A stretch of DNA of 64,000 nt, taken from Eutreptiella sp. 'Long Island Sound 2002' (lineage: Eukaryota; Euglenozoa; Euglenophyceae; Eutreptiales; Eutreptiaceae). Shown one piece after another: positions 1 through 64,000 of the stretch (positions are counted from its first letter, which is position 1; every line of letters starts with the position of its first letter). Under the pieces are notes generated by a model that worked only from the letters and a program-made list of their open reading frames with translations, did no database searches and was not told the DNA's origin. The stretch lies in assembly GCA_964036045.1 (NCBI GenBank), contig OZ038379.1, forward strand, positions 14,644,317 through 14,708,316, written 5' to 3'. The position numbers and the translations under genes are program-made.

Positions 1-186
1 AAAGGGCCAGGAAACAGTGTGCAGCCCCAGCCGCTAGTCGTTGGACGATTCCCTGTTCTTCGCGAACGGTGGCAGGTGGCGAAAACCCAACTGGGTACCA
101 CGTTTGCGCCAGCACTTGTGTTCTCGTTGGTCCTGGTCCCGGGACTGTGGGTTAGAGCAGCACCAGCACAGGGGGACCTCTGCAAC

Positions 187-320
187 TTGGATATCCACCT
201 TCTGGACGACCTGTGGGTCCTCCTCTTCATCGATACGTTTGAAAATCTCACGGCAGGACCGGGGGATAATGCCCTCCTGTTCGGGGATGCCGACCTTCCC
301 CAGCATCGAATAGGACTTGC
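187..320 (-). CDS. Kinesin motor domain exon downstream of the P-loop (partial gene)
   Basis: Read on the minus strand, this exon follows an acceptor ending TCTTCAG and gives the end of the kinesin ATP-binding P-loop (GKSYSMLG), then GIIPRSCREIFKRI, the segment that follows the P-loop in N-terminal kinesin motors. It ends after KVDIQ at a likely GT donor (185-186). The split codon is phase 1 and rejoins exactly with the exon at 2837-2930 to give YGQTGSGKSYSMLG. The resemblance is closest to kinesin-3-like motors, by inspection only. The next expected motif (EIYNE) is absent from the remaining 186 bases, so the gene runs off the window. As a motor it would hydrolyse ATP and walk on microtubules. 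The exon is short but has no frameshift or stop. Confidence 0.85.
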
Positions 321-749
321 CTGAAGATGGTGGTGCACAGCTCACGCCGAGCACACATCACGCTCGGGTGTACCCGACGCGCACACACCGCGCGTTTTTG
401 TTGCAGAAAGGGGCGAGGCCTAACAAACGCAACCCGACCTCGAACCGATGCTGTGATCCCCAAACAAACACCGCGGCGATCGCCAGGCGGCGCCACCGTC
501 ACCCAAGCCCGCCCAAAAGAGACCAAGAATAGCCGCAGGTGGCCCAGGCCCTCTCAGACGGACCTGTGGAGCATATCTGGACCTCGGAGCATCCGTGCTG
601 CAGCCCTCGCAGACATTCGTAGCGCATGTGCACGGGACATGTGTCCTGCTTTTTACCCTTGACCTTTGACCCTGCCCCTGGCTCAGCCTGCCTCCTCGTT
701 GCGCACGGTGCGGGCTCAGCATGCACGTGTGCACACGGGGGGTCCCCAG

Positions 750-1393
750 CATACCTGAAGCTAACACCTGCCATGGCAGTGTCGGCAGGTGTCAGCAAAA
801 TTTTTGGCAGGTGTCGGCAGGTGTCAAACATGTGGCTGGTGGTAGACATGCGGCACACACACACAGACAGAACATGGGCATAGGCGCCTTTTTGCAGCAC
901 AGGGTATGGTGTGACCACAGAACCATTGTGTTTGTTGCGTTTGTTTTCATGCCCATTTACCCTGTAGAAGCGGTACGCCTGGGTCGGAACCCGTAATGGA
1001 TTCACTGCTGAAAATTGCACTGTTCCACTACGGCTGGGGATTGCTGGGCCTTGGAGGGCGTTGTTTTCTTCGAAGTGGCCGTGTTTGTGTTGCGCTTCCC
1101 CTTGCGCTGCGACTTGTTGGGCTCAGCAGATGCCACAGGCTCCTTCACCTCTGATACCTCGCTCCTTCGTCTCTGGGGACTGGGAATCTGCCAATGGGCT
1201 TTGGTTACCCACCCGATGGCCTGGTTGGAAGATAGCAAACATGATCTGAAGTGTGTAAAAGGACGGCGACTACAGGGCACAAGACTGTGCACTCAGACCA
1301 CAGAACAGTAACATGAACAACAACACACTGCTTGCATGCACACGTGGCGGCAGGTGTCAAGAAAAGTTTTGGCAGGTGTTAGCTTCAGGTATG
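750..1393. mobile_element. Non-autonomous hAT-like MITE in a kinesin intron
   Basis: The element is 644 bp long with perfect 24-bp terminal inverted repeats, CATACCTGAAGCTAACACCT plus GCCA (750-773 and, reversed, 1370-1393). Both sides carry the 8-bp direct repeat GTCCCCAG (742-749 and 1394-1401). An 8-bp target duplication with TIRs starting CA is the hAT-superfamily signature. The motif GGCAGGTGTC recurs several times just inside both ends (near 788, 808, 818 and 1349), as expected of subterminal transposase-binding repeats. There is no transposase ORF, so the element is non-autonomous. Confidence 0.85.
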
Positions 1394-1787
1394 GTCCCCA
1401 GTTCGAAGCTGCAGCTGGCGCGCCCCCAAGTTTCCTCCGCAGGTCCCTCTGGGAAGGCCTGTCTGCGGGACCAACACCGCTCGGCAGCGCCCTGTCGCCT
1501 TTGAGAATGGCGTGCCAAACCAAGGGACATGGGCGTAACAGCCACGCGTACCCAGGTGGAAGGGGTGTACAAACGTTGGAACATACCGGTACCGCGAGAA
1601 CCTGCGAGCAGGTGGGCCTGAAGGCGATATGACGTCTCATAGGGCGTTCCACGTGCCAGTTAGGGCTGATCACCGCCAGCGGGTGGGTAAACACAAGGGG
1701 GGGGGGAGAATGACATGTGGCAGGTTTAGGGACCTGAGGGTGTGGTTGTTGGGGTAGGGCAGGGTGTGTGTTGACTGTGCGTTTTCT

Positions 1788-2090
1788 CACAGCGGTCCCG
1801 GCGTTACGGTGCCCTCATCGGGCATTCGGCGAGCCAAGCTGGACTTGCTTCATCCCACGGGTCACCAGTCACAGCAGTCCCGGCGTTACGGTGTCCTTCT
1901 AGGGCATTCGGCGAGCCAAGCTGGACGTGCTCCACACCACAGGCCACCAATCACAGCAGTCCCGGCGTTACGGTGTCCTTCTCGGGCATTCGGCGAGCCA
2001 AGCAGGACGTGCTTCACGCCACGAGACACCAATCACAGCAGTCCCGGCGTTACGGTGTCCTTCTCGGGCATTCGGCGAGCCAAGCAGGAC
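1788..2090. repeat. Minisatellite, 82-bp unit, about 3.7 copies
   Basis: Four head-to-tail units begin at 1788, 1870, 1952 and 2034. Each starts CACAGCAGTCCCGGCGTTAC and contains CGGGCATTCGGCGAGCCAAG. Units 2-4 are nearly identical; unit 1 has diverged more. The fourth unit is truncated. The array lies in the kinesin intron, and the open frames across it are repeat artefacts. Confidence 0.9.
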
Positions 2091-2836
2091 ATCACTACAC
2101 GAACCACACGACACAGCAGTACCAGTGGTCAATTGGCAGGGACAGGATAAGATGTCGAGCCAGCTTTTCACTGCGTTGCTCTCTGTGTTGATCTTTGGTC
2201 ACAGGCTGTTCTCTGGGGCAGGGCTGGGCCTTCCGGTGGTGCCTGGTGCCACACTACCCTAGGTCACGGATCTGTCCGTGCGCGTGCCGCCTCGGGCGCT
2301 GGGGCAGGGTGGCCCGTACACATTGCAAGTGCTGTACTGTGATGTCTTGCGGTGCCAGGCGGCTGAGGCAGGACCGAGGTACAAGAACGCCTGTGTCGTG
2401 TGCTCGTGTGAGCGAGGGCACGCTCCGCACTGGGACTTCTATGCACTGTACAATACACTGGCTCTCTATGTGTCCCGCGAATTCACGGTTCCGGAGTAGC
2501 AACTATATTGATGAATGTAGTGTGCTGTAGGGTGCTGCGCCTTGGGACAGGTAGGGATCACTGATACGCTGGAGTTCGGAGATCGCCCGAGCACTTTACC
2601 TTTACCTTTACCCTCTGGGAAGGCCTGAGCGTCACCTGCGGCACTTCTCGGTCTCCTTTGGTCTTCGCAATGCTGGCCCTCTGCAGGACACACCTGCTGA
2701 CCAACCACAACATTTACAACACTAGCGCCGAATTGGCGACAGGCAATGGGCAATGGAGAATAGATGATAAATAGATAGAGACAACGGGTAATAGATGCGC
2801 TAACTCTGTGTACACGTGCAACTCCCGGCAGCGCAC

Positions 2837-2930
2837 CTGAACCAGTTTGGCCGTAGGCAAACAGACTGACATTGCGGCCCTCCAGTGCAGCGTTCAGTAC
2901 CGGCATCCCGAGGGTCTCCATGACAGTATC
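2837..2930 (-). CDS. Kinesin motor domain exon ending inside the P-loop (partial gene)
   Basis: On the minus strand, after an acceptor ending CTCCAG, 31 codons encode MPVLNAALEGRNVSLFAYGQ and TGS. This is the kinesin signature of a helix (PVLNAALEGRNV), the strand FAYG and the P-loop start GQTGSG. The exon ends at a GTGCGC donor in the middle of the P-loop Gly codon and continues in the exon at 187-320. Upstream motor exons would lie at higher coordinates. The 193 bases before the giant inverted repeat at 3123 contain none, and none is seen farther right. Either the gene spans a very large TE-filled intron or its 5' part has been lost. Confidence 0.85.
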
Positions 2931-3122
2931 CTGGAGACACACCACAGAAAGGCGCAGGAGGGCACACAACCGAACCATCCCCCCTAACCAGCCCTTGACC
3001 CCCCTGTGTGACATTTCGTCTGGTTGTTGCTCCTTTACGGGGCCCTGGACAGTCACCCGTTCTTCCCTTTGCATGTTGCGTCGGGTTGCTGCTTTCCGTC
3101 GGCTGCTGCGGTCGGTGCTCTT

Positions 3123-5129
3123 GCTGGTGTCGTTTCCGCGTTCGCGGAGCCCAGTATTTGGTGTGTTGGGGCTGTGCTGAATGTGGCATGGTGTGCCGTT
3201 TGCCGTTTGCCCCCCCCGCCCCCCTACCCGAGGGAGGGAAATTTGATCGCTCAGCAATGGCCTGGAAATGATGGATCAGGGAACGAGGCGGGAGCCGCCT
3301 ACGTATTTTTGGCCCGGTGCTGCACGGTGGTATTGTTGTGTTGTTGCTGTGTGCTATTGCAGACCGAGGGGCCCTTGGTGTTCGCGCCTCTTCCATTGAA
3401 ACCTGGGATTCTCAATGGGCTGTGGAATACTTTATTGAAGACAAATGTGGGGCCATGTTCCACACAAAAGGGAAAAGGGTAAAAGTCATGGCGTCGCGCG
3501 CCCACTTTCCATCCCTCCACACAAGTTACACAAGCAAGAGAGTTTGGAGCGAGGTAGCATTGCAAGGGAGCATGTCGCCACTCCTTGACAAACATGGTAG
3601 TGCCCAAATTTCACCGTGTCTTAGGTCGCCATGCCAAGGGACGAGGAAATTGCCCAATTTTCACCGTGTCTCCATTTGCTAGGAGTGTGAAAGAGTAAGA
3701 AGCGGATGGTGGGTTGACGCGCAAGCGCATCTTCCCACCACTACCAAAAATTCACCTGTGTGCTGGCCCCCATTGGGGACCAGCACTACTCAGCCACCGC
3801 AAGGAGTGCAAGTTGCGGTAGCCAAGTAGCAGGATTGCATGCATGATCACAATCACTGCCCAACCAGGTATGTTACCAAACATTTGTCAGGTTGCCAGGT
3901 GAAATGTTTTGTTTGAGAAAGCACAAATTATGGGTGGCAGTTGGTTTGATTCAACTTCTGTGCAAATCTTATCTCCATCAGATTCCGACGAGGCAAATTC
4001 CATGAAAATTAGAAGTGAAATTGGAATTTGGAGTGTGTAAGTGGAACCAAACAAGAGCGAGAGAAAGCGTCAACAGTGAGGTGAACAGTCAGAGGTGATT
4101 TGTAGATGAGGATGAAAAGAAAAAAAAACAACCACTCAAATTGCTTACTCCCCTTCAATGCGATCATCGAAGCAGTGCACCCGAAAGTGCCTGCAGCCTC
4201 ACGCTCTGGGAAGTGAGCTTCGACTCATCTTCGTGGTTGTAAGTTGGTACTGTTTGAGAGATAGTTCTCGTGTACATCCTCAAGAAATGATCCTTGTGGA
4301 GTACAATCCTACCGTAGCTGTGGAGCGAAAAGTTGACTCGTCGAGTTTTTTTATGACCACACTAATGTGGCTAGAATAACCGTTCCGGCAGTTGCTGAAG
4401 CCGCAATGGTGCGAGGAATTTGTCCCTCTCGACGTTTCTGATTGAATGTCAAGGGGAACATTTTTCAGACCAAATTTTCGGTGAGAAGAAATGTGGCAAC
4501 GAAACCCAGCACCTCCTGAAGCGACAGCATGCACAACGAATCGACGTGTCCACAGACTTGAAATCCAAATTTTTCCGTGCTGTTTGTTCATCTGTTCGTT
4601 CATTGCCTGTCCCCTCAAGTGACTCAAGGCAAGCTTCCTTTGTTGAACGACGTGCTAATTTCAAGATAAGATGGGTGACGAAGAAGAGGCGGTCAAGGTA
4701 ACCGTGCCTGCAGGGCGCTAATCCCATTCCTAATCCCTGGCCCATGGTGTCTGACATCGCACTCTTTCAAAAATTCTAGGTGCGAATGTTCGTAACACGG
4801 TGGAAGGTGGGTTGATAGCCACACAGAAGTGAAAAATGCGGAAGCCAAACAAAGATGGCATAATTCAAGTGGCGGTTGAAACCTTCCTTCGATGTGGTTT
4901 GGGTTTCAACCCGTGCCTTCCATGGTTGCGATGACAATCTATGCACCTCATCGCCAGCCGAGGATTTGCCGTCGCGTTGTGTGTCGGGAGCTAAAACGCA
5001 GAGGCGGGACATTGAAAAGGAAAGGATCCGCTTTACGTTGTACGAGGGAGGCTTGGATACTATTTTTGCATTTGCACAAACTCTTGCTCGAGCTTCGGAT
5101 GATAGTTGGTTTAGGGGATCGCCATAACG
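3123..5129 (+). repeat. Left arm of the giant inverted repeat
   Basis: This matches the reverse complement of 8725-11080. It contains a C-run near 3212 and many short open frames that reappear mirror-imaged in the right arm and show no known domain. Against the right arm it has about 168 extra bases at 4782-4949. It lacks the right arm's 419-bp insertion, its 12-bp duplication near 8940-8960 and a roughly 65-bp segment near 8750-8825. Confidence 0.9.
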
Positions 5130-7236
5130 ATGTGATGAATTGTGAGAAACCGAGAGACTGCAGCGGGGGGCGGTGCAGTGTGTTATCTCGCGGCCGCCCC
5201 TTTGTGATGACATGCACAAGGTTCATGCAGCCTTGCCCGAACATGTATCCCAAGCCAGGGGAGGGGCATGGGAGGGTGCAGCAGGGCGGTGGCAATCATC
5301 AACTGACCAGAGGAATCGAGTCGATTGCGCATTCCACCAGTTTACCGGTAAACTCCTTTGAAAGCTCCTCCTCGCCGGCCCCTCCAAACACAACCACACG
5401 TGAGCACAGACGGACGTGTGCCACACCTGCGTGGCCCAGTCGCCTATGCCCTGCTCCGTCTCGGAATGGGATTGGAATGAGTAATCGTACTTGAAATCCC
5501 TTAACGCACAATGGTGAGTTTGAACGATGCGTCGCAGTTTGCCCCACGCTCATGCATTCCTCACTCATTTCCTCCCACTGTTTCAATGGCGATGCAACGT
5601 ACGACCTCACAGCTGCGCGCACACTCGCCCACACGCACGCGCTCGCCCTCCAATACCCGAAACACAACTGCTTGAACTCTCATCACTCACGATCATCACT
5701 CCCATTCTGGCTCGCCTTCACCTTCTAGCCTTTAGACTCACGTTCATCATCACCTTCACATCCGCCCCAACAATTCAAACTCACACACAACGCCGACATT
5801 TCTTCTATTGTGCCGACCTTGCCGAGTGGATTTAGCCAACCTCAACCCCCAAATTTCGGCAACCTCGATCCGAACCGATGTGGCGGCAGCCGCGGCTATC
5901 TTCCCCGAGGTGAACCAAAGAAGTGGGGGCATTGAGCCGAAAATGCGTGGGTCCTTGCAAACACGTTCGGTCCTGGTGACTTGCCTAAGGACTTTGTCGT
6001 GTTGTTCATCCATCTTTGTGTTCCACGCACTTCCTAGTGTGTTGCCAATCATGGCCAATCAATTTGCCGTGTTCTCTTTCCTCACCTTTGCAACTGCCCC
6101 CAAATGAACAATGGAATATCCCACATTCATGCCAAGCATTGTCGTTGTTCCTCTCCATAACGAAGCTCATGTGGTGAGTTGCGGTGTAAGCGGTTGATGT
6201 GTGTGTCATGGTTGTTGCCATACAAGACCGCGCGTGATATATGTGTTTCTTACAGCTTTGGCGCAACTGTTGCAAAGCGTGCGCATAAATAACAGCCTTG
6301 ATGTACGACAACTTTGTGGGACCGCCTGTGTGGTTGAATTGTGCGGTGCAAGGTAAATGGCAAAACCTCCATTACTATTGCAAGCACCGCTCAACCCACA
6401 CGATCGTCCGCTATGGTAGTGGTGGCAAAATCGGTGACCGGAAGTTCACGGAATAAACTGACGTGGAAGATATTTTGAGACCACGAGGGCACCACAAAAC
6501 GTCTTTCCGCATGTTAATACGGCCATCGCATACACAAAAAGAAAATCGGAGACCAGTGTGATGCTCATCGTGGGGAGTGTGCAAGGCCACACATACCTTT
6601 CATCTCCTGTTTGTGGGCATTTAATCCAAGTTGTGCTCCCCTTCTCATGGTTCTGCATGCGGACGATGCGTTCGGAATTGGCCGTCTTCTCTCGGGCATT
6701 GAAACACCGCATGCGAACCGCCACCTACATGAGCATGGTGGTGCATGGGGACGTACACCACAATCTCCTTCGTGATCAAGCGCTTTTGGGCGCTTGTCAC
6801 GCGGTAGCTCGTTGCACCCCAAGTGCTAGTGCTTACCTCCACGCGCGACTAGTGGCGCATCTTGCCATGGAATGCTTGCCATACGGCACGGAACGAGGAC
6901 GCAACCTTAGCCAGTAGACCCGCTCCCGAGGGAGAGAGCACATGATAAGCATCAACGATCCTGTTCATGTCTAGCGCCGCGCAAAGCATTGGGTGCTTAT
7001 GGTGGCCTTCGGCCAAATATATTACCCCGGTGGTGGAATGGGCGGCAACCGTTTTCAGCTCCACCAAACATGGGGCAAGAAATTCGGATTGCCAATTTCG
7101 GAAGTGAGCATACCTTGACGAAAAATGGCTAGTTTGGCCTTGTCGATGACACAATTTAGGGTAATGTCATGACGGGCAGTCCTTCATCGTTTTTATTACC
7201 TTCGACACTTCAATGGGCACAACTCCTCAAATTATG

Positions 7237-7391
7237 AGTAGAGGTTTACTCAAATGAACGACAACACGGACCGGGTGTGAGAGTTGGGGAGCCCGTTCAT
7301 GAAGTCACCGTGACGAAGCCCCAACCGCTAACTTCATGACTTTGGGGGTTGCATGCAAGGCTAATTTGCCTTACCCCACGGGCACATATCT
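7237..7391 (+). repeat. 155-bp direct repeat, copy 1
   Basis: This stretch, AGTAGAGGTTTACTCAAATG to GGGCACATATCT, recurs without visible change at 7943-8097, with 551 bp between the copies. The ends are not TG...CA, and no target duplication flanks the pair. It looks like a local duplication, not a miniature LTR element. Confidence 0.9.
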
Positions 7392-7942
7392 CGACTTGCT
7401 CTCTAGTTAGTCCTTCCATGGTCACCAACTGCGGAACGAAGTTCAAGCTATATTAGTATGCGTGCACATATGCCATGGTACAATGCCTTCTCTTACATTG
7501 ACTCAAACACGTGCCGCACTGCTTGGAGCCATCGGGGTGGTGTGGCCCAACACCCACCAAGGTAGCATGGCGTGTTTAGCGAGTCATACGTGCGGGTCCT
7601 TTGGATGCCTTGTTGAAGAGGCTTAGTAGCCCTCTAGTGTGCGTCCGGTGCGGTGTGTTTCGTGCGTCGTTCAGGAGACCTTGCTTGTGTCTCCTTGGCT
7701 CGTGGCTTGTAGCGCTTGCGAAATGGCTGTGTGGCTGGGTCCATCTCGGGTTGTACTATCCATAGGTCATGTGTTCTGAGCTATGTGTTCCATTGGGAAT
7801 AGTATTCCCTCACCCCCAAGTTGTAGCCCATGTGTGAGTGCTCATGGCGGCAGTCTACACGGCCTTGTATGCGTGGCGCTTCAATTGTACGATGTGGTTC
7901 AATTTTACGATGTTCCTTTTGCGGCTCGGGAACAAAGACGTT

Positions 7943-8097
7943 AGTAGAGGTTTACTCAAATGAACGACAACACGGACCGGGTGTGAGAGTTGGGGAGCCC
8001 GTTCATGAAGTCACCGTGACGAAGCCCCAACCGCTAACTTCATGACTTTGGGGGTTGCATGCAAGGCTAATTTGCCTTACCCCACGGGCACATATCT
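7943..8097 (+). repeat. 155-bp direct repeat, copy 2
   Basis: Second copy of the repeat at 7237-7391, starting at AGTAGAGG and ending CACATATCT. Homology stops cleanly at both ends. Confidence 0.9.
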
Positions 8098-8724
8098 AGA
8101 AACTGGGAGTAAGAGAGTGGGGTGTCAACTTACTCATCATTCATCCGGCCCGCCTTGCAATTCATGAATGTTTGTAGATTTTGAGCAATCAGTGTGGCAC
8201 CGCCGATGCACGTGTCAATCAATTCATTTAGCACGAGCATAAAACAATCAATCCACTTGCGCATTAACAACACCGGCAACCCCTCCAATTTAATCACCAC
8301 GTTTCCGTTGTCGGATGGCAATTCCTGCTCACCTCCCTCAACGCGCACCACGGTGATGAAAATTGTGCAACAATTTTGGTAGATCCTCTACGTTGGTATT
8401 ACGGTCTTGGTATGTGCTGTGGGGAAAGACGAAGGACCGTGCGGGATCTGCACGGCGCCTTGTCCCGAGTGCGGTCTGGAGGTCACTTCAAACACTCCAA
8501 GGCGCAAGGCAATCGGCCAATTACGTGGCCGTACTCCGAAGGACCGTTTCTCGAGGGTAATAGTCCGAGTGCAAAATTTGCACGTGCGTGCGGTAGCTAC
8601 GACACCCGAGATACGAACATGGTAGACAGTTCACACACAAGTTTCGTGCCGTGCGGTCACGGTTTGGTCAAGGCTGTTGAATCCTACGACGAAGCAACGC
8701 ATGCACTCGCAGAACTGAACCCAA

Positions 8725-11080
8725 CGTTATAGCGATCCCCTAAACCAACTATAATCCGAAGCTCAAACACGATTGTTCTAGTGCGAGGGTCTTGTGTTGA
8801 AGAAATCGCGGATACCATTGTCCGAAGCTCGAGCAAGAGTTTGTGCAAATGCAAAAATAGTATCCAAGCCTCCCTCGTACGATGTAAAGCGGATCTTTCC
8901 CTTTTCAATGTCCCGCCTCTGCGTTTTAGCTCCCGACACACAACTGTCCACACAACGCGACGGCAAATCCTCGGCTGGCGATACCTAGAATTCTTGAAAG
9001 AGTGCGATGTCAGACACCATGGGCAAGGGATTAGGAATGGGATTAGCGCCATGCAGGCACGGTTACCTTGACCGCCTCTTCTTCGTCACCCATCTTATCT
9101 TGAAATTAGCACGTCGTTCAACAAAGGAAGCTTGCCTTGAGTCACTTGAGGGGACAGGCAATGAACGAACAGATGAACAAACAGCACGGAAAAATTTGGA
9201 TTTCAAGTCTGTGGACACGTCGATTCGTTGTGCATGCTGTCGCTTCAGGAGGTGCTGGGTTTCGTTGCCACATTTCTTCTCACCGAAAATTTGGTCTGAA
9301 AAATGTTCCCCTTGACATTCAATCAGAAACGTCGAGAGGGACAAATTCCTCGCACCATTGCGGCTTCAGCAACTGCCGGAACGGTTATTCTAGCCACATT
9401 AGTGTGGTCATAAAAAAACTCGACGAGTCAACTTTTCGCTCCACAGCTACGGTAGGATTGTACTCCACAAGGATCATTTCTTGAGGATGTACACGAGAAC
9501 TATCTCTCAAACAGTACCAACTTACAACCACGAAGATGAGTCGAAGCTCACTTCCCAGAGCGTGAGGCTGCAGGCACTTTCGGGTGCACTGCTTCGATGA
9601 TCGCATTGAAGGGGAGTAAGCAATTTGAGTGGTTGTTTTTTTTTCTTTTCATCCTCATCTACAAATCATCTCTGACTGTTCACCTCACTGTTGACGCTTT
9701 CTCTCGCTCTTGTTTGGTTCCACTTACACACTCCAAATTCCAATTTCACTTCTAATTTTCATGGAATTTGCCTCGTCGGAATCTGATGGAGATAAGATTT
9801 GCACAGAAGTTGAATCAAACCAACTGCCACCCATAATTTGTGCTTTCTCAAACAAAACATTTCACCTTGCAACCTGACAAATGTTTGGTAACATACCTGG
9901 TTGGGCAGTGATTGTGATCATGCATGCAATCCTGCTACTTGGCTACCGCAACTTGCACTCCTTGCGGTGGCTGAGTAGTGCTGGTCCCCAATGGGGGCCA
10001 GCACACAGCTGAATTTTTGGTAGTGGTGGGAAGATGCGCTTGCGCGTCAACCCACCATCCGCTTCTTACTCTTTCACACTCCTAGCAAATGGAGACACGG
10101 TGAAAATTGGGCAATTTCCTCGTCCCTTGGCATGGCGACCTAAGACACGGTGAAATTTGGGCACTACCATGTTTGTCAAGGAGTGGCGACATGCTCCTTT
10201 GCAATGCTACCTCGCTCCAAACTCTCTTGCTTGTGTAACTTGTGTGGAGGGATGGAAAGTGGGCGCGCGACGCCATGACTTTTACCCTTTTCCCTTTTGT
10301 GTGGAACATGGCCCCACATTTGTCTTCAATAAAGTATTCCACAGCCCATTGAGAATCCCAGGTTTCAATGGAAGAGGCGCGAACACCAAGGGCCCCTCGG
10401 TCTGCAATAGCACACAGCAACAACACAACAATACCACCGTGCAGCACCGGGCCAAAAATACGTAGGCGGCTCCCGCCTCGTTCCCTGATCCATCATTTCC
10501 AGGCCATTGCTGAGCGATCAAATTTCCCTCCCTCGGGTAGGGGGGCGGGGGGGGCAAACGGCAAACGGCACACCATGCCACATTCAGCACAGTGCTAGTC
10601 CCCCAACACAGGATAGGGGACGAGAGGAAGGCGAGGACGAAGCATAGGATGCCAGGAAGCCGACACCAAGACGTAGTATTTAAAGTTAAACAATTAGTCC
10701 AAAGTTGATAACCTGCAACGTGCCCTATTCTCCGAAGACACCTTGTTAGCCAAAATAGGATGCCTAACCAGCGTAGTCCAAGCTATCCAGTTCCCGCGGG
10801 TCTGATGACACCAGATGATCCGGATCAAATTCCATCTTCGGATAGCAGTAAAACGCCAGCCAGATAGTGAAATAATCCAAATAAACCAGATGCCTGCTTT
10901 TTCAGAACTAGCAGGGCTTAACCGCCATCTGCCGGCAACCAAAAAGCATAACGAGAAATGTTTTTTGGTGTGAACATTGCCGGCAACATTGAAGCTGTCT
11001 CACTGGGGTCCTCGCCTTCGTCCGAGTCTTCCCCCAACACACCAACTACTGGGCTCCGCGAACGCGGAAACGACAACAGC
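8725..11080 (-). repeat. Right arm of the giant inverted repeat
   Basis: Inverted copy of 3123-5129. Differences include a 419-bp insertion (10611-11029), a duplicated GAGCTTCGGA motif bracketing about 65 extra bases near 8750-8825, and a 12-bp duplication around 8940-8960. Because the left arm preserves the uninterrupted state, the pair serves as an internal filled/empty-site comparison. Confidence 0.9.
10611..11029. mobile_element. Small insertion with 12-bp target duplication in the right arm
   Basis: The left arm has no insertion at this point. In the right arm, 419 bp are bracketed by the direct repeat TCCCCCAACACA (10599-10610 and 11030-11041). GAAGGCGAGGAC occurs near the start and its reverse complement near the end, an imperfect subterminal inverted repeat. 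A duplication of 9-12 bp suggests a MULE-like non-autonomous element. There is no coding capacity. Confidence 0.6.
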
Positions 11081-11353
11081 TAAGGTAAAACGCCCCTATC
11101 GAGGCCGCTGCTCTAATCGAGGGCCACTTTGGGCTGATATTGACTTTGTATGGGAAAAGCTTTGAAAGTTGGTCCCAATGGCCCTAGCAATGTCCCAATT
11201 GTCCCTCTTGGCAAGGAAACACATAAAAGACCATGAATTCACTTGTAAATGGGGCACATACTTCATTCGGCGGACCACCAAACCCAAGCATGCCATGTGA
11301 CGTGAAATTTGCTGTGGTGTTGAAAAACACCGTTCTAGGGGTCTTGTGTCTTC

Positions 11354-12632
11354 TTATCTTTCTTCTTCCATATCCTTCTCACATTGCGGGCACATCCATT
11401 CTTCATCCTCTTTGGGCATCTCCTTCAAGCCGGAACACCTAAGGTGGTACCAAGCGGTGTAATGATCACACCCAACCCAATCTTGCTTCACAGACCAGTC
11501 TGTGTGTTGACACAGACCAGTTTCTTCATCACCCATGGCACAAACCATAGGTCCATCGTCATCTTCGACGTACTCTTCTTCTTCTTCTTCTTCTTCTTCC
11601 TTTCTTTCTTCTTCCTTTTCTTCACCATCCTCCCTATCCGACATCACCTCGTACCCTTCTTCATCCTGTTCACTCTCCTCATCCATGTCTACCTCCTCCT
11701 CCTCCTCCTCCTCCTCCTCCCTTTCCACCCTTCTTCGTTTTGCCCCCTTCTTTCTTTGCCCACCCTTCCTTTTCCGTTTTGCCTCTTTTTCCTTTTGTTT
11801 CTTTTCAAGTTGCGCGGTGAAGAAGTCTTCACTTATTGTCGTTGCACCTAACCGCAAGTTCAAAGGGTTGTTTTTCGTTTCGTTGTTAATGGCTTTGCCA
11901 CTGACTTGGCAGCCAAAGTCTCTGAAGGTTTTCACCGTGCCCCCTCGCCTTGTTTGCCTACACTCCCTCATGAAATTAGTTTGGAACTTTCTCTCATAGG
12001 CCTTGAGACCCTTGAAGATGGCCACATCCAAAGGTTGAATGTGGTCCGTTTGATGGGAAGGAAACGCCACGACGCGAACACCATGTTCCCTTGCCACCTT
12101 GATACACTCCGCGGTCAAATGGGTGGATGACCCATCGAGGAACAACACCACACCTCCCTTACCTTTGGGATCCACGTGCTTGACAAACACCTTGAGCAAC
12201 CAATCCTTGAACACCTTGGCCGAGGACCACCCGTTCCCGGTTCCGTTGTGATACATCTCGCATTGCTCTTGTTTTGTCCACTCTCCCTTCGTTTTTTTGG
12301 TCTCCCAACAAAACAAAGGTGGCACGGTGTAGTCCGCCGCAGAAATACAACAATTCATGGTGATGTGGGTCCTTGTGTAACCACGGCGCCTAGAAGCACA
12401 CTTGGTTGACTTCCTACACCATACCTTCCTTCCACCGTAAGTGGTAAGGAAATTCCTAAAGAAACCTATCTCATCGAAGTTGAAAACCCTATGTGGCTCA
12501 TAGCCAACCTCCTCAAGTGCCCCCTTCACGTGAGTTTGCAAAAACTCTTCCCACTTGTAACCGCTGCATAGTGGCGGATCTTTCTTGTAACTGCAAAGCC
12601 TGTAGCCTTGATGCCCCAGGGGTCGTAACGCC
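11354..12632 (-). CDS. pogo/Tigger-type DDE transposase with acidic tract and PHD-like C-terminus, 5' truncated
   Basis: The central part is a DDE_1 (pogo/Tigger, centromere-protein-B-like) transposase core: FNFDEIGFF gives the first catalytic Asp, VVLFLDGSSTHLT the second, and HIQPLDVAIFKGLK the third, so the triad is DDD. It is followed by a basic, nuclear-localisation-like stretch (KKGAKRRRV) and long Glu runs encoded by CTT/CTC repeats. The C-terminus resembles a PHD finger (DWVGCD, WYHLRCSGL, EEWMCPQC), but at least one zinc-binding Cys is replaced. The ORF ends in TAA. The N-terminal helix-turn-helix is missing: recognisable homology begins near KWEEFLQTHV, and upstream the frame runs into the putative LTR of element E. 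A splice acceptor (TATGCAG) near 12565 is an alternative explanation. No TIRs were found. Confidence 0.75.
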
Positions 12633-13020
12633 TGACACTGCCCCTGATATCTCCGAACCCAACTGACCCTCTTCAGACCCATATCCAGCCTTTGGGAGCG
12701 ACATGTGCGAAGCACTTGTAAGTCCATTGAACTCCATGGTGGAATATGAATAGTCAGAAAACCCGGTCTACAAAAATGGAGCAGACATAGAATCTCTTTG
12801 TGCATCCATCGCACATAATGACACAACGTGAAATCATTCGAAATAATTTAAATAAATCATATTGGGAAATCACGAAAGACAAATGCGACTCGACGCGCGC
12901 TCACAGGTGACATCTGGCGGCGAACGAAAAACATGAAAACAAGCGGAAAATTTACTGCACTAATGTACATCTGAGAATCATTGAAATTCTGATCACATTG
13001 ATGTATAAATTGAGTGCTGT
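12633..13020 (-). repeat. Element E 3' LTR, main part (interrupted by A)
   Basis: The segment resembles C's LTR along its length: a GTCCAT, CAGAAAA-CCC-GTCT block, then ATTTAAATAAATC and CGCGCG. It ends at the CTGT target duplication of element A, and its last 16 bases continue at 41258-41273 on the far side of A. The outer limit is inferred. Confidence 0.5.
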
Positions 13021-13364
13021 TGAAACCAGACCCGGTGGTCAGGAGCAGAGGTCGCAGTGGCATGGGCAGCAACATTGCTTGGCACCGAAGACATAACGAT
13101 AGTGTTGACTGAATAGTATCCTGCAAACACATATGGTACACATAGCCAATGAAATACCTGATATGCACATATGAGAAATCCACCCTATCATCCACTAATT
13201 GATATAACTACTAAACATCCAAGATTGCCTTATCTATCCCACATCCTATGTTTCTAACAAGGAAATGGAATATGATATACCCTATCCCACATATATCCCA
13301 CATATAGGGCCAAATAATGCTCTCTTAGGGGTAAAATGCCAAGGTAGGGTTGTGACCTGCTTCA
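13021..13364 (-). repeat. Element A 3' LTR (344 bp)
   Basis: Plus-strand ends are TGAAACC...GCTTCA. It matches 40910-41253 in length and nearly in sequence. On the minus strand it is preceded by a purine tract with seven G. A short reading frame starting inside the LTR runs out into flanking E sequence. Confidence 0.95.
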
Positions 13365-13380
13365 CCCCCCCACTTAAAAC
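13365..13380 (-). promoter_or_regulatory. Element A polypurine tract
   Basis: On the minus strand this reads GTTTTAAGTGGGGGGG directly before the 3' LTR, the expected site for plus-strand priming. Confidence 0.75.
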
Positions 13381-16300
13381 GACTGCCACGGGCAGGAAGT
13401 ACATGCCCAAGAGGAACGTAGCAGTCACAAACAGCAGCAAATCACAGGTTGGCAGATTCCCTCCCATAGGGATTCGAACCTACGCAGGCAACCTCGGAGC
13501 CGGCCGCACGGCCGCTGAAGTAGCTCCGATCACTGATTCGAACCACCGCCGGAATACACAAATTGACGAACGGGATCTCGCAGGTCCCGCAATAAGTAGT
13601 AGGCGAAATCGCGAGCTGTTGCGCGTAGAGTCTGGTCCCTGCGTGTCGCATGAGGCATGTGGGGTCCAGCAGGTAAGGGCAGGTAGTTTTTCAAAGAATT
13701 AAAACTAAAGGCAAAGTGAAATCACACCTTTAAACAAAACTGAAGGTAATGGTACATGCGAAGCGGTGCGACGCGAAAGTGCAAAAATTTCACTTTTTGA
13801 AAAAACTGCCGGGAGAATTGACGGGAGCGTCAAATAGCAACGTAGGACTGTGCCTGCACAAGGGAGCACGAGGGATAAAAGAGATAGAGGCCAGGGAAAC
13901 ATTCACAAGGGACACAACAAAACTTGATGGCCTTCGGCCAGGGGACTGTTACCACGGGGGGCTAACGGTCCTGTCTCGCAGTGCAACGCGGGGCAACCGT
14001 GGTAACAGTCCTTACAGCCACCACAGCCCTTTTTTCACACTTTGGAACAGTGAACACCGTGATCTTGCCATATTGTTGCCTTGCGATGCATCACCGTCTT
14101 GTGCCTGCCTCTGTCTTGTGCATGCTTAGGCCCACTAATAAACACGGCCACGATGGCCCCACAGTGCGCGCGGTAGCTCACTAAGTAGAGGAAAGAGGTC
14201 ACGATGGCCTCAGGGTAAATGATCGACGATCATTTAGGCACAAACCAAAACACGGGTACGATGCCCACACCTTGCACCCACGTGCTTTAGATCGTTTATG
14301 AGGGCTTGATGTGCTTGATGTTCTTGATGTGCTTGCCCGTAACGCTTGTAGTAATGGGCGAGCTCTTGCTTGTAAGATGTAAACTTGCTTGATTACTTGC
14401 TTGTAAAAGACCGAGACAAGGCCTAGCCAAAGGCCCACTTGTCAAACAGACGAGACACCAAAGAAAGATGATCGTGTGGAACGGACCAGGATGAATGAAC
14501 CAGTCATGGTTGTGACTGTACGATACGGGCACGGCCCAGCCAAGGGTCGTGTCCGTGTGGATGTCTAACTTAGCATGTGTGTCACACGTGATGCACCACA
14601 TAGAGGGTAAAGGAGGAGGTACGGAGATGGGATGAGGGTGTGAGTAGACACACTTAAATAGACAAACATTCATCACCATGTAATAATAACCTGACCTCAC
14701 TGCTAACCCCTCACCTAGGAGCCATACTACGTATATATATCACATATACACATAATAGAGCGATGCACACCGACAAACACAAGACACACTTGTGCGCGCA
14801 CACCCACTGGCAGGGCCCGGGGGCACACACTCGCCCGGAGGGCATCACAGAGTGTGGGTCTCGCGGTGGCGGCCTTGGGGCACGTGATGGTGGCACTCCA
14901 CACATACGGCATGTGCAAGAGCTTCCACAAACTACTCACGTACACACAACAAACAGTAAGCATATCCACAATAGAACACGTCTATAGATACGCCACCTTG
15001 TTGCTTGGTGTTCGTGTGTGTCTTGGGGGCGTGCGTATAAACACTTAGGTTAGCTCGCGTGTTACCTTTGTCGGTGGGTGTGCCACCGGCGGGCCGTAGC
15101 GCAGGGGGTCACCTCCAGGTTGCAAATTGGGGAGGTCGCCCGTACGGTCCCGCTGGTGTATCAGCCCACCCTGCTCCCCGGGGGCATGATGACACGCCCC
15201 GAAGGAGTTTTACTCCCCCAACCCCTCTACACCGTGTATGACGGTTCATGTTTACACCTCCGTGTGTAAACTTGGGCCGGTGTACACGGCTACAAAACCC
15301 CAAAGGTAGGTGTCAACCTAGGTCTTGCTTGTTCGGGGGGCGGGTGATAACCCACGTAATGGGCAACCATATAATCCCGTAACTAAATTAATGGCATGCG
15401 CACACACACGCTACCATTGGCCACGGGCACACCCGGTTTTGGTGTATCTCGGACAGAGAGACTCGTGTGTGTTGTGGAAATCCAAGTCCACGCACGGGTC
15501 TCTATAAAGAAAAATGCCACGCCCATATCCCAACCCGTTTGGTTGGGTGTTGGGATAGAGGACCCCTCGGGTGTTGTGGAAATCCAAGTCCACTCGTGGG
15601 GAACTCTAGAGAAAACATTAATATACATATTCTCTCATAAACATATGCATGTGCACACTCGCCCTTTTCATCATATTGTTTGTTCCCTCTCGTTGCAGGC
15701 AGGAATTCCCCCGCGAAATTCATCAAGGACATGAAGAGCACACCCAGCCAGCATGCGGCCCCATGCAATGGCAATGGAGGGTACCCACTCCCAACCCGGG
15801 CACGCATAGCGACCGGGGACAAATACCCAGGCGGCGGAGACGGCCCAAATCCGCAACGCCACTCTCTGCCTTTGAAGACCCCACCGACTCATAGAGTGAC
15901 GGGGCAAAGGCACCCATTGCAATTCATATTAGAATACTTGTATTGTAGAGGACGACCCCTCCCTCTAGGCTTAAGTCCTCGCCGTATGTAGTGGCAATTT
16001 TGCACGCCACGAAAATTTTTCCACGTAATGTGAGCCACACGAGTACTTCGTACCTGGTATACCTACCCTCGTGTGGACAAGGGCAAATCGGTGGAAAACT
16101 ATCACGCCCAACACAAAAAGGGAAAATGGGTTGTACCCGCCAACCCAACGAAGTTTTCAAGCCTTCGCCATTTTGAGCAAATGATTTAGCTCGTTGGCTT
16201 GGGTTACGGGTCAGGGACGGTCGTGGGGTCGTGGTTTCGGTACGGGGCGGCACTCCGAAACCTTGCAAACACCACCATGCGCACAACCCGGTAGAGTCTT

Positions 16301-16701
16301 CGGGAAGTGCTTGCCACGTTGTTAGCACCCTTGACGGGGGGCGTCATCGTGGGCAGGACTTGTGGCAGTAGTCCTGGTGGTGGTAGGAGTGCTCCAGTAA
16401 GACCCAAGGATAGGGGTTTGAATGGCATTAAGACCCCCGAAAGAACACGTCCCACTTCCGCCCCAGGCTATATGCCACGCCACCCCACCCCAAGGACTCT
16501 CAAGCCTTTAGCGGTTAGAGAGGTAGACGGTGGGTTAAACCTGCGGTACCCACCGCCCTGCTCCGGTGGGGATTTTTGTAACCGAGGAGCGCGCCGTGCA
16601 TGCACATATTCTTTCCTGTCTCCCACCGCTTCTCGCTCTCTCCTCCCTTCCCCAAACAATAATATATCCATATTGGTTAGGGTTTTCTTTTCGTGGCACG
16701 C
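13381..16701 (-). other. Element A long 3' region, no recognisable gene
   Basis: About 3.3 kb separate the chromodomain stop codon from the PPT; in element B the same interval is about 380 bp. The region holds no ORF with a known domain. It contains tRNA-like A and B boxes (13470-13522), the palindrome AAATGATCGACGATCATTT (about 14218-14236), a 22-bp motif, GTTGTGGAAATCCAAGTCCA plus flanks, repeated near 15473 and 15574, and a hairpin between those copies. It may hold a further unrecognised insertion. Confidence 0.5.
13470..13522 (-). other. tRNA-like polymerase III promoter boxes
   Basis: The minus strand has a perfect B box, GGTTCGAATCC (13470-13480), 42 bases downstream of an A-box-like TACTTCAGCGG (13512-13522), which is tRNA spacing. 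No acceptor or T stem can be folded, so it is not a functional tRNA. A tRNA-derived SINE remnant is possible. A second B-box-like motif lies at 13534-13544. Confidence 0.35.
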
Positions 16702-16911
16702 TTATGAGAGCGGTCCACCAAGGTGGGCAAGGAAGTCAACGGTTTGGGTGAGATTCTGTTTCTGCAAGTAATCTCTCCAAACTTTGTTGTAGGATGGTAA
16801 GAAGGTTTCAACGGGTTCCTCGGTATCCCAATCTTTGGTATAACCCTCCCACCGCACCTTGAAGAGAAGTCTCTTGCGGTCAGTACGGTGACTTAATATT
16901 TTCTTGACATT
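16702..16911 (-). pseudogene. Element A chromodomain, cut off by an in-frame UAG
   Basis: In the same frame as the integrase ORF, just past a TAG at 16912-16914, about 69 codons encode a chromodomain: KKILSHRT, then LLFKVRWEGY, DWDTEEPVETF and a VWRDYL tail, ending in TAA. Chromodomains at the integrase C-terminus direct chromoviruses to particular chromatin. The stop would separate it from the integrase unless read through; CAG to TAG would be a single C-to-T change. Confidence 0.85.
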
Positions 16912-18564
16912 CTAGGTGTCCTCCTCAAACTGGGAGGGCACTCTAGCAACCTCCTCCGTGTAATTTAGAGGCACGGGGGAGCGAGGGCAGTTGACCGTTT
17001 TCATTAAACAATCAACGTGGACGTCAACTAACCTCCGTTGGTCCACTTGAATAACATAGAGGTCGTGCGCCTTCTTGGCCACAACCTCATAGGGCCCATC
17101 CCAATAGGGACAAGTCTTATTGCCAAGATTTTTGCGTTGGCGACGGACCCATACGCGGTCCCCTTTTGAGAAATTGGGGGACATCCTCCTACTCTTATTA
17201 TACTTACGAGCCATTGTCTCTTGCACTTGAATCATAGCCCTCCGTGCAAGAGCAATAAGCTCCTCACGCCGTTGGAAGTAGTGAGCGGCGTCTTGGGCCA
17301 CCCCCTTAGGCTCAGCAAGAGGGGGCCCCTTAGTACGGTTGTGTTTACCAAACACAATCTCGTTAGGTGTATAACCTGAAGGACCTGTAGTCTCATGCCA
17401 CGCTCGTACAACGGCGGGCAAAACCTCTACCCAATTAGTTTTCTTTCCTTTCCCTTTCCTCAAGGTAAGGGCTTTAGCAACGGCACGCCTTAGCTGCTTG
17501 CCAGTATTTTCGGCCTTGCCATTACCTTGGTGCCTACCCGCGAGACACATAGTCGAGCGGGCACCAATCTTAGAACAAAGGGTTTGGAAATATTGGCTCA
17601 CAAATTGTGGCCCACGGTCGGAGCATATTTCACGAGGGGCTCCGAACCTATCCACCCAGCGCTCCATTACCAAATGGGCCGCTCTTCTCCCCGTTAGCCC
17701 TTCATCCTTGTCTTCATGACGGGGTTTAGGAATAGGGATCGCGATGAGGTAGCCGGAAAGCCGGCATACACATAGGAGCATTCGGTCATACACCTCTCCA
17801 TCGTGGGAGGTGGAAGGGTAGTGAAACACGTCAAGCGCTATGGAGTCCATGGGCTCCATAGGTATAGGCATAGGGGTCATGTACCCTTGCTTGCGCTTGG
17901 TGTCATGCGTGTGAATGGCACATGAGGGACACGTTTGACATTGCAGTTCCACTGCTTTGTACAACCCCTCACCTTCCACGCCATGGTTAATTTCCTTCCA
18001 GTGTTTTTCCACACTGGAGGTAGTTAAGTGAAATGCATCATGGTATTCGGCTACCAAACGATGCACTAGCGGCGTAGGAACACACCACCGTCCATTACGG
18101 ACGAGCTTGTTATCCACCAACCTCACTCCATCCTGGAAGCTCCCATTCAAGGCATCTTGCCACATTTGTTTGTAGCGTTGACAATTTGGGTAGTGTTTAG
18201 CCCAATTTATCTCAAAAACATTGGGAGCATCCTCCCCATGTATAGGAGTTGCTTTCTTGTGGTACTTCCAAGATTTTTTTATCTTGACAATTCGCTCCAG
18301 TCTCCGAAGCTTTCTCTTTTGCTTCGTCCCCCCCCCCACTGGAGGCGAAGCCAGAGGGGCTGGATCACAAGCGGGCGCCCCTTGAGCCCGAGGCGCCGCT
18401 TTAGACCTAGTAACAACGGGCGCCACAACCGCCCTAAATACAAGGGGGCGGGGGAGAAGTTCCTCCTTCTCGGCCGCCATCATGTCCCGCACATCCCGTC
18501 CCATGTATGGACACATCACCCAACGCCGGGTTAGCAGGGTAAGCCCAACGGGACAAGAAATCAC
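16912..18564 (-). CDS. Element A integrase
   Basis: This ORF carries the C-terminal part of pol. It has an HHCC zinc-binding region (VAEYHDAFHLTTSS...CQTCPSC) and a DDE core (IALDVF; ICSDRGPQF; GNGKAE), followed by an SH3-like/GPY-type region (GDRVWVRRQRK, CPYWDGPYEVV). All three catalytic acidic residues are present. The frame differs from the upstream RT-RNase H ORF; the switch lies near 18480-18530, around ATGGGACGGGATG, and looks like a one-base indel because the protein sequence continues sensibly across it. It ends at the TAG before the chromodomain. Confidence 0.9.
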   Translation of the reverse strand: MISCPVGLTLLTRRWVMCPYMGRDVRDMMAAEKEELLPRPLVFRAVVAPVVTRSKAAPRAQGAPACDPAPLASPPVGGGTKQKRKLRRLERIVKIKKSWKYHKKATPIHGEDAPNVFEINWAKHYPNCQRYKQMWQDALNGSFQDGVRLVDNKLVRNGRWCVPTPLVHRLVAEYHDAFHLTTSSVEKHWKEINHGVEGEGLYKAVELQCQTCPSCAIHTHDTKRKQGYMTPMPIPMEPMDSIALDVFHYPSTSHDGEVYDRMLLCVCRLSGYLIAIPIPKPRHEDKDEGLTGRRAAHLVMERWVDRFGAPREICSDRGPQFVSQYFQTLCSKIGARSTMCLAGRHQGNGKAENTGKQLRRAVAKALTLRKGKGKKTNWVEVLPAVVRAWHETTGPSGYTPNEIVFGKHNRTKGPPLAEPKGVAQDAAHYFQRREELIALARRAMIQVQETMARKYNKSRRMSPNFSKGDRVWVRRQRKNLGNKTCPYWDGPYEVVAKKAHDLYVIQVDQRRLVDVHVDCLMKTVNCPRSPVPLNYTEEVARVPSQFEEDT

Positions 18565-21500
18565 CCACGGGGTTCACTGGCCCCGGAGTGTAAACCACAT
18601 GGAGGTCGAATTTAGAGAACAATTCATGCCAACGTGCTTGGCGTGGAGAGGGACCCCCCACGGTTTTGAGGTCCTCCGTAGCCCAATTTTCAAGGCTACG
18701 GTGGTCTGTACGGACCTCCACGCGCTTGTTCCCCACCCAACCATGCCATTTTAAAAGCGCCGCCACTATGGCGTAGCATTCTTTCTCCCGAGGGCTCCAA
18801 TTCAATTGGCTGCCTGACAATTTGCGGGAGAAAAAGGCAAGGGGGCGTAGGGCACCATCGGCACCTTCCTGCTGTAGGGCCGCCCCCACCGCCCAATTAC
18901 TAGCGTCCGGGGTGAGGACAAAGTCCTTATCCCAATCGGCTAGTTGGAGGGGAACAATATCCGTAATAGCACGCTTGAGCTTCAAAAAGGCCTCGTTAGC
19001 CGAAACATTCCATGTTAGGCCTATCTTTTTGCCATTCTTATGCTTAGGCAAATCCTTCAACATATTAATCAAAGGGGTAGCTATGGAGGCGTAGTTTTGG
19101 ACATAGCCCGAATAATAGTTGGCGAGCCCCAAGAACCCCCGGAGCTCCCGAACATTATCCGGTTTGTCCCAGCGCTCAAGCGCCAACATTTTCCCTGGCG
19201 CCGGCCGACGTGTGCCATTTTTCAACACATGGCCACAAAACTCAACCGAACGAACAAAGAAATCGGTTTTGCTAACCGAAGCAACCAACTCCTCTTTTCG
19301 TAGCCTATCCAACACGGCACGCACGTCGCGGTTGTGGGTAGCCAATAGCTCCTCCTCCGTCGCACCGGAGGAACCAATAATAATATCATCAATATATACG
19401 TCCGCACAATCCAAACCCTGCAAAACATGGTCCATGACCCGTTGAAAAATAGCGGGCCCATTCTTGATACCCATAGGCATAACACGCCATTGGTATCGCT
19501 TACCCGCCAAATTCATGGCGGTCTTAGCCCGGGATTTAGGGTGAAGGGGAATTTGATGAAACCCTTTACTCAAGTCCACAATAGTGAAAATCTTGTGTTT
19601 GGATTGATTTTCCAACATGTTTTCTATGAGGGGGAGGGTGTGTGCGTCGGGCAAGGTAGCGTCATTAAGTTGGCGGTAGTCCACCACGAGGCGCCATTTT
19701 CCCTTCTCTTTCTTGGGCACAACGAAACCGTTGGACGCCCATTCGGAGGCAGGGCACGGCTCAATCCAGCCACGAGCCAAAAAGTCCTCCACTATTTCTT
19801 GCTCCGCCGCGGCACGCTCCCCCACCAACCGTATAGGTTTCACGGACTTGGGTTTGGCGTTCGGGTATAGGTCAAGTTTAGCAAACCCCAACCGCTCCGT
19901 ACCACGGACCTTAGGGTGTTCCTGGCCCGGACGGAGACGAACCTCCCCACTAAAAACATCCCGCTCATAGTCCGCGAGGATGCGCCTCCTCATGAGCTCC
20001 ACCTCCGGAGACACAATAGGCTCTTGGGTGGTGACAACGCCACCCACACGAGAAGCCGCCAACAATCGTGTGGCGCCTTTACGTTTTCGGTAACGCTTAA
20101 CGGTAGTGGCCCTCCCACCTAATAACTCTCGTTCAATTTTCGCAATGCGTGAACGCACGCATTCTTGTGCCTCCAAATCTTCGGGGGTAGGATCAAGAGT
20201 AACGGGTGCGAGGAGTTTTTTATGGGTCGCCTGATACGTGAGGGTGCGCACCGAAGCCAAATGGTTAGGCACCCTTTCATCCTCCGACTCTTCCTCCGAG
20301 GTCATGCCCGGCTCGCCATCCGTGTTGGGGTTAGAGACGGCCGGTGCCAAAACGGAGGCCACATGACATTTAGTGGCCGCCAAATTTTCCTCCGCAATAC
20401 CACCGTCCACGTATAGCGCCACCGTGGACCAACCCTGTTGAGGAAGGGGCGTGAGGTGGTCATTCTGATAGAGACAGGCTTTAGTCTCTGGCCCAGGAAG
20501 GTGGTACCCTTGCAAAGTAATTTCCATAAGGGGTTTCCACCACTCCCTATGTGTCCACTTCGGCCCTACGACGATGGCTCGTAGTTTTTCTTGCCGAATT
20601 TTCCGAACACAATCGGAAAACCGATGATAGGGAGGGCACATCCAATACAATTTGGAGGGGTCCGCGGGAGTGGAAAAGAAATCTTCAAGCGGCGAAACCC
20701 AACGGGTAGCCTGGGCCATACCCGGGACCCTATTGAAGGCGTCCACGTCGGGGTTTTTGCCAAATTGTTTTTTGACACGTGCGGCCCAATATGGCGTGAG
20801 GCCATAGTCAGACTGGGTCCACATGGACCCATCACGCCGCGTAGGTAGAACATCACGGGCAAGGGCTTCGGGAGCAAATTCAACGAGCTCCAAAGCACAA
20901 GCCCGGTCCTGTACGGGGGCCACGGGGGAAGCGGTCAAGGCATAGGATATGTGTTTCTCGGCCTCAACACGGTTAGGCGGTTCGCCACCAGGGGGCGTAA
21001 CCACAATGGCCGGGGCAGGGTGCGTAGGAGTGACCGCCCCAATGACTGGAACGGTTAGGCCCCACACGGACTGACGTGACACCTTACCATGAATGGGTTT
21101 CACCAAAAATGGTTTGCCGGTTCGTGGAGCCTCACGGAAGTCCTCAATCCAAAAACGGGGGTGCACTGGATGGTGAGAGTACAAACAATTGAAACGGGCA
21201 AAATGGCTCACACAATGTTCGTAACCCCATGGGTGCCCCAAAACCATATCCCAAGGTAAATTCGGGACAAGATACGGGGACACGCCATACTGGGCAACAC
21301 GAGGAAGTGAAACACTACCATCCACAACCCCCGTAAATTGAATTTTGACGTCTATTTGCTCGTCCCCCCCTGGCAAAGGCGTCTCATTATCTGCTTGGAG
21401 TAGGCGCCTCCGTTGAGGGGATTCATATTTTTCGGAGATTTGGTCTCCAAAAACATTGGGGTTGGCCAAAGCGACCGCTTGGCACCCAAAATCCACCAAA

Positions 21501-21673
21501 ACACGGAGGGCCTTGCGTTCTCCATTGGGCAAAACAACCTGAACGGAAAGTTCGGTTTGAATCTCACTAGTCACTATATGCCCCTTCATGACTCTCGATG
21601 GAACGAGAGCCACGGTAGTGTCACAGGGGTGCCCGAGGTTTTCTTCTTTCGAAGGGGGCGCCTCTGGGCACTC
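18434..21673 (-). CDS. Element A protease, Dam-like domain, reverse transcriptase and RNase H
   Basis: The frame is open from the codon after the gag UAG (21674-21676). In order: a retropepsin-like region whose catalytic motif reads VDFGCQ, with Phe where Ser/Thr is expected; a Dam-like methyltransferase-fold segment (DVDAFNR, YWMCPPYH, AIVVGPKW, WSTVALYVDGG; about 20400-20760); a Ty3/gypsy RT (KWRLVVDYRQLN, VYIDDIIIGS); and RNase H (LTPDASNWAVGAAL, TDHRSLENW). It ends after LSRWAYPANP in a frameshifted tail. The YIDD catalytic motif is intact. The DFG protease motif is probably inactive: TCT to TTT is one transition from DSG. Confidence 0.92.
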   Translation of the reverse strand, partial: ECPEAPPSKEENLGHPCDTTVALVPSRVMKGHIVTSEIQTELSVQVVLPNGERKALRVLVDFGCQAVALANPNVFGDQISEKYESPQRRRLLQADNETPLPGGDEQIDVKIQFTGVVDGSVSLPRVAQYGVSPYLVPNLPWDMVLGHPWGYEHCVSHFARFNCLYSHHPVHPRFWIEDFREAPRTGKPFLVKPIHGKVSRQSVWGLTVPVIGAVTPTHPAPAIVVTPPGGEPPNRVEAEKHISYALTASPVAPVQDRACALELVEFAPEALARDVLPTRRDGSMWTQSDYGLTPYWAARVKKQFGKNPDVDAFNRVPGMAQATRWVSPLEDFFSTPADPSKLYWMCPPYHRFSDCVRKIRQEKLRAIVVGPKWTHREWWKPLMEITLQGYHLPGPETKACLYQNDHLTPLPQQGWSTVALYVDGGIAEENLAATKCHVASVLAPAVSNPNTDGEPGMTSEEESEDERVPNHLASVRTLTYQATHKKLLAPVTLDPTPEDLEAQECVRSRIAKIERELLGGRATTVKRYRKRKGATRLLAASRVGGVVTTQEPIVSPEVELMRRRILADYERDVFSGEVRLRPGQEHPKVRGTERLGFAKLDLYPNAKPKSVKPIRLVGERAAAEQEIVEDFLARGWIEPCPASEWASNGFVVPKKEKGKWRLVVDYRQLNDATLPDAHTLPLIENMLENQSKHKIFTIVDLSKGFHQIPLHPKSRAKTAMNLAGKRYQWRVMPMGIKNGPAIFQRVMDHVLQGLDCADVYIDDIIIGSSGATEEELLATHNRDVRAVLDRLRKEELVASVSKTDFFVRSVEFCGHVLKNGTRRPAPGKMLALERWDKPDNVRELRGFLGLANYYSGYVQNYASIATPLINMLKDLPKHKNGKKIGLTWNVSANEAFLKLKRAITDIVPLQLADWDKDFVLTPDASNWAVGAALQQEGADGALRPLAFFSRKLSGSQLNWSPREKECYAIVAALLKWHGWVGNKRVEVRTDHRSLENWATEDLKTVGGPSPRQARWHELFSKFDLHVVYTPGPVNPVGDFLSRWAYPANPALGDVSIHGTGCAGHDGGREGGTSPPPPCI

Positions 21674-21676
21674 CTA
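21674..21676 (-). other. In-frame UAG between gag and pol of element A
   Basis: The stop TAG after GRGRC lies in the same frame as pro-pol, and no other stop follows before the protease. The context is TGC TAG GAG TGC CCA. Elements B and C have a UAG at the equivalent place, which suggests programmed readthrough. Confidence 0.6.
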
Positions 21677-22411
21677 GCAACGTCCGCGCCCGTTCGGCGC
21701 TCCCTTGCCTCCTTTGTCACCCTTGCCGCCGCCACCCTTATAACCACCACCACCCTTATCACCACCGCCACCCTTATCGCCACCCTTAGGCTTACCACCT
21801 TTAGCCTTACCCGCAATGTTCCAATGAGTGTCATTGCACGGAGAATTAGGCTTACCCGTCCAAAGGGTGGTATTGGTGGCACCCCAATCAATCCAAGACA
21901 TGTCCATCTCCGTTTGTTTACGTGTTTTCCAATGTTTAGAACACGGAACCCAAAAGGTAGGTGGCGGTTTAGCCCCGGGGTCGACGGGTTTCTTCGCCGG
22001 AGGTTTAGAGTGACCCACGGCGCTGACGGAGGTGTCAGCGGGTTCGGAGGTGTCAGGGTCCGCCGTAGCCTCCGCATCAACCGCATTCTCCGCGGTTTTA
22101 TTGTGAGAAGGGCGATGAGTGTACGTCACCGTCGTCTTGTCTCCTTTATTGAGGCGTTCGAGAGCTTCCCTCTCCGATACGCTTTTATGGGCAAGGGCGT
22201 AGATTTCCGCAGGCTTAAAACGAGGCCTACGTTGCTCCACTTTCATAGTGTAGCCGCGTGTGTGAGGTGTGTTGTCGCGTTTCAAGATCCACTCCTGGAG
22301 AGCCGGGTCTTTACAGTCAACTATCACCCCCGGCCCCGAATAGGAAACAATCTCAGGAACCGTAGTGGAAGCTTGAGCGCTATATTTCCTGAGTTCTTTT
22401 TCGAACGGGGC
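21674..22411 (-). CDS. Element A gag, C-terminal part (downstream of inserted B)
   Basis: This is the nucleocapsid end of gag. It has a Cys/His-containing stretch (VPCSKHW...CNDTHW) and a Gly/Lys-rich tail of GGDKGGGG-type repeats ending GRGRC and TAG. On the far side of element B the same frame continues at 37571: the residues before (DPSPGR) and after (APFEK) join in frame once the 4-bp GCGA duplication is removed. That continuity shows the two gag fragments were one ORF before B inserted. Confidence 0.85.
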   Translation of the reverse strand, partial: APFEKELRKYSAQASTTVPEIVSYSGPGVIVDCKDPALQEWILKRDNTPHTRGYTMKVEQRRPRFKPAEIYALAHKSVSEREALERLNKGDKTTVTYTHRPSHNKTAENAVDAEATADPDTSEPADTSVSAVGHSKPPAKKPVDPGAKPPPTFWVPCSKHWKTRKQTEMDMSWIDWGATNTTLWTGKPNSPCNDTHWNIAGKAKGGKPKGGDKGGGGDKGGGGYKGGGGKGDKGGKGAPNGRGRC

Positions 22412-22415
22412 GCGA

Positions 22416-24780
22416 TGAAGCCGGTTCGGACCCCCGTCGCCATCTTGGGGTCACTTGGGGTGTGGATCTATGTGCCGGCAAGCCGCCATTGGCTGATATC
22501 ATACTCTCCCATCCACCTGACCTAACCCGATGTGATAGTGTGATAGGTTTGGCCATTCCGGCTATGAGCGGCCATATTCAGTACCGAGGCGCCGCCAGCG
22601 GAGATTTATATATCGGAATATCAGGAATCAACAGGGTTTTATTATCATGATGTTTCCGTAATTTTTCAGCCTTTCGTTCTGATGGTCAATGTATCGGCGA
22701 CTGTCAGTTGGCTCGCGATTTTGCGTTAACCGATTGGTTAACTGTTATTTCCAGATATTTTGGCGGATATTCCGTTGAAGGGTCAGATTTCATCAGCGAA
22801 GGGTTCGTTGCTTCCGCAATTCTCTAAATAAGCACTCGAAATTTTAATCAGAATTTTTCGCGATGTCGAAATCGGATTTTCGACTTCGACATCGCCGCAC
22901 TTGATTTGGACTTCTTCGAGTGGTCATACTCCTTTCCCTATGCCCGAATCAGGTTTCCCTTGTACTTGCCACCCATTTGACTTGGAGATATAAGGGAAAC
23001 AAAAGTGAATCGTGGGACCACTTTGAAGGACCATATCTACGCGCGAGTGTGAGGAGAGAGAATAAGGAAGGTTGCGTTGCAAGCGCCGTGGTCTCAAGTT
23101 AATTTAGGAAGCATCAAACGCCTTTGGTGTGTACACATACCCGATATAGCAAGGGATAATGGTCAAGAGGGTATAAAGTGATATATAACTCTTGGACCGT
23201 GCAACCGAACATTTTATTGTGACTTTCGAGTGTACCGCATGAGTGTTGGGGTTGCATAGCAACTTTCCTTGGGTTCCCACGTATTTTTAACGTGAAGTTA
23301 TGTCAATGGAGGGACATGGCATATCATGGTGGGAGCCATATTTTGAGGGTATGTGTTGTATGCATGGTATATGTTTGATATGCTCACGCCCATGTTATAT
23401 ATCTTCGTGTGGCCGAAGAGAAGGGGAGCCATACGTGACAAGGGCTTTGCCCATGTCCCAATTGTGGAATTCAAAGCGCTAGACCAAGTCTACCGCGTAT
23501 GTATTGCTCATGGTATTTTTGACAAAGAGATCCGTGGGTGCACTCCCATTTTCATGGGGCATGTAGATATTAGTGGCGAAGGTATCTCCATGCGCCCGAT
23601 TGGGGATCCAAGTGGGGGAATTGTCCGCAAATGGTTCCAATCATTTGTGTATTGAATCATGAGCGGATATCATGGGTGAGCATAGAGATATACTATCATG
23701 ACAACTTTGTATTTGGTCATATTTTCATGTTTTTGACCTCAATTTTTGCTCATTTTTGTGTTTTGTGTACTTACCTGGTCAGCATACAGCAAGAAGCCTA
23801 TGGAGAGTCGGACCATGGTATGTTGTTCATATGTTGGCATATGCTTCGGAGTTGAACACCACCATATGCCGGATCGCGTACTCCATTTGGCTTGGCGCAC
23901 GAGAGATTACAAGAATTGGTCTCAAAATCATGGGCTGACTTGGGCAGTGCGTGGCGCCCATATCCGAAGGGGTTTCGAGGGTAAAATGGGGATGTACATG
24001 GGCATTGGCCTTTGGTCTCTATCCTCCATGAATACTAGACTTCGATTCCATGCATGCTTTGAGCCTTCGGATAAGTGGTAACATCAATTTTGAGCATATA
24101 TGTGATATATGGCCAATATGGTGTGAATTGGCAGTTTTTTGGCATGTTATGAGTTCAAACTCATAGGTCATTTCTCCAAGCCCATTCAACTCCAAGTCCA
24201 ACCAAGGTTATGTCAGGGTAGGGCATGGTCCTGAGTGCCACTCTAGGCCATGACACGCCACCTCCCCTATTGGGCTAGGATTTAGAGGCTTGGGAGTGAA
24301 CACATTTTTGGGGTTTATGTAGTGACTTTTGATACATGGCATTTAACCATCTTATTGGACTGGGTTCAGGGCATCATGTTGGTGAGTCAGGGGAAGGTCT
24401 TGAGTCCAGGGAATGAGGGGTCTATGGCTGTGATTGTGTAAGTTTCCATCTTTCCCCACCTTTGCTTTATTTGTGTTCATATGCCAATTTCAGGGCTTTC
24501 TTCCTTGGTGCAATTCTTGTACATGCCCGCCACCGTGGGAAGACCGGTGTGCTGAACGAAAGCCCGCAGCCTGATTTGGATTGTGAATTGGGCTATTGCT
24601 ATACTTGTGGGATCTGGTTGCTGTTCAGGGTTGAAGGAGGATTACATTTTCTATATTTTTGGATTTGGACCCTGGATCTTGAGGATTTTGAGAAATGCAA
24701 TCGTTGATCCGGAGCAAGTCAGCAGGGGTGACAGGCGGAAGGGGCACAGCGGGGGCCGGTCCTGGTAGGGACCTTCTTTA
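22416..24780 (+). repeat. Element B 5' LTR (2,365 bp)
   Basis: It starts TGAAGCCGG, as the 3' LTR does right after the PPT, and ends TTCTTTA immediately before the PBS. The length is unusual for Ty3/gypsy. It has a candidate TATA box (TTATATATCGG near 22608), a strong hairpin at 22860-22895 and the gag start codon at 24695. Short open frames inside all three LTR copies match no family. Confidence 0.92.
22860..22895. repeat. Hairpin in element B LTR
   Basis: The arms CGATGTCGAA and TTCGACATCG form a perfect stem, extendable to 11 bp, around a 14-base loop. The same hairpin is kept in the other LTR copies at about 33677-33712 and 35646-35681. It may act in transcript folding or transfer; this is not shown. 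Confidence 0.7.
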
Positions 24781-27244
24781 TGGTAGCAGAGGCTTACCTG
24801 CTGCCCCTACGAACCGCCGACCCGGGGACTTGGGCCCTTATGAGCCCTGCCCAAGTACGCCCCGGGTGCGTATTGTGGACTCGGTGGAGACCACGCCGGA
24901 GATTAGAGCCATAGAAGAACCGAGACGTTCAAGAGCATGGCGAACTCCGGAAGTTGAAGCCCAAAGAGAAGTACGACATTCGGGAAGAGGAGGACGTGAC
25001 ATGGAGGACCTGGTCTCCATGTGCGAGCGTCGCTGCCGAAAGGCATGCAACCTCCGCTCCGCCGCGGAGGACTCAGACGAGGCCTGCCATTCAGGCAGCA
25101 GTGGAGGTTGGGCCCGGCGCTACCGGAAGCGCGGGTCACCCAAGTCCGCGGCAAGGGACGCCGGGGCTATGGACACGGACCCCAGCCCGGTCAGGCTGTG
25201 GGAATCCGAGGGGCACTCCGAGGGCTATCGGACAGCCTACGAGCCACCTTCGGAGTCGGAGACGCCCGCGCCGATCGCCAGGGCGCATACGGCCCCCGAG
25301 CCCGCCCTGCAGCACGACGCCGAGGGCTTGGAGAGGCCAGCCAGGGCCCGGACGGCACCTGTGCCCCGGCACACGGGACCAGAGACGGACGCCATAGGCG
25401 ATACGCCCATGGGCGATGAGTCTGAGGTGCCGGGAACCGCGGGATGTGCTGAATCTGGCGGAAAGCACGCGGGGTGCCACTGCGAGCACGTGTCCTTCCT
25501 CATGGGCAAGTACCCGAAGATGGGGATGGACGCCATCGTGCGTCATCTGGACCGCCTGGACAACGCCAAGGATGCCCTAGAGGAGGACGTCGCGGGGATC
25601 CTGGACGACCAGTCAGCCGCGGAGAACCACATGGAGGAGCTGCGAGCGGATCAGGCCCGGTACCGGGAGAATCTGGAGCTGGCCCTGCAGAAGCAGCAGC
25701 AAGTGGTGGACAGCCTCCTCCACTTAGTGGAGGACATGTCGGGACGCCTGAAAAGGCTAGAGGAGCGACAGCCCCTCGCCTCGGGTCCGGAGCTCCCGGC
25801 AAAGCCGGCCGCGGTAGAGCTGGTGGAGCGGGTTAAGACCCTCAGGAGCGCCATGGAGAAACCCATGGGCGGCCCTGCAGAGGCACCATACGCGCCTCCG
25901 CGTGTTGACCCGGGTGCGCTGCCGTTTGTTCCCATGTTCAGCGAATCAACAATGCTCGGGGAACACACGGCACCGGCTGGGTCCATGCGGGAAGGGCACG
26001 TAGCCACAGACCCGAGGAGCCTGACAGTGCAGATGTCCCATGCCGCCCAGGATGTACCGATCACGACGAATATGGTGGTATATGCGGAAGACGTGATCCA
26101 GAGCAAGACCATGCAGGGGCGAACCATGGGAAGCGCCGACGGACATGGTCGAGGTCATCCAGGCGGAAACCTGTGGGCGAAGGACCCCAATACGGGGATA
26201 TGGACGGCCGATGGGGCAAATCCTTCCCGCATTCCAAACCCCATGGGTTCAGGCCCAACTGGACCGCACTCCATGGAGGAGAGGGATGTACGGGGAGTGT
26301 ACTCACACCCCCCGGCCACAGGTGGTATCCGTCGCGGTGGAGTGGTGGCTGGAGACGTCGGAGATGCCATCAGGATTGACGACCTCAGGGGAATCAAGAT
26401 CCCCTACTACGATGGCAACCCCTCCAACCTGGATGACTTCATCCTGGACTGGGAGGACTTCGCCGAGGAGGTCGTCGGCGAGATGCGGGGAGCGCCGCGG
26501 GACAAGTGGGTATGCCGGACATTCCCACACCGGCTGGCGCAGGACCTCAAGGAGGAGCTGCGGGATCAGATCTGGGAAGGATTGATCCGTACGGAGCAGG
26601 CCTGCCTCCAGTGGTTGGAGGACGAGGAGCGGGTGGATGCTCCAAACCAGAAGCTGGAGGACCTGTGGTCCATTCCACTGCCGCTGGACCGCGGTGAGTT
26701 GCGGGTCCGGGAGTGGAACCGGTATCTGCGGAAGTACCGCAGATGCCTCAAGTTGGTGGAGGACTGGAACGAGGCCAGTGAAATCCGCCACTTGCTGAAG
26801 GACGTCCTCCCCGGCAACTGGAAGAGACGAGTGGAGGACGAGGAGAAGAAGCGCGCCAAGAAGCGGGTGGCGGTGCGGATTATGGCGGCGGAGGATACCC
26901 ATGCGGGTATCATGGAGTTCTTCAGGAGGAACCTGGGCGAACCCAACCGGATGTTGGGCCTGAAGAACGCCGTGTACGTGGAGGTATTCGGGGACTCCAT
27001 GTGGCAAAGGTTGCTGCGCCTCGACAACGTGGAGTGGAGGCGCGGGGAGCCGCTGAGGATGCAAGTCATCTTCGCCCGCATGAGCCTTGACGAGATCGTG
27101 AAGTACATCACGGTGGAGTTGAAGCTCAATGCGAAGAACGAGGCCCACGTGCAGGATCGACATGGTCATAGACAACGAGGCCACCGAGAAGACCGCCATC
27201 ATCGAGAGATCCAGGAGGACACGGCCAACCGCGGAGGATGGTAG
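24695..27244 (+). CDS. Element B gag
   Basis: The first ATG lies 86 bases inside the 5' LTR, and the frame crosses the PBS as LLYGSRG. The N-terminal half is low-complexity and rich in Arg, Pro and Glu. It is followed by a short Cys/His motif (GCHCEH), a coiled coil (about residues 270-355, LEEDVAGIL...LKRLEERQ) and a gag-like helical domain beginning near KIPYYDGNPSNLDDFILDWE (about residues 570-800). The 849-codon frame ends at 27244. Homology continues in another frame (27129-27797) that carries the zinc knuckle, so an indel or frameshift lies near 27130-27240. The product would form the retrotransposon particle. Confidence 0.85.
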   Translation: MQSLIRSKSAGVTGGRGTAGAGPGRDLLYGSRGLPAAPTNRRPGDLGPYEPCPSTPRVRIVDSVETTPEIRAIEEPRRSRAWRTPEVEAQREVRHSGRGGRDMEDLVSMCERRCRKACNLRSAAEDSDEACHSGSSGGWARRYRKRGSPKSAARDAGAMDTDPSPVRLWESEGHSEGYRTAYEPPSESETPAPIARAHTAPEPALQHDAEGLERPARARTAPVPRHTGPETDAIGDTPMGDESEVPGTAGCAESGGKHAGCHCEHVSFLMGKYPKMGMDAIVRHLDRLDNAKDALEEDVAGILDDQSAAENHMEELRADQARYRENLELALQKQQQVVDSLLHLVEDMSGRLKRLEERQPLASGPELPAKPAAVELVERVKTLRSAMEKPMGGPAEAPYAPPRVDPGALPFVPMFSESTMLGEHTAPAGSMREGHVATDPRSLTVQMSHAAQDVPITTNMVVYAEDVIQSKTMQGRTMGSADGHGRGHPGGNLWAKDPNTGIWTADGANPSRIPNPMGSGPTGPHSMEERDVRGVYSHPPATGGIRRGGVVAGDVGDAIRIDDLRGIKIPYYDGNPSNLDDFILDWEDFAEEVVGEMRGAPRDKWVCRTFPHRLAQDLKEELRDQIWEGLIRTEQACLQWLEDEERVDAPNQKLEDLWSIPLPLDRGELRVREWNRYLRKYRRCLKLVEDWNEASEIRHLLKDVLPGNWKRRVEDEEKKRAKKRVAVRIMAAEDTHAGIMEFFRRNLGEPNRMLGLKNAVYVEVFGDSMWQRLLRLDNVEWRRGEPLRMQVIFARMSLDEIVKYITVELKLNAKNEAHVQDRHGHRQRGHREDRHHREIQEDTANRGGW
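24781..24792 (+). promoter_or_regulatory. Element B primer-binding site
   Basis: TGGTAGCAGAGG follows the 5' LTR directly. It is complementary to a tRNA 3' end CCTCTGCTACCA, the sequence found in initiator tRNA-Met of animals and others. The same 12-mer is at the equivalent place in A and C. Confidence 0.85.
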
Positions 27245-27797
27245 TGGAAGTGGCCAAGACCACTGGTCCCGGGAGGATCACGAGGAGGCCCATTTCTTCG
27301 CGTTTGTGGCGCACAACGTGAAGAACCATGGGCAGGATCGGTCCAGATGGAGCCAGGTGGGACCCAAGAAAGGCAAAGAGCCAAGGAGGATCGGGAACCC
27401 ACCGCTATCGTTCCGGGAGTACAGGTCTCAGCACGACGGGTGCTGGGTCTGTTATGGCAAGGGAAATAACCATGCACACGACCACCGTCAGTGCAAGGTG
27501 TATGAGGCGGACAAGAAGGCCTACTTCGCAGCCCACCCCGAGAAGAAGCCCAAGGAGCAGCGGATTTCCGACTGGAAGGCGAAGGGCGGAGACGGGGGAA
27601 AAGGCCAAGGCAAAGGCCAAGGAAAAGGCGGAGGAAGAGGCTATGGTGGTGGTCCTGGTCAAGACCGACGAGTGAGGTCGATCGAGGAAGTTGCTGAGGA
27701 CATGTTGAGGACGTTGGAGGAACTCAAAGCCCAGCAACGTGGAGGACAAAGTCCTGGCGGATCGCAGCCGGAAGGGGCTGCGGGAAGCCAAGTCTAG
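27129..27797 (+). CDS. Element B gag 3' part with zinc knuckle
   Basis: Frame-shifted continuation of gag. It contains a zinc-knuckle-like motif, CWVCYGKGNNHAHDHRQC, a Gly/Lys-rich stretch (GKGQGKGQGKGGGRG) and a short helical end. It stops at TAG (27795-27797), which is in the same frame as the following protease with no other stop between. Confidence 0.8.
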   Translation: MRRTRPTCRIDMVIDNEATEKTAIIERSRRTRPTAEDGSGSGQDHWSREDHEEAHFFAFVAHNVKNHGQDRSRWSQVGPKKGKEPRRIGNPPLSFREYRSQHDGCWVCYGKGNNHAHDHRQCKVYEADKKAYFAAHPEKKPKEQRISDWKAKGGDGGKGQGKGQGKGGGRGYGGGPGQDRRVRSIEEVAEDMLRTLEELKAQQRGGQSPGGSQPEGAAGSQV

Positions 27798-28675
27798 AGG
27801 AGCCCCCACGGGAGTGGGACCTCGGAGGTCTCTCCTCCGAAAATCAGTGGAATCCCAGAGAAAGCAAAGGCACATCGGGTGCCGAAGAAGGCTCCGGAAG
27901 AGCCAAAACCACTGAGTTTCGCCACTCCCAACCCCTGGAGCGCCCTGCCAAGGGAAGTACATGTGGGTACGGGACATGGCAAGAAGGAAGGAGCGACCAC
28001 GGAGAGCCCCGTGGACGGGCAGGACCAACCCAAGATCTACACCATCCGTGACCATACCCTTGAGGTCCTGATGCACCCGGACGTGCTAGAGTTGCATGCC
28101 GTGAGAGTCGTCCATACACCTCATGGCGACGAGCGGCAGTTGCACTTGAAAGTGCGAGTACGGTGCGGACGAGAGGAGAAGGTGGTGGATGTGTTAGTGG
28201 ATACGGGTGCCCAGGTGAGCCTGGTCCGGAGAGGGTTGTTCAAGGAGGAACTCTTGCAGCCCAGCCGGAGACCGGTCCGCCTGAAGGTCGCCAACGGAGA
28301 GATCATGGGTGGTGGCACCCATGAGGCCACTATCAGTATGGAATTCTGGGAACATGAGCGCTTGAACCGCCCTGATCAGGCGAAGAGAAGCACTCTATCC
28401 GGGAACTTCTATGTGGCCGACATTACAGATTGGGATATGATCATGGGGTACGACTTCATGGTGGCCAACGCCATTGGAGCCCTTCCCCATCGTGCAACGC
28501 TGGTCCGGGAGGACGATGAATGCCTCACATGGCTGTCCACGGACTATGCATGCGGATCATCCCAATGGAATGCTGAGGAAGAGGATCGGATCGTCCAAGC
28601 GGTGCAAGCTGTGGGTGCCAAGTCCAGAGGAGACCGTGGAGTTCAGCTCACGGAGTATGGAATGGCGCCGTAAGT
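27798..28675 (+). CDS. Element B aspartic protease
   Basis: Open from the codon after the gag UAG. The retropepsin catalytic motif is canonical, VLVDTGAQVSLV, with the later ILG-type motif replaced by WDMIMGYDF. It therefore differs from A (DFG) and C (DNG). It ends at TAA after TEYGMAP; in A the matching position is SDYGLTP followed by Tyr, so the stop is probably a Tyr-to-stop mutation. Past that stop the frame still resembles the start of the Dam-like domain before another frameshift. Confidence 0.85.
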
Positions 28676-28786
28676 GTACGCCAGGATGATTCAGACGCTA
28701 GATGGGATGCCCGGGATGCCCCACTTCTGCGGAAGTGTAGGAGGCATTGGCATCGAGGAGACTCAGCCTGGCACAGGCATTGGGGT

Positions 28787-31700
28787 TTGAAGGAGTGGGG
28801 TCCCATGTATTGGCATGGCTCCCTGGACAATACCAGACGTACGGTGGAGAAGATCATCGCGGATAGGGCGAAGGGGATCCTGGTCATAACCGGCATAGGA
28901 TCCACCCCATGTCCGCTGGAGGGTCTCAAGTCGACGCTGGACTCCATCACCCTGAACGAGATGTCATTCGGGCCAGAGGAGGAGCTGTTCATCGACGCCA
29001 AGGGTGTATCAATGCCCTCCCCGGGTCAAGCGTGGGGTACCAAGGCTTTCCTGGTGGATGGGGCGCAAGCCCAGCCCACGGGTGATGAAGCATTCATCCG
29101 TAGGGTGGAGGCGGTGCCCATGAAGGTCATGTTTGAGCCCAAGGAGGGGACGGATCAGCCAATCGATGGCATTGACGTCCTGTCCCACGCCGAGATCGAC
29201 AACGTCGTCAACTACATGCGGATGGGGATGCACGACCGTGTGGCAGCCAAGAAGAGGCGGGCCATGGTCACAGCTCCGCATTGGTGGGATGACAAGATGT
29301 TGGTCACCGGCAAGTACGAGAAGGACGAGTTCGTGGCGAGGGTCATGGATCACATCGCGGACCAATACGATGGTCCGGTTGGGTCGGACCCACCAACATG
29401 GGATTTTCCAAGAATGGGTGTCGATAGCGACAGTCACCAGCCCGAGGCTGCAAATTTTCGAACATTATCGGTCGGAAGTGCACCCCACGACGATGAAGAC
29501 GGCATATCGGACGAGGAGAAGTCGGAATCGGACCCAGAAGAGGCCTACACCACAGTGCGGTCGGTTGTATCTATACCGAAGCAAGCGGCTGAAGAGGCCC
29601 AGGAGAACCCGAAGGTCGCCGAGCTGAAGGAGAGGCTGATCAGGGCCTATCCGCGGCTATTCAGTGGCGTCGCCAACAAGAACCCTCCAGATCGTGGGAG
29701 GTTTGGTACAGCGAAGATCAAGCTGAAGCCGAACCCGAAGATCTATCGTCATCGGGACCACCAACTTCAGGGCGATCGAGCCGAGGCCATGAAGAAGCTG
29801 TTGGCCGAGTTGATTGAGCGGGGATGGATCGAACCCTCCGACAGTGAGTGGGCCAGCCCAGCCTTCATCGTGCCCAAGAAGGAGAAGGGCAAGTGGAGGT
29901 TGGTGGTCGATTACAGAGGTTTGAACGAGCAGACCGAGCACGACTCGTACTCGCTTCCCCTGATCGACTCCATCCTCCAAAAGCAACAGAAAAAGCGGAT
30001 TTTCACGGTGTTGGACCTGAAACACGGTTACCACCAGATGCCGCTACACCCGGACTCCAGGCCCTGCACAGCGATGTCGACGCCGCTGGGGCCCATGCAG
30101 TGGAAAGTGGTGCCTATGGGTGCCAAGAATGGCAACGCCGCTTTCCAGCGCATGATGGAGGACCTACTCGGTCCTGTCTGGGACTGTGCCGATCCCTTCG
30201 TGGACGACATCATCATCGGGTCCGGCACGGAGAACATGACTGAGGACGAGCTCATCGACGCGCATGAGAAGGATCTGCGCCGAGTGCTCAGCGAGTTGGA
30301 CAAGCACAACTTGGTGTGCAAGCCCACCAAAGCCTCACTCTTCGTGAAGGAAGTGGAGTTCGCGGGTCACGTGGTTGGTCACGGGCAACGCCGTCCCATG
30401 CCTGGGAAGCTGGCGTCCCTGCACCACTGGGAGAAGCCCCAGACCATCAGCGAACTCCGATCCTTCATGGGGTTCTGCAACTACTATTCGGGCTATGTCC
30501 GGATGTATGCAGAACTGTCGGGGCCGCTGCACAAGATGTTGCAAGTGGGCAAGTTCGATGGCCGGAAGGGGAGCAAGAAGAAGCTTGCCTGGACCCCTGA
30601 GGCTGAGGATGCGTTCAACCGCCTGAAGGAGCGACTCCTGGGGCAGTTGGGGCTATTCCTGGTGGACCCGGACAAGGGATTCGTGCTACGGACGGACGCC
30701 TCGGACTATGCTGTGGGGGCAGTCCTCGAGCAGATCCGAGACGACGGGTCACATGTACCCGTGGCGTTCTGGAGCCGGATCCTGGCCGAGGGCCAACGCC
30801 GTACCTGGACCGCGAGGGAGAAGGAGACGTACGCCATTGTTTGTGCGCTCAGGAAGTGGTCTGGCCACATCGGATTGCTACCGGTGGTGGTTTGCACGGA
30901 CCACCAGTCCCTACAGAGCTGGCACAAGGAGCACGTCGACACCCCCTCAGGACCAGCGGCAAGGAGGGCCCGATGGCACGAGACGTTCGCCAAGTTCGAC
31001 CTCAGCGTCGTATACGTCCCGGGGAAGGACAACACTGTGGCAGTTTGCCTCAGTCGGTGGGCCTACCCCGCGGGCAAGGCTTGGATGGACATATCCAGCC
31101 ATGGGGACGCCGAGGAGACCGAGGAGGCCAAGCGCATCATCGAGATGGAGAAGGTCATGGAGCAAGAGGGAGTCAAGTGTTTTGTGGTGATGGCAAACCG
31201 TACAGAACTGGCCAAGTTCCGGGGCGCCCGAGTCCAGGCTATTCGAGAGGAAACACTCGAGCAATGGATGGTGGCCCCTGTAGAGCTAGTCAGGTGGGTG
31301 CTCACAGAGGACTGGTCGGATGACTATGCGGCATCCGAGCACTGGAGCAAGTACTGGAATGCCGTGAGCGCCCCGTCGGACGACGAATGGCCCGAGGGCT
31401 TGACCGAGGATGGCGACAAGTTGTTCCTCAAGGACAAGCTGCTGGTGCCCGAAAACCGAGTGGAGGAGCTCATTGACCATTGGCACAACGCCCAGCTCAT
31501 GCACCCTGGCCGAGACAAGATGCTGCAGGACCTGGAGTGGCGTTTCAAGTTCCCTCCGGGGTACTACGCCATCCTGGACAGGTACTGCAGCGACTGTGCC
31601 GTGTGTCGGGCCACGAAGAGCCCCAACCACTGCACAGCAGGCAACCCGGTGTACACGGCTATACCGGAGGCCCCTATGCGGTCCGTGGCCATGGATGTAT

Positions 31701-32839
31701 TCGCCATGCCTGAGGTCACCGTGGATGGAGAGACCTACGACTGTGTCATCCTGGCGGTGGACAGGCACAGCGGGTATATCGTGGCAGTCCCGGGCAAGAA
31801 GTCCAAGAAGAAGGACAAGAAGGACAAGCATGGAGTGGGGCTGCAGGCCAAGACCGTCGCTAATGCCATGATCAGGCATTGGCTGACGATTTTTGATGTC
31901 CCGGCTGTCATCTGCAGCGATCGGGGCAGTCAATTCGTGGCGACGTGGTTCAAGACGATGTGCAAGCACATGGGGATTCGGCACGCCAAGACCGTGGCAT
32001 ACCACAGCCGGTCGAATGGCCGGGCTGAGGTGGCCGGGCGGCAGATGTTCGAGAAGTTCCGCCAGCTGCACATCGACGAACCGGGCCGGAATTGGTACAA
32101 TTCGCTGTGGAGGGTACTCCAAGCGTATCACGACCTTCCGGGGCCCACTGGACTGTCGCCCCATCGCATCCTGTTCCTACGGGATCGAGTGTCACGCACT
32201 CTCCCGTGGATGAACCATGGCAAAGTGGCCCGGGATGCGAATGCCATGATGGCTGAGGCGGACGACACGGCGGCCACGGTGTGCAAGGCACTTCAGGACG
32301 AGCATGACAAGAGGGCCAAGTACTTCAAGCAAGGGAAGGTCCAGAAGTATGCTCTCCAAGACACCGTGTGGGTGGAGCGGCACCACAAGGATGTCCTGTC
32401 CAGGCATCGGCAGGCATCTTGGTATGTGCCGGGGGTAATCGTGCGGAAGGTCGGGCAGGATGTGTATGCGGTTCGTGTGGGGGATAACAAGATCCTGGAC
32501 TGCGACCATACCCAGCTTCGTCCCCGAGCACCAGACCCCAGCGGACGTCCCGTCACCTTCGAGTTCACGGCCGGCGATGTGGACCCGGTCGACGAGGGTG
32601 AGGACGACGACTTCACCGCCGAGAAGATCCTGGCGGACAAGCCGGACCCGGGGACGCCTGGGGGTAGGCTTTATAAAGTCCGTTGGAAGGGTTTCGCCGC
32701 ATCCAGGGACTCGTGGGAACCTCCGAGCAGTTTTGTGCCGAGGTACACCACGGTCTGGATGGACTACCTAAAGAAAAAGAATATTTCTTTGGATGTCAAG
32801 GACGTATTGGTCCATTTGGTTGCTGCTGTAGCACCGTAA
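28787..32839 (+). CDS. Element B pol: degenerate Dam-like domain, RT, RNase H, integrase, chromodomain
   Basis: A 1,350-codon ORF. Residues 1-95 match the Dam-like segment of A and C in order (MYWHGSL, GILVITGI, KAFLVDGA), but the NPPF/CPPY motif is replaced by HGSL. Then come RT (KWRLVVDYRGLN, PFVDDIIIGS), RNase H (LRTDASDYAVGAVL, TDHQSLQSW), integrase with HHCC (HWHNAQLMH...CSDCAVC) and DDE residues (VAMDVF, ICSDRGSQF, NGRAE), and a C-terminal chromodomain (AEKILADK, LYKVRWKGFAASRDSWEP). It ends in TAA. Apart from the 5' end it is intact, with all catalytic residues present. Confidence 0.95.
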   Translation: MKEWGPMYWHGSLDNTRRTVEKIIADRAKGILVITGIGSTPCPLEGLKSTLDSITLNEMSFGPEEELFIDAKGVSMPSPGQAWGTKAFLVDGAQAQPTGDEAFIRRVEAVPMKVMFEPKEGTDQPIDGIDVLSHAEIDNVVNYMRMGMHDRVAAKKRRAMVTAPHWWDDKMLVTGKYEKDEFVARVMDHIADQYDGPVGSDPPTWDFPRMGVDSDSHQPEAANFRTLSVGSAPHDDEDGISDEEKSESDPEEAYTTVRSVVSIPKQAAEEAQENPKVAELKERLIRAYPRLFSGVANKNPPDRGRFGTAKIKLKPNPKIYRHRDHQLQGDRAEAMKKLLAELIERGWIEPSDSEWASPAFIVPKKEKGKWRLVVDYRGLNEQTEHDSYSLPLIDSILQKQQKKRIFTVLDLKHGYHQMPLHPDSRPCTAMSTPLGPMQWKVVPMGAKNGNAAFQRMMEDLLGPVWDCADPFVDDIIIGSGTENMTEDELIDAHEKDLRRVLSELDKHNLVCKPTKASLFVKEVEFAGHVVGHGQRRPMPGKLASLHHWEKPQTISELRSFMGFCNYYSGYVRMYAELSGPLHKMLQVGKFDGRKGSKKKLAWTPEAEDAFNRLKERLLGQLGLFLVDPDKGFVLRTDASDYAVGAVLEQIRDDGSHVPVAFWSRILAEGQRRTWTAREKETYAIVCALRKWSGHIGLLPVVVCTDHQSLQSWHKEHVDTPSGPAARRARWHETFAKFDLSVVYVPGKDNTVAVCLSRWAYPAGKAWMDISSHGDAEETEEAKRIIEMEKVMEQEGVKCFVVMANRTELAKFRGARVQAIREETLEQWMVAPVELVRWVLTEDWSDDYAASEHWSKYWNAVSAPSDDEWPEGLTEDGDKLFLKDKLLVPENRVEELIDHWHNAQLMHPGRDKMLQDLEWRFKFPPGYYAILDRYCSDCAVCRATKSPNHCTAGNPVYTAIPEAPMRSVAMDVFAMPEVTVDGETYDCVILAVDRHSGYIVAVPGKKSKKKDKKDKHGVGLQAKTVANAMIRHWLTIFDVPAVICSDRGSQFVATWFKTMCKHMGIRHAKTVAYHSRSNGRAEVAGRQMFEKFRQLHIDEPGRNWYNSLWRVLQAYHDLPGPTGLSPHRILFLRDRVSRTLPWMNHGKVARDANAMMAEADDTAATVCKALQDEHDKRAKYFKQGKVQKYALQDTVWVERHHKDVLSRHRQASWYVPGVIVRKVGQDVYAVRVGDNKILDCDHTQLRPRAPDPSGRPVTFEFTAGDVDPVDEGEDDDFTAEKILADKPDPGTPGGRLYKVRWKGFAASRDSWEPPSSFVPRYTTVWMDYLKKKNISLDVKDVLVHLVAAVAP

Positions 32840-33232
32840 TGGATCCCCCTTGGCATTTTGTTTGTTTCTGTGAATGGGGAGACAAGTGAGGGCGTTCATC
32901 CGGGGATTTTTCGGCCTTGATCAGCCATATACCCCCTTCACTCGATCTCCACATATATATTGCATTGTGGTATACTTATTTAGGTCGACCGACGACGTTT
33001 TTCTATCTTTGATCCCCTTGGTCCATGTTGTAGATCAAGAGGAGACCGGATATGGCGTAGGGCGCTGATTATCAGTGTCCTCACCCCTCCCTTGGGGCAT
33101 GGGGGACGCTTACGACGTGTGTGGGGCCTCCATGTGTCCTTGGGACATGGAGGGGGGGGTTGGAGCCCATTGATGTCCTCCCGTCCTCTCTTCAATGACT
33201 TCCGAGCGGTAACAACGCTCTGAGAAGGGGGG
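32840..33232 (+). promoter_or_regulatory. Element B 3' untranslated region and polypurine tract
   Basis: About 380 non-coding bases follow pol. The PPT GAGAAGGGGGG at 33222-33232 directly precedes the 3' LTR start TGAAGCCGG and fixes that boundary. Confidence 0.85.
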
Positions 33233-35595
33233 TGAAGCCGGTTCGGACCCCCCTGGCCATCTTGGGGTCACTTGGGGTGTGGATCTATGTGCCGGCAAGC
33301 CGCCATTGGCTGATATCATACTCTCCCATCCACCTGACCTAACCCGATGTGATAGTGTGATAGGTTTGGCCATTCCGGCTATGAGCGGCCATATTCAGTA
33401 CCGAGGCGCCGCCAGCGGAGATTTATATATCGGAATATCAGGAATCAACAGGGTTTTATTATCATGATGTTTCCGTAATTTTTCAGCCTTTCGTTCTGAT
33501 GGTCAATGTATCGGCGACTGTCAGTTGGCTCGCGATTTTGGGTTAACCGATTGGTTAACTGTTATTTCCAGATATTTTGGCGGATATTCCGTTGAAGGGT
33601 CAGATTTCATCAGCGAAGGGTTCGTTGCTTCCGCAATTCTCTAAATAAGCACTCGAAATTTTAATCAGAATTTTTCGCGATGTCGAAATCGGATTTTCGA
33701 CTTCGACATCGCCGCACTTGATTTGGACTTCTTCGAGTGGTCATACTCCTTTCCCTATGCCCGAATCAGGTTTCCCTTGTACTTGCCACCCATTTGACTT
33801 GGAGATATAAGGGAAACAAAAGTGAATCTTGGGACCACTTTGAAGGACCATATCTACGCGCGAGTGTGAGGAGAGAGAATAAGGAAGGTTGTGTTGCAAG
33901 CGCCGTGGTCTCAAGTTAATTTAGGAAGCATCAAACGCCTTTGGTGTGTACACATACCCGATATAGCAAGGGATAATGGTCAAGAGGGTATAAAGTGATA
34001 TATAACTCTTGGACCGTGCAACCGAACATTTTATTGTGACTTTCGAGTGTACCGCATGAGTGTTGGGGTTGCATAGCAACTTTCCTTGGGTTCCCACGTA
34101 TTTTTAACGTGAAGTTATGTCAATGGAGGGACATGGCATATCATGGTGGGAGCCATATTTTGAGGGTATGTGTTGTATGCATGGTATATGTTTGATATGC
34201 TCACGCCCATGTTATATATCTTCGTGTGGCCGAAGAGAAGGGGAGCCATACGTGACAAGGGCTTTGCCCATGTCCCAATTGTGGAATTCAAAGCGCTAGA
34301 CCAAGTCTACCGCGTATGTATTGCTCATGGTATGTTTGACAAAGAGATCCGTGGGTGCACTCCCATTTTCATGGGGCATGTAGATATTAGTGGCGAAGGT
34401 ATCTCCATGCACCCGATTGGGGATCCAAGTGGGGGAATTGTCCGCAAATGGTTCCAATCATTTGTGTATTGAATCATGAGCGGATATCATGGGTGAGCAT
34501 AGAGATATAATATCATGACAACTTTGTATTTGGTCATATTTTCATGTTTTTGACCTCAATTTTTGCTCATTTTTGCGTTTTGTGTACTTACCTGGTCAGC
34601 ATACAGCAAGAAGCCTATGGAGAGTCGAACCATGGTATGTTGTTCATATGTTGGCATATGCTTCGGAGTTGAACACCACCATATGCCGGATCGCGTACTC
34701 CATTTGGCTTGGCGCACGAGAGATTACAAGAATTGGTCTCAAAATCATGGGCTGGCTTGGGCAGTGCGTGGCGCCCATATCTGAAGGGGTTTCGAGGGTA
34801 AAATGGGGATGTACATGGGCATTGGCCTTTGGTCTCTATCCTCCATGAATACTAGACTTCGATTCCATGCATGCTTTGAGCCTTTGGATAAGTGGTAACA
34901 TCAATTTTGAGCATATATATGATATATGGCCAATATGGTGTGAATTGGCAGTTTTTTGGCATGTTATGAGTTCAAACTCATAGGTCATTCCTCCAAGCCC
35001 ATTCGACTCCAAGTCCAACCAAGGTTATGTCAGGGTAGGGCATGGTCCTGAGTGCCACTCTAGGCCATGACACGCCACCTCCCCTATTGGGCTAGGATTT
35101 AGAGGCTTGGGAGTGAACACATTTTTGGGGTTTATGTAGTGACTTTTGATACATGGCATTTAACCATCTTATTGGACTGGGTTCAGGGCATCATGTTGGT
35201 GAGTCAAGGGAAGGTCTTGAGTCCAGGGAATGAGGGGTCTATGGCTGTGATTGTGTAAGTTTCCATCTTTCCCCACCTTTGCTTTATTTGTGTTCATATG
35301 CCAATTTCAGGGCTTTCTTCCTTGGTGCAATTCTTGTACATGCCCGCCACCGTGGGAAGGCCGGTGTGCTGAACGAAAGCCCGCAGCCTGATTTGGATTG
35401 TGAATTGGGCTATTGCTATACTTGTGGGATCTGGTTGCTGTTCAGGGTTGAAGGAGGATTACATTTTCTATATTTTTGGATTTGAACCCTGGATCTTGAG
35501 GATTTTGAGAAATGCAATCGTTGATCCGGAGCAAGTCAGCAGGGGTGACAGGCCGAAGGGGCACAGCGGGGGCCGGTCCTGGTAGGGACCTTCTT
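33233..35595 (+). repeat. Element B 3' LTR, lacking only its last two bases
   Basis: It matches 22416-24778 without visible indels and with scattered substitutions. Instead of ending TTCTTTA it breaks after TTCTT and runs straight into an internal LTR position (GCTTCCGCAATT). Confidence 0.92.
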
Positions 35596-37566
35596 GCTTC
35601 CGCAATTCTCTAAATAAGCACTCGAAATTTTAATCAGAATTTTTCGCGATGTCGAAATCGGATTTTCGACTTCGACATCGCCGCACTTGATTTGGACTTC
35701 TTCGAGTGGTCATACTCCTTTCCCTATGCCCGAATCAGGTTTCCCTTGTACTTGCCACCCATTTGACTTGGAGATATAAGGGAAACAAAAGTGAATCGTG
35801 GGACCACTTTGAAGGACCACATCTACGCGCGAGTGTGAGGAGAGAGAATAAGGAAGGTTGCGTTGCAAGCGCCGTGGTCTCAAGTTAATTTAGGGAGCAT
35901 CAAACGCCTTTGGTTTGTACACATACCCGATATAGCAAGGGATAATGGTCAAGAGGGTATAAAGTGATATATAACTCTTGGACCGTGCAACCGAACATTT
36001 TATTGTGACTTTCGAGTGTACCGCATGAGTGTTGGGGTTGCATAGCAACTTTCCTTGGGTTCCCACGTATTTTTAACGTGAAGTTATGTCAATGGAGGGA
36101 CATGGCATATCATGGTGGGAGCCATATTTTGAGGGTATGTGTTGTATGCATGGTATATGTTTGATATGCTCACGCCCATGTTATATATCTTCGTGTGGCC
36201 GAAGAGAAGGGGAGCCATACGTGACAAGGGCTTTGCCCATGTCCCAATTGTGGAATTCAAAGCGCTAGACCAAGTCTACCGCGTATGTATTGCTCATGGT
36301 ATGTTTGACAAAGAGATCCGTGGGTGCACTCCCATTTTCATGGGGCATGTAGATATTAGTGGAGAAGGTATCTCCATGCGCCCGATTGGGGATCCAAGTG
36401 GGGGAATTGTCTGCAACTGGTTCCAATCATTTGTGTATTGAATCATGAGCGGATATCATGGGTGAGCATAGAGATATACTATCATGACAACTTTGTATTT
36501 GGTCATATTTTCATGTTTTTGACCTCAATTGTTGCTCATTTTTGCGTTTTGTGTACTTACCTGGTCAGCATACAGCAAGAAGCCTATGGAGAGTCGGACC
36601 ATGGTATGTTGTTCATATGTTGGCATATGCTTCGGAGTTGAACACCACCATATGCCGGATTGCGTACTACATTTGGCTTGGCGCACGAGAGATTACAAGA
36701 ATTGGTCTCAAAATCATGGGCTGACTTGGGCAGTGCGTGGCGCCCATATCCGAAGGGGTTTCGAGGGTAAAATGGGGATGTACATGGGCATTGGCCTTTG
36801 GTCTCTATCCTCCATGAATACTAGACTTCGATTCCATGCATGCTTTGAGCCTTCGGATAAGTGGTAACATCAATTTTGAGCATATATGTGATATATGGCC
36901 AATATGGTGTGAATTGGCAGTTTTTTGGCATGTTATGAGTTCAAACTCATAGGTCATTTCTCCAAGCCCATTCGACTCCAAGTCGAACCAAAGTTATGTC
37001 AGGGTAGGGCATGGTCCTGAGTGCCACTCTAGGCCATGACACGCCACCTCCCCTATTGGGCTAGGATTTAGAGGCTTGGGAGTGAACACATTTTTGGGGT
37101 TTATGTAGTGACTTTTGATACATGGCATTTAACCATCTTATTGTACTGGGTTCAGGGCATCATGTTGGTGAGTCAAGGGAAGGTCTTGAGTCCAGGGAAT
37201 GAGGGGTCTATGGCTGTGATTGTGTAAGTTTCCATCTTTCCCCACCTTTGCTTTATTTGTGTTCATATGCCAATTTCAGGGCTTTCTTCCTTGGTGCAAT
37301 TCTTGTACATGCCCGCCACCGTGGGAAGACCGGTGTGCTGAACGAAAGCCCGCAGCCTGATTTGGATTGTGAATTGGGCTATTGCTATACTTGTGGGATC
37401 TGGTTGCTGTTCAGGGTTGAAGGAGGATTACATTTTCTATATTTTTGGATTTGGACCCTGGATCTTGAGGATTTTGAGAAATGCAATCGTTGATCCGGAG
37501 CAAGTCAGCAGGGGTGACAGGCGGAAGGGGCACAGCGGGGGCCGGTCCTGGTAGGGACCTTCTTTA
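35596..37566 (+). repeat. Tandem second LTR copy of B, 5' truncated
   Basis: 1,971 bp matching 22810-24780; the first 394 bp of the LTR are missing. The junction shares TT with the end of the first copy. Because the target duplication lies outside this copy, the 3' LTR was enlarged by an internal tandem duplication, not by a second insertion. Confidence 0.88.
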
Positions 37567-37570
37567 TGTT

Positions 37571-39178
37571 GCGACCCGGCGAAGGGTCAAGGCCACTTAA
37601 ATCCACCACATAGCTGTCTGGGCTATTCTTAGCCTCTTGCTTGACGACCTTCTCCTTGATCCACGGGAGCTTGCTTAGGAGCTGCTCCCGGATCACGTGG
37701 GGACGAGTCTCATTGCTCAGAGGCAAAAAACGTTGCCAACGAGCATAGAAATCTTCAAGGTCGATGAGGTTCACTTGCCCTTTAACCACCCTGGGGGTGA
37801 GGGCTCGCCACCTTTCATCAGCCCTTGAGGGGTCATACTCGTGGAAACGTTGTTCCAAAAAGTCCCACAACTCTTTGAGGGTGGGGGCCGTGCGTGTGTG
37901 GTGGGTGGCCTCGGCAACCCGGGCGTTGATGATCGCCTTTAGCCATGGGGGCAAGGTACTCAAAATCATTTTTGTCTCGTTGGCCTTTCGGTACATGGGA
38001 TCACACCCCCCCAACCATTGTTGAAGCTTCTCCACCCACTCGTCGTAGCACTCTAGCTGCCCATTAAATTTCGGTTTAGGCATATCACTATCCTCCACCG
38101 CTTTGGTGTAACTATTTTGCACCATAGGCATTTGGTACGGGTGGTAAGCAGGGGGAGCCATGGTTGGGGGTGCACCTCCAATTGCACTTGGTGCAACCTT
38201 CACTGGAGAGACTGTACACGTATCCGTAGGATGAGAGGGCGTGTACGAAGGTTTCCCAGGGGAAGTGAAAACATTTTTCGTGAGGGGACTAATGTTCCCC
38301 AACGAAGAGGTGTTCTCCTCTTCATTGGCCCACGGGGCCGTAGGCTCCGTGGGGTGTTCTTCGCCCTTAGGCGTGGCCCTCCACTCGGGAACAGCACGTT
38401 CCTTCTGCTTTTCGGCAATTCCCCTCCACGATGTAGGTTCTTGGGGGTGGGGGTGTTCGTGGTGTTCTTCCCCCCCCCTCGGCCACCCCGAATCCGGACA
38501 AGCGTTCGGATGGTAGATGCAATCGTGGGATGGGTGGACGGAGAAAGGAAGGACACACCCACCACTGGATGAACCGGATGGCGCGCCCATGGGCGCCGTA
38601 GGCGCCGCCGGTGTAGGATCAGGCACGGGCGGAGGCGCCCATAGCGGGGGTAGGACCACCGCAACGGGTTCCGCAGGCGTGGAGTACCAGTGGTCCCACG
38701 CATCGATCCTAGATGCAACGGCGGCGTAACGTGTAGCGAGCGACTCCACTGCGCTAAAGCACTTAGCCGTGTTGCCGTTGGACATCTTAAGATGATCTGC
38801 CACGCTAGCCTCCACCACTTTAGAATCCCGGCGGTAGCCCTGAACCGCCGCGTCAAATTTAGCAAATGTAGACAAGATTTGGGTCATGCGGTCCCGGTAG
38901 GACTGACTGATGCCCACGGTAGAGGCTACTGCCTGAGAAAGTTCCTGATGGGATCGCTCCAACTCTAGATTCTGAGTTTGCAGGTCCTTCACCTGTGCCA
39001 TCAGAGATTGGATGCACGTTTCGTAGTGCACCACACACCGGGGACAGCCACAGGTGTGCTGTAGGTCGTCCTCCCCCCGTGTAAGAGTGGGCCCCCCAGA
39101 ATGTCGAAAGGATGGACCCCCCCCTCCACGAGGAGGAGATGACCCACCACCGCCCCCCCCAGCAGCCCCCCCTGCCAC
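37571..39178 (-). CDS. Element A gag, central capsid-like part
   Basis: Minus-strand frame with a short Cys motif (CGCPRC), a coiled coil (MAQVKDLQTQNLELERSHQE), a Pro-rich middle, and a retrotransposon gag domain (PKFNGQLECYDEWVEKLQQW, then TLKELWDFLEQRF and ARWQRFLPLS), as in the Retrotrans_gag family. It is cut by element B after DPSPGR and resumes at 22411. The upstream N-terminal gag ORF (39001-40983) is in another frame; the overlap at 39001-39178 is full of C-runs, so a homopolymer indel is likely. Confidence 0.8.
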
Positions 39179-40983
39179 GGAGGGACCAGAGGGCCCCCCC
39201 GCAGGGCGAGACGGGGGTGTGGGGCGCGCAACAACAGGCGCTGGCGACCCCCACTAGAGGGATGTCCCCCCGCCGAACCCCCACCACTAGATGGCCGAAC
39301 CAGGTGCGGGATTCCTTGCACGTGCTCGATGTAAGCCACCTGGCGGTGGCGGGGTGACGGCGGAGGGGGAACATGACCAACAGTATTCGGTCGCGGCGGT
39401 GGGGGTGGGGAATCGTCCATCACAATATACTGTGGTGACTCATGAACCACCACAGGTGATCGAGTTCTCGGATGGGAAGCAAAAACAGGCTCCGATCCCG
39501 TTGCAACCTCTGGATCCCCCCCCCAATTGGGCAGTTGGGGGTCCTCTGTAGGAGATGTATTTGTGGGGGGAGAGACCAAATTTATTGGGAGGGTTGCTGA
39601 ACCTCCCTCCACCTGATTCCCTCCCCCCCAGCACAGATTGTTGACCTTCGGCATTGCCGGAGAATCATCCACTAGGGATGGACGATCTTTCGTGCCACTC
39701 ATAGGCACTGGAGATGTAGTACCGGCCCGGTCCTCCGTAGGCTCCGGAGATTCCACGACAAGACACGGGGGGTTTTTGACGCCGCTCATAGGCACTGGGG
39801 ACTCTTCCACAGCAATGAACTGAGGGGCCGGAGAGTCCTCCACCGTGATGTAGCGGGGGGCCGGGGATTCTTCCACAAGCATGGGGCGATCCCTGGTCTC
39901 TGACATAGGTTCAGGAGGTGCAGGCGACGAGGCAACGGAAATAGGGGAATGATGGAGTTCATGACGTTCCAACACTCCAATCTCATCCTCCTCATCGTCG
40001 TTCCACTGCTCCACCGCCAGGGGGAACCACTGGTCACACTCATCCTCCTCGATTTGCGTGGGGGATTCCTCGATGATCGTAGGATTTAGCCTGGATCCGC
40101 TCGGGGGATTGGGATACGCTCCCAAGGCAGGAGATTCCTCCACCAGGGAGGGAAACCGCCGCGATCCACTCATTGGAGTGGGCGACGATTCCACCACAGT
40201 GGGGTTCTGCCTAGTCCCCGACAGGGCTTGCTGGATCAGGGCCACGGCCTCTCGAGGCGGACCCAGATGGCCATGGAGATCAGGCGTGAGCGCGAGGACT
40301 CGACGGTTTTCAGCGTCGAGTTGGTCAACAATGGGGCTGATGGGCCCTGCCGCAAACAGGTTTTTTCTGACCTGAGGCTCTGGCAACCCCCCTAGCGACG
40401 AAGAAGTGCCAGAGTTGACCACGATAGGCCCCATTGGCGAAGCCATTGTACCCCAGTCGGCAGCGCGTGAGGGCGCAGCGTTCGTACGCTCGATCACCCC
40501 AGTAGATTTGTCGATTACTGCCCGATTCTCGGCGCTAGTAACGGTTCCCGAGCCCATAATAGGCGATTGTGGTCCTCTTATCGCTCCCTGAGGGTGGCCG
40601 TCTATTTCCCCCCCAACCATCCCAGGTACACCAGCTGGATTTCGAGGATGGGGGGCCCCGATGGGAACATTCGGGGATTTCGGAAATTTAGGCTTTGTAG
40701 CCACTTGGGGCTTGGCCCGTTTTTGCGGCCCCTGCCCGGTCGATGGGGTCAGGGCCGAGGAGGTCCTGAGAGTGGGGACCTGGACACCCTCAGCTATCCC
40801 TCCCGGGGAAGAGATTTTAATTTGAATTTGGTCCACGATGTCTTGGACCGATCGCTTTCCGCGATGCCAAACGCCCAACAGAGACGAAAAATTTTCGCCT
40901 CTGCTACCATGAAACCAGACCGGGTGGTCAGGAGCAGAGGTCGCAGTGGCATGGGCAGCAACATTGCTTGGCACCGAAGACAT
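39001..40983 (-). CDS. Element A gag N-terminal ORF starting inside the LTR
   Basis: The ATG lies 74 bases inside the 5' LTR. The frame reads through the PBS as FHGSRG and continues for 660 codons. The middle holds a degenerate repeat of about 15-30 residues built on PMSG...P.LVEESPAP, seen at least six times, with acidic and Pro-rich spacers. No enzymatic domain is present. Its last part is out of frame with the rest of gag (C-rich region near 39050-39180). It is likely disordered, and its role is unknown. Confidence 0.7.
   Translation of the reverse strand: MSSVPSNVAAHATATSAPDHPVWFHGSRGENFSSLLGVWHRGKRSVQDIVDQIQIKISSPGGIAEGVQVPTLRTSSALTPSTGQGPQKRAKPQVATKPKFPKSPNVPIGAPHPRNPAGVPGMVGGEIDGHPQGAIRGPQSPIMGSGTVTSAENRAVIDKSTGVIERTNAAPSRAADWGTMASPMGPIVVNSGTSSSLGGLPEPQVRKNLFAAGPISPIVDQLDAENRRVLALTPDLHGHLGPPREAVALIQQALSGTRQNPTVVESSPTPMSGSRRFPSLVEESPALGAYPNPPSGSRLNPTIIEESPTQIEEDECDQWFPLAVEQWNDDEEDEIGVLERHELHHSPISVASSPAPPEPMSETRDRPMLVEESPAPRYITVEDSPAPQFIAVEESPVPMSGVKNPPCLVVESPEPTEDRAGTTSPVPMSGTKDRPSLVDDSPAMPKVNNLCWGGGNQVEGGSATLPINLVSPPTNTSPTEDPQLPNWGGDPEVATGSEPVFASHPRTRSPVVVHESPQYIVMDDSPPPPPRPNTVGHVPPPPSPRHRQVAYIEHVQGIPHLVRPSSGGGSAGGHPSSGGRQRLLLRAPHPRLALRGGPLVPPWQGGLLGGAVVGHLLLVEGGVHPFDILGGPLLHGGRTTYSTPVAVPGVWCTTKRASNL
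40898..40909 (-). promoter_or_regulatory. Element A primer-binding site
   Basis: TGGTAGCAGAGG on the minus strand abuts the 5' LTR end (...GTTTCA). It is identical to the PBS of B and C. Confidence 0.88.
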
Positions 40984-41253
40984 AACGATAGTGTTGACTG
41001 AATAGTATCCTGCAAACAGATATGGTACACATAGCCAATGAAATACCTGATATGCACATATGAGAAATCCACCCTATCATCCACTAATTGATATAACTAC
41101 TAAACATCCAAGATTGCCTTATCTATCCCACATCCTATGTTCCTAACAAGGAAATGGAATATGATATACCCTATCCCACATATATCCCACATATAGGGCC
41201 AAATAATGCTCCCTTACGGGTAAAATGCCAGGGTAGGGTTGTGACCTGCTTCA
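40910..41253 (-). repeat. Element A 5' LTR (344 bp)
   Basis: The partner of 13021-13364, with the same length and TG...CA ends. The target duplication CTGT follows at 41254-41257. It includes the first 24 codons of the gag ORF. Confidence 0.95.
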
Positions 41254-41257
41254 CTGT

Positions 41258-41273
41258 CACTGCTGCCGTTACA
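41258..41273 (-). repeat. Element E 3' LTR, terminal 16 bases beyond A
   Basis: After A's target duplication the sequence runs to ...GTTACA, immediately followed by CTCCCCCTCTGAAAAC. C's LTR ends the same way (...CTTACA, then CTCCCCCTCCAAAAAC), so this is the U3 start of E's LTR next to its PPT (about 41274-41290). Confidence 0.7.
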
Positions 41274-42619
41274 CTCCCCCTCTGAAAACATACGCCAGTA
41301 TGTCAGGCTGGGTCAAGTGAAGTGAAAGAAACGGCGAAAGTGACCAAAAACCGACTAATCTGTGACAAAATGTGAGAAATTCAGCTGAACTGAGCAAATT
41401 TGTGCTGAGATCTGTGTTTCGCGATGGCCATCGACTTGAATGAAACACATAGGTACCTTAGGGCACACAGAAATAGCTTCGTTCAAGCTCGACAATTCGA
41501 AAATTGAAAGTCTGAGTGAAGAATGTACATGCATGATCAAGATCCATGATCCATGATGAAATCAGGATCTGACATCCCACTGTCAGAAAACAGAAAACGA
41601 GTGTCGCCATGTCGTTGAGCGTCCAAAAAATAGGGTATCCCTTCATGGAGTCCAAGATATGTGAAACTGGTCGGTGTCATTTGCAGTCATGAGACCAGAT
41701 GCCAGATTATGGTACAAAATGTGACTGAATTGAGACCAAAATCAGTGAATCGCACACGGATTGAGGGCGGCGAAATCTGCAGCAAGCCAATATAGGTCCA
41801 ATTCATTGTTGGTAGGTACTGTGTGTTGCGCTGAACGGAAATCCAGTTCTCATTCATAGCCCATCCAGGTCAAATCCTCATGATGATGATGAATCCCATG
41901 ATGGAAATCCAATCATGCAAGAGTAATGACAGCCAAGAAAACCCAGTGCGTGTACATCACACTGTCAGTATCGTCTCCAGGGCTTCATGTTTAATCCAGT
42001 ATGAGCCAGAAGGGGTAATTGACTCATTATAGTCCCAGAATGTATAAGCATCCAATGCTTGGTACCAGGAATTTGCCAAAATTGAGCTGATTCTGAGGGG
42101 GATTCCAACACAATCCACAGATGTACAGCGAGTCGACACAAGTAAGAACACCATCGTTGTCACTTGGTCTATATAAGCCCTTTGACAGCGGTCGGTGAAA
42201 AACAAACCAACAGTCTCAATGTAAGAGCTGATTGAAATGACATTCTCAGCAGATCCGTCAAACACATGAAATGCATCAGACTCAGTCATGTGCCAGAATC
42301 TCTGTAATGAGCACGAACTCGAACGAGTCCTTCCCAAGGCGAGTAGAGGGGTCCAGTCGACAACAAAACACGAGAGTGTCGTCGTGGTTGAGGATAAAGG
42401 CCTTTCGGAACTTCCGATGGAAATCATCTACAATGAAGCACATGATTCACATGATGACCATGATGGGAATGATGGACATGATGACCAGGATGATCCCAGA
42501 ATGTCCCATCATCTGTTCATCGAACCACATAGAGGATGCGCCAGAACTGTTTTGTCCCAATGCCAAGGGTATATGTAGACCGTAAACCTTTTCGAAAGTT
42601 TCGGCGAGTTAAATTCTGA
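41274..42619 (-). other. Element E 3' untranslated region and PPT
   Basis: The PPT, a purine-rich block TTTTCAGAGGGGGAG on the minus strand, lies beside the LTR. The rest is non-coding, with ATGATG-type simple repeats near 41880 and 42440-42500. No gene was seen. Confidence 0.6.
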
Positions 42620-42997
42620 TCAAACCTTGTCTCGAATGGATTCTGCCACGATTGGAGCTTCTTCTTGTGCTTGTAAGTCTTCCTTGGTGACACAATCCTT
42701 GATCAGCGAGAGCTCATGGTCAATCTCGGGGTGTTTTTTCAGGAACTTGATGAAAGTGTCCGTATACCCATGGATAAAGCTTGAAGCTGGCTCCCATTTG
42801 TCTTCTTCTGGACCGAATCCTTTCCATCTGCACAGAAGGTACCACTTGTTTCGAGCATTTTTCTTGTAATCAAGGATCTTCTCCAACTCGAAACTGCTGG
42901 TGACCATCTTCCTGTCGCTCAGGTACTTCGAAGTCCAATAGAGAGGCTTGAACCTTCCCTTGGGGCAGGGTACTTCGGCCTTCAAACGATCCCGATG
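42620..42997 (-). pseudogene. Element E chromodomain fragment
   Basis: In the integrase frame but beyond an in-frame TAA (43001-43003). It has KPLYWTSKYLSDR, then a chromodomain: SFELEKILDYK, YLLCRWKGFGPEEDKWEPAS. It is closely related to C's chromodomain. About 120 codons run to TGA-type termination near 42620. Confidence 0.85.
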
Positions 42998-43000
42998 TAC

Positions 43001-44397
43001 TTATTGATGACTGCCCGGTTCAACCTCAAGGTTGAATGTAGTCTCACTTAGTTGACCACTGACTTGGAATGGGCCTTCCCACAAAGGTAACAATTTGTTG
43101 TCGTCCTTCAGGGTTTCGTCTGACTTACGAAGCCAAACTTGCTGGCCTTTCTCGAAGGGTTTTCCTTGTGTTCTCGACTGATTTTTGAATTTCAACCAAT
43201 CTGCTTGACTCTCCACTTTGGCTTGGATCCACTTGGACTCTAAATCCTTGATCCTCTCAAACCATTGTGAGGCGTCGTAACACCGCCTTGGATGATACAT
43301 CACTGGTCCTGGACCCATCTTCTCACGACCAAAAACAAGCTCATTCCGACTTGATCCAGTGTAATTCTTGGTCCGATGGTATGTCCTCAAGACACAGTAA
43401 ATTGTCTTCAACCAATTGTAGTCCTTTTCAGTCGCCAGGAATTTTCTCAGAAAGTTGATAAGAATTCTTCCAGCGCGTTCAGCAGGGAGGGCTCGATGGT
43501 CGTAGACTCGGGCACGAAGATGATGAACTCCCAATAGGGCACACATGTTCTCCCACCAAGTCCCAATGAACTCCTTCCCACTGTCCGTCAGAATTTCACT
43601 GGGAACATCCCAGTTACTCATCCACTGACTTGCAGTCCACTTGGCAGCCATTTCAGAGGTGAGATGCTTCGTGTTGCAAGGGAGGACCTGGATGTAGCCA
43701 CTGTGGCGGTCTTGAATTAACAAAACCCCATCAATTGGCTTCCTCGTGTAGAGACATTCCTCTTGGATTTGTCCCAACTCGAAGACATCCGCCGTCACCT
43801 TGTCGAACAACCTCTCAGGAATTGGTAATCCCTTCAGTATTCCTTCTGCCTTTTGATTCTTGGGGATGTTCGCCTGACATTGCTTGCATCCTTTGGCAAC
43901 TCGTTCACAGGCACTCTTGAGGTCCCGTGTATACACTCTGTGTCGTAGCTCTTGCTCCAGAACACGAGAAGGTCTGTGGGATGTCTCGTTCCGATGCCAA
44001 TGTTTGACATATTGGTCAATTAGACAATCAGGAACACAAATCCGTCCTTGAGATCCCTTCTTTCCTTCTATTTTGCCAACCTTGAGTAACTCTGTCAATG
44101 GACCAGAGAACTTGGCGTAGAGAGGAAGGAACTCGTGGTAATAATTGCAGCACCCTAAAAAGGCACGAAGCTGCGTGATGGTTTTAGGCCTTTCCCATAG
44201 CTGCAGGGCAGCCATGTTCCCTGGGGCCGGTCTTCTTGTCCCATCTTCCAAGACAGAGCCACTTCTTGGGTCCACACAGGAGCTTCTCTTGTCGAAGGAC
44301 TTCGAGAACTTTGCGAACTTGTTCTTCGTGCAACTTCAGGCACTCATCAAAGTTTTTTCCCAACGGCGTGGCAATTAGAAGGTCGTCAATGTAGATG
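43001..44397 (-). pseudogene. Element E reverse transcriptase remnant fused to integrase (RNase H deleted)
   Basis: At the 44397 edge the RT begins abruptly with YIDDLLIATPLGKN, cut by insertion of C. A frameshift lies near 44235-44275, after CGPKKW. RT resumes as GTRRPAPGNMAALQLWERPK and continues to LLKVGKIEGKKGS, then jumps directly to QGRICVPDCLIDQYV of the integrase zinc region. Compared with C, the whole RNase H and linker (about 340 residues) are missing. The integrase has HHCC (HWHRNETSH...CKQC), VTADVF, ILTDSGKEF and ALPAERAGR. The ORF ends at TAA before the chromodomain. It is non-functional. Confidence 0.88.
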
Positions 44398-44930
44398 TGA
44401 AAGTGCTGCCCTGGGTTGTTGATGGTGCCGGAGGGCTCGGGGCCGGCAAGACCAGTGGGGCAGGCACGCGAGGAGTCTCCCTGAACGCTGCTATTGGGGG
44501 TAGAACCGGATACTCGGACACCAACGGAGGCGAGAGCAGCAACAACTGAAGCAAGGTCCATGCTGATTGTTATCCGGCAGAAAATCCCAGTCTATGAAGA
44601 AAATTGATGCGGATTATTGTAAATACATCTGAGTGTCCAAAACTGTCTGAAAAGATTTAAATAAATCCGATTGTGAAAAATATTTGGCCGATCTGGCCCG
44701 CGAGCGCGCGTCAGCGGCAAATGGCGATTCCAGGCAAATGATCGGAACGCGGCGGATTTACGGAGAATGGACCGCGGAATCAGATCCGGCATATCAAAAA
44801 TATATAGGTCTGATCCTGAGACTGAGCTGCGAGGCGGCGATTCCGCCGAAGCAAAGAAAATGACCAAAATGTAGTCAATCTGGGTTAGATCAGTGAAAAT
44901 CTGGGCAGATGGGGGTTAGCCGCACTTACA
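44398..44930 (-). repeat. Element C 3' LTR (533 bp)
   Basis: Plus-strand ends TGAAAGTG...CACTTACA, nearly identical to 63461-63993. A reading frame starting in this LTR runs out into E's RT, fusing an LTR-encoded peptide to YIDD-containing sequence; this is a by-product of the LTR start codon. Confidence 0.97.
44798..44806 (-). promoter_or_regulatory. Candidate TATA box in C 3' LTR
   Basis: TATATATTT on the minus strand, about 125 bases into the LTR, is in the position expected of a U3 promoter. Confidence 0.4.
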
Positions 44931-46570
44931 CTCCCCCTCCAAAAACACACTGGGGTGTGTCGCTACGTCAACGAAGAACGTAGTGCGGGTAAGTCCGAGA
45001 AAAAAATAGAAATGTAACCTCGATGGGGCGAAATCTGCTTGATCTGACCTGATTTGGGCTGAATTGGCACTGGATCAGGATGGATGAACCTGAAATGAGA
45101 CAGAATGAGAAGTGACGAACAGTCCTCCGTGCAGTAAAACATTAGGTTAAGGGCTAAAAAGCATGTAAACGTATCGAGAATCGATACCAAACCATGCACT
45201 GGTTGAGAATGAGGTAGATTATTGGTGGATTGAGTGGGGGAATCAAGAAATGGAGTGTCATCTCAGCGCTCTGGCACAGTTTCGCTGTCGCGGGCACGCT
45301 ACGGTGTCCTCGCCGAACTCTACATCGTGTTACTCCCGCTTTTCTCGTTCTGAAAAGTGCAGCATGTGCTTCAGATTTGGCGCATCTGGTGGATGATCAC
45401 AAGATTCAGGAAGATTGGGAATTAATTTGGGCAAAGATGAAGGAGATGAAGCAATCACAGAGAGGGAAAACAATTACAAATGTAGTCTACAGACCCTAAG
45501 TGCACAGAAAATCATAAGCGTCAACGAAGTTAGGCAAAGCCGTCGACAGATCTTCGAGGAATGAGAGGAGATGACAAGGAAATCAACCTAAATTGTCCTA
45601 AAGTCAGCAAATTCCCTAAGATGAAGGTGAAATGAAGCGGAATGTCTAGGACTGAAACTACTAACACTTTCGTTTAGACTAGAGTTAATATATATTGTCG
45701 TTTATTCAGCTCAATTGTGCTTTCCGGCACGTTGGTTCGCGAGCATCTCACAGATTCCATCAAAATGTGGATCATGTGATGATGCATCATGATGGGACAT
45801 GATAGCCCTGGATCCTTGGCATGTAACGCGCCGAAGGTTCACTGAAGGCGCTTTACTGACAGTATATAACTGAGAGACACCGTATTTACAGTGGCGACGG
45901 TGTCAATCGACTTGGACAAGGCCCATCTTTCGATTGAGTCCCACAAGACACTTGGATTCACCATTTTCGACAGTTCCAGGTCGGATTGAGCTCACATTGG
46001 CGTGTGCCAAAAATACAACGAAGCTTACGGACTTCAGAGGTTGCTGTTAGAAGTCCCTAGAGCTCCTATCTGAAGGTTGTCTGAACAATTGACGTCTGGG
46101 TTTCGTGCAACAGTGGCAGAATGATGGACAAACCTGAGGAATTCAAGGCAAATTTGAGGATCCTGGATCTGAATCTGGACTTTGGCTTCCGCATCACCGC
46201 GAATGAAGGTAAGATCTGAGTTCCTGGCGTCGCATCTGGTGCAACCAGTACTACAGGGGGTGCCTGTAGGGGTGAATGTCGCTGGCCAGCGTTTTGATTA
46301 TGTACATTTGCTTCCATCTGCACGAGTAGCCAAATTCCAAAGATGCACAGACCAACAGAGACAAGATTACCCCGAATCTGCCTGAATTAAGCCTGAGTTT
46401 GGTTTTTTCTGAACACGGCAGCACACTCCGTGGCTTTCGGCTTTCGCTACGCTACCGAACGGAGACCAAAGAAAAGTTGATTGACGTCAAATTATCAAAC
46501 ATTTGCAGTTCTCCACATCATTTCGAAATCAGGAAGAATGAACAGTGGATTGAGCAGAATGTGGTTTTTT
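44931..46570 (-). other. Element C PPT and 3' untranslated region
   Basis: The PPT lies at 44931-44945 (TTTTTGGAGGGGGAG on the minus strand). The remaining 1.6 kb has no recognisable gene. It holds a small palindrome, GTATCGAGAATCGATAC (about 45171-45187), and ATGATG-rich stretches near 45780 similar to E's 3' region. Confidence 0.65.
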
Positions 46571-49500
46571 TCAAGTTGAATTCGGCCAAGCACGAATACA
46601 TGTGACCACCAACCTGTCTGGGCGGGCCCTCGTACGGCTTGGGCGCTGCAATTCAGCGGCCGAACTCGAAGCTTGGTCCTCATTTGGCTCCTGGGCTGGC
46701 CTGACCGCAGGAGGGGGGATCGACGGATCAGCCCTGGAATGTGACGAATGAGGGCCGTAAAAGGCTGGATCTCGATTCACCACAGGTCTTTTTCCGTCGC
46801 TCTCCACCTGTCTGTCTGGTTTCGACAAACAGTCTGTCAGGAGTACGCCAATTTCGGGGTGCTTCTTCAGGAAGTCGATGAACCCCTTGGTGTACCCATG
46901 GACAAAAGAATGGGCTGGTTCCCAGTTGTTGTGACTGGAATCAAAGCCCCTCCACTCACACAGAAATTCCCATTCGCCCTTGGCGTCACGTCTTGCTTCT
47001 AAAATCCTCTTGAGTTCGTACTTCCCCCCTTCGATGACCCGATCGGACAAAATTTTCGAAGTCCAAAAAAGGGGTTTAACTCGATCCTTGGGGGAGGGGA
47101 TCTCTCTCTTGAGGCGATCGCCCGAAACGTCAATTTCCCTGCTGACATCCACACGAATCCTCCACCTGTTCTCACCAAGACGCGCTGTAACAGCGAATGG
47201 CCCCTCCCACAAGGGAAGAAGCTTATCATCTCCGTCCAGGGTGGTTTTGGATTTTCGAAGCCAAACTCGATCATCGACTTCAAAATTGTGGGGGTTTTTT
47301 CGGCCTTGATTCTGGACCCAAAGCCAGTCAGCTTGATGCTTTTCGATTAATTTCGACACACTTTTATCTGCTCGTTGGACGTCGTCCAAAAACAGCGAAG
47401 CATCCTTACAGGGGCGAGGATTATTCAACGGCATGTTCCACCAACACTTCTTTCGTCCAAAGACAATTTCATTTGGAGAAAGGCCATGATACAAAGGCGT
47501 GTTGTGGTAACGGCGAAGCATGGCGAAAAGAATCTCAAGCCAATGGAAATCCTTTTCACTCGCGAGCTCCTTACGAAGCATATTTATAAGTGAGCGGCCG
47601 GCTCTTTCGCCAGGCAGCGCTCGATGCGAGTGGATTTCACATCGGAGGTGGTGGATTCCAAGGCGAGCACATAATTCCTTCCACCATTCGGAGGTGTACT
47701 CTTTGCCTGAATCCGTCACCACCTCGGATGGGACGTCCCAACCTCCCATCCAGGTCTGCGCGCACCATTTGGCGGCAGCCTTGCCAGTCATCGACTCAAT
47801 GTTGCAAGGCAACACTTGAATGTAGCCGGAATGACGGCACTGAATGAGGAGCACACCATTGACTTTTTTGTTAGTCCAATGGCACTCTTCGTCATCGAGT
47901 TCACCGAGATAGAAGAAATCACTGGTGACTGTGTTAAAGAGGCGCTCCGGAATAGGATGTGGCCTCAGATGGCCGTGCTTCTTCGCGCTGGGGGGCGTCG
48001 AGACAGCACATTGGGCACATCCGGCGGCTACTTTCATGCAGTGAGTATATAGCCGTGAGCCAAACAACCTATGTTTAATCATCGACCACAGTCGACGGCC
48101 ATGTGCGTGGGGGGACTCCCATTTATGCCACCAGTTTAACACTCGGGGGGCCAGGGCGTCTGGTACACACAATTTACCCTCCATCCACAGCTTCCCCCCA
48201 TCCAACGAATACTCAGAAAAAATCCCATCCTTGTGAGCATCTTTGGATTTGAGATTTCCAAAGACCTCTTTCAACATGGGATCCTGCAGATAATCGGACG
48301 TCCAGTCACGGATGATCAGGGAATCTTTCGGCAGGGGTGGAGTTTTGGCCGGATCTCGTCGCTTAATGCCCTGGATCAACCGAAATCTACTTACTCGTCG
48401 GGTATAGTCAAACCGTTTCACACTCCCTGAGGAGGGATCGGTGACTTTTTCCACGACTTTCAGTGTTTTGGTGCAGATCTCATGAGCATGCGCCGGATCT
48501 GAGATGGCCGTGATGTCATGGCACGGTAATGCGTGCTGTTTAACAGCGCACTGCATGCATGCACGTCGAATGAGTTTCTTTTCTTCCTGATCCCATTCGA
48601 TTATTACATGGCTGTCCTGCTCCGTACCATGGATGTTGGTACTTTGCAGCCCCTCTGAAGCGGGGTAAGCCCATCGGCTCAGAGCATTCGCTACCGTGTT
48701 ATGTTTTCCAGGCAAATACGACACATGGAGGTCAAACAGAGAGAGAAATTCGTGCCATCTGGCCCGTCGACCAGCTGGGCTCGCGACAGTATCAATGTGT
48801 TCGGTGGCCCAATAGTCCAGAGATCGATGATCCGTCAGGACCTCGACTCGATTGGTGCCAACCCACGATTGGTACTTTTTTAAAGCACAGATGATGGCGT
48901 AGGTTTCTTGCTCACGCGGCGACCATTGCATTTGGCGTGGGGCTAGCTTCCGAGACCAAAATGCAAGAGGGTAGTGATCGCCTGTGGCTTCATCAACCTG
49001 TTCAAGGACAGCTCCGATCGCGTACCTAGAAGCGTCGGTTCTAATGTAAAATGGTCGGTCGAATTGCGGCACATGCAACGTGGCGACTTCGCAGAGGGCC
49101 GCCTTCAAGTGATGGAAGGCCTCCTCGCACTCGTCAGTCCACTTGACACGAACCTTTGAACCTGCCTTGCCTGCATCTCTCCCTACCTTCAATAATTCAG
49201 TGAGGGGGGCAGCAAATTTGGCATAATTCGGCACAAAAGTGTGGTAAAAATTGCAGCAACCCAGGAATCCTCTCAACTCCGTGATCGTCTCAAGGCGCTT
49301 CCACTTCTGAATAGCGACGAGCTTCCCTGGACTGGGTCGTCGGGTGCCATTCTCAAGGAGAGAACCACAAAATTCGACAGATTTTAAAAATAATTTTCCC
49401 TTCTTTGGCCCACAAATCAGCTGATTGGCGTCAAGAATGTCCAAAACTTGGTTCAGCTGCTTCTCATGTAGGGCCACCAGCTCGGCTTCGGTCAGTCCCT

Positions 49501-51760
49501 CCCCCTCCGTCGCGATGATTATGTCATCTATGTACACGCTCACGAAGGCACGAAGCTCAGGATGAGCTGAAAAAAGCACATCCTCCATCATTCTTTGGAA
49601 AAACGAAGGGGCGTTCTTCAGGCCCATGGGCATGACCGTCCACTGGACTGGGCCACATGGCGTGCACATACAGGTGAGAGGTCGGCTGTCCTTCCTCAAC
49701 GGCATTTGGTGAAAGCCGTGACGGAGATCCAGCACAGAAAACAAACGACCTCTTGCCCTCTTGGCGATTTCCTCCTCAATGAGGGGCAGGGGGTGTGAAT
49801 CCGCCTTGGTTTCGGCGTTGAGATTGCGAAAATCAACAACCATTCGCCAACCATCTATAGTGTTCTGGTCTGCAGGCGGCGGCTTCGGGACTGTGAAGGG
49901 TGCACAGCACCATTCGCTGGTCATACAACCCTCAAGCCAACCAAATTCCCTGAGATTTCTCTCGATGATTTTTCTGAGTATCTCATGTTTGTGTCCATGG
50001 TTCTCATAGGGGCGCTGTTTCTTCGCCTTGTAACCTTCACGAAGCTCGATGAAGGCTTCACCGAACTGCCCACGGACAGGGGGGTCTTTGATCAACTTCC
50101 CCGAAAGGGTCGTGTCCTTCCGTTCCTCAAAAATCTTTTCTCTTGACTTGGAACACAATTCAGTGTCCACCTGATCGCCAGGAATTACTGTCGAAAAAAC
50201 TTTGGCGACTTCTTCGGCCTTGGCAGGAAGAATCTTCTTACGGATGTCCCTAAAGAGGTCCGTATCAACTGCCTCTTGAAGATAGGTGGGTCGAGTGTCG
50301 ACATTCCAGAGATTCTCTTCGTGATCCAGCTCCTCGAAAGGATCTATGAAAGCTTCCACACGGGGTTTTTCATAAAAAACTCTGAATTTGCGGCGCGATT
50401 TAAAATTTTTCCTCGCCCGTGCACTGAAGATTCTTTTCGACGTCGATCGTATTGGGGAAGAGGGAGACGAGGCGGATCCATTTGACGTTGGATCACCTTG
50501 GGTATCTGACGGACAAAAATCAGAAAAAATAGATTCATCATCAGTACCACGCTCAACCTCAGATTCAGACCCAACACAGGAATCTGTACTAGAATCAGCA
50601 GAATTAGAGTCAGAAAGCTTTCCATCCACCAGGAATGCAAGCGAACTCCAGGACCGCTGTGGCAGGGGACCTGTGTCGTCCCTGGCATACAGCTTAATCT
50701 TCCTGGGAAGTTCGATGTAATCTACACAAATGTCTTGTAATTCCTGAAACCAAGGCTTGTCGTCCCACAAGGGCACAACTAAAATCGCCTGGGTTTTATC
50801 TTGCTTGACTTTGTGGATGACCTGCTGGATTAAGTGAAACGGAGGATTAATCCATAACTTCTTGTCCCATTTATGGGTCCAAGCGTCGCGAAAATGCTTG
50901 TCGAAGCGCTTGTTCTTGCGGTTAGCAAAGGCATCATACTGTGGCCAAAAGGAATGGTGTTCATGAAAATATTCACAAATTGCATCGCGCCATTTGTCGA
51001 CAACTCTGTAGGATGAAGAGTGCCAGCGCGAAGGGCGTCGTGGCTGGGAGTCCCTACGAAGACATTCTAACTCTCGGGAGTAATCGGCACTCCCATTCAC
51101 CTCTGCAATGGTGACATCTTCGCCAAATTTTGATGTAACTTTTTGCTTCAAAAATTCTTCTGCACTTTTAAACCCTGCGTGCAAAAAACGAAATTCAGGA
51201 CGCTCCAAGGGACCTGACTCCAGCAAAAAACAACGCCGATGACCTACGGGCGCCACCCTGTTCTTGCGAAGCCAAGGATGGCCCAAGTAAAGGTCATACT
51301 TTATGTCGGCACGATAGAAGTAGTCATCCTTAAGGACAACTTCTTCCACATTACCTTCTTCCCAAAGGTCTTGAGCGACCAAATGAGTTGATATATAACA
51401 ACCGCGTTGCCCACCTGCGAGAGAATGTCCAGAAACTCCCTCGAGGGTAACAGGATGAGGCGACTCAAACACGCAGTCGTCGGGTAAGAAAGAATTGGAT
51501 TGGAGATTTACCTCTGATCCATTGTCACACAAACAAGTGGCGAGGTGGAAATTTCCCTTGCAATCAGAGACCCACAGCTTTGTGACAAACTGACGAGCCC
51601 TGTGCTTGGACTGTACACCAACCTCGTCCACTACAACAGAAGGATCCGCTGCCGGATCCAGGGGAGAGGAGACAAGCGTCCCTACATCAAGTAATGGTTG
51701 ATCTGGAATCTGGGGATCATGCCTGAAATCGCCTGGGGAGGGGCGATTTTCGTGGCTCCC
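46571..51760 (-). CDS. Element C pol: protease, Dam-like domain, RT, RNase H, integrase, chromodomain
   Basis: A long intact frame, open from the gag UAG to a TGA. Its order is: protease-like region with LCDNGSEVN (Asn for Ser/Thr); Dam-like domain (about 50640-50960: YDAFANRKNKRF, LWINPPFHLI, AILVVPLWDDKPW, then YIELP); RT (WRMVVDFRNLN, VYIDDIIIA); RNase H (IRTDASRYAIGAVL, TDHRSLDYW); integrase (WWHKWESPHAHG...CAQC; VTSDFF; VVTDSGKEY; ALPGERAGR); and chromodomain (YELKRILEAR, FLCEWRGFDSSHNNWEPAHS). RT, RNase H and integrase catalytic residues are present. The NPPF motif of the Dam-like domain is kept only here. The integrase Glu sits in the ALPxERAGR context shared with E. Confidence 0.95.
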   Translation of the reverse strand, partial: GSHENRPSPGDFRHDPQIPDQPLLDVGTLVSSPLDPAADPSVVVDEVGVQSKHRARQFVTKLWVSDCKGNFHLATCLCDNGSEVNLQSNSFLPDDCVFESPHPVTLEGVSGHSLAGGQRGCYISTHLVAQDLWEEGNVEEVVLKDDYFYRADIKYDLYLGHPWLRKNRVAPVGHRRCFLLESGPLERPEFRFLHAGFKSAEEFLKQKVTSKFGEDVTIAEVNGSADYSRELECLRRDSQPRRPSRWHSSSYRVVDKWRDAICEYFHEHHSFWPQYDAFANRKNKRFDKHFRDAWTHKWDKKLWINPPFHLIQQVIHKVKQDKTQAILVVPLWDDKPWFQELQDICVDYIELPRKIKLYARDDTGPLPQRSWSSLAFLVDGKLSDSNSADSSTDSCVGSESEVERGTDDESIFSDFCPSDTQGDPTSNGSASSPSSPIRSTSKRIFSARARKNFKSRRKFRVFYEKPRVEAFIDPFEELDHEENLWNVDTRPTYLQEAVDTDLFRDIRKKILPAKAEEVAKVFSTVIPGDQVDTELCSKSREKIFEERKDTTLSGKLIKDPPVRGQFGEAFIELREGYKAKKQRPYENHGHKHEILRKIIERNLREFGWLEGCMTSEWCCAPFTVPKPPPADQNTIDGWRMVVDFRNLNAETKADSHPLPLIEEEIAKRARGRLFSVLDLRHGFHQMPLRKDSRPLTCMCTPCGPVQWTVMPMGLKNAPSFFQRMMEDVLFSAHPELRAFVSVYIDDIIIATEGEGLTEAELVALHEKQLNQVLDILDANQLICGPKKGKLFLKSVEFCGSLLENGTRRPSPGKLVAIQKWKRLETITELRGFLGCCNFYHTFVPNYAKFAAPLTELLKVGRDAGKAGSKVRVKWTDECEEAFHHLKAALCEVATLHVPQFDRPFYIRTDASRYAIGAVLEQVDEATGDHYPLAFWSRKLAPRQMQWSPREQETYAIICALKKYQSWVGTNRVEVLTDHRSLDYWATEHIDTVASPAGRRARWHEFLSLFDLHVSYLPGKHNTVANALSRWAYPASEGLQSTNIHGTEQDSHVIIEWDQEEKKLIRRACMQCAVKQHALPCHDITAISDPAHAHEICTKTLKVVEKVTDPSSGSVKRFDYTRRVSRFRLIQGIKRRDPAKTPPLPKDSLIIRDWTSDYLQDPMLKEVFGNLKSKDAHKDGIFSEYSLDGGKLWMEGKLCVPDALAPRVLNWWHKWESPHAHGRRLWSMIKHRLFGSRLYTHCMKVAAGCAQCAVSTPPSAKKHGHLRPHPIPERLFNTVTSDFFYLGELDDEECHWTNKKVNGVLLIQCRHSGYIQVLPCNIESMTGKAAAKWCAQTWMGGWDVPSEVVTDSGKEYTSEWWKELCARLGIHHLRCEIHSHRALPGERAGRSLINMLRKELASEKDFHWLEILFAMLRRYHNTPLYHGLSPNEIVFGRKKCWWNMPLNNPRPCKDASLFLDDVQRADKSVSKLIEKHQADWLWVQNQGRKNPHNFEVDDRVWLRKSKTTLDGDDKLLPLWEGPFAVTARLGENRWRIRVDVSREIDVSGDRLKREIPSPKDRVKPLFWTSKILSDRVIEGGKYELKRILEARRDAKGEWEFLCEWRGFDSSHNNWEPAHSFVHGYTKGFIDFLKKHPEIGVLLTDCLSKPDRQVESDGKRPVVNRDPAFYGPHSSHSRADPSIPPPAVRPAQEPNEDQASSSAAELQRPSRTRARPDRLVVTCIRAWPNST

Positions 51761-51763
51761 CTA
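51761..51763 (-). other. In-frame UAG between gag and pol of element C
   Basis: TAG after GGQNA lies in the pol frame, with no other stop before the protease. Downstream, GGGGAG and CTCCCC could form a six-base stem. Compare A (21674-21676) and B (27795-27797). Confidence 0.6.
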
Positions 51764-53307
51764 GGCGTTCTGACCTCCAGTGTTTGCGTTAACGTTGTGA
51801 ACACACCCTGATTCGTCGACCCACTCATCTTGGAACGGATCATCTGCTGGGTTCAAGGCATTTTCAACGTAATCTCGATCCGCATCGGACACCTGATCTG
51901 CACCTGAGACCTGATCCACACGATGGTTGCCCTTTCCACGTCCACGGCCACGGCCGCCGGATGATGGACCTCCACCGTCGCCACGCCCTCTGCCCTTACC
52001 AGAGAAAGGGGTTCCCGAAGGATTTCCCTTACCTTTACCCTGTGATCCTGGAGCATTTCCCTTGTTTGTACCGGATTGAGGGGTTTGGCCTGGATTTCGA
52101 TTTCCGCCTCCGGCGTTGCCATTGGGATTTTTCTGGCCGTTCGGCTGCCCACCGGAGCCGGATGGAGTCCGATTTCCTGTGCCTTGGGACCCGCCAGGGC
52201 CTCCAGTATTTTTGTTTCCACCGGAGGGGGTCGGATTCCCTTTTCCCCCCTTTCCACCATGCACCTGTCTGTCATTCCTGTCTGAATTCTGCGGATTACT
52301 GATATTTTCACCAATCACCTTGTGATCGTAAGGAGACCATCGGTGATTACCAGTAGAATGCGACTTAGCTCGGTTCGTAGAACCTAAAAGAAGGCAGATG
52401 CTACAGTGATCCTGAACATTCCGGGTGTCATTCACCTTTTTGTTGCCCTTTTGGGCCCCATTTTGGGTGTTTTGCTGGGTATTCTTGTTTCCCCCAAGAC
52501 CCTCATGGAAATTTTGATTGGCGGCGTCAGCGAGCCGCTCAACCTCTTCCCAGAGTTCCTGCGGGGTGAACGAAAACACCCAGTTCTTGGCCTTCAGGCG
52601 ATGGCCATGGAAACTTACTCCCCTGTTGAGGACTTGGACAAACAAGTCCCGATCCTCGTGTTCATTAAACTTGATTTTCCACGTGTTTTCAGTGAATTTC
52701 ACCTTGGTAAACGACGTGGGGGAACACTTTTGAAGTGATTCCCTGACGGAGAACCTGTTGGCCGAGGCATCGAAGCCTTCGACCTCCGCCCACCAGGTCT
52801 TGACCTTTTCTTCGGACTGTTTATTCCGAAGGGTGGCGGCAGTTTCTGAGGGGATCTTGTCAAAAATCAGATTTTTCAGCTCGGCACTAGAAAAATTTTC
52901 GCCTGAATGTTCAGATTCTTCCACTAGATTCCAGAAGCGCTGTCTTTTGTCTTGCACTTCGTGCAAGATTAATCGAGAGAATGAAGGAAAATTCTTCAAC
53001 ATCTGGTGGTAATGGTCCTCTGGCAGCCGGGATCCACGTACCTCCAACTGTTCCCACACCTCATCAAAGGTAAGGGGGGAACTTGAATCCTCACGATCAC
53101 TCCAGGTCCTGAGCCAAGTGTTGGCCGGCGCTCCCTCAAGGCAGTCCAAGAGGGCCATCAGGAACTGATCATCTTGGAGTTTTTGAGTCTTAACCCACAG
53201 TTTAAATTCCCGTTGGAACTGAGGCCAACGTCTGGGGTTTCCATTATACTTCGGTTGCTTGGCAACCTGACGAAGTCGCAATGAAGTGGGATTAAGAAGC
53301 GAATCCA
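51761..53307 (-). CDS. Element C gag, C-terminal part (left of LINE D)
   Basis: This holds the gag capsid-like domain (PKYNGNPRRWPQFQREFKLW, LMALLDCLEGAPANTWL), a Cys/His motif (CSICLLLG...SHSTGNH) and a Gly-rich nucleocapsid tail with GKGKGNPSG- and GRGRGKG-type repeats, ending in UAG. The first 1,112 bases (52196-53307) are duplicated at 61027-62138 on the other side of D. The N-terminus of gag therefore lies in the right-hand copy. Confidence 0.9.
52196..53307. repeat. 1,112-bp direct duplication flanking LINE D, left copy
   Basis: It matches 61027-62138 at a constant offset of 8,831 bases. No difference was seen in the stretches compared, and the derived ORFs are identical. The edges are sharp: AGGGCCTCCAG at the start and GAATCCA at the end. 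Confidence 0.95.
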
Positions 53308-53391
53308 TCTCACTTTCTGAGTGTCTATTTTTTTTCGATTTCAGCATTTCTGTAATGCAGTAAAGTCAAATCAAATACAAATCGTCCTGAT

Positions 53392-56139
53392 TTGACGATT
53401 TCTGGGCGTGCAGATCAGTCCCATCAACAAAATAGCATCACAATCGACTATCCACAAGCCTTTATCACCAACGAGTCCATCCACATCTGTTTTATCGTCC
53501 ACGGATACCGTCGACCATCTCTTGTCAATTATACCATCAATAACACCTACATTGCCGCGCCCAACATGTCATTCCTATTTGGTGGAAACAAAGCTGCTCA
53601 ACCCGCTCAATTCGAAATATCCACGAACCTCAGGCTGGAACAACCTTCAACGTCAAAATTGGCGGCTTTTGTGGCTGCTTCCGAGCAAAAGGCGGTGCAA
53701 AACGACTTTCACTTCTATGTCCTGAATGAGAACAAATCAAAAGCCTTCAACCGGAAAAAGGTCTCCCTGCCGGCGGCGGCGAGACAACAATTGTATGATC
53801 TTTCTCCTTGGAGCGTAGGTCTTGGTGAAGACGACTTGCACATTTCATTCAACGACTTACAACTACCTCTCCAACAACCGCAACACTCGGTGACCGCCGC
53901 TCATGAGCCCATCAAGCACCTCAAGGACATCCTCAAAAAACATGGCAGTTTCTACGTCTTCCCAGGCAATGATAAAAAGGATCAACCCCCCAATTATTTG
54001 TCATCAAAAATTTGGTCCAAGGCCATCAAAAAGGCTTTTGCCGAACTCAAGGCGGAGGACGACTCCAAAACGTACTCCGGGTGGATCACCATGGAGACAT
54101 GGGAAAAACACACCACCGCCCACAACCACCTTCTCTACGCGGCCGGGCCGCTCATCGATTTGAAGTGGGCGGTGGACAAAGTAGTGTGTCACCACGGTAC
54201 ATCCCCAAGAATTCCCACAAGAGCGTTCTCGCTAAAAGATGGCAATCTTCCCGAACGCCCATTCGTATCAATCCATGTGAACTCGGGCCGAAAAGCAAAT
54301 GAACCCATTGACTACAAAAACTACGACTCACGAGGGATGAACCTCCAAGCGGCACTCCAAACCATTAATATCCAAAAGACCATCTCTTCTATAGATGTGA
54401 ACCTCCGGTTTGATGCACACCGAGATATATTGTATAAATATTATAACGATATATTCCTTAAGGAAGTGGGTGAAAACAAAAACCCCACCCCGGTTTCGGA
54501 ACGCACTCTCACGAACGTGAGAGGTTTTCAAAAATTCATCAACCACACATTCGAGCCCGGTCAAGAAAACGTGTCATTGAACTCAAAAAATGCGGCGTAT
54601 CCCTTGGGTGGCGGGGCAATTTTACGTTCACCACACGAAAAGTTTTTGAGATTTGAATGGCACTTGCCGGCACAAAGAGCCAACCGACTTTTACAATTGG
54701 TGCTCAACCACGAGTGGTCTCGAACCGGATACATTTTCGTGATAAGGGTGAGTGACCTTGAGGCCGGGAATCTTTACCAATTGCAAGCTTCGCGCGAAAT
54801 GATAGCCTCACACCCGGAAATGGATGCCATGGAAACATGGAGTATTTTGTGCAAAGCCCCACATTGCAAACCCCCACGAATCCACTTGAAAGGTACCACA
54901 CTTCGCACGAAGATGAGCGTCTTAGCTAATCTCGACGTCTCCGGAGTCCCTTGCGATGGAGGTCGCAATCCGGTGCAATCTTTTGCTTGGAATGCCTTCA
55001 ACAACGATGGCATAGTGCTTTTCTATGGCCCGGAGGCCTCTCTGGTTCGGTTTTGGAATTCCACTGCCTCAAATGAGGCCAAACAACAATCACCACAACT
55101 CACCCCCATTCTACCTCACACATGGGCAACGCCCCCCAACCCCACTTCTTTTGAAGTCCGTGCCCCCACCTCCGAAAGGACCTTGCACGCACAAATAGTG
55201 GCCGGCCTATTTGGACCCTTCGCCCATTGGAGAAAAGCGGCCGACCCCACCTATGAAGGAAATGTTTTCCGTGCGGAGTATAAAAATCCTGACTCTATAG
55301 CACTTGCCCATGGCTTCACGGTAAACGGAACCGCCATCGTTTGCGCACATCCAAATGAACTTCGAAAGGCGACCCTCATGGCGGAGGAAGCGGCTGACCT
55401 CACGCCCGAGAATAAAATTGTGATGGCAGGGACACGCCTTGGTTCGCAAGCCTTCATATCAGCTTTGGTAGAAGAGGATGAACGATTGGCTAACCTTCCA
55501 CTGCCCTCTGATGAAAAAATAAACCTGATGGACGCCGCCTCCCCAAACGATGAATCCGATGGGGCTCTTGCAGGAGTGCTGGTAACCCCCCACGCCTTTG
55601 ACGTCGAGCAAGAAGAAGGACTCCTTGAGTTCGTGAACCACAAAATCCAGGGCTGGGACACATCCACTCGTCGCAACCTAAAGCACTTTGGCTTCTCACA
55701 TGATAAGGGCGGAGGGAACATCGCGAAGTGTGAGGCCATCCCAACCTCTCTTGAGACCATCAAGCAGCTTGCACAACAATTGTTGAACGAAAATGATGTA
55801 AACGAAGAAATCAACCAGTGCACGGTCGCAGACTACCCGCCAGCTGTAGGAATAACTGAGCATCTTGAGAATTTCATGCTCGGCAAAGTGGTGGTAACAG
55901 CCAACCTGCTTACATCCGTGCCCATGCACTTTGTCCACAAGGACGGGGGAGACCGAACCACCATCATCCTGGAGCGTTACTCACTGGTGGCGCTGACCGG
56001 CAAGAACAGGTTTAACTACAAGCATGGCATACCATCAGCGGAGTCAGACATGATAAATGGCGAATCAGTCCGACGGGAGAGACGCATCTCGCTGATCTTC
56101 CGTAGCGTTCCACACATTGACATTGATGATGGAGAGTAA
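53392..56139 (+). CDS. LINE D ORF1 with RRM-like and AlkB-type 2OG-Fe(II) dioxygenase domains
   Basis: 915 codons; a more natural start may be the ATG at 53567 (MSFLFGGNK). The first 580 residues match no family I recognise. Residues about 591-653 resemble an RRM (FGPFAHW, GNVFRAEY, GFTVNGTAIV). The C-terminus (about 745-910) matches AlkB/ALKBH8-type dioxygenases: RRNLKHFGFSHDKGGGNI, then NQCTVADYPPAVGITEHLE (metal ligands His824 and Glu826, an HxE variant of HxD), LTGKNRFNYKHGI (distal His878) and RRERRISLIFR (2-oxoglutarate-binding Arg). AlkB enzymes remove alkyl or methyl groups from RNA or DNA. RRM plus AlkB recalls the host protein ALKBH8, but here it sits in a retrotransposon ORF1. It ends in TAA. 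Confidence 0.85.
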   Translation: MTISGRADQSHQQNSITIDYPQAFITNESIHICFIVHGYRRPSLVNYTINNTYIAAPNMSFLFGGNKAAQPAQFEISTNLRLEQPSTSKLAAFVAASEQKAVQNDFHFYVLNENKSKAFNRKKVSLPAAARQQLYDLSPWSVGLGEDDLHISFNDLQLPLQQPQHSVTAAHEPIKHLKDILKKHGSFYVFPGNDKKDQPPNYLSSKIWSKAIKKAFAELKAEDDSKTYSGWITMETWEKHTTAHNHLLYAAGPLIDLKWAVDKVVCHHGTSPRIPTRAFSLKDGNLPERPFVSIHVNSGRKANEPIDYKNYDSRGMNLQAALQTINIQKTISSIDVNLRFDAHRDILYKYYNDIFLKEVGENKNPTPVSERTLTNVRGFQKFINHTFEPGQENVSLNSKNAAYPLGGGAILRSPHEKFLRFEWHLPAQRANRLLQLVLNHEWSRTGYIFVIRVSDLEAGNLYQLQASREMIASHPEMDAMETWSILCKAPHCKPPRIHLKGTTLRTKMSVLANLDVSGVPCDGGRNPVQSFAWNAFNNDGIVLFYGPEASLVRFWNSTASNEAKQQSPQLTPILPHTWATPPNPTSFEVRAPTSERTLHAQIVAGLFGPFAHWRKAADPTYEGNVFRAEYKNPDSIALAHGFTVNGTAIVCAHPNELRKATLMAEEAADLTPENKIVMAGTRLGSQAFISALVEEDERLANLPLPSDEKINLMDAASPNDESDGALAGVLVTPHAFDVEQEEGLLEFVNHKIQGWDTSTRRNLKHFGFSHDKGGGNIAKCEAIPTSLETIKQLAQQLLNENDVNEEINQCTVADYPPAVGITEHLENFMLGKVVVTANLLTSVPMHFVHKDGGDRTTIILERYSLVALTGKNRFNYKHGIPSAESDMINGESVRRERRISLIFRSVPHIDIDDGE

Positions 56140-57754
56140 CAACACACTCATGCTCCTTTGCACACCTTTTCCCTACTCAAGCCAACCCTGTGCAACACAT
56201 ATCAAACACAACACCATGAGATCTGCCTCACATGGGTCCCTGTACCACTCCGGTCACGAAGACCACCACACTGTCAACACCCCTATGGCTTGCTTTCCTA
56301 GGCTCTTCTTTTATGGACGGTCAGCCTACTCAGTGTCAGCATCCGTTTGGAGCTCACAGGAGGAAGCGTACACCGAGATCCAAAAAGAAGGGCAGGTATA
56401 CACCACGAACCCCCCATGTACACGGTCGTGCACCGATCTTCATGGAGTGGCCGTCCTCGATGCGTGGAGTGGTGATCGCTCACATAGCCCAGTCAGAAAC
56501 AAGCTGCCCCTGCCCCCATGGACTGCCCCCCCCTTCTACTACCTGGCCCTGCAGGTTTGCCATCTGTCTGGATACTGTTATGAGACACGTTCAATTAATC
56601 CACATTTGCTGCAGAGCAGTGAAGTGTGTTCCCTGCCCTACACGCATTGTTCACACACACACGCTTGTGAGCTGGTGGACATATGTGCACTGCCCCATGC
56701 AATAGCGTTGCACGCCTCGCAGAGTGTCCGAAAACCAATCCAAGGCAAATATTTTCCTGAGGGGACAGAATGGTCGCCGTGCCCACAAGAATTTTACCAA
56801 CAGTGTAACCGGCTCTTCTCTTATGGACGGTCAGCCTACCCAGTGACAGCATCCGTTTGGAGCTCACAGGAGGAAGCACACACCGAGGTCCAAAAAGAAG
56901 AGCAGGTATACCCCACAAACCCCCCATGTGCACGGTCGTGCACCGATCTTCTTCGTGTGGCCGTCCTCATAACGTGGAGTGGTGGTCGCCCACGTAGCTC
57001 ATTCAGTGGCAAGCTGTCCCTGGCCCCATTTACTGGCCCCCCCTTCTACAGCCTGGTCCTGCAGTATTATCATCTGCCTGTGGACCGTTATGCGAGAAGT
57101 TCAATTAAACCACGCTTGCTGCGGAGCAGAGCAGTGTGTTCTCTACCCCACACGCATAGTTCACTCACACACGCAACAGCTCCACATGCCTCGCAGGGTG
57201 TTCACCAGCCGGGCCATTGCAGTTATTGTCCCGGAGTGCCTGAATGGGCGCCGTACCCACATGCATTTTGCCAGCAGTGTGACCTCTGGTATCCCATACA
57301 TCTCGCATTTCGTTACGGCGTTCATGTCAAGTACACACATGATTCTCCCCACATTCTGGCTCAGCCCTTAACCCTCACTGTTCCACCTCAGGGCCTCCTG
57401 TGTCCGGCTATGTCAGCGATTGGCGAATCAATTCAGTTGTCAGCTAAAACCCAGTCAAATGAGGTAAGTACTGTTAAAGTCCATCGCCAACGTCCGTTCT
57501 CTCGGCAACGGCAAAGGCACAGTTCAGAAAGCTGCCCACAGCACGCCCCTGCTTCCTCAGTGATCCGACTCGCTGTTCATAAAAGAATACCCACAGTGCG
57601 TGCCACTACCATGCGATTATCTCGATGGATCTCCTCGAGGTCATTTTGCGCCTCCCTCCTCTTGCACAACTTGTATGGCCTGCCGATTACCTTCCGCTCC
57701 AGAAGCAGTCACTGGCGTTCTTCACGCGCGCCACACGTCAGCGATGAAGGATAG
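56117..57754 (+). CDS. LINE D possible middle ORF with two tandem 170-residue repeats
   Basis: 545 open codons begin at the end of ORF1, with an ATG-ATG overlapping its stop. DNA at 56301-56810 is repeated at 56811 to about 57290 with a 510-bp period, a multiple of three, so the frame is kept and the peptide repeats (RLFFYGRSAYSVSASVWSSQ and RLFSYGRSAYPVTASVWSSQ). Cys and His are frequent, and near the end a CSYC...CQQC pair could bind zinc. No family was recognised. Another frame is also partly open with a basic stretch, so coding status is uncertain; it may be a duplicated spacer between ORF1 and ORF2. Confidence 0.4.
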   Translation: MTLMMESNNTLMLLCTPFPYSSQPCATHIKHNTMRSASHGSLYHSGHEDHHTVNTPMACFPRLFFYGRSAYSVSASVWSSQEEAYTEIQKEGQVYTTNPPCTRSCTDLHGVAVLDAWSGDRSHSPVRNKLPLPPWTAPPFYYLALQVCHLSGYCYETRSINPHLLQSSEVCSLPYTHCSHTHACELVDICALPHAIALHASQSVRKPIQGKYFPEGTEWSPCPQEFYQQCNRLFSYGRSAYPVTASVWSSQEEAHTEVQKEEQVYPTNPPCARSCTDLLRVAVLITWSGGRPRSSFSGKLSLAPFTGPPFYSLVLQYYHLPVDRYARSSIKPRLLRSRAVCSLPHTHSSLTHATAPHASQGVHQPGHCSYCPGVPEWAPYPHAFCQQCDLWYPIHLAFRYGVHVKYTHDSPHILAQPLTLTVPPQGLLCPAMSAIGESIQLSAKTQSNEVSTVKVHRQRPFSRQRQRHSSESCPQHAPASSVIRLAVHKRIPTVRATTMRLSRWISSRSFCASLLLHNLYGLPITFRSRSSHWRSSRAPHVSDEG

Positions 57755-60700
57755 TCTGTATGATTACTTGAAACTGATCGGCCTAGATGCATGCAGTGCC
57801 CAGCTCAATGAAAATATAAATCGCGATCAACCTCCTGCACCACACGACGGCAACAACCCCCCAGACCCACCCGAATTATTTCCCCCTCGCCCTCCCCCCC
57901 CCCCACAAGATTCAGGGTCTGTCCCCGAAGTCACAACCATCAAAATCAAATCACACAATATTAATAAGCACAAGCCGGAAGCTTATGTCCATGCGGATTT
58001 ACACGAGGGGTGGGACATTGTCTTCTACCAGGAACTGTCCGCTGCCCCACTCCTACCCTTTGGTTGGAACTCTGACCAAAGCTCCCCGAAAGTACTCTCC
58101 TCACTGCTTTTGTCTGGGGCTGAGGGAGCATGCATAGTAATATCTGCTAGGCTAGCCCCTTTTGTCACTGCACTTCCCTCCCCGAGTCCGGGAGCCATAT
58201 GTGCTTCTGTACTTCACCTCCCAGGTCAGCCCCCCATACTCCTGGTATCCCTATATGCCCAGCCCCCCCGTCGGCCTGAACTCGAAAAATCCTTGAATGC
58301 CCTCTTCCAAAAATATCCCTTGTGGATTGTGGGAGGTGACTTCAACGCTCAAGTGTCCAGCTTGGACACTAATGGGAAGACAGTGAACAAGTGGAAATGG
58401 CTCTCCTCGTTAGTGGAGGAAAAAAAAGACGCCGTCGACTCATTCAGGATGAAAAATAATGATACCCTAGCCTACACTCGGTACCGAAACCCTCTTCTTC
58501 CTTGTGACACAAGGATTGACTTATTGCTACTTTCCCAACCACTGATTGCCACCCCGGCACTGCATGTTCTTGAGGCACACATTATCCAACATGATGTCTC
58601 CTCGGACCATCACCCCATCTCGGCGAGTATCGAACTTCCGTTCACCCCCGCACACCCTTTACCCCAACCCCACACTCTGTTCAGACGTCTGAATCAATCG
58701 GAAGAACTAGAGTTCCTGAAGAGCATCCAGCAGCTCGAACAATGGGCATACGAGGTGACGCGTGTGCAGGTTTCACCACACCGCCTTGTCCAATTCATTA
58801 ATTCTGTGGTCCCCCAACTTGCGCGAGCCTTTCATCAGATTACCAGACCATGCAATCCCCACAGAGAGACCCCAATCGAGCGCGAATTCAAAGAACGGCT
58901 TTCCCAATTGCCGAAAGGCCACGCTCAGCGCACACGCGCCCTTCGTCGCTTACAAGAGCTCAGCGAGTCATGGAGGGCTCGCCAGTCCAAAAGGGAGAAA
59001 AAAAAATTGCATTATGCCATGGTAAAAGGTTCAAAAATCAAAAAGGCCATCGATAAGGCCCTGAGGCCGGATCAGACGCAACACATTCAGCTCCGGGATG
59101 ACAGTACCAACCCCCCGAGAATGGAATCCGACCCTCAAAAAGTGGGGGATATGTTCTCTGCATGCCTGTCGCGCCTTGGGGGAGATCCTGAATTCCAGGT
59201 GAATGAACGGCGCCTGCAGGAATTCATCACCAACCTGCCCAAGTGTCCTGAACCCACCCGAACCGAACCTTTACCGCTCCCTGATATTAAGTGGCTGCAA
59301 GAAACTACCCAGGCCGCCAAGCCTACTAAGGCCACGGGCGAGGATGAAATAAATTATTACTTGGTCTCTCTCCTGCCCCCTGCCCTACAGCAATTACTGC
59401 TGCAGGCCATACATTTCATCCTCACCCACGGCCCTCCCCCTGAGTGGTCTTCAGCCAGGGTATGTCTTCTCTACAAAAAAGGAGACAGACACGATCCTGT
59501 AAATTATCGCCCCATTTGCCTCATACAGACATTGGTGAAACTCTCCTCTGCCTGGCAATGTTCTCAGTTGAAAGGGTTAACCCAAAAGCATAAACTAGTT
59601 CACCCATGCCAACACGGGGGCTTGAACAACCACCGATGTGGTGACCACATTTACGACGTGGTATCCAGGATGCTCCTGTCTAAAGGGCGCCTGTATCATC
59701 TGTACATTGACTTTAATAAAGCATTTAATTCAATACCCCTACAGGGATTATGGACCACATTACGGGGTTATGGGTTCCCAGAGTCCTTGATTCTTTCCAT
59801 TCAACGCATGTACGACCATGCTGTTGAACAACCGTTAGTAAACGGAATCCCCACCTCGGGCCACACCCAAAAACGAGGCGTTAGACAGGGATGCCCACTC
59901 AGCCCCCTTCTATTCATTCTGTATCTTAACTTAATGTTTTTTTACTTGGACACAGTCATGGACTGGGGTTTAGAGTGCAGCATTCACGCATTTATAGACG
60001 ACATTTTATTCAGAGCCAGATCAGTACAGGATATTAAAAAGGTATATGAAGCATTTGACGGCCCAGCCAGGGAGTTGGGGTTGGACATGAACATCACGAA
60101 AACGGAGTTGCACGCAGTTAAAGGCACTGGACACACGGAGATTCACTCACGGCACGGGGGGGTTTTGTCAACCAGAAAAGCAGACGGATCCCCCCATCAG
60201 GTTTATAAGTACCTAGGTGTGTACTTTTACACCAGCGAGCATGCATATCAGGTTCTACAGTGTGTCAAGTCCATGATTAACTCCTTCTATGCTCACCTGG
60301 CCCCCCTCCAACTCACTGCATCCGAGCTTATAATGCTCACTAATAAGCAACTCATACCTACCGTGGCGTACCGTCTACTCGCAGGCCCAGTGCCAGCAAC
60401 ACAGCTACACTCACTCCAGCAAACAGTGTGGTACAATCTCTGTAAATATGGCCGTCTCCCTCGGTCAATGTCTCCTAAAGACCGACACACCACTATGAAA
60501 CTCGTCCCTCTGGAAACTTTTGTTCAGTCGCAAATTCATAATTACTCGATGCGTTATCTCAACGAAGACGGCCCAACACAATCAAACCACTTCGTTCGCA
60601 AGGCCCTCCTGTCACCCACTACTAACTGGTTACAGGAGGCGTTCGTAGACGCAACCAATGCGCTGGGAGGCAGGTGTCATGGCTTCGGGCCCTGGAACCC

Positions 60701-61026
60701 ATGCAAAACAGACAGTCTGATGCCCGGAGAAGAAGTGCACGTCCAGTTCAACTCAGGATGGCACACGGGGACAGTTCTAGATTACGACGAACACGCACAA
60801 GCTTCAAAAATACGATTCCACTCTGATGGCACTGAATTCCATGTGAAAGACAAGCTGCACAATTTCTCCCTGCACCCGCCCCCGCAACTACTTCCAGACC
60901 CCCCCCCTCAGAGCACACACGTGAAACTGGCCCCCCCATTGCTCTCCCTGCCCCCTCCTTTGCCCCCCTACCCGCCACCTTATGGCTCTCAGTTTGTGGA
61001 ATCCAACCAGTTTGGTCACTTATTCG
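57600..61026 (+). CDS. LINE D ORF2: APE endonuclease, reverse transcriptase, Tudor-like C-terminus
   Basis: After a Pro-rich N-terminus, the AP-endonuclease-like domain (about residues 115-350) shows SHNINKHK, FYQELSA (catalytic Glu), VGGDFNAQ, RIDLLLL and SSDHHPIS, a complete catalytic set. The RT (about 600-880) shows NYRPICL, LYIDFNKAFNSI, RGVRQGCPLSPLLF and the active site HAFIDDILF. No RNase H is seen. Residues about 1041-1090 resemble a Tudor-type reader: GEEVHVQFNSGWHTGTVLDY, then IRFHSDGTEF. A Pro-rich tail follows. The frame has no stop inside D; it continues through the 3' junction into antisense gag and ends at TGA (61131-61133), showing 3' truncation. Confidence 0.92.
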
Positions 61027-62138
61027 AGGGCCTCCAGTATTTTTGTTTCCACCGGAGGGGGTCGGATTCCCTTTTCCCCCCTTTCCACCATGCACCTGTC
61101 TGTCATTCCTGTCTGAATTCTGCGGATTACTGATATTTTCACCAATCACCTTGTGATCGTAAGGAGACCATCGGTGATTACCAGTAGAATGCGACTTAGC
61201 TCGGTTCGTAGAACCTAAAAGAAGGCAGATGCTACAGTGATCCTGAACATTCCGGGTGTCATTCACCTTTTTGTTGCCCTTTTGGGCCCCATTTTGGGTG
61301 TTTTGCTGGGTATTCTTGTTTCCCCCAAGACCCTCATGGAAATTTTGATTGGCGGCGTCAGCGAGCCGCTCAACCTCTTCCCAGAGTTCCTGCGGGGTGA
61401 ACGAAAACACCCAGTTCTTGGCCTTCAGGCGATGGCCATGGAAACTTACTCCCCTGTTGAGGACTTGGACAAACAAGTCCCGATCCTCGTGTTCATTAAA
61501 CTTGATTTTCCACGTGTTTTCAGTGAATTTCACCTTGGTAAACGACGTGGGGGAACACTTTTGAAGTGATTCCCTGACGGAGAACCTGTTGGCCGAGGCA
61601 TCGAAGCCTTCGACCTCCGCCCACCAGGTCTTGACCTTTTCTTCGGACTGTTTATTCCGAAGGGTGGCGGCAGTTTCTGAGGGGATCTTGTCAAAAATCA
61701 GATTTTTCAGCTCGGCACTAGAAAAATTTTCGCCTGAATGTTCAGATTCTTCCACTAGATTCCAGAAGCGCTGTCTTTTGTCTTGCACTTCGTGCAAGAT
61801 TAATCGAGAGAATGAAGGAAAATTCTTCAACATCTGGTGGTAATGGTCCTCTGGCAGCCGGGATCCACGTACCTCCAACTGTTCCCACACCTCATCAAAG
61901 GTAAGGGGGGAACTTGAATCCTCACGATCACTCCAGGTCCTGAGCCAAGTGTTGGCCGGCGCTCCCTCAAGGCAGTCCAAGAGGGCCATCAGGAACTGAT
62001 CATCTTGGAGTTTTTGAGTCTTAACCCACAGTTTAAATTCCCGTTGGAACTGAGGCCAACGTCTGGGGTTTCCATTATACTTCGGTTGCTTGGCAACCTG
62101 ACGAAGTCGCAATGAAGTGGGATTAAGAAGCGAATCCA
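61027..62138. repeat. 1,112-bp direct duplication flanking LINE D, right copy
   Basis: Matches 52196-53307. Beyond 62138 the sequence continues as genuine C gag; beyond the left copy's end it changes to LINE D. Confidence 0.95.
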
Positions 62139-62808
62139 GCCCAACACTGGCCGTAATGGCAGACACCTTGTCGGCATCATTCGCCACACCAGCTCCGGCG
62201 AGGGTCTGGGCGAGCAACAGCTGGGCTAATGCATTGGAATCAGCAGCAGGAGGGGCAGTACGGGAGGCAGTTCGCTTGGCATTCTGAGCCTCAGTCCTAG
62301 CCTTCGCCGTCCTACTCTGAGATCGAGAGATTGTAACCCTTTCCTTTAGCTTGGTCCTGCTGATCCTTGCATCGGTGGTCTTGGAGTCCACCGAAGGAGC
62401 AATTGAAAAAATTTCTGTCGACTCCTCCGACGGTTCTGTTGCTTGTTCCACCGATGATGCGCCCTCAGATCGCATGTGCGTCTTGAAAAGATCTTTAATT
62501 CCCAGCGTTTGAATGATGAGTTGCATTTGATCTTTGAGCAATTGAAGCTCAGTATCTCGCTGGGATCTGCAAGAGCAGTCGGCAGGACAGTACATACCGT
62601 GTCCTGAAGGGCCTGAGCAGGCTGTCGGACCGCTAATCTCAGTGGTCCGCAGCCAGGAGTCCACTTGGGGAGCTCCTTCAGCCCTGATTTCCAGACTTGC
62701 CTGCCTGGCCGCCTCTAAAATTCCTTCCTCAACCGCGGCGGCTAGATCGTCGCGGATGGAAACAGGGGGATGAGGGGCGGAGGGCCCGGCAACAGGTGCC
62801 TTGGTCTT
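61027..62808 (-). CDS. Element C gag, N-terminal and central part (right of LINE D)
   Basis: In frame with the LTR-initiated ORF upstream, after a UAG at 62809-62811. It contains a helical segment (DDLAAAVEEGILEAARQ), a Cys motif (CPADCSC), a coiled-coil-like stretch (DTELQLLKDQMQLIIQTLG), a Ser/Thr/Arg-rich linker, and then the capsid-like gag domain (duplicated at 52196-53307). At 61027 the frame runs into antisense D. With the left fragment (51761-53307) it makes one gag in a single frame. Confidence 0.85.
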
Positions 62809-63624
62809 CTATTTCGGGAAGGGGCTTGCCTCCCAGATCTGCAAAAAAATGGCAAAAGAGTCATCTTCTTGAGAACGCCACCACATCCTGGTATTAATTT
62901 CTTCTTGAAGGAGGAAAAAATATTCCATTAAAAAATCAGAGGCGATTCTTTCTTGTCCTATCAGCTTAGACGTGGCTAATAGACAAAGGGCCTCAAGGCT
63001 CTGAAGGTTACGGGTCACTTCTGAAGACAAATGGTTGTCCCATTGTGCCCAAGAGGCTGGTCGATTATAGCTAGGTACCTCACCTGGACCACCCATCTCA
63101 ATGTCGTCAATGTCGGCTTCGATGGTCTCGAATGTTGGACATTGGTGAGGAATGTGGGTACCTGCCAGCTCCGTAAGGTCTACCGGAGCGTTGCCATCGT
63201 CGTAGGCTGGGAGATTCCAGCTGCTTGATGGCCAATTTCGACTGGGATTTGGAAAATTTGAGTCTCCACAGCTGCTGATTTGTGCCCTTCTTGGACAGCT
63301 TGGGCTTGCGCAAGGCATTCCTCTCAAGGCCTCGTTCGCACAGCACCAGGGCAACGTAATCGTTACTTCTCCGGAGGTGGCGGGGTCTACGGGGCCGTAC
63401 TGGGGAGCTAGCTGTGGTTGGGACACCAAAGGAACAACATTCAGGTAGCCTCTGCTACCATGAAAGTGCTGCCCTGGGTCGTTGATGGTGCCGGAGGGCT
63501 CGGGGCCGGCAAGACCAGTGGGGCAGGCACGCGAGGAGTCTCCCTGAACGCTGCTATTGGGGGTAGAACCGGATACTTGGACACCAACGGAGGCGAGAGC
63601 AGCAACAACTGAAGCAAGGTCCAT
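62809..63624 (-). CDS. Element C leader/gag ORF starting inside the LTR
   Basis: The ATG at 63624 lies 164 bases inside the 5' LTR. The frame crosses the PBS as FHGSRGY and runs 271 codons to TAG (62809-62811). The same frame continues open into gag, so this is either the true gag N-terminus interrupted by a UAG or a separate upstream ORF. It has a mid-region acidic stretch (FETIEADIDDIEMGGPGEV) and a helical end. No known domain was recognised. Confidence 0.7.
   Translation of the reverse strand: MDLASVVAALASVGVQVSGSTPNSSVQGDSSRACPTGLAGPEPSGTINDPGQHFHGSRGYLNVVPLVSQPQLAPQYGPVDPATSGEVTITLPWCCANEALRGMPCASPSCPRRAQISSCGDSNFPNPSRNWPSSSWNLPAYDDGNAPVDLTELAGTHIPHQCPTFETIEADIDDIEMGGPGEVPSYNRPASWAQWDNHLSSEVTRNLQSLEALCLLATSKLIGQERIASDFLMEYFFLLQEEINTRMWWRSQEDDSFAIFLQIWEASPFPK
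63449..63460 (-). promoter_or_regulatory. Element C primer-binding site
   Basis: TGGTAGCAGAGG on the minus strand abuts the LTR end TTTCA, as in A and B. Confidence 0.88.
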
Positions 63625-63993
63625 GCTGATTGTTATCCGGCAGAAAATCCCAGTCTATGAAGAAAATTGATGCGGATTATTCTAAATACATCTGAGTGTC
63701 CAAAACTGTCTGAAAAGATTTAAATAAATCCGATTGTGAAAAATATTTGGCCGATCTGGCCCGCGAGCGCGCGTCAGCGGCAAATGGCGATTCCAGGCAA
63801 ATGATCGGAACGCGGCGGATTTACGGAGAATGGACCGCGGAATCAGATCCGGCATATCAAAAATATATAGGTCTGATCCTGAGACTGAGCTGCGAGGCGG
63901 CGATTCTGCCGAAGCAAAGAAAATGACCAAAATGTAGTCAATCTGGGTTAGATCAGTGAAAATCTGGGCAGATGGGGGTTAGCCGCACTTACA
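63461..63993 (-). repeat. Element C 5' LTR (533 bp)
   Basis: Partner of 44398-44930 with four substitutions noted. The candidate TATA box lies at 63861-63869. The last seven window bases (63994-64000) start with the AGATG target duplication and belong to E's RT gene. Confidence 0.97.
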
Positions 63994-64000
63994 AGATGCT

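Follow-up and report, generated by a model that had tools for sequence, protein, structure and literature searches.

Organization of the locus

The window (the entire stretch of 64,000 nucleotides analyzed from Eutreptiella sp. 'Long Island Sound 2002') carries a LINE copy located within gag of a Ty3 LTR element. The main features of the unit and its flanks are the following (the parts of the AlkB-like domain and of the frame between the two ORFs are given below):

52196..53307, no strand: left member of the flanking direct repeat pair (1,112 bp, gag sequence), 100% identical to 61027-62138
53308..61026, + strand: LINE copy, 7,719 bp, inside gag of the Ty3 LTR element (which is on the - strand)
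53308..53565, + strand: 5' untranslated region, assuming a start at ATG 53566, as homologue starts suggest
53566..56139, + strand: ORF1, 857 codons when read from the ATG with the best support (ORF list, homologue starts)
57744..61026, + strand: ORF2, APE endonuclease and reverse transcriptase; the last ~40 codons and the stop are apparently missing (ORF list, Pfam, relatives)
58014..58610, + strand: APE-type endonuclease domain of ORF2
59484..60221, + strand: reverse transcriptase domain of ORF2
61027..62138, no strand: right member of the same exact pair of 1,112-bp direct repeats (self-comparison of the window)

The Ty3 element is bounded by LTRs at 44398-44930 and 63461-63993, which are 99.25% identical. 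The limits of the LINE unit were set by the exact flanking repeats, the junctions with which were read, and both ORFs fall within them. The simplest reading is that the LINE inserted into gag, leaving a very long target-site duplication; an origin of the 1,112-bp repeat by unequal recombination or an assembly error is possible.

The endonuclease domain of ORF2 was matched by PF03372 (E 1.3e-5) and PF14529 (E 1.3e-7), and the reverse transcriptase domain, in which FIDD was read as the active-site motif, by PF00078 (E 7.1e-27). A profile of five ORF2 proteins matched the structures of R2 and of LINE-1 ORF2p. The element thus combines APE endonuclease and reverse transcriptase in a single ORF2, as is expected of an APE-type LINE, and self-comparison of the window revealed no repeat at the unit's own ends that could represent LTRs. 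Near the C-terminus of ORF2, a weak chromo/Tudor-like segment was observed at 60723-60821 (Chromo_MORC2_6th, E 0.00053 with the cut-out piece, under the curated cut-off).

At its 3' end, ORF2 runs into gag with neither stop nor tail. Since two ORF2 relatives, P0007 (99% identical) and P0009 (59%), extend ~40 residues beyond a shared FGHLF, and the tails of the two are alike (score 65, which was reached by 0 of 5,000 shuffles), we infer that the extreme end of ORF2 and the 3' UTR are missing from the copy. An intact 3' end with a tail and a short target-site duplication was not found in the window's LINE copy. By its proteins the family is a LINE; the insertion in the window is irregular. The linkage of ORF1 and ORF2 was seen in one copy, and no second copy of the LINE occurs within the window.

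Elsewhere in the window, an inverted repeat (3172-4781 and 8983-10592, 99.6% identical) carries a U1 and a U3 RNA gene in each arm, which identify the window as eukaryotic nuclear DNA; no tRNA genes were found in it. Three repeats of ~2-2.4 kb (22416-24778, 33233-35595 and 35591-37568; 98.7-99.2% identical), situated around a chromodomain Ty3 element (28787-32839), look like LTRs, one of them doubled in tandem.

The ORF1 reading frame

An earlier reading, made from the letters and their ORFs alone (hereafter the sequence-only reading), had described an intact ORF1 of 915 codons. The frame is open as stated, from 53392 to 56139 on the + strand in the mechanical ORF list of the window, and in this copy ORF1 is whole, in contrast to ORF2. 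The first codon of the frame, however, is TTG. Translation was placed at ATG 53566 (MSFLFGG..) because two homologues point to this same codon: P0002 starts there and P0003 aligns with it. The ORF1 protein is therefore probably 857 residues long, which is likelier than 915. Residue numbers in this report (e.g., H824 or 781-904) follow the 915-codon reading from TTG 53392.

The same reading had placed an RRM-like segment ahead of the C-terminal domain. This was not borne out: searches of pieces of ORF1 returned no Pfam match to an RRM at E values up to 10 (Pfam may miss divergent RRMs), and a six-sequence profile of the segment preceding the AlkB-like domain had no PDB match up to E 10. CCHC knuckles and an SGNH esterase were likewise absent from the Pfam matches of ORF1, NCBIfam added nothing for this protein, and no RNA-binding domain was recognized outside the AlkB-like part by Pfam or the PDB profile. 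The AlphaFold2 (AF2) model of full-length ORF1 was poor (mean pLDDT 38), too weak to judge the presence of an RRM, and Foldseek gave no match to it at E values up to 0.001.

An AlkB-like domain at the C-terminus of ORF1

The C-terminal part of ORF1 is occupied by a predicted oxygenase domain with the following components:

55549..56136, + strand: AlkB-like 2OG-Fe(II) oxygenase domain, residues 720-915 of the 915-codon ORF
55861..55869, + strand: HLE (H824, E826), supplying the HxE part of the predicted iron site
56023..56025, + strand: predicted distal iron histidine H878 (in KHGI), from the alignment with relatives
56083..56103, + strand: RxxxxxR (R898...R904), predicted 2OG-binding arginine and AlkB-type second arginine, from the alignment, with roles taken from PMC544882

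The claim that ORF1 ends in an AlkB-type domain was upheld by several lines of analysis. PF13532 (2OG-FeII_Oxy_2) matched residues 781-904 with an E value of 6.3e-9 (36.8 bits versus a curated cut-off of 31.2), and human ALKBH8 matched residues 727-890 (E 1.3e-11). A profile built from five families retrieved ALKBH8 (7.2e-19), ALKBH7 (2.1e-10) and Ofd2 (8.3e-10), together with NMAD-1 as a weak match (0.0055). PF13532 was also matched by 5 of the 7 members of the ORF1 alignment, including the window copy, at E values up to 1. The core motifs named in the sequence-only reading, HFGF, NQC..YPP..GI..H, KHGI and RRISLIFR, were all found.

Structure prediction, which had been proposed as a check, agreed with these results. 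The AF2 model of the domain was good (pLDDT 86.7, pTM 0.85), and the best 50 of its 351 Foldseek matches (E up to 0.001) were AlkB-family entries, part of them by title; those titled merely as DNA-repair enzymes were taken by us to belong to the AlkB family. NMAD-1, ALKBH2 and bacterial AlkB were among the fold matches listed. The model thus has the double-stranded beta-helix fold of the AlkB type, and the presence of an AlkB-like domain at the C-terminus of ORF1 is regarded as real, on the strength of both sequence comparison and modeling.

The predicted active site

The predicted metal site comprises H824-x-E826...H878, followed by R898-x5-R904. In AlkB homologues, according to excerpts of PMC544882, the HxD motif, the distal histidine and RxxxxxR are basically the sole totally conserved residues, where HxD and the distal histidine bind iron and the first arginine binds 2OG. 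The distal histidine and RxxxxxR are present in the LINE domain; HxD, which is found in the aligned ALKBH8, ALKBH7 and Ofd2 chains, is replaced by HxE, and the domain is therefore designated AlkB-like rather than canonical AlkB.

The HxE variant had been pointed out in the sequence-only reading, and it extends well beyond the window. Twenty relatives (P0001-P0005 and P0023-P0037; P0038, an ALKBH7, was excluded) were examined at the predicted catalytic positions, and counts refer to those having a residue there. The glutamate was present in all 19, so HxE is a family trait as judged from the alignment, not a mutation private to the window copy. The site is largely kept: the first iron histidine was found in 18 of 19 (lacking in one), the distal histidine in 14 of 16 (lacking in two), R898 in 12 of 15 and R904 in 13 of 14. 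Missing catalytic residues in some relatives would be expected of broken copies.

Conservation of the five predicted catalytic columns was evaluated in 19 rows (the window, P0001 and P0038 being left out) over the 194 columns in which 10 or more letters were present. Their mean identity was 0.90, versus 0.71 for all columns, and 323 of 20,000 random five-column sets (about 1.6%) reached 0.90. Some of the rows represent broken copies, and the test provides modest support for conservation of the site.

Recurrence in related ORF1 families

When ORF1 was used as the query of a protein search (7,993 candidates scored), six clusters, P0001-P0006, were returned. P0001 (25 member sequences) is 99% identical to the window ORF1; P0002, P0003, P0004, P0005 and P0006 are 58, 58, 56, 58 and 45% identical to it and have 13, 19, 21, 31 and 1 members, respectively. 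The AlkB-like domain ends ORF1 in five of the six representatives (P0001-P0005, accounting for 109 member sequences). The exception is the single sequence of P0006, which stops just before the domain and could be either an AlkB-less lineage or a broken copy. An ORF1 ending ahead of the domain, named in the sequence-only reading as evidence that would count against it, was therefore encountered in one cluster and not in the other five.

In the four diverged families that carry the domain, identity to the window was 51-60% in the AlkB-like part, versus 53-69% in ORF1 residues 131-700; the N-terminal part (residues 59-130) showed 38-49% identity in three families. A search with the domain alone gave 16 matches, consisting of 15 further pieces of such a domain (126-299 aa) and one crayfish ALKBH7. 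The full sequences of seven of these 15 pieces start with ORF1 sequence, which suggests that these seven are broken or truncated copies of ORF1 rather than stand-alone AlkB genes. No relatives were detected in IMG/VR contigs (with the AlkB or the ORF2 profile), in GTDB genome contigs (AlkB profile) or in phage records. The results as a whole support the AlkB-type identity of the domain, its location within the ORF1 of a LINE and its repeated occurrence among related ORF1 families.

An open frame between ORF1 and ORF2

That ORF1 precedes an APE-reverse transcriptase ORF2 had been stated correctly, except that ORF2 has no stop of its own in this copy and that a further frame of 545 codons is interposed:

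56126..57754, + strand: open frame between ORF1 and ORF2 (mechanical ORF 56117-57754, 545 codons; ATG 56126 or 56129), overlapping the end of ORF1 and the start of ORF2
56301..57174, + strand: two direct repeats within this frame (56301-56664 and 56811-57174), 85% identical and 510 bp apart, by self-comparison

Over the tested region the frame stays open for 534 codons, a length reached in none of 2,000 first-order Markov simulations (longest, 378). Counted from its second ATG (56129, in-frame with the first at 56126), the frame has an 11-nt overlap with ORF1 up to the stop of the latter (56137-56139), and an overlap of the same length runs from the ATG of ORF2 (57744) to the stop of the intervening frame (57752-57754). 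Coupled stop-start translation is known for some LINEs, and the equal overlaps resemble such an arrangement. It is possible from these features that the frame represents a third cistron of the LINE. Two observations count against coding: Pfam gave no match for the frame, and the mismatches between the two repeats (23, 20 and 13 at codon positions 1, 2 and 3) are not concentrated at third positions.

Possible function of the domain

We consider the chances to be about even that the domain acts as an oxidative demethylase on the element's RNA, with the remainder of ORF1p keeping it in the LINE ribonucleoprotein. In this proposal, an APE-type LINE family would have captured an AlkB-like 2OG-Fe(II) oxygenase as the C-terminal domain of ORF1p and kept it. 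The oxygenase would sit on the element's RNA, since ORF1 proteins are presumed to package LINE RNA (excerpts of PMC3905857). With Fe(II) and 2-oxoglutarate, it would oxidize N-methyl groups on that RNA, whether these are host-imposed marks or alkylation damage (such as m1A/m3C) at which reverse transcriptase halts, allowing the template to persist and be copied at the target. We infer the catalytic activity, RNA as the substrate and the benefit to the element by analogy: demethylation of LINE RNA is thought most likely because the AlkB protein of an orchid Ty3/gypsy element, which binds RNA, demethylates m6A in vitro, as excerpts of PMC9289625 describe. Plant-virus AlkB proteins also demethylate RNA in vitro, as cited there. 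The proposal draws on the domain and its predicted fold, on the recurrence in other ORF1 families, on the conserved catalytic columns and on the occurrence of ORF1 and ORF2 in one unit within the gag gene, as expected if the two move together. The HxE iron motif, the lack of a recognized RNA-binding domain, the domain-less P0006 and the catalytic residues missing from some relatives speak against it.

The iron motif also bears on a somewhat unlikely alternative, in which the domain is a modified, non-demethylating descendant (serving in RNA binding, as a structural part, or in another 2OG reaction, such as hydroxylation of tRNA bases or protein side chains) and HxE marks the change. ALKBH8 and ALKBH7 are not known as ordinary repair demethylases. 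Their standing as the closest sequence relatives, together with the glutamate in all 19 relatives with a residue there, is consistent with such a descent; a glutamate, however, retains the carboxylate ligand, the distal histidine and the arginines are mostly kept, and HxE also occurs in several unrelated 2OG oxygenases. An action on DNA, by which N-methyl marks (such as 6mA) or lesions would be removed from the chromosomal target or the new cDNA, easing insertion or escape from silencing, is unlikely in our estimation. Some enzymes with the AlkB fold demethylate DNA, the fold matches listed include NMAD-1, ALKBH2 and bacterial AlkB, and NMAD-1 recurs, weakly, in the sequence profile search; yet ALKBH8 and ALKBH7, the nearest solved sequence relatives, rank far ahead of NMAD-1. 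Excerpts of two reports point in opposite directions here: TET/JBP enzymes occur in 11 fungal DNA-transposon lineages (PMC12730594), and ORF1 proteins are presumed to package RNA (PMC3905857).

That a host AlkB gene merely lies beside the LINE, or is read into it from outside the element, is highly improbable. Such a reading draws on the single element in which both ORFs were read, and is opposed by the fusion of the domain to the ORF1 body in five cluster representatives (109 member sequences) and by the position of both ORFs in one unit, between the 1,112-bp repeats inside the gag gene.

The demethylase proposal can be extended to a more tentative picture, to which we attach somewhat less than even chances: the LINE ORF1p would be a built-in eraser, a ribonucleoprotein-bound AlkB oxygenase of the HxE type that strips methyl groups from the RNA of the element ahead of target-primed reverse transcription or in its course; the LINE itself may be translated from three cistrons linked by equal 11-nt stop/start overlaps. 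If true, and as far as the searches reach, this would be the first case of a non-LTR retrotransposon with an oxidative demethylase, and its ORF1p would add a class of architecture to those described. Methylation marks on RNA and DNA are regarded as contested between retroelements and their hosts, and the literature covered here has 2OG erasers in RNA viruses of plants, in an LTR element of an orchid and in DNA transposons of fungi. An eraser in the protein presumed to coat LINE RNA would offer a direct handle on whether LINE copying is limited by RNA methylation or alkylation damage. The shared HxE iron site would, moreover, serve as a natural test of an AlkB-like active site with a longer carboxylate.

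Comparison with known systems

The sequence-only reading knew of no AlkB domain in a LINE ORF1. None was seen in a LINE or another non-LTR element among the papers listed from the CC-licensed PMC library. The presence of AlkB in retroelements is itself not new, given the precedent of the orchid (Phalaenopsis) Ty3/gypsy element, in which, similarly, a retroelement has captured and kept an AlkB-family domain (AlkB/2-ODD ORF) at a protein C-terminus (excerpts of PMC9289625). According to the same source, the orchid element is an LTR retrotransposon with an ALKBH5-like AlkB in an additional ORF beside the polyprotein, whereas the Eutreptiella element is an APE-type LINE with the domain as part of ORF1p; this domain has HxE, and its nearest sequence relatives are ALKBH8 and ALKBH7.

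The replicase polyproteins of plant RNA viruses provide another case of a selfish RNA replicon with a fused AlkB domain, for which RNA repair was proposed; there, in contrast to the LINE, the domain resides in a replicase and HxD is kept, except in one Vitivirus sequence (excerpts of PMC544882). The TET/JBP enzymes of fungal DNA transposons resemble the LINE domain as Fe(II)/2OG dioxygenases on mobile elements, with escape from methylation-based silencing as the proposed role, and differ in not being AlkB and in being carried by DNA transposons; no retrotransposon with TET/JBP was found, according to excerpts of that report (PMC12730594). Human ALKBH8 (RRM-AlkB) is the best sequence match for the LINE domain, yet it is a tRNA-modifying enzyme with an RRM and HxD, unlike ORF1, which has HxE and in which no RRM was detected.

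A parallel in architecture is the SGNH esterase ORF1p of LINEs such as ZfL2-1, in which an enzymatic domain was likewise added at the C-terminus of ORF1p. According to excerpts of PMC3905857, LINE ORF1p falls into LINE-1-like, Jockey-like and esterase classes; the third of these architectures carries a lipolytic esterase of unrelated fold, where the Eutreptiella ORF1p ends in a predicted AlkB-like oxygenase.
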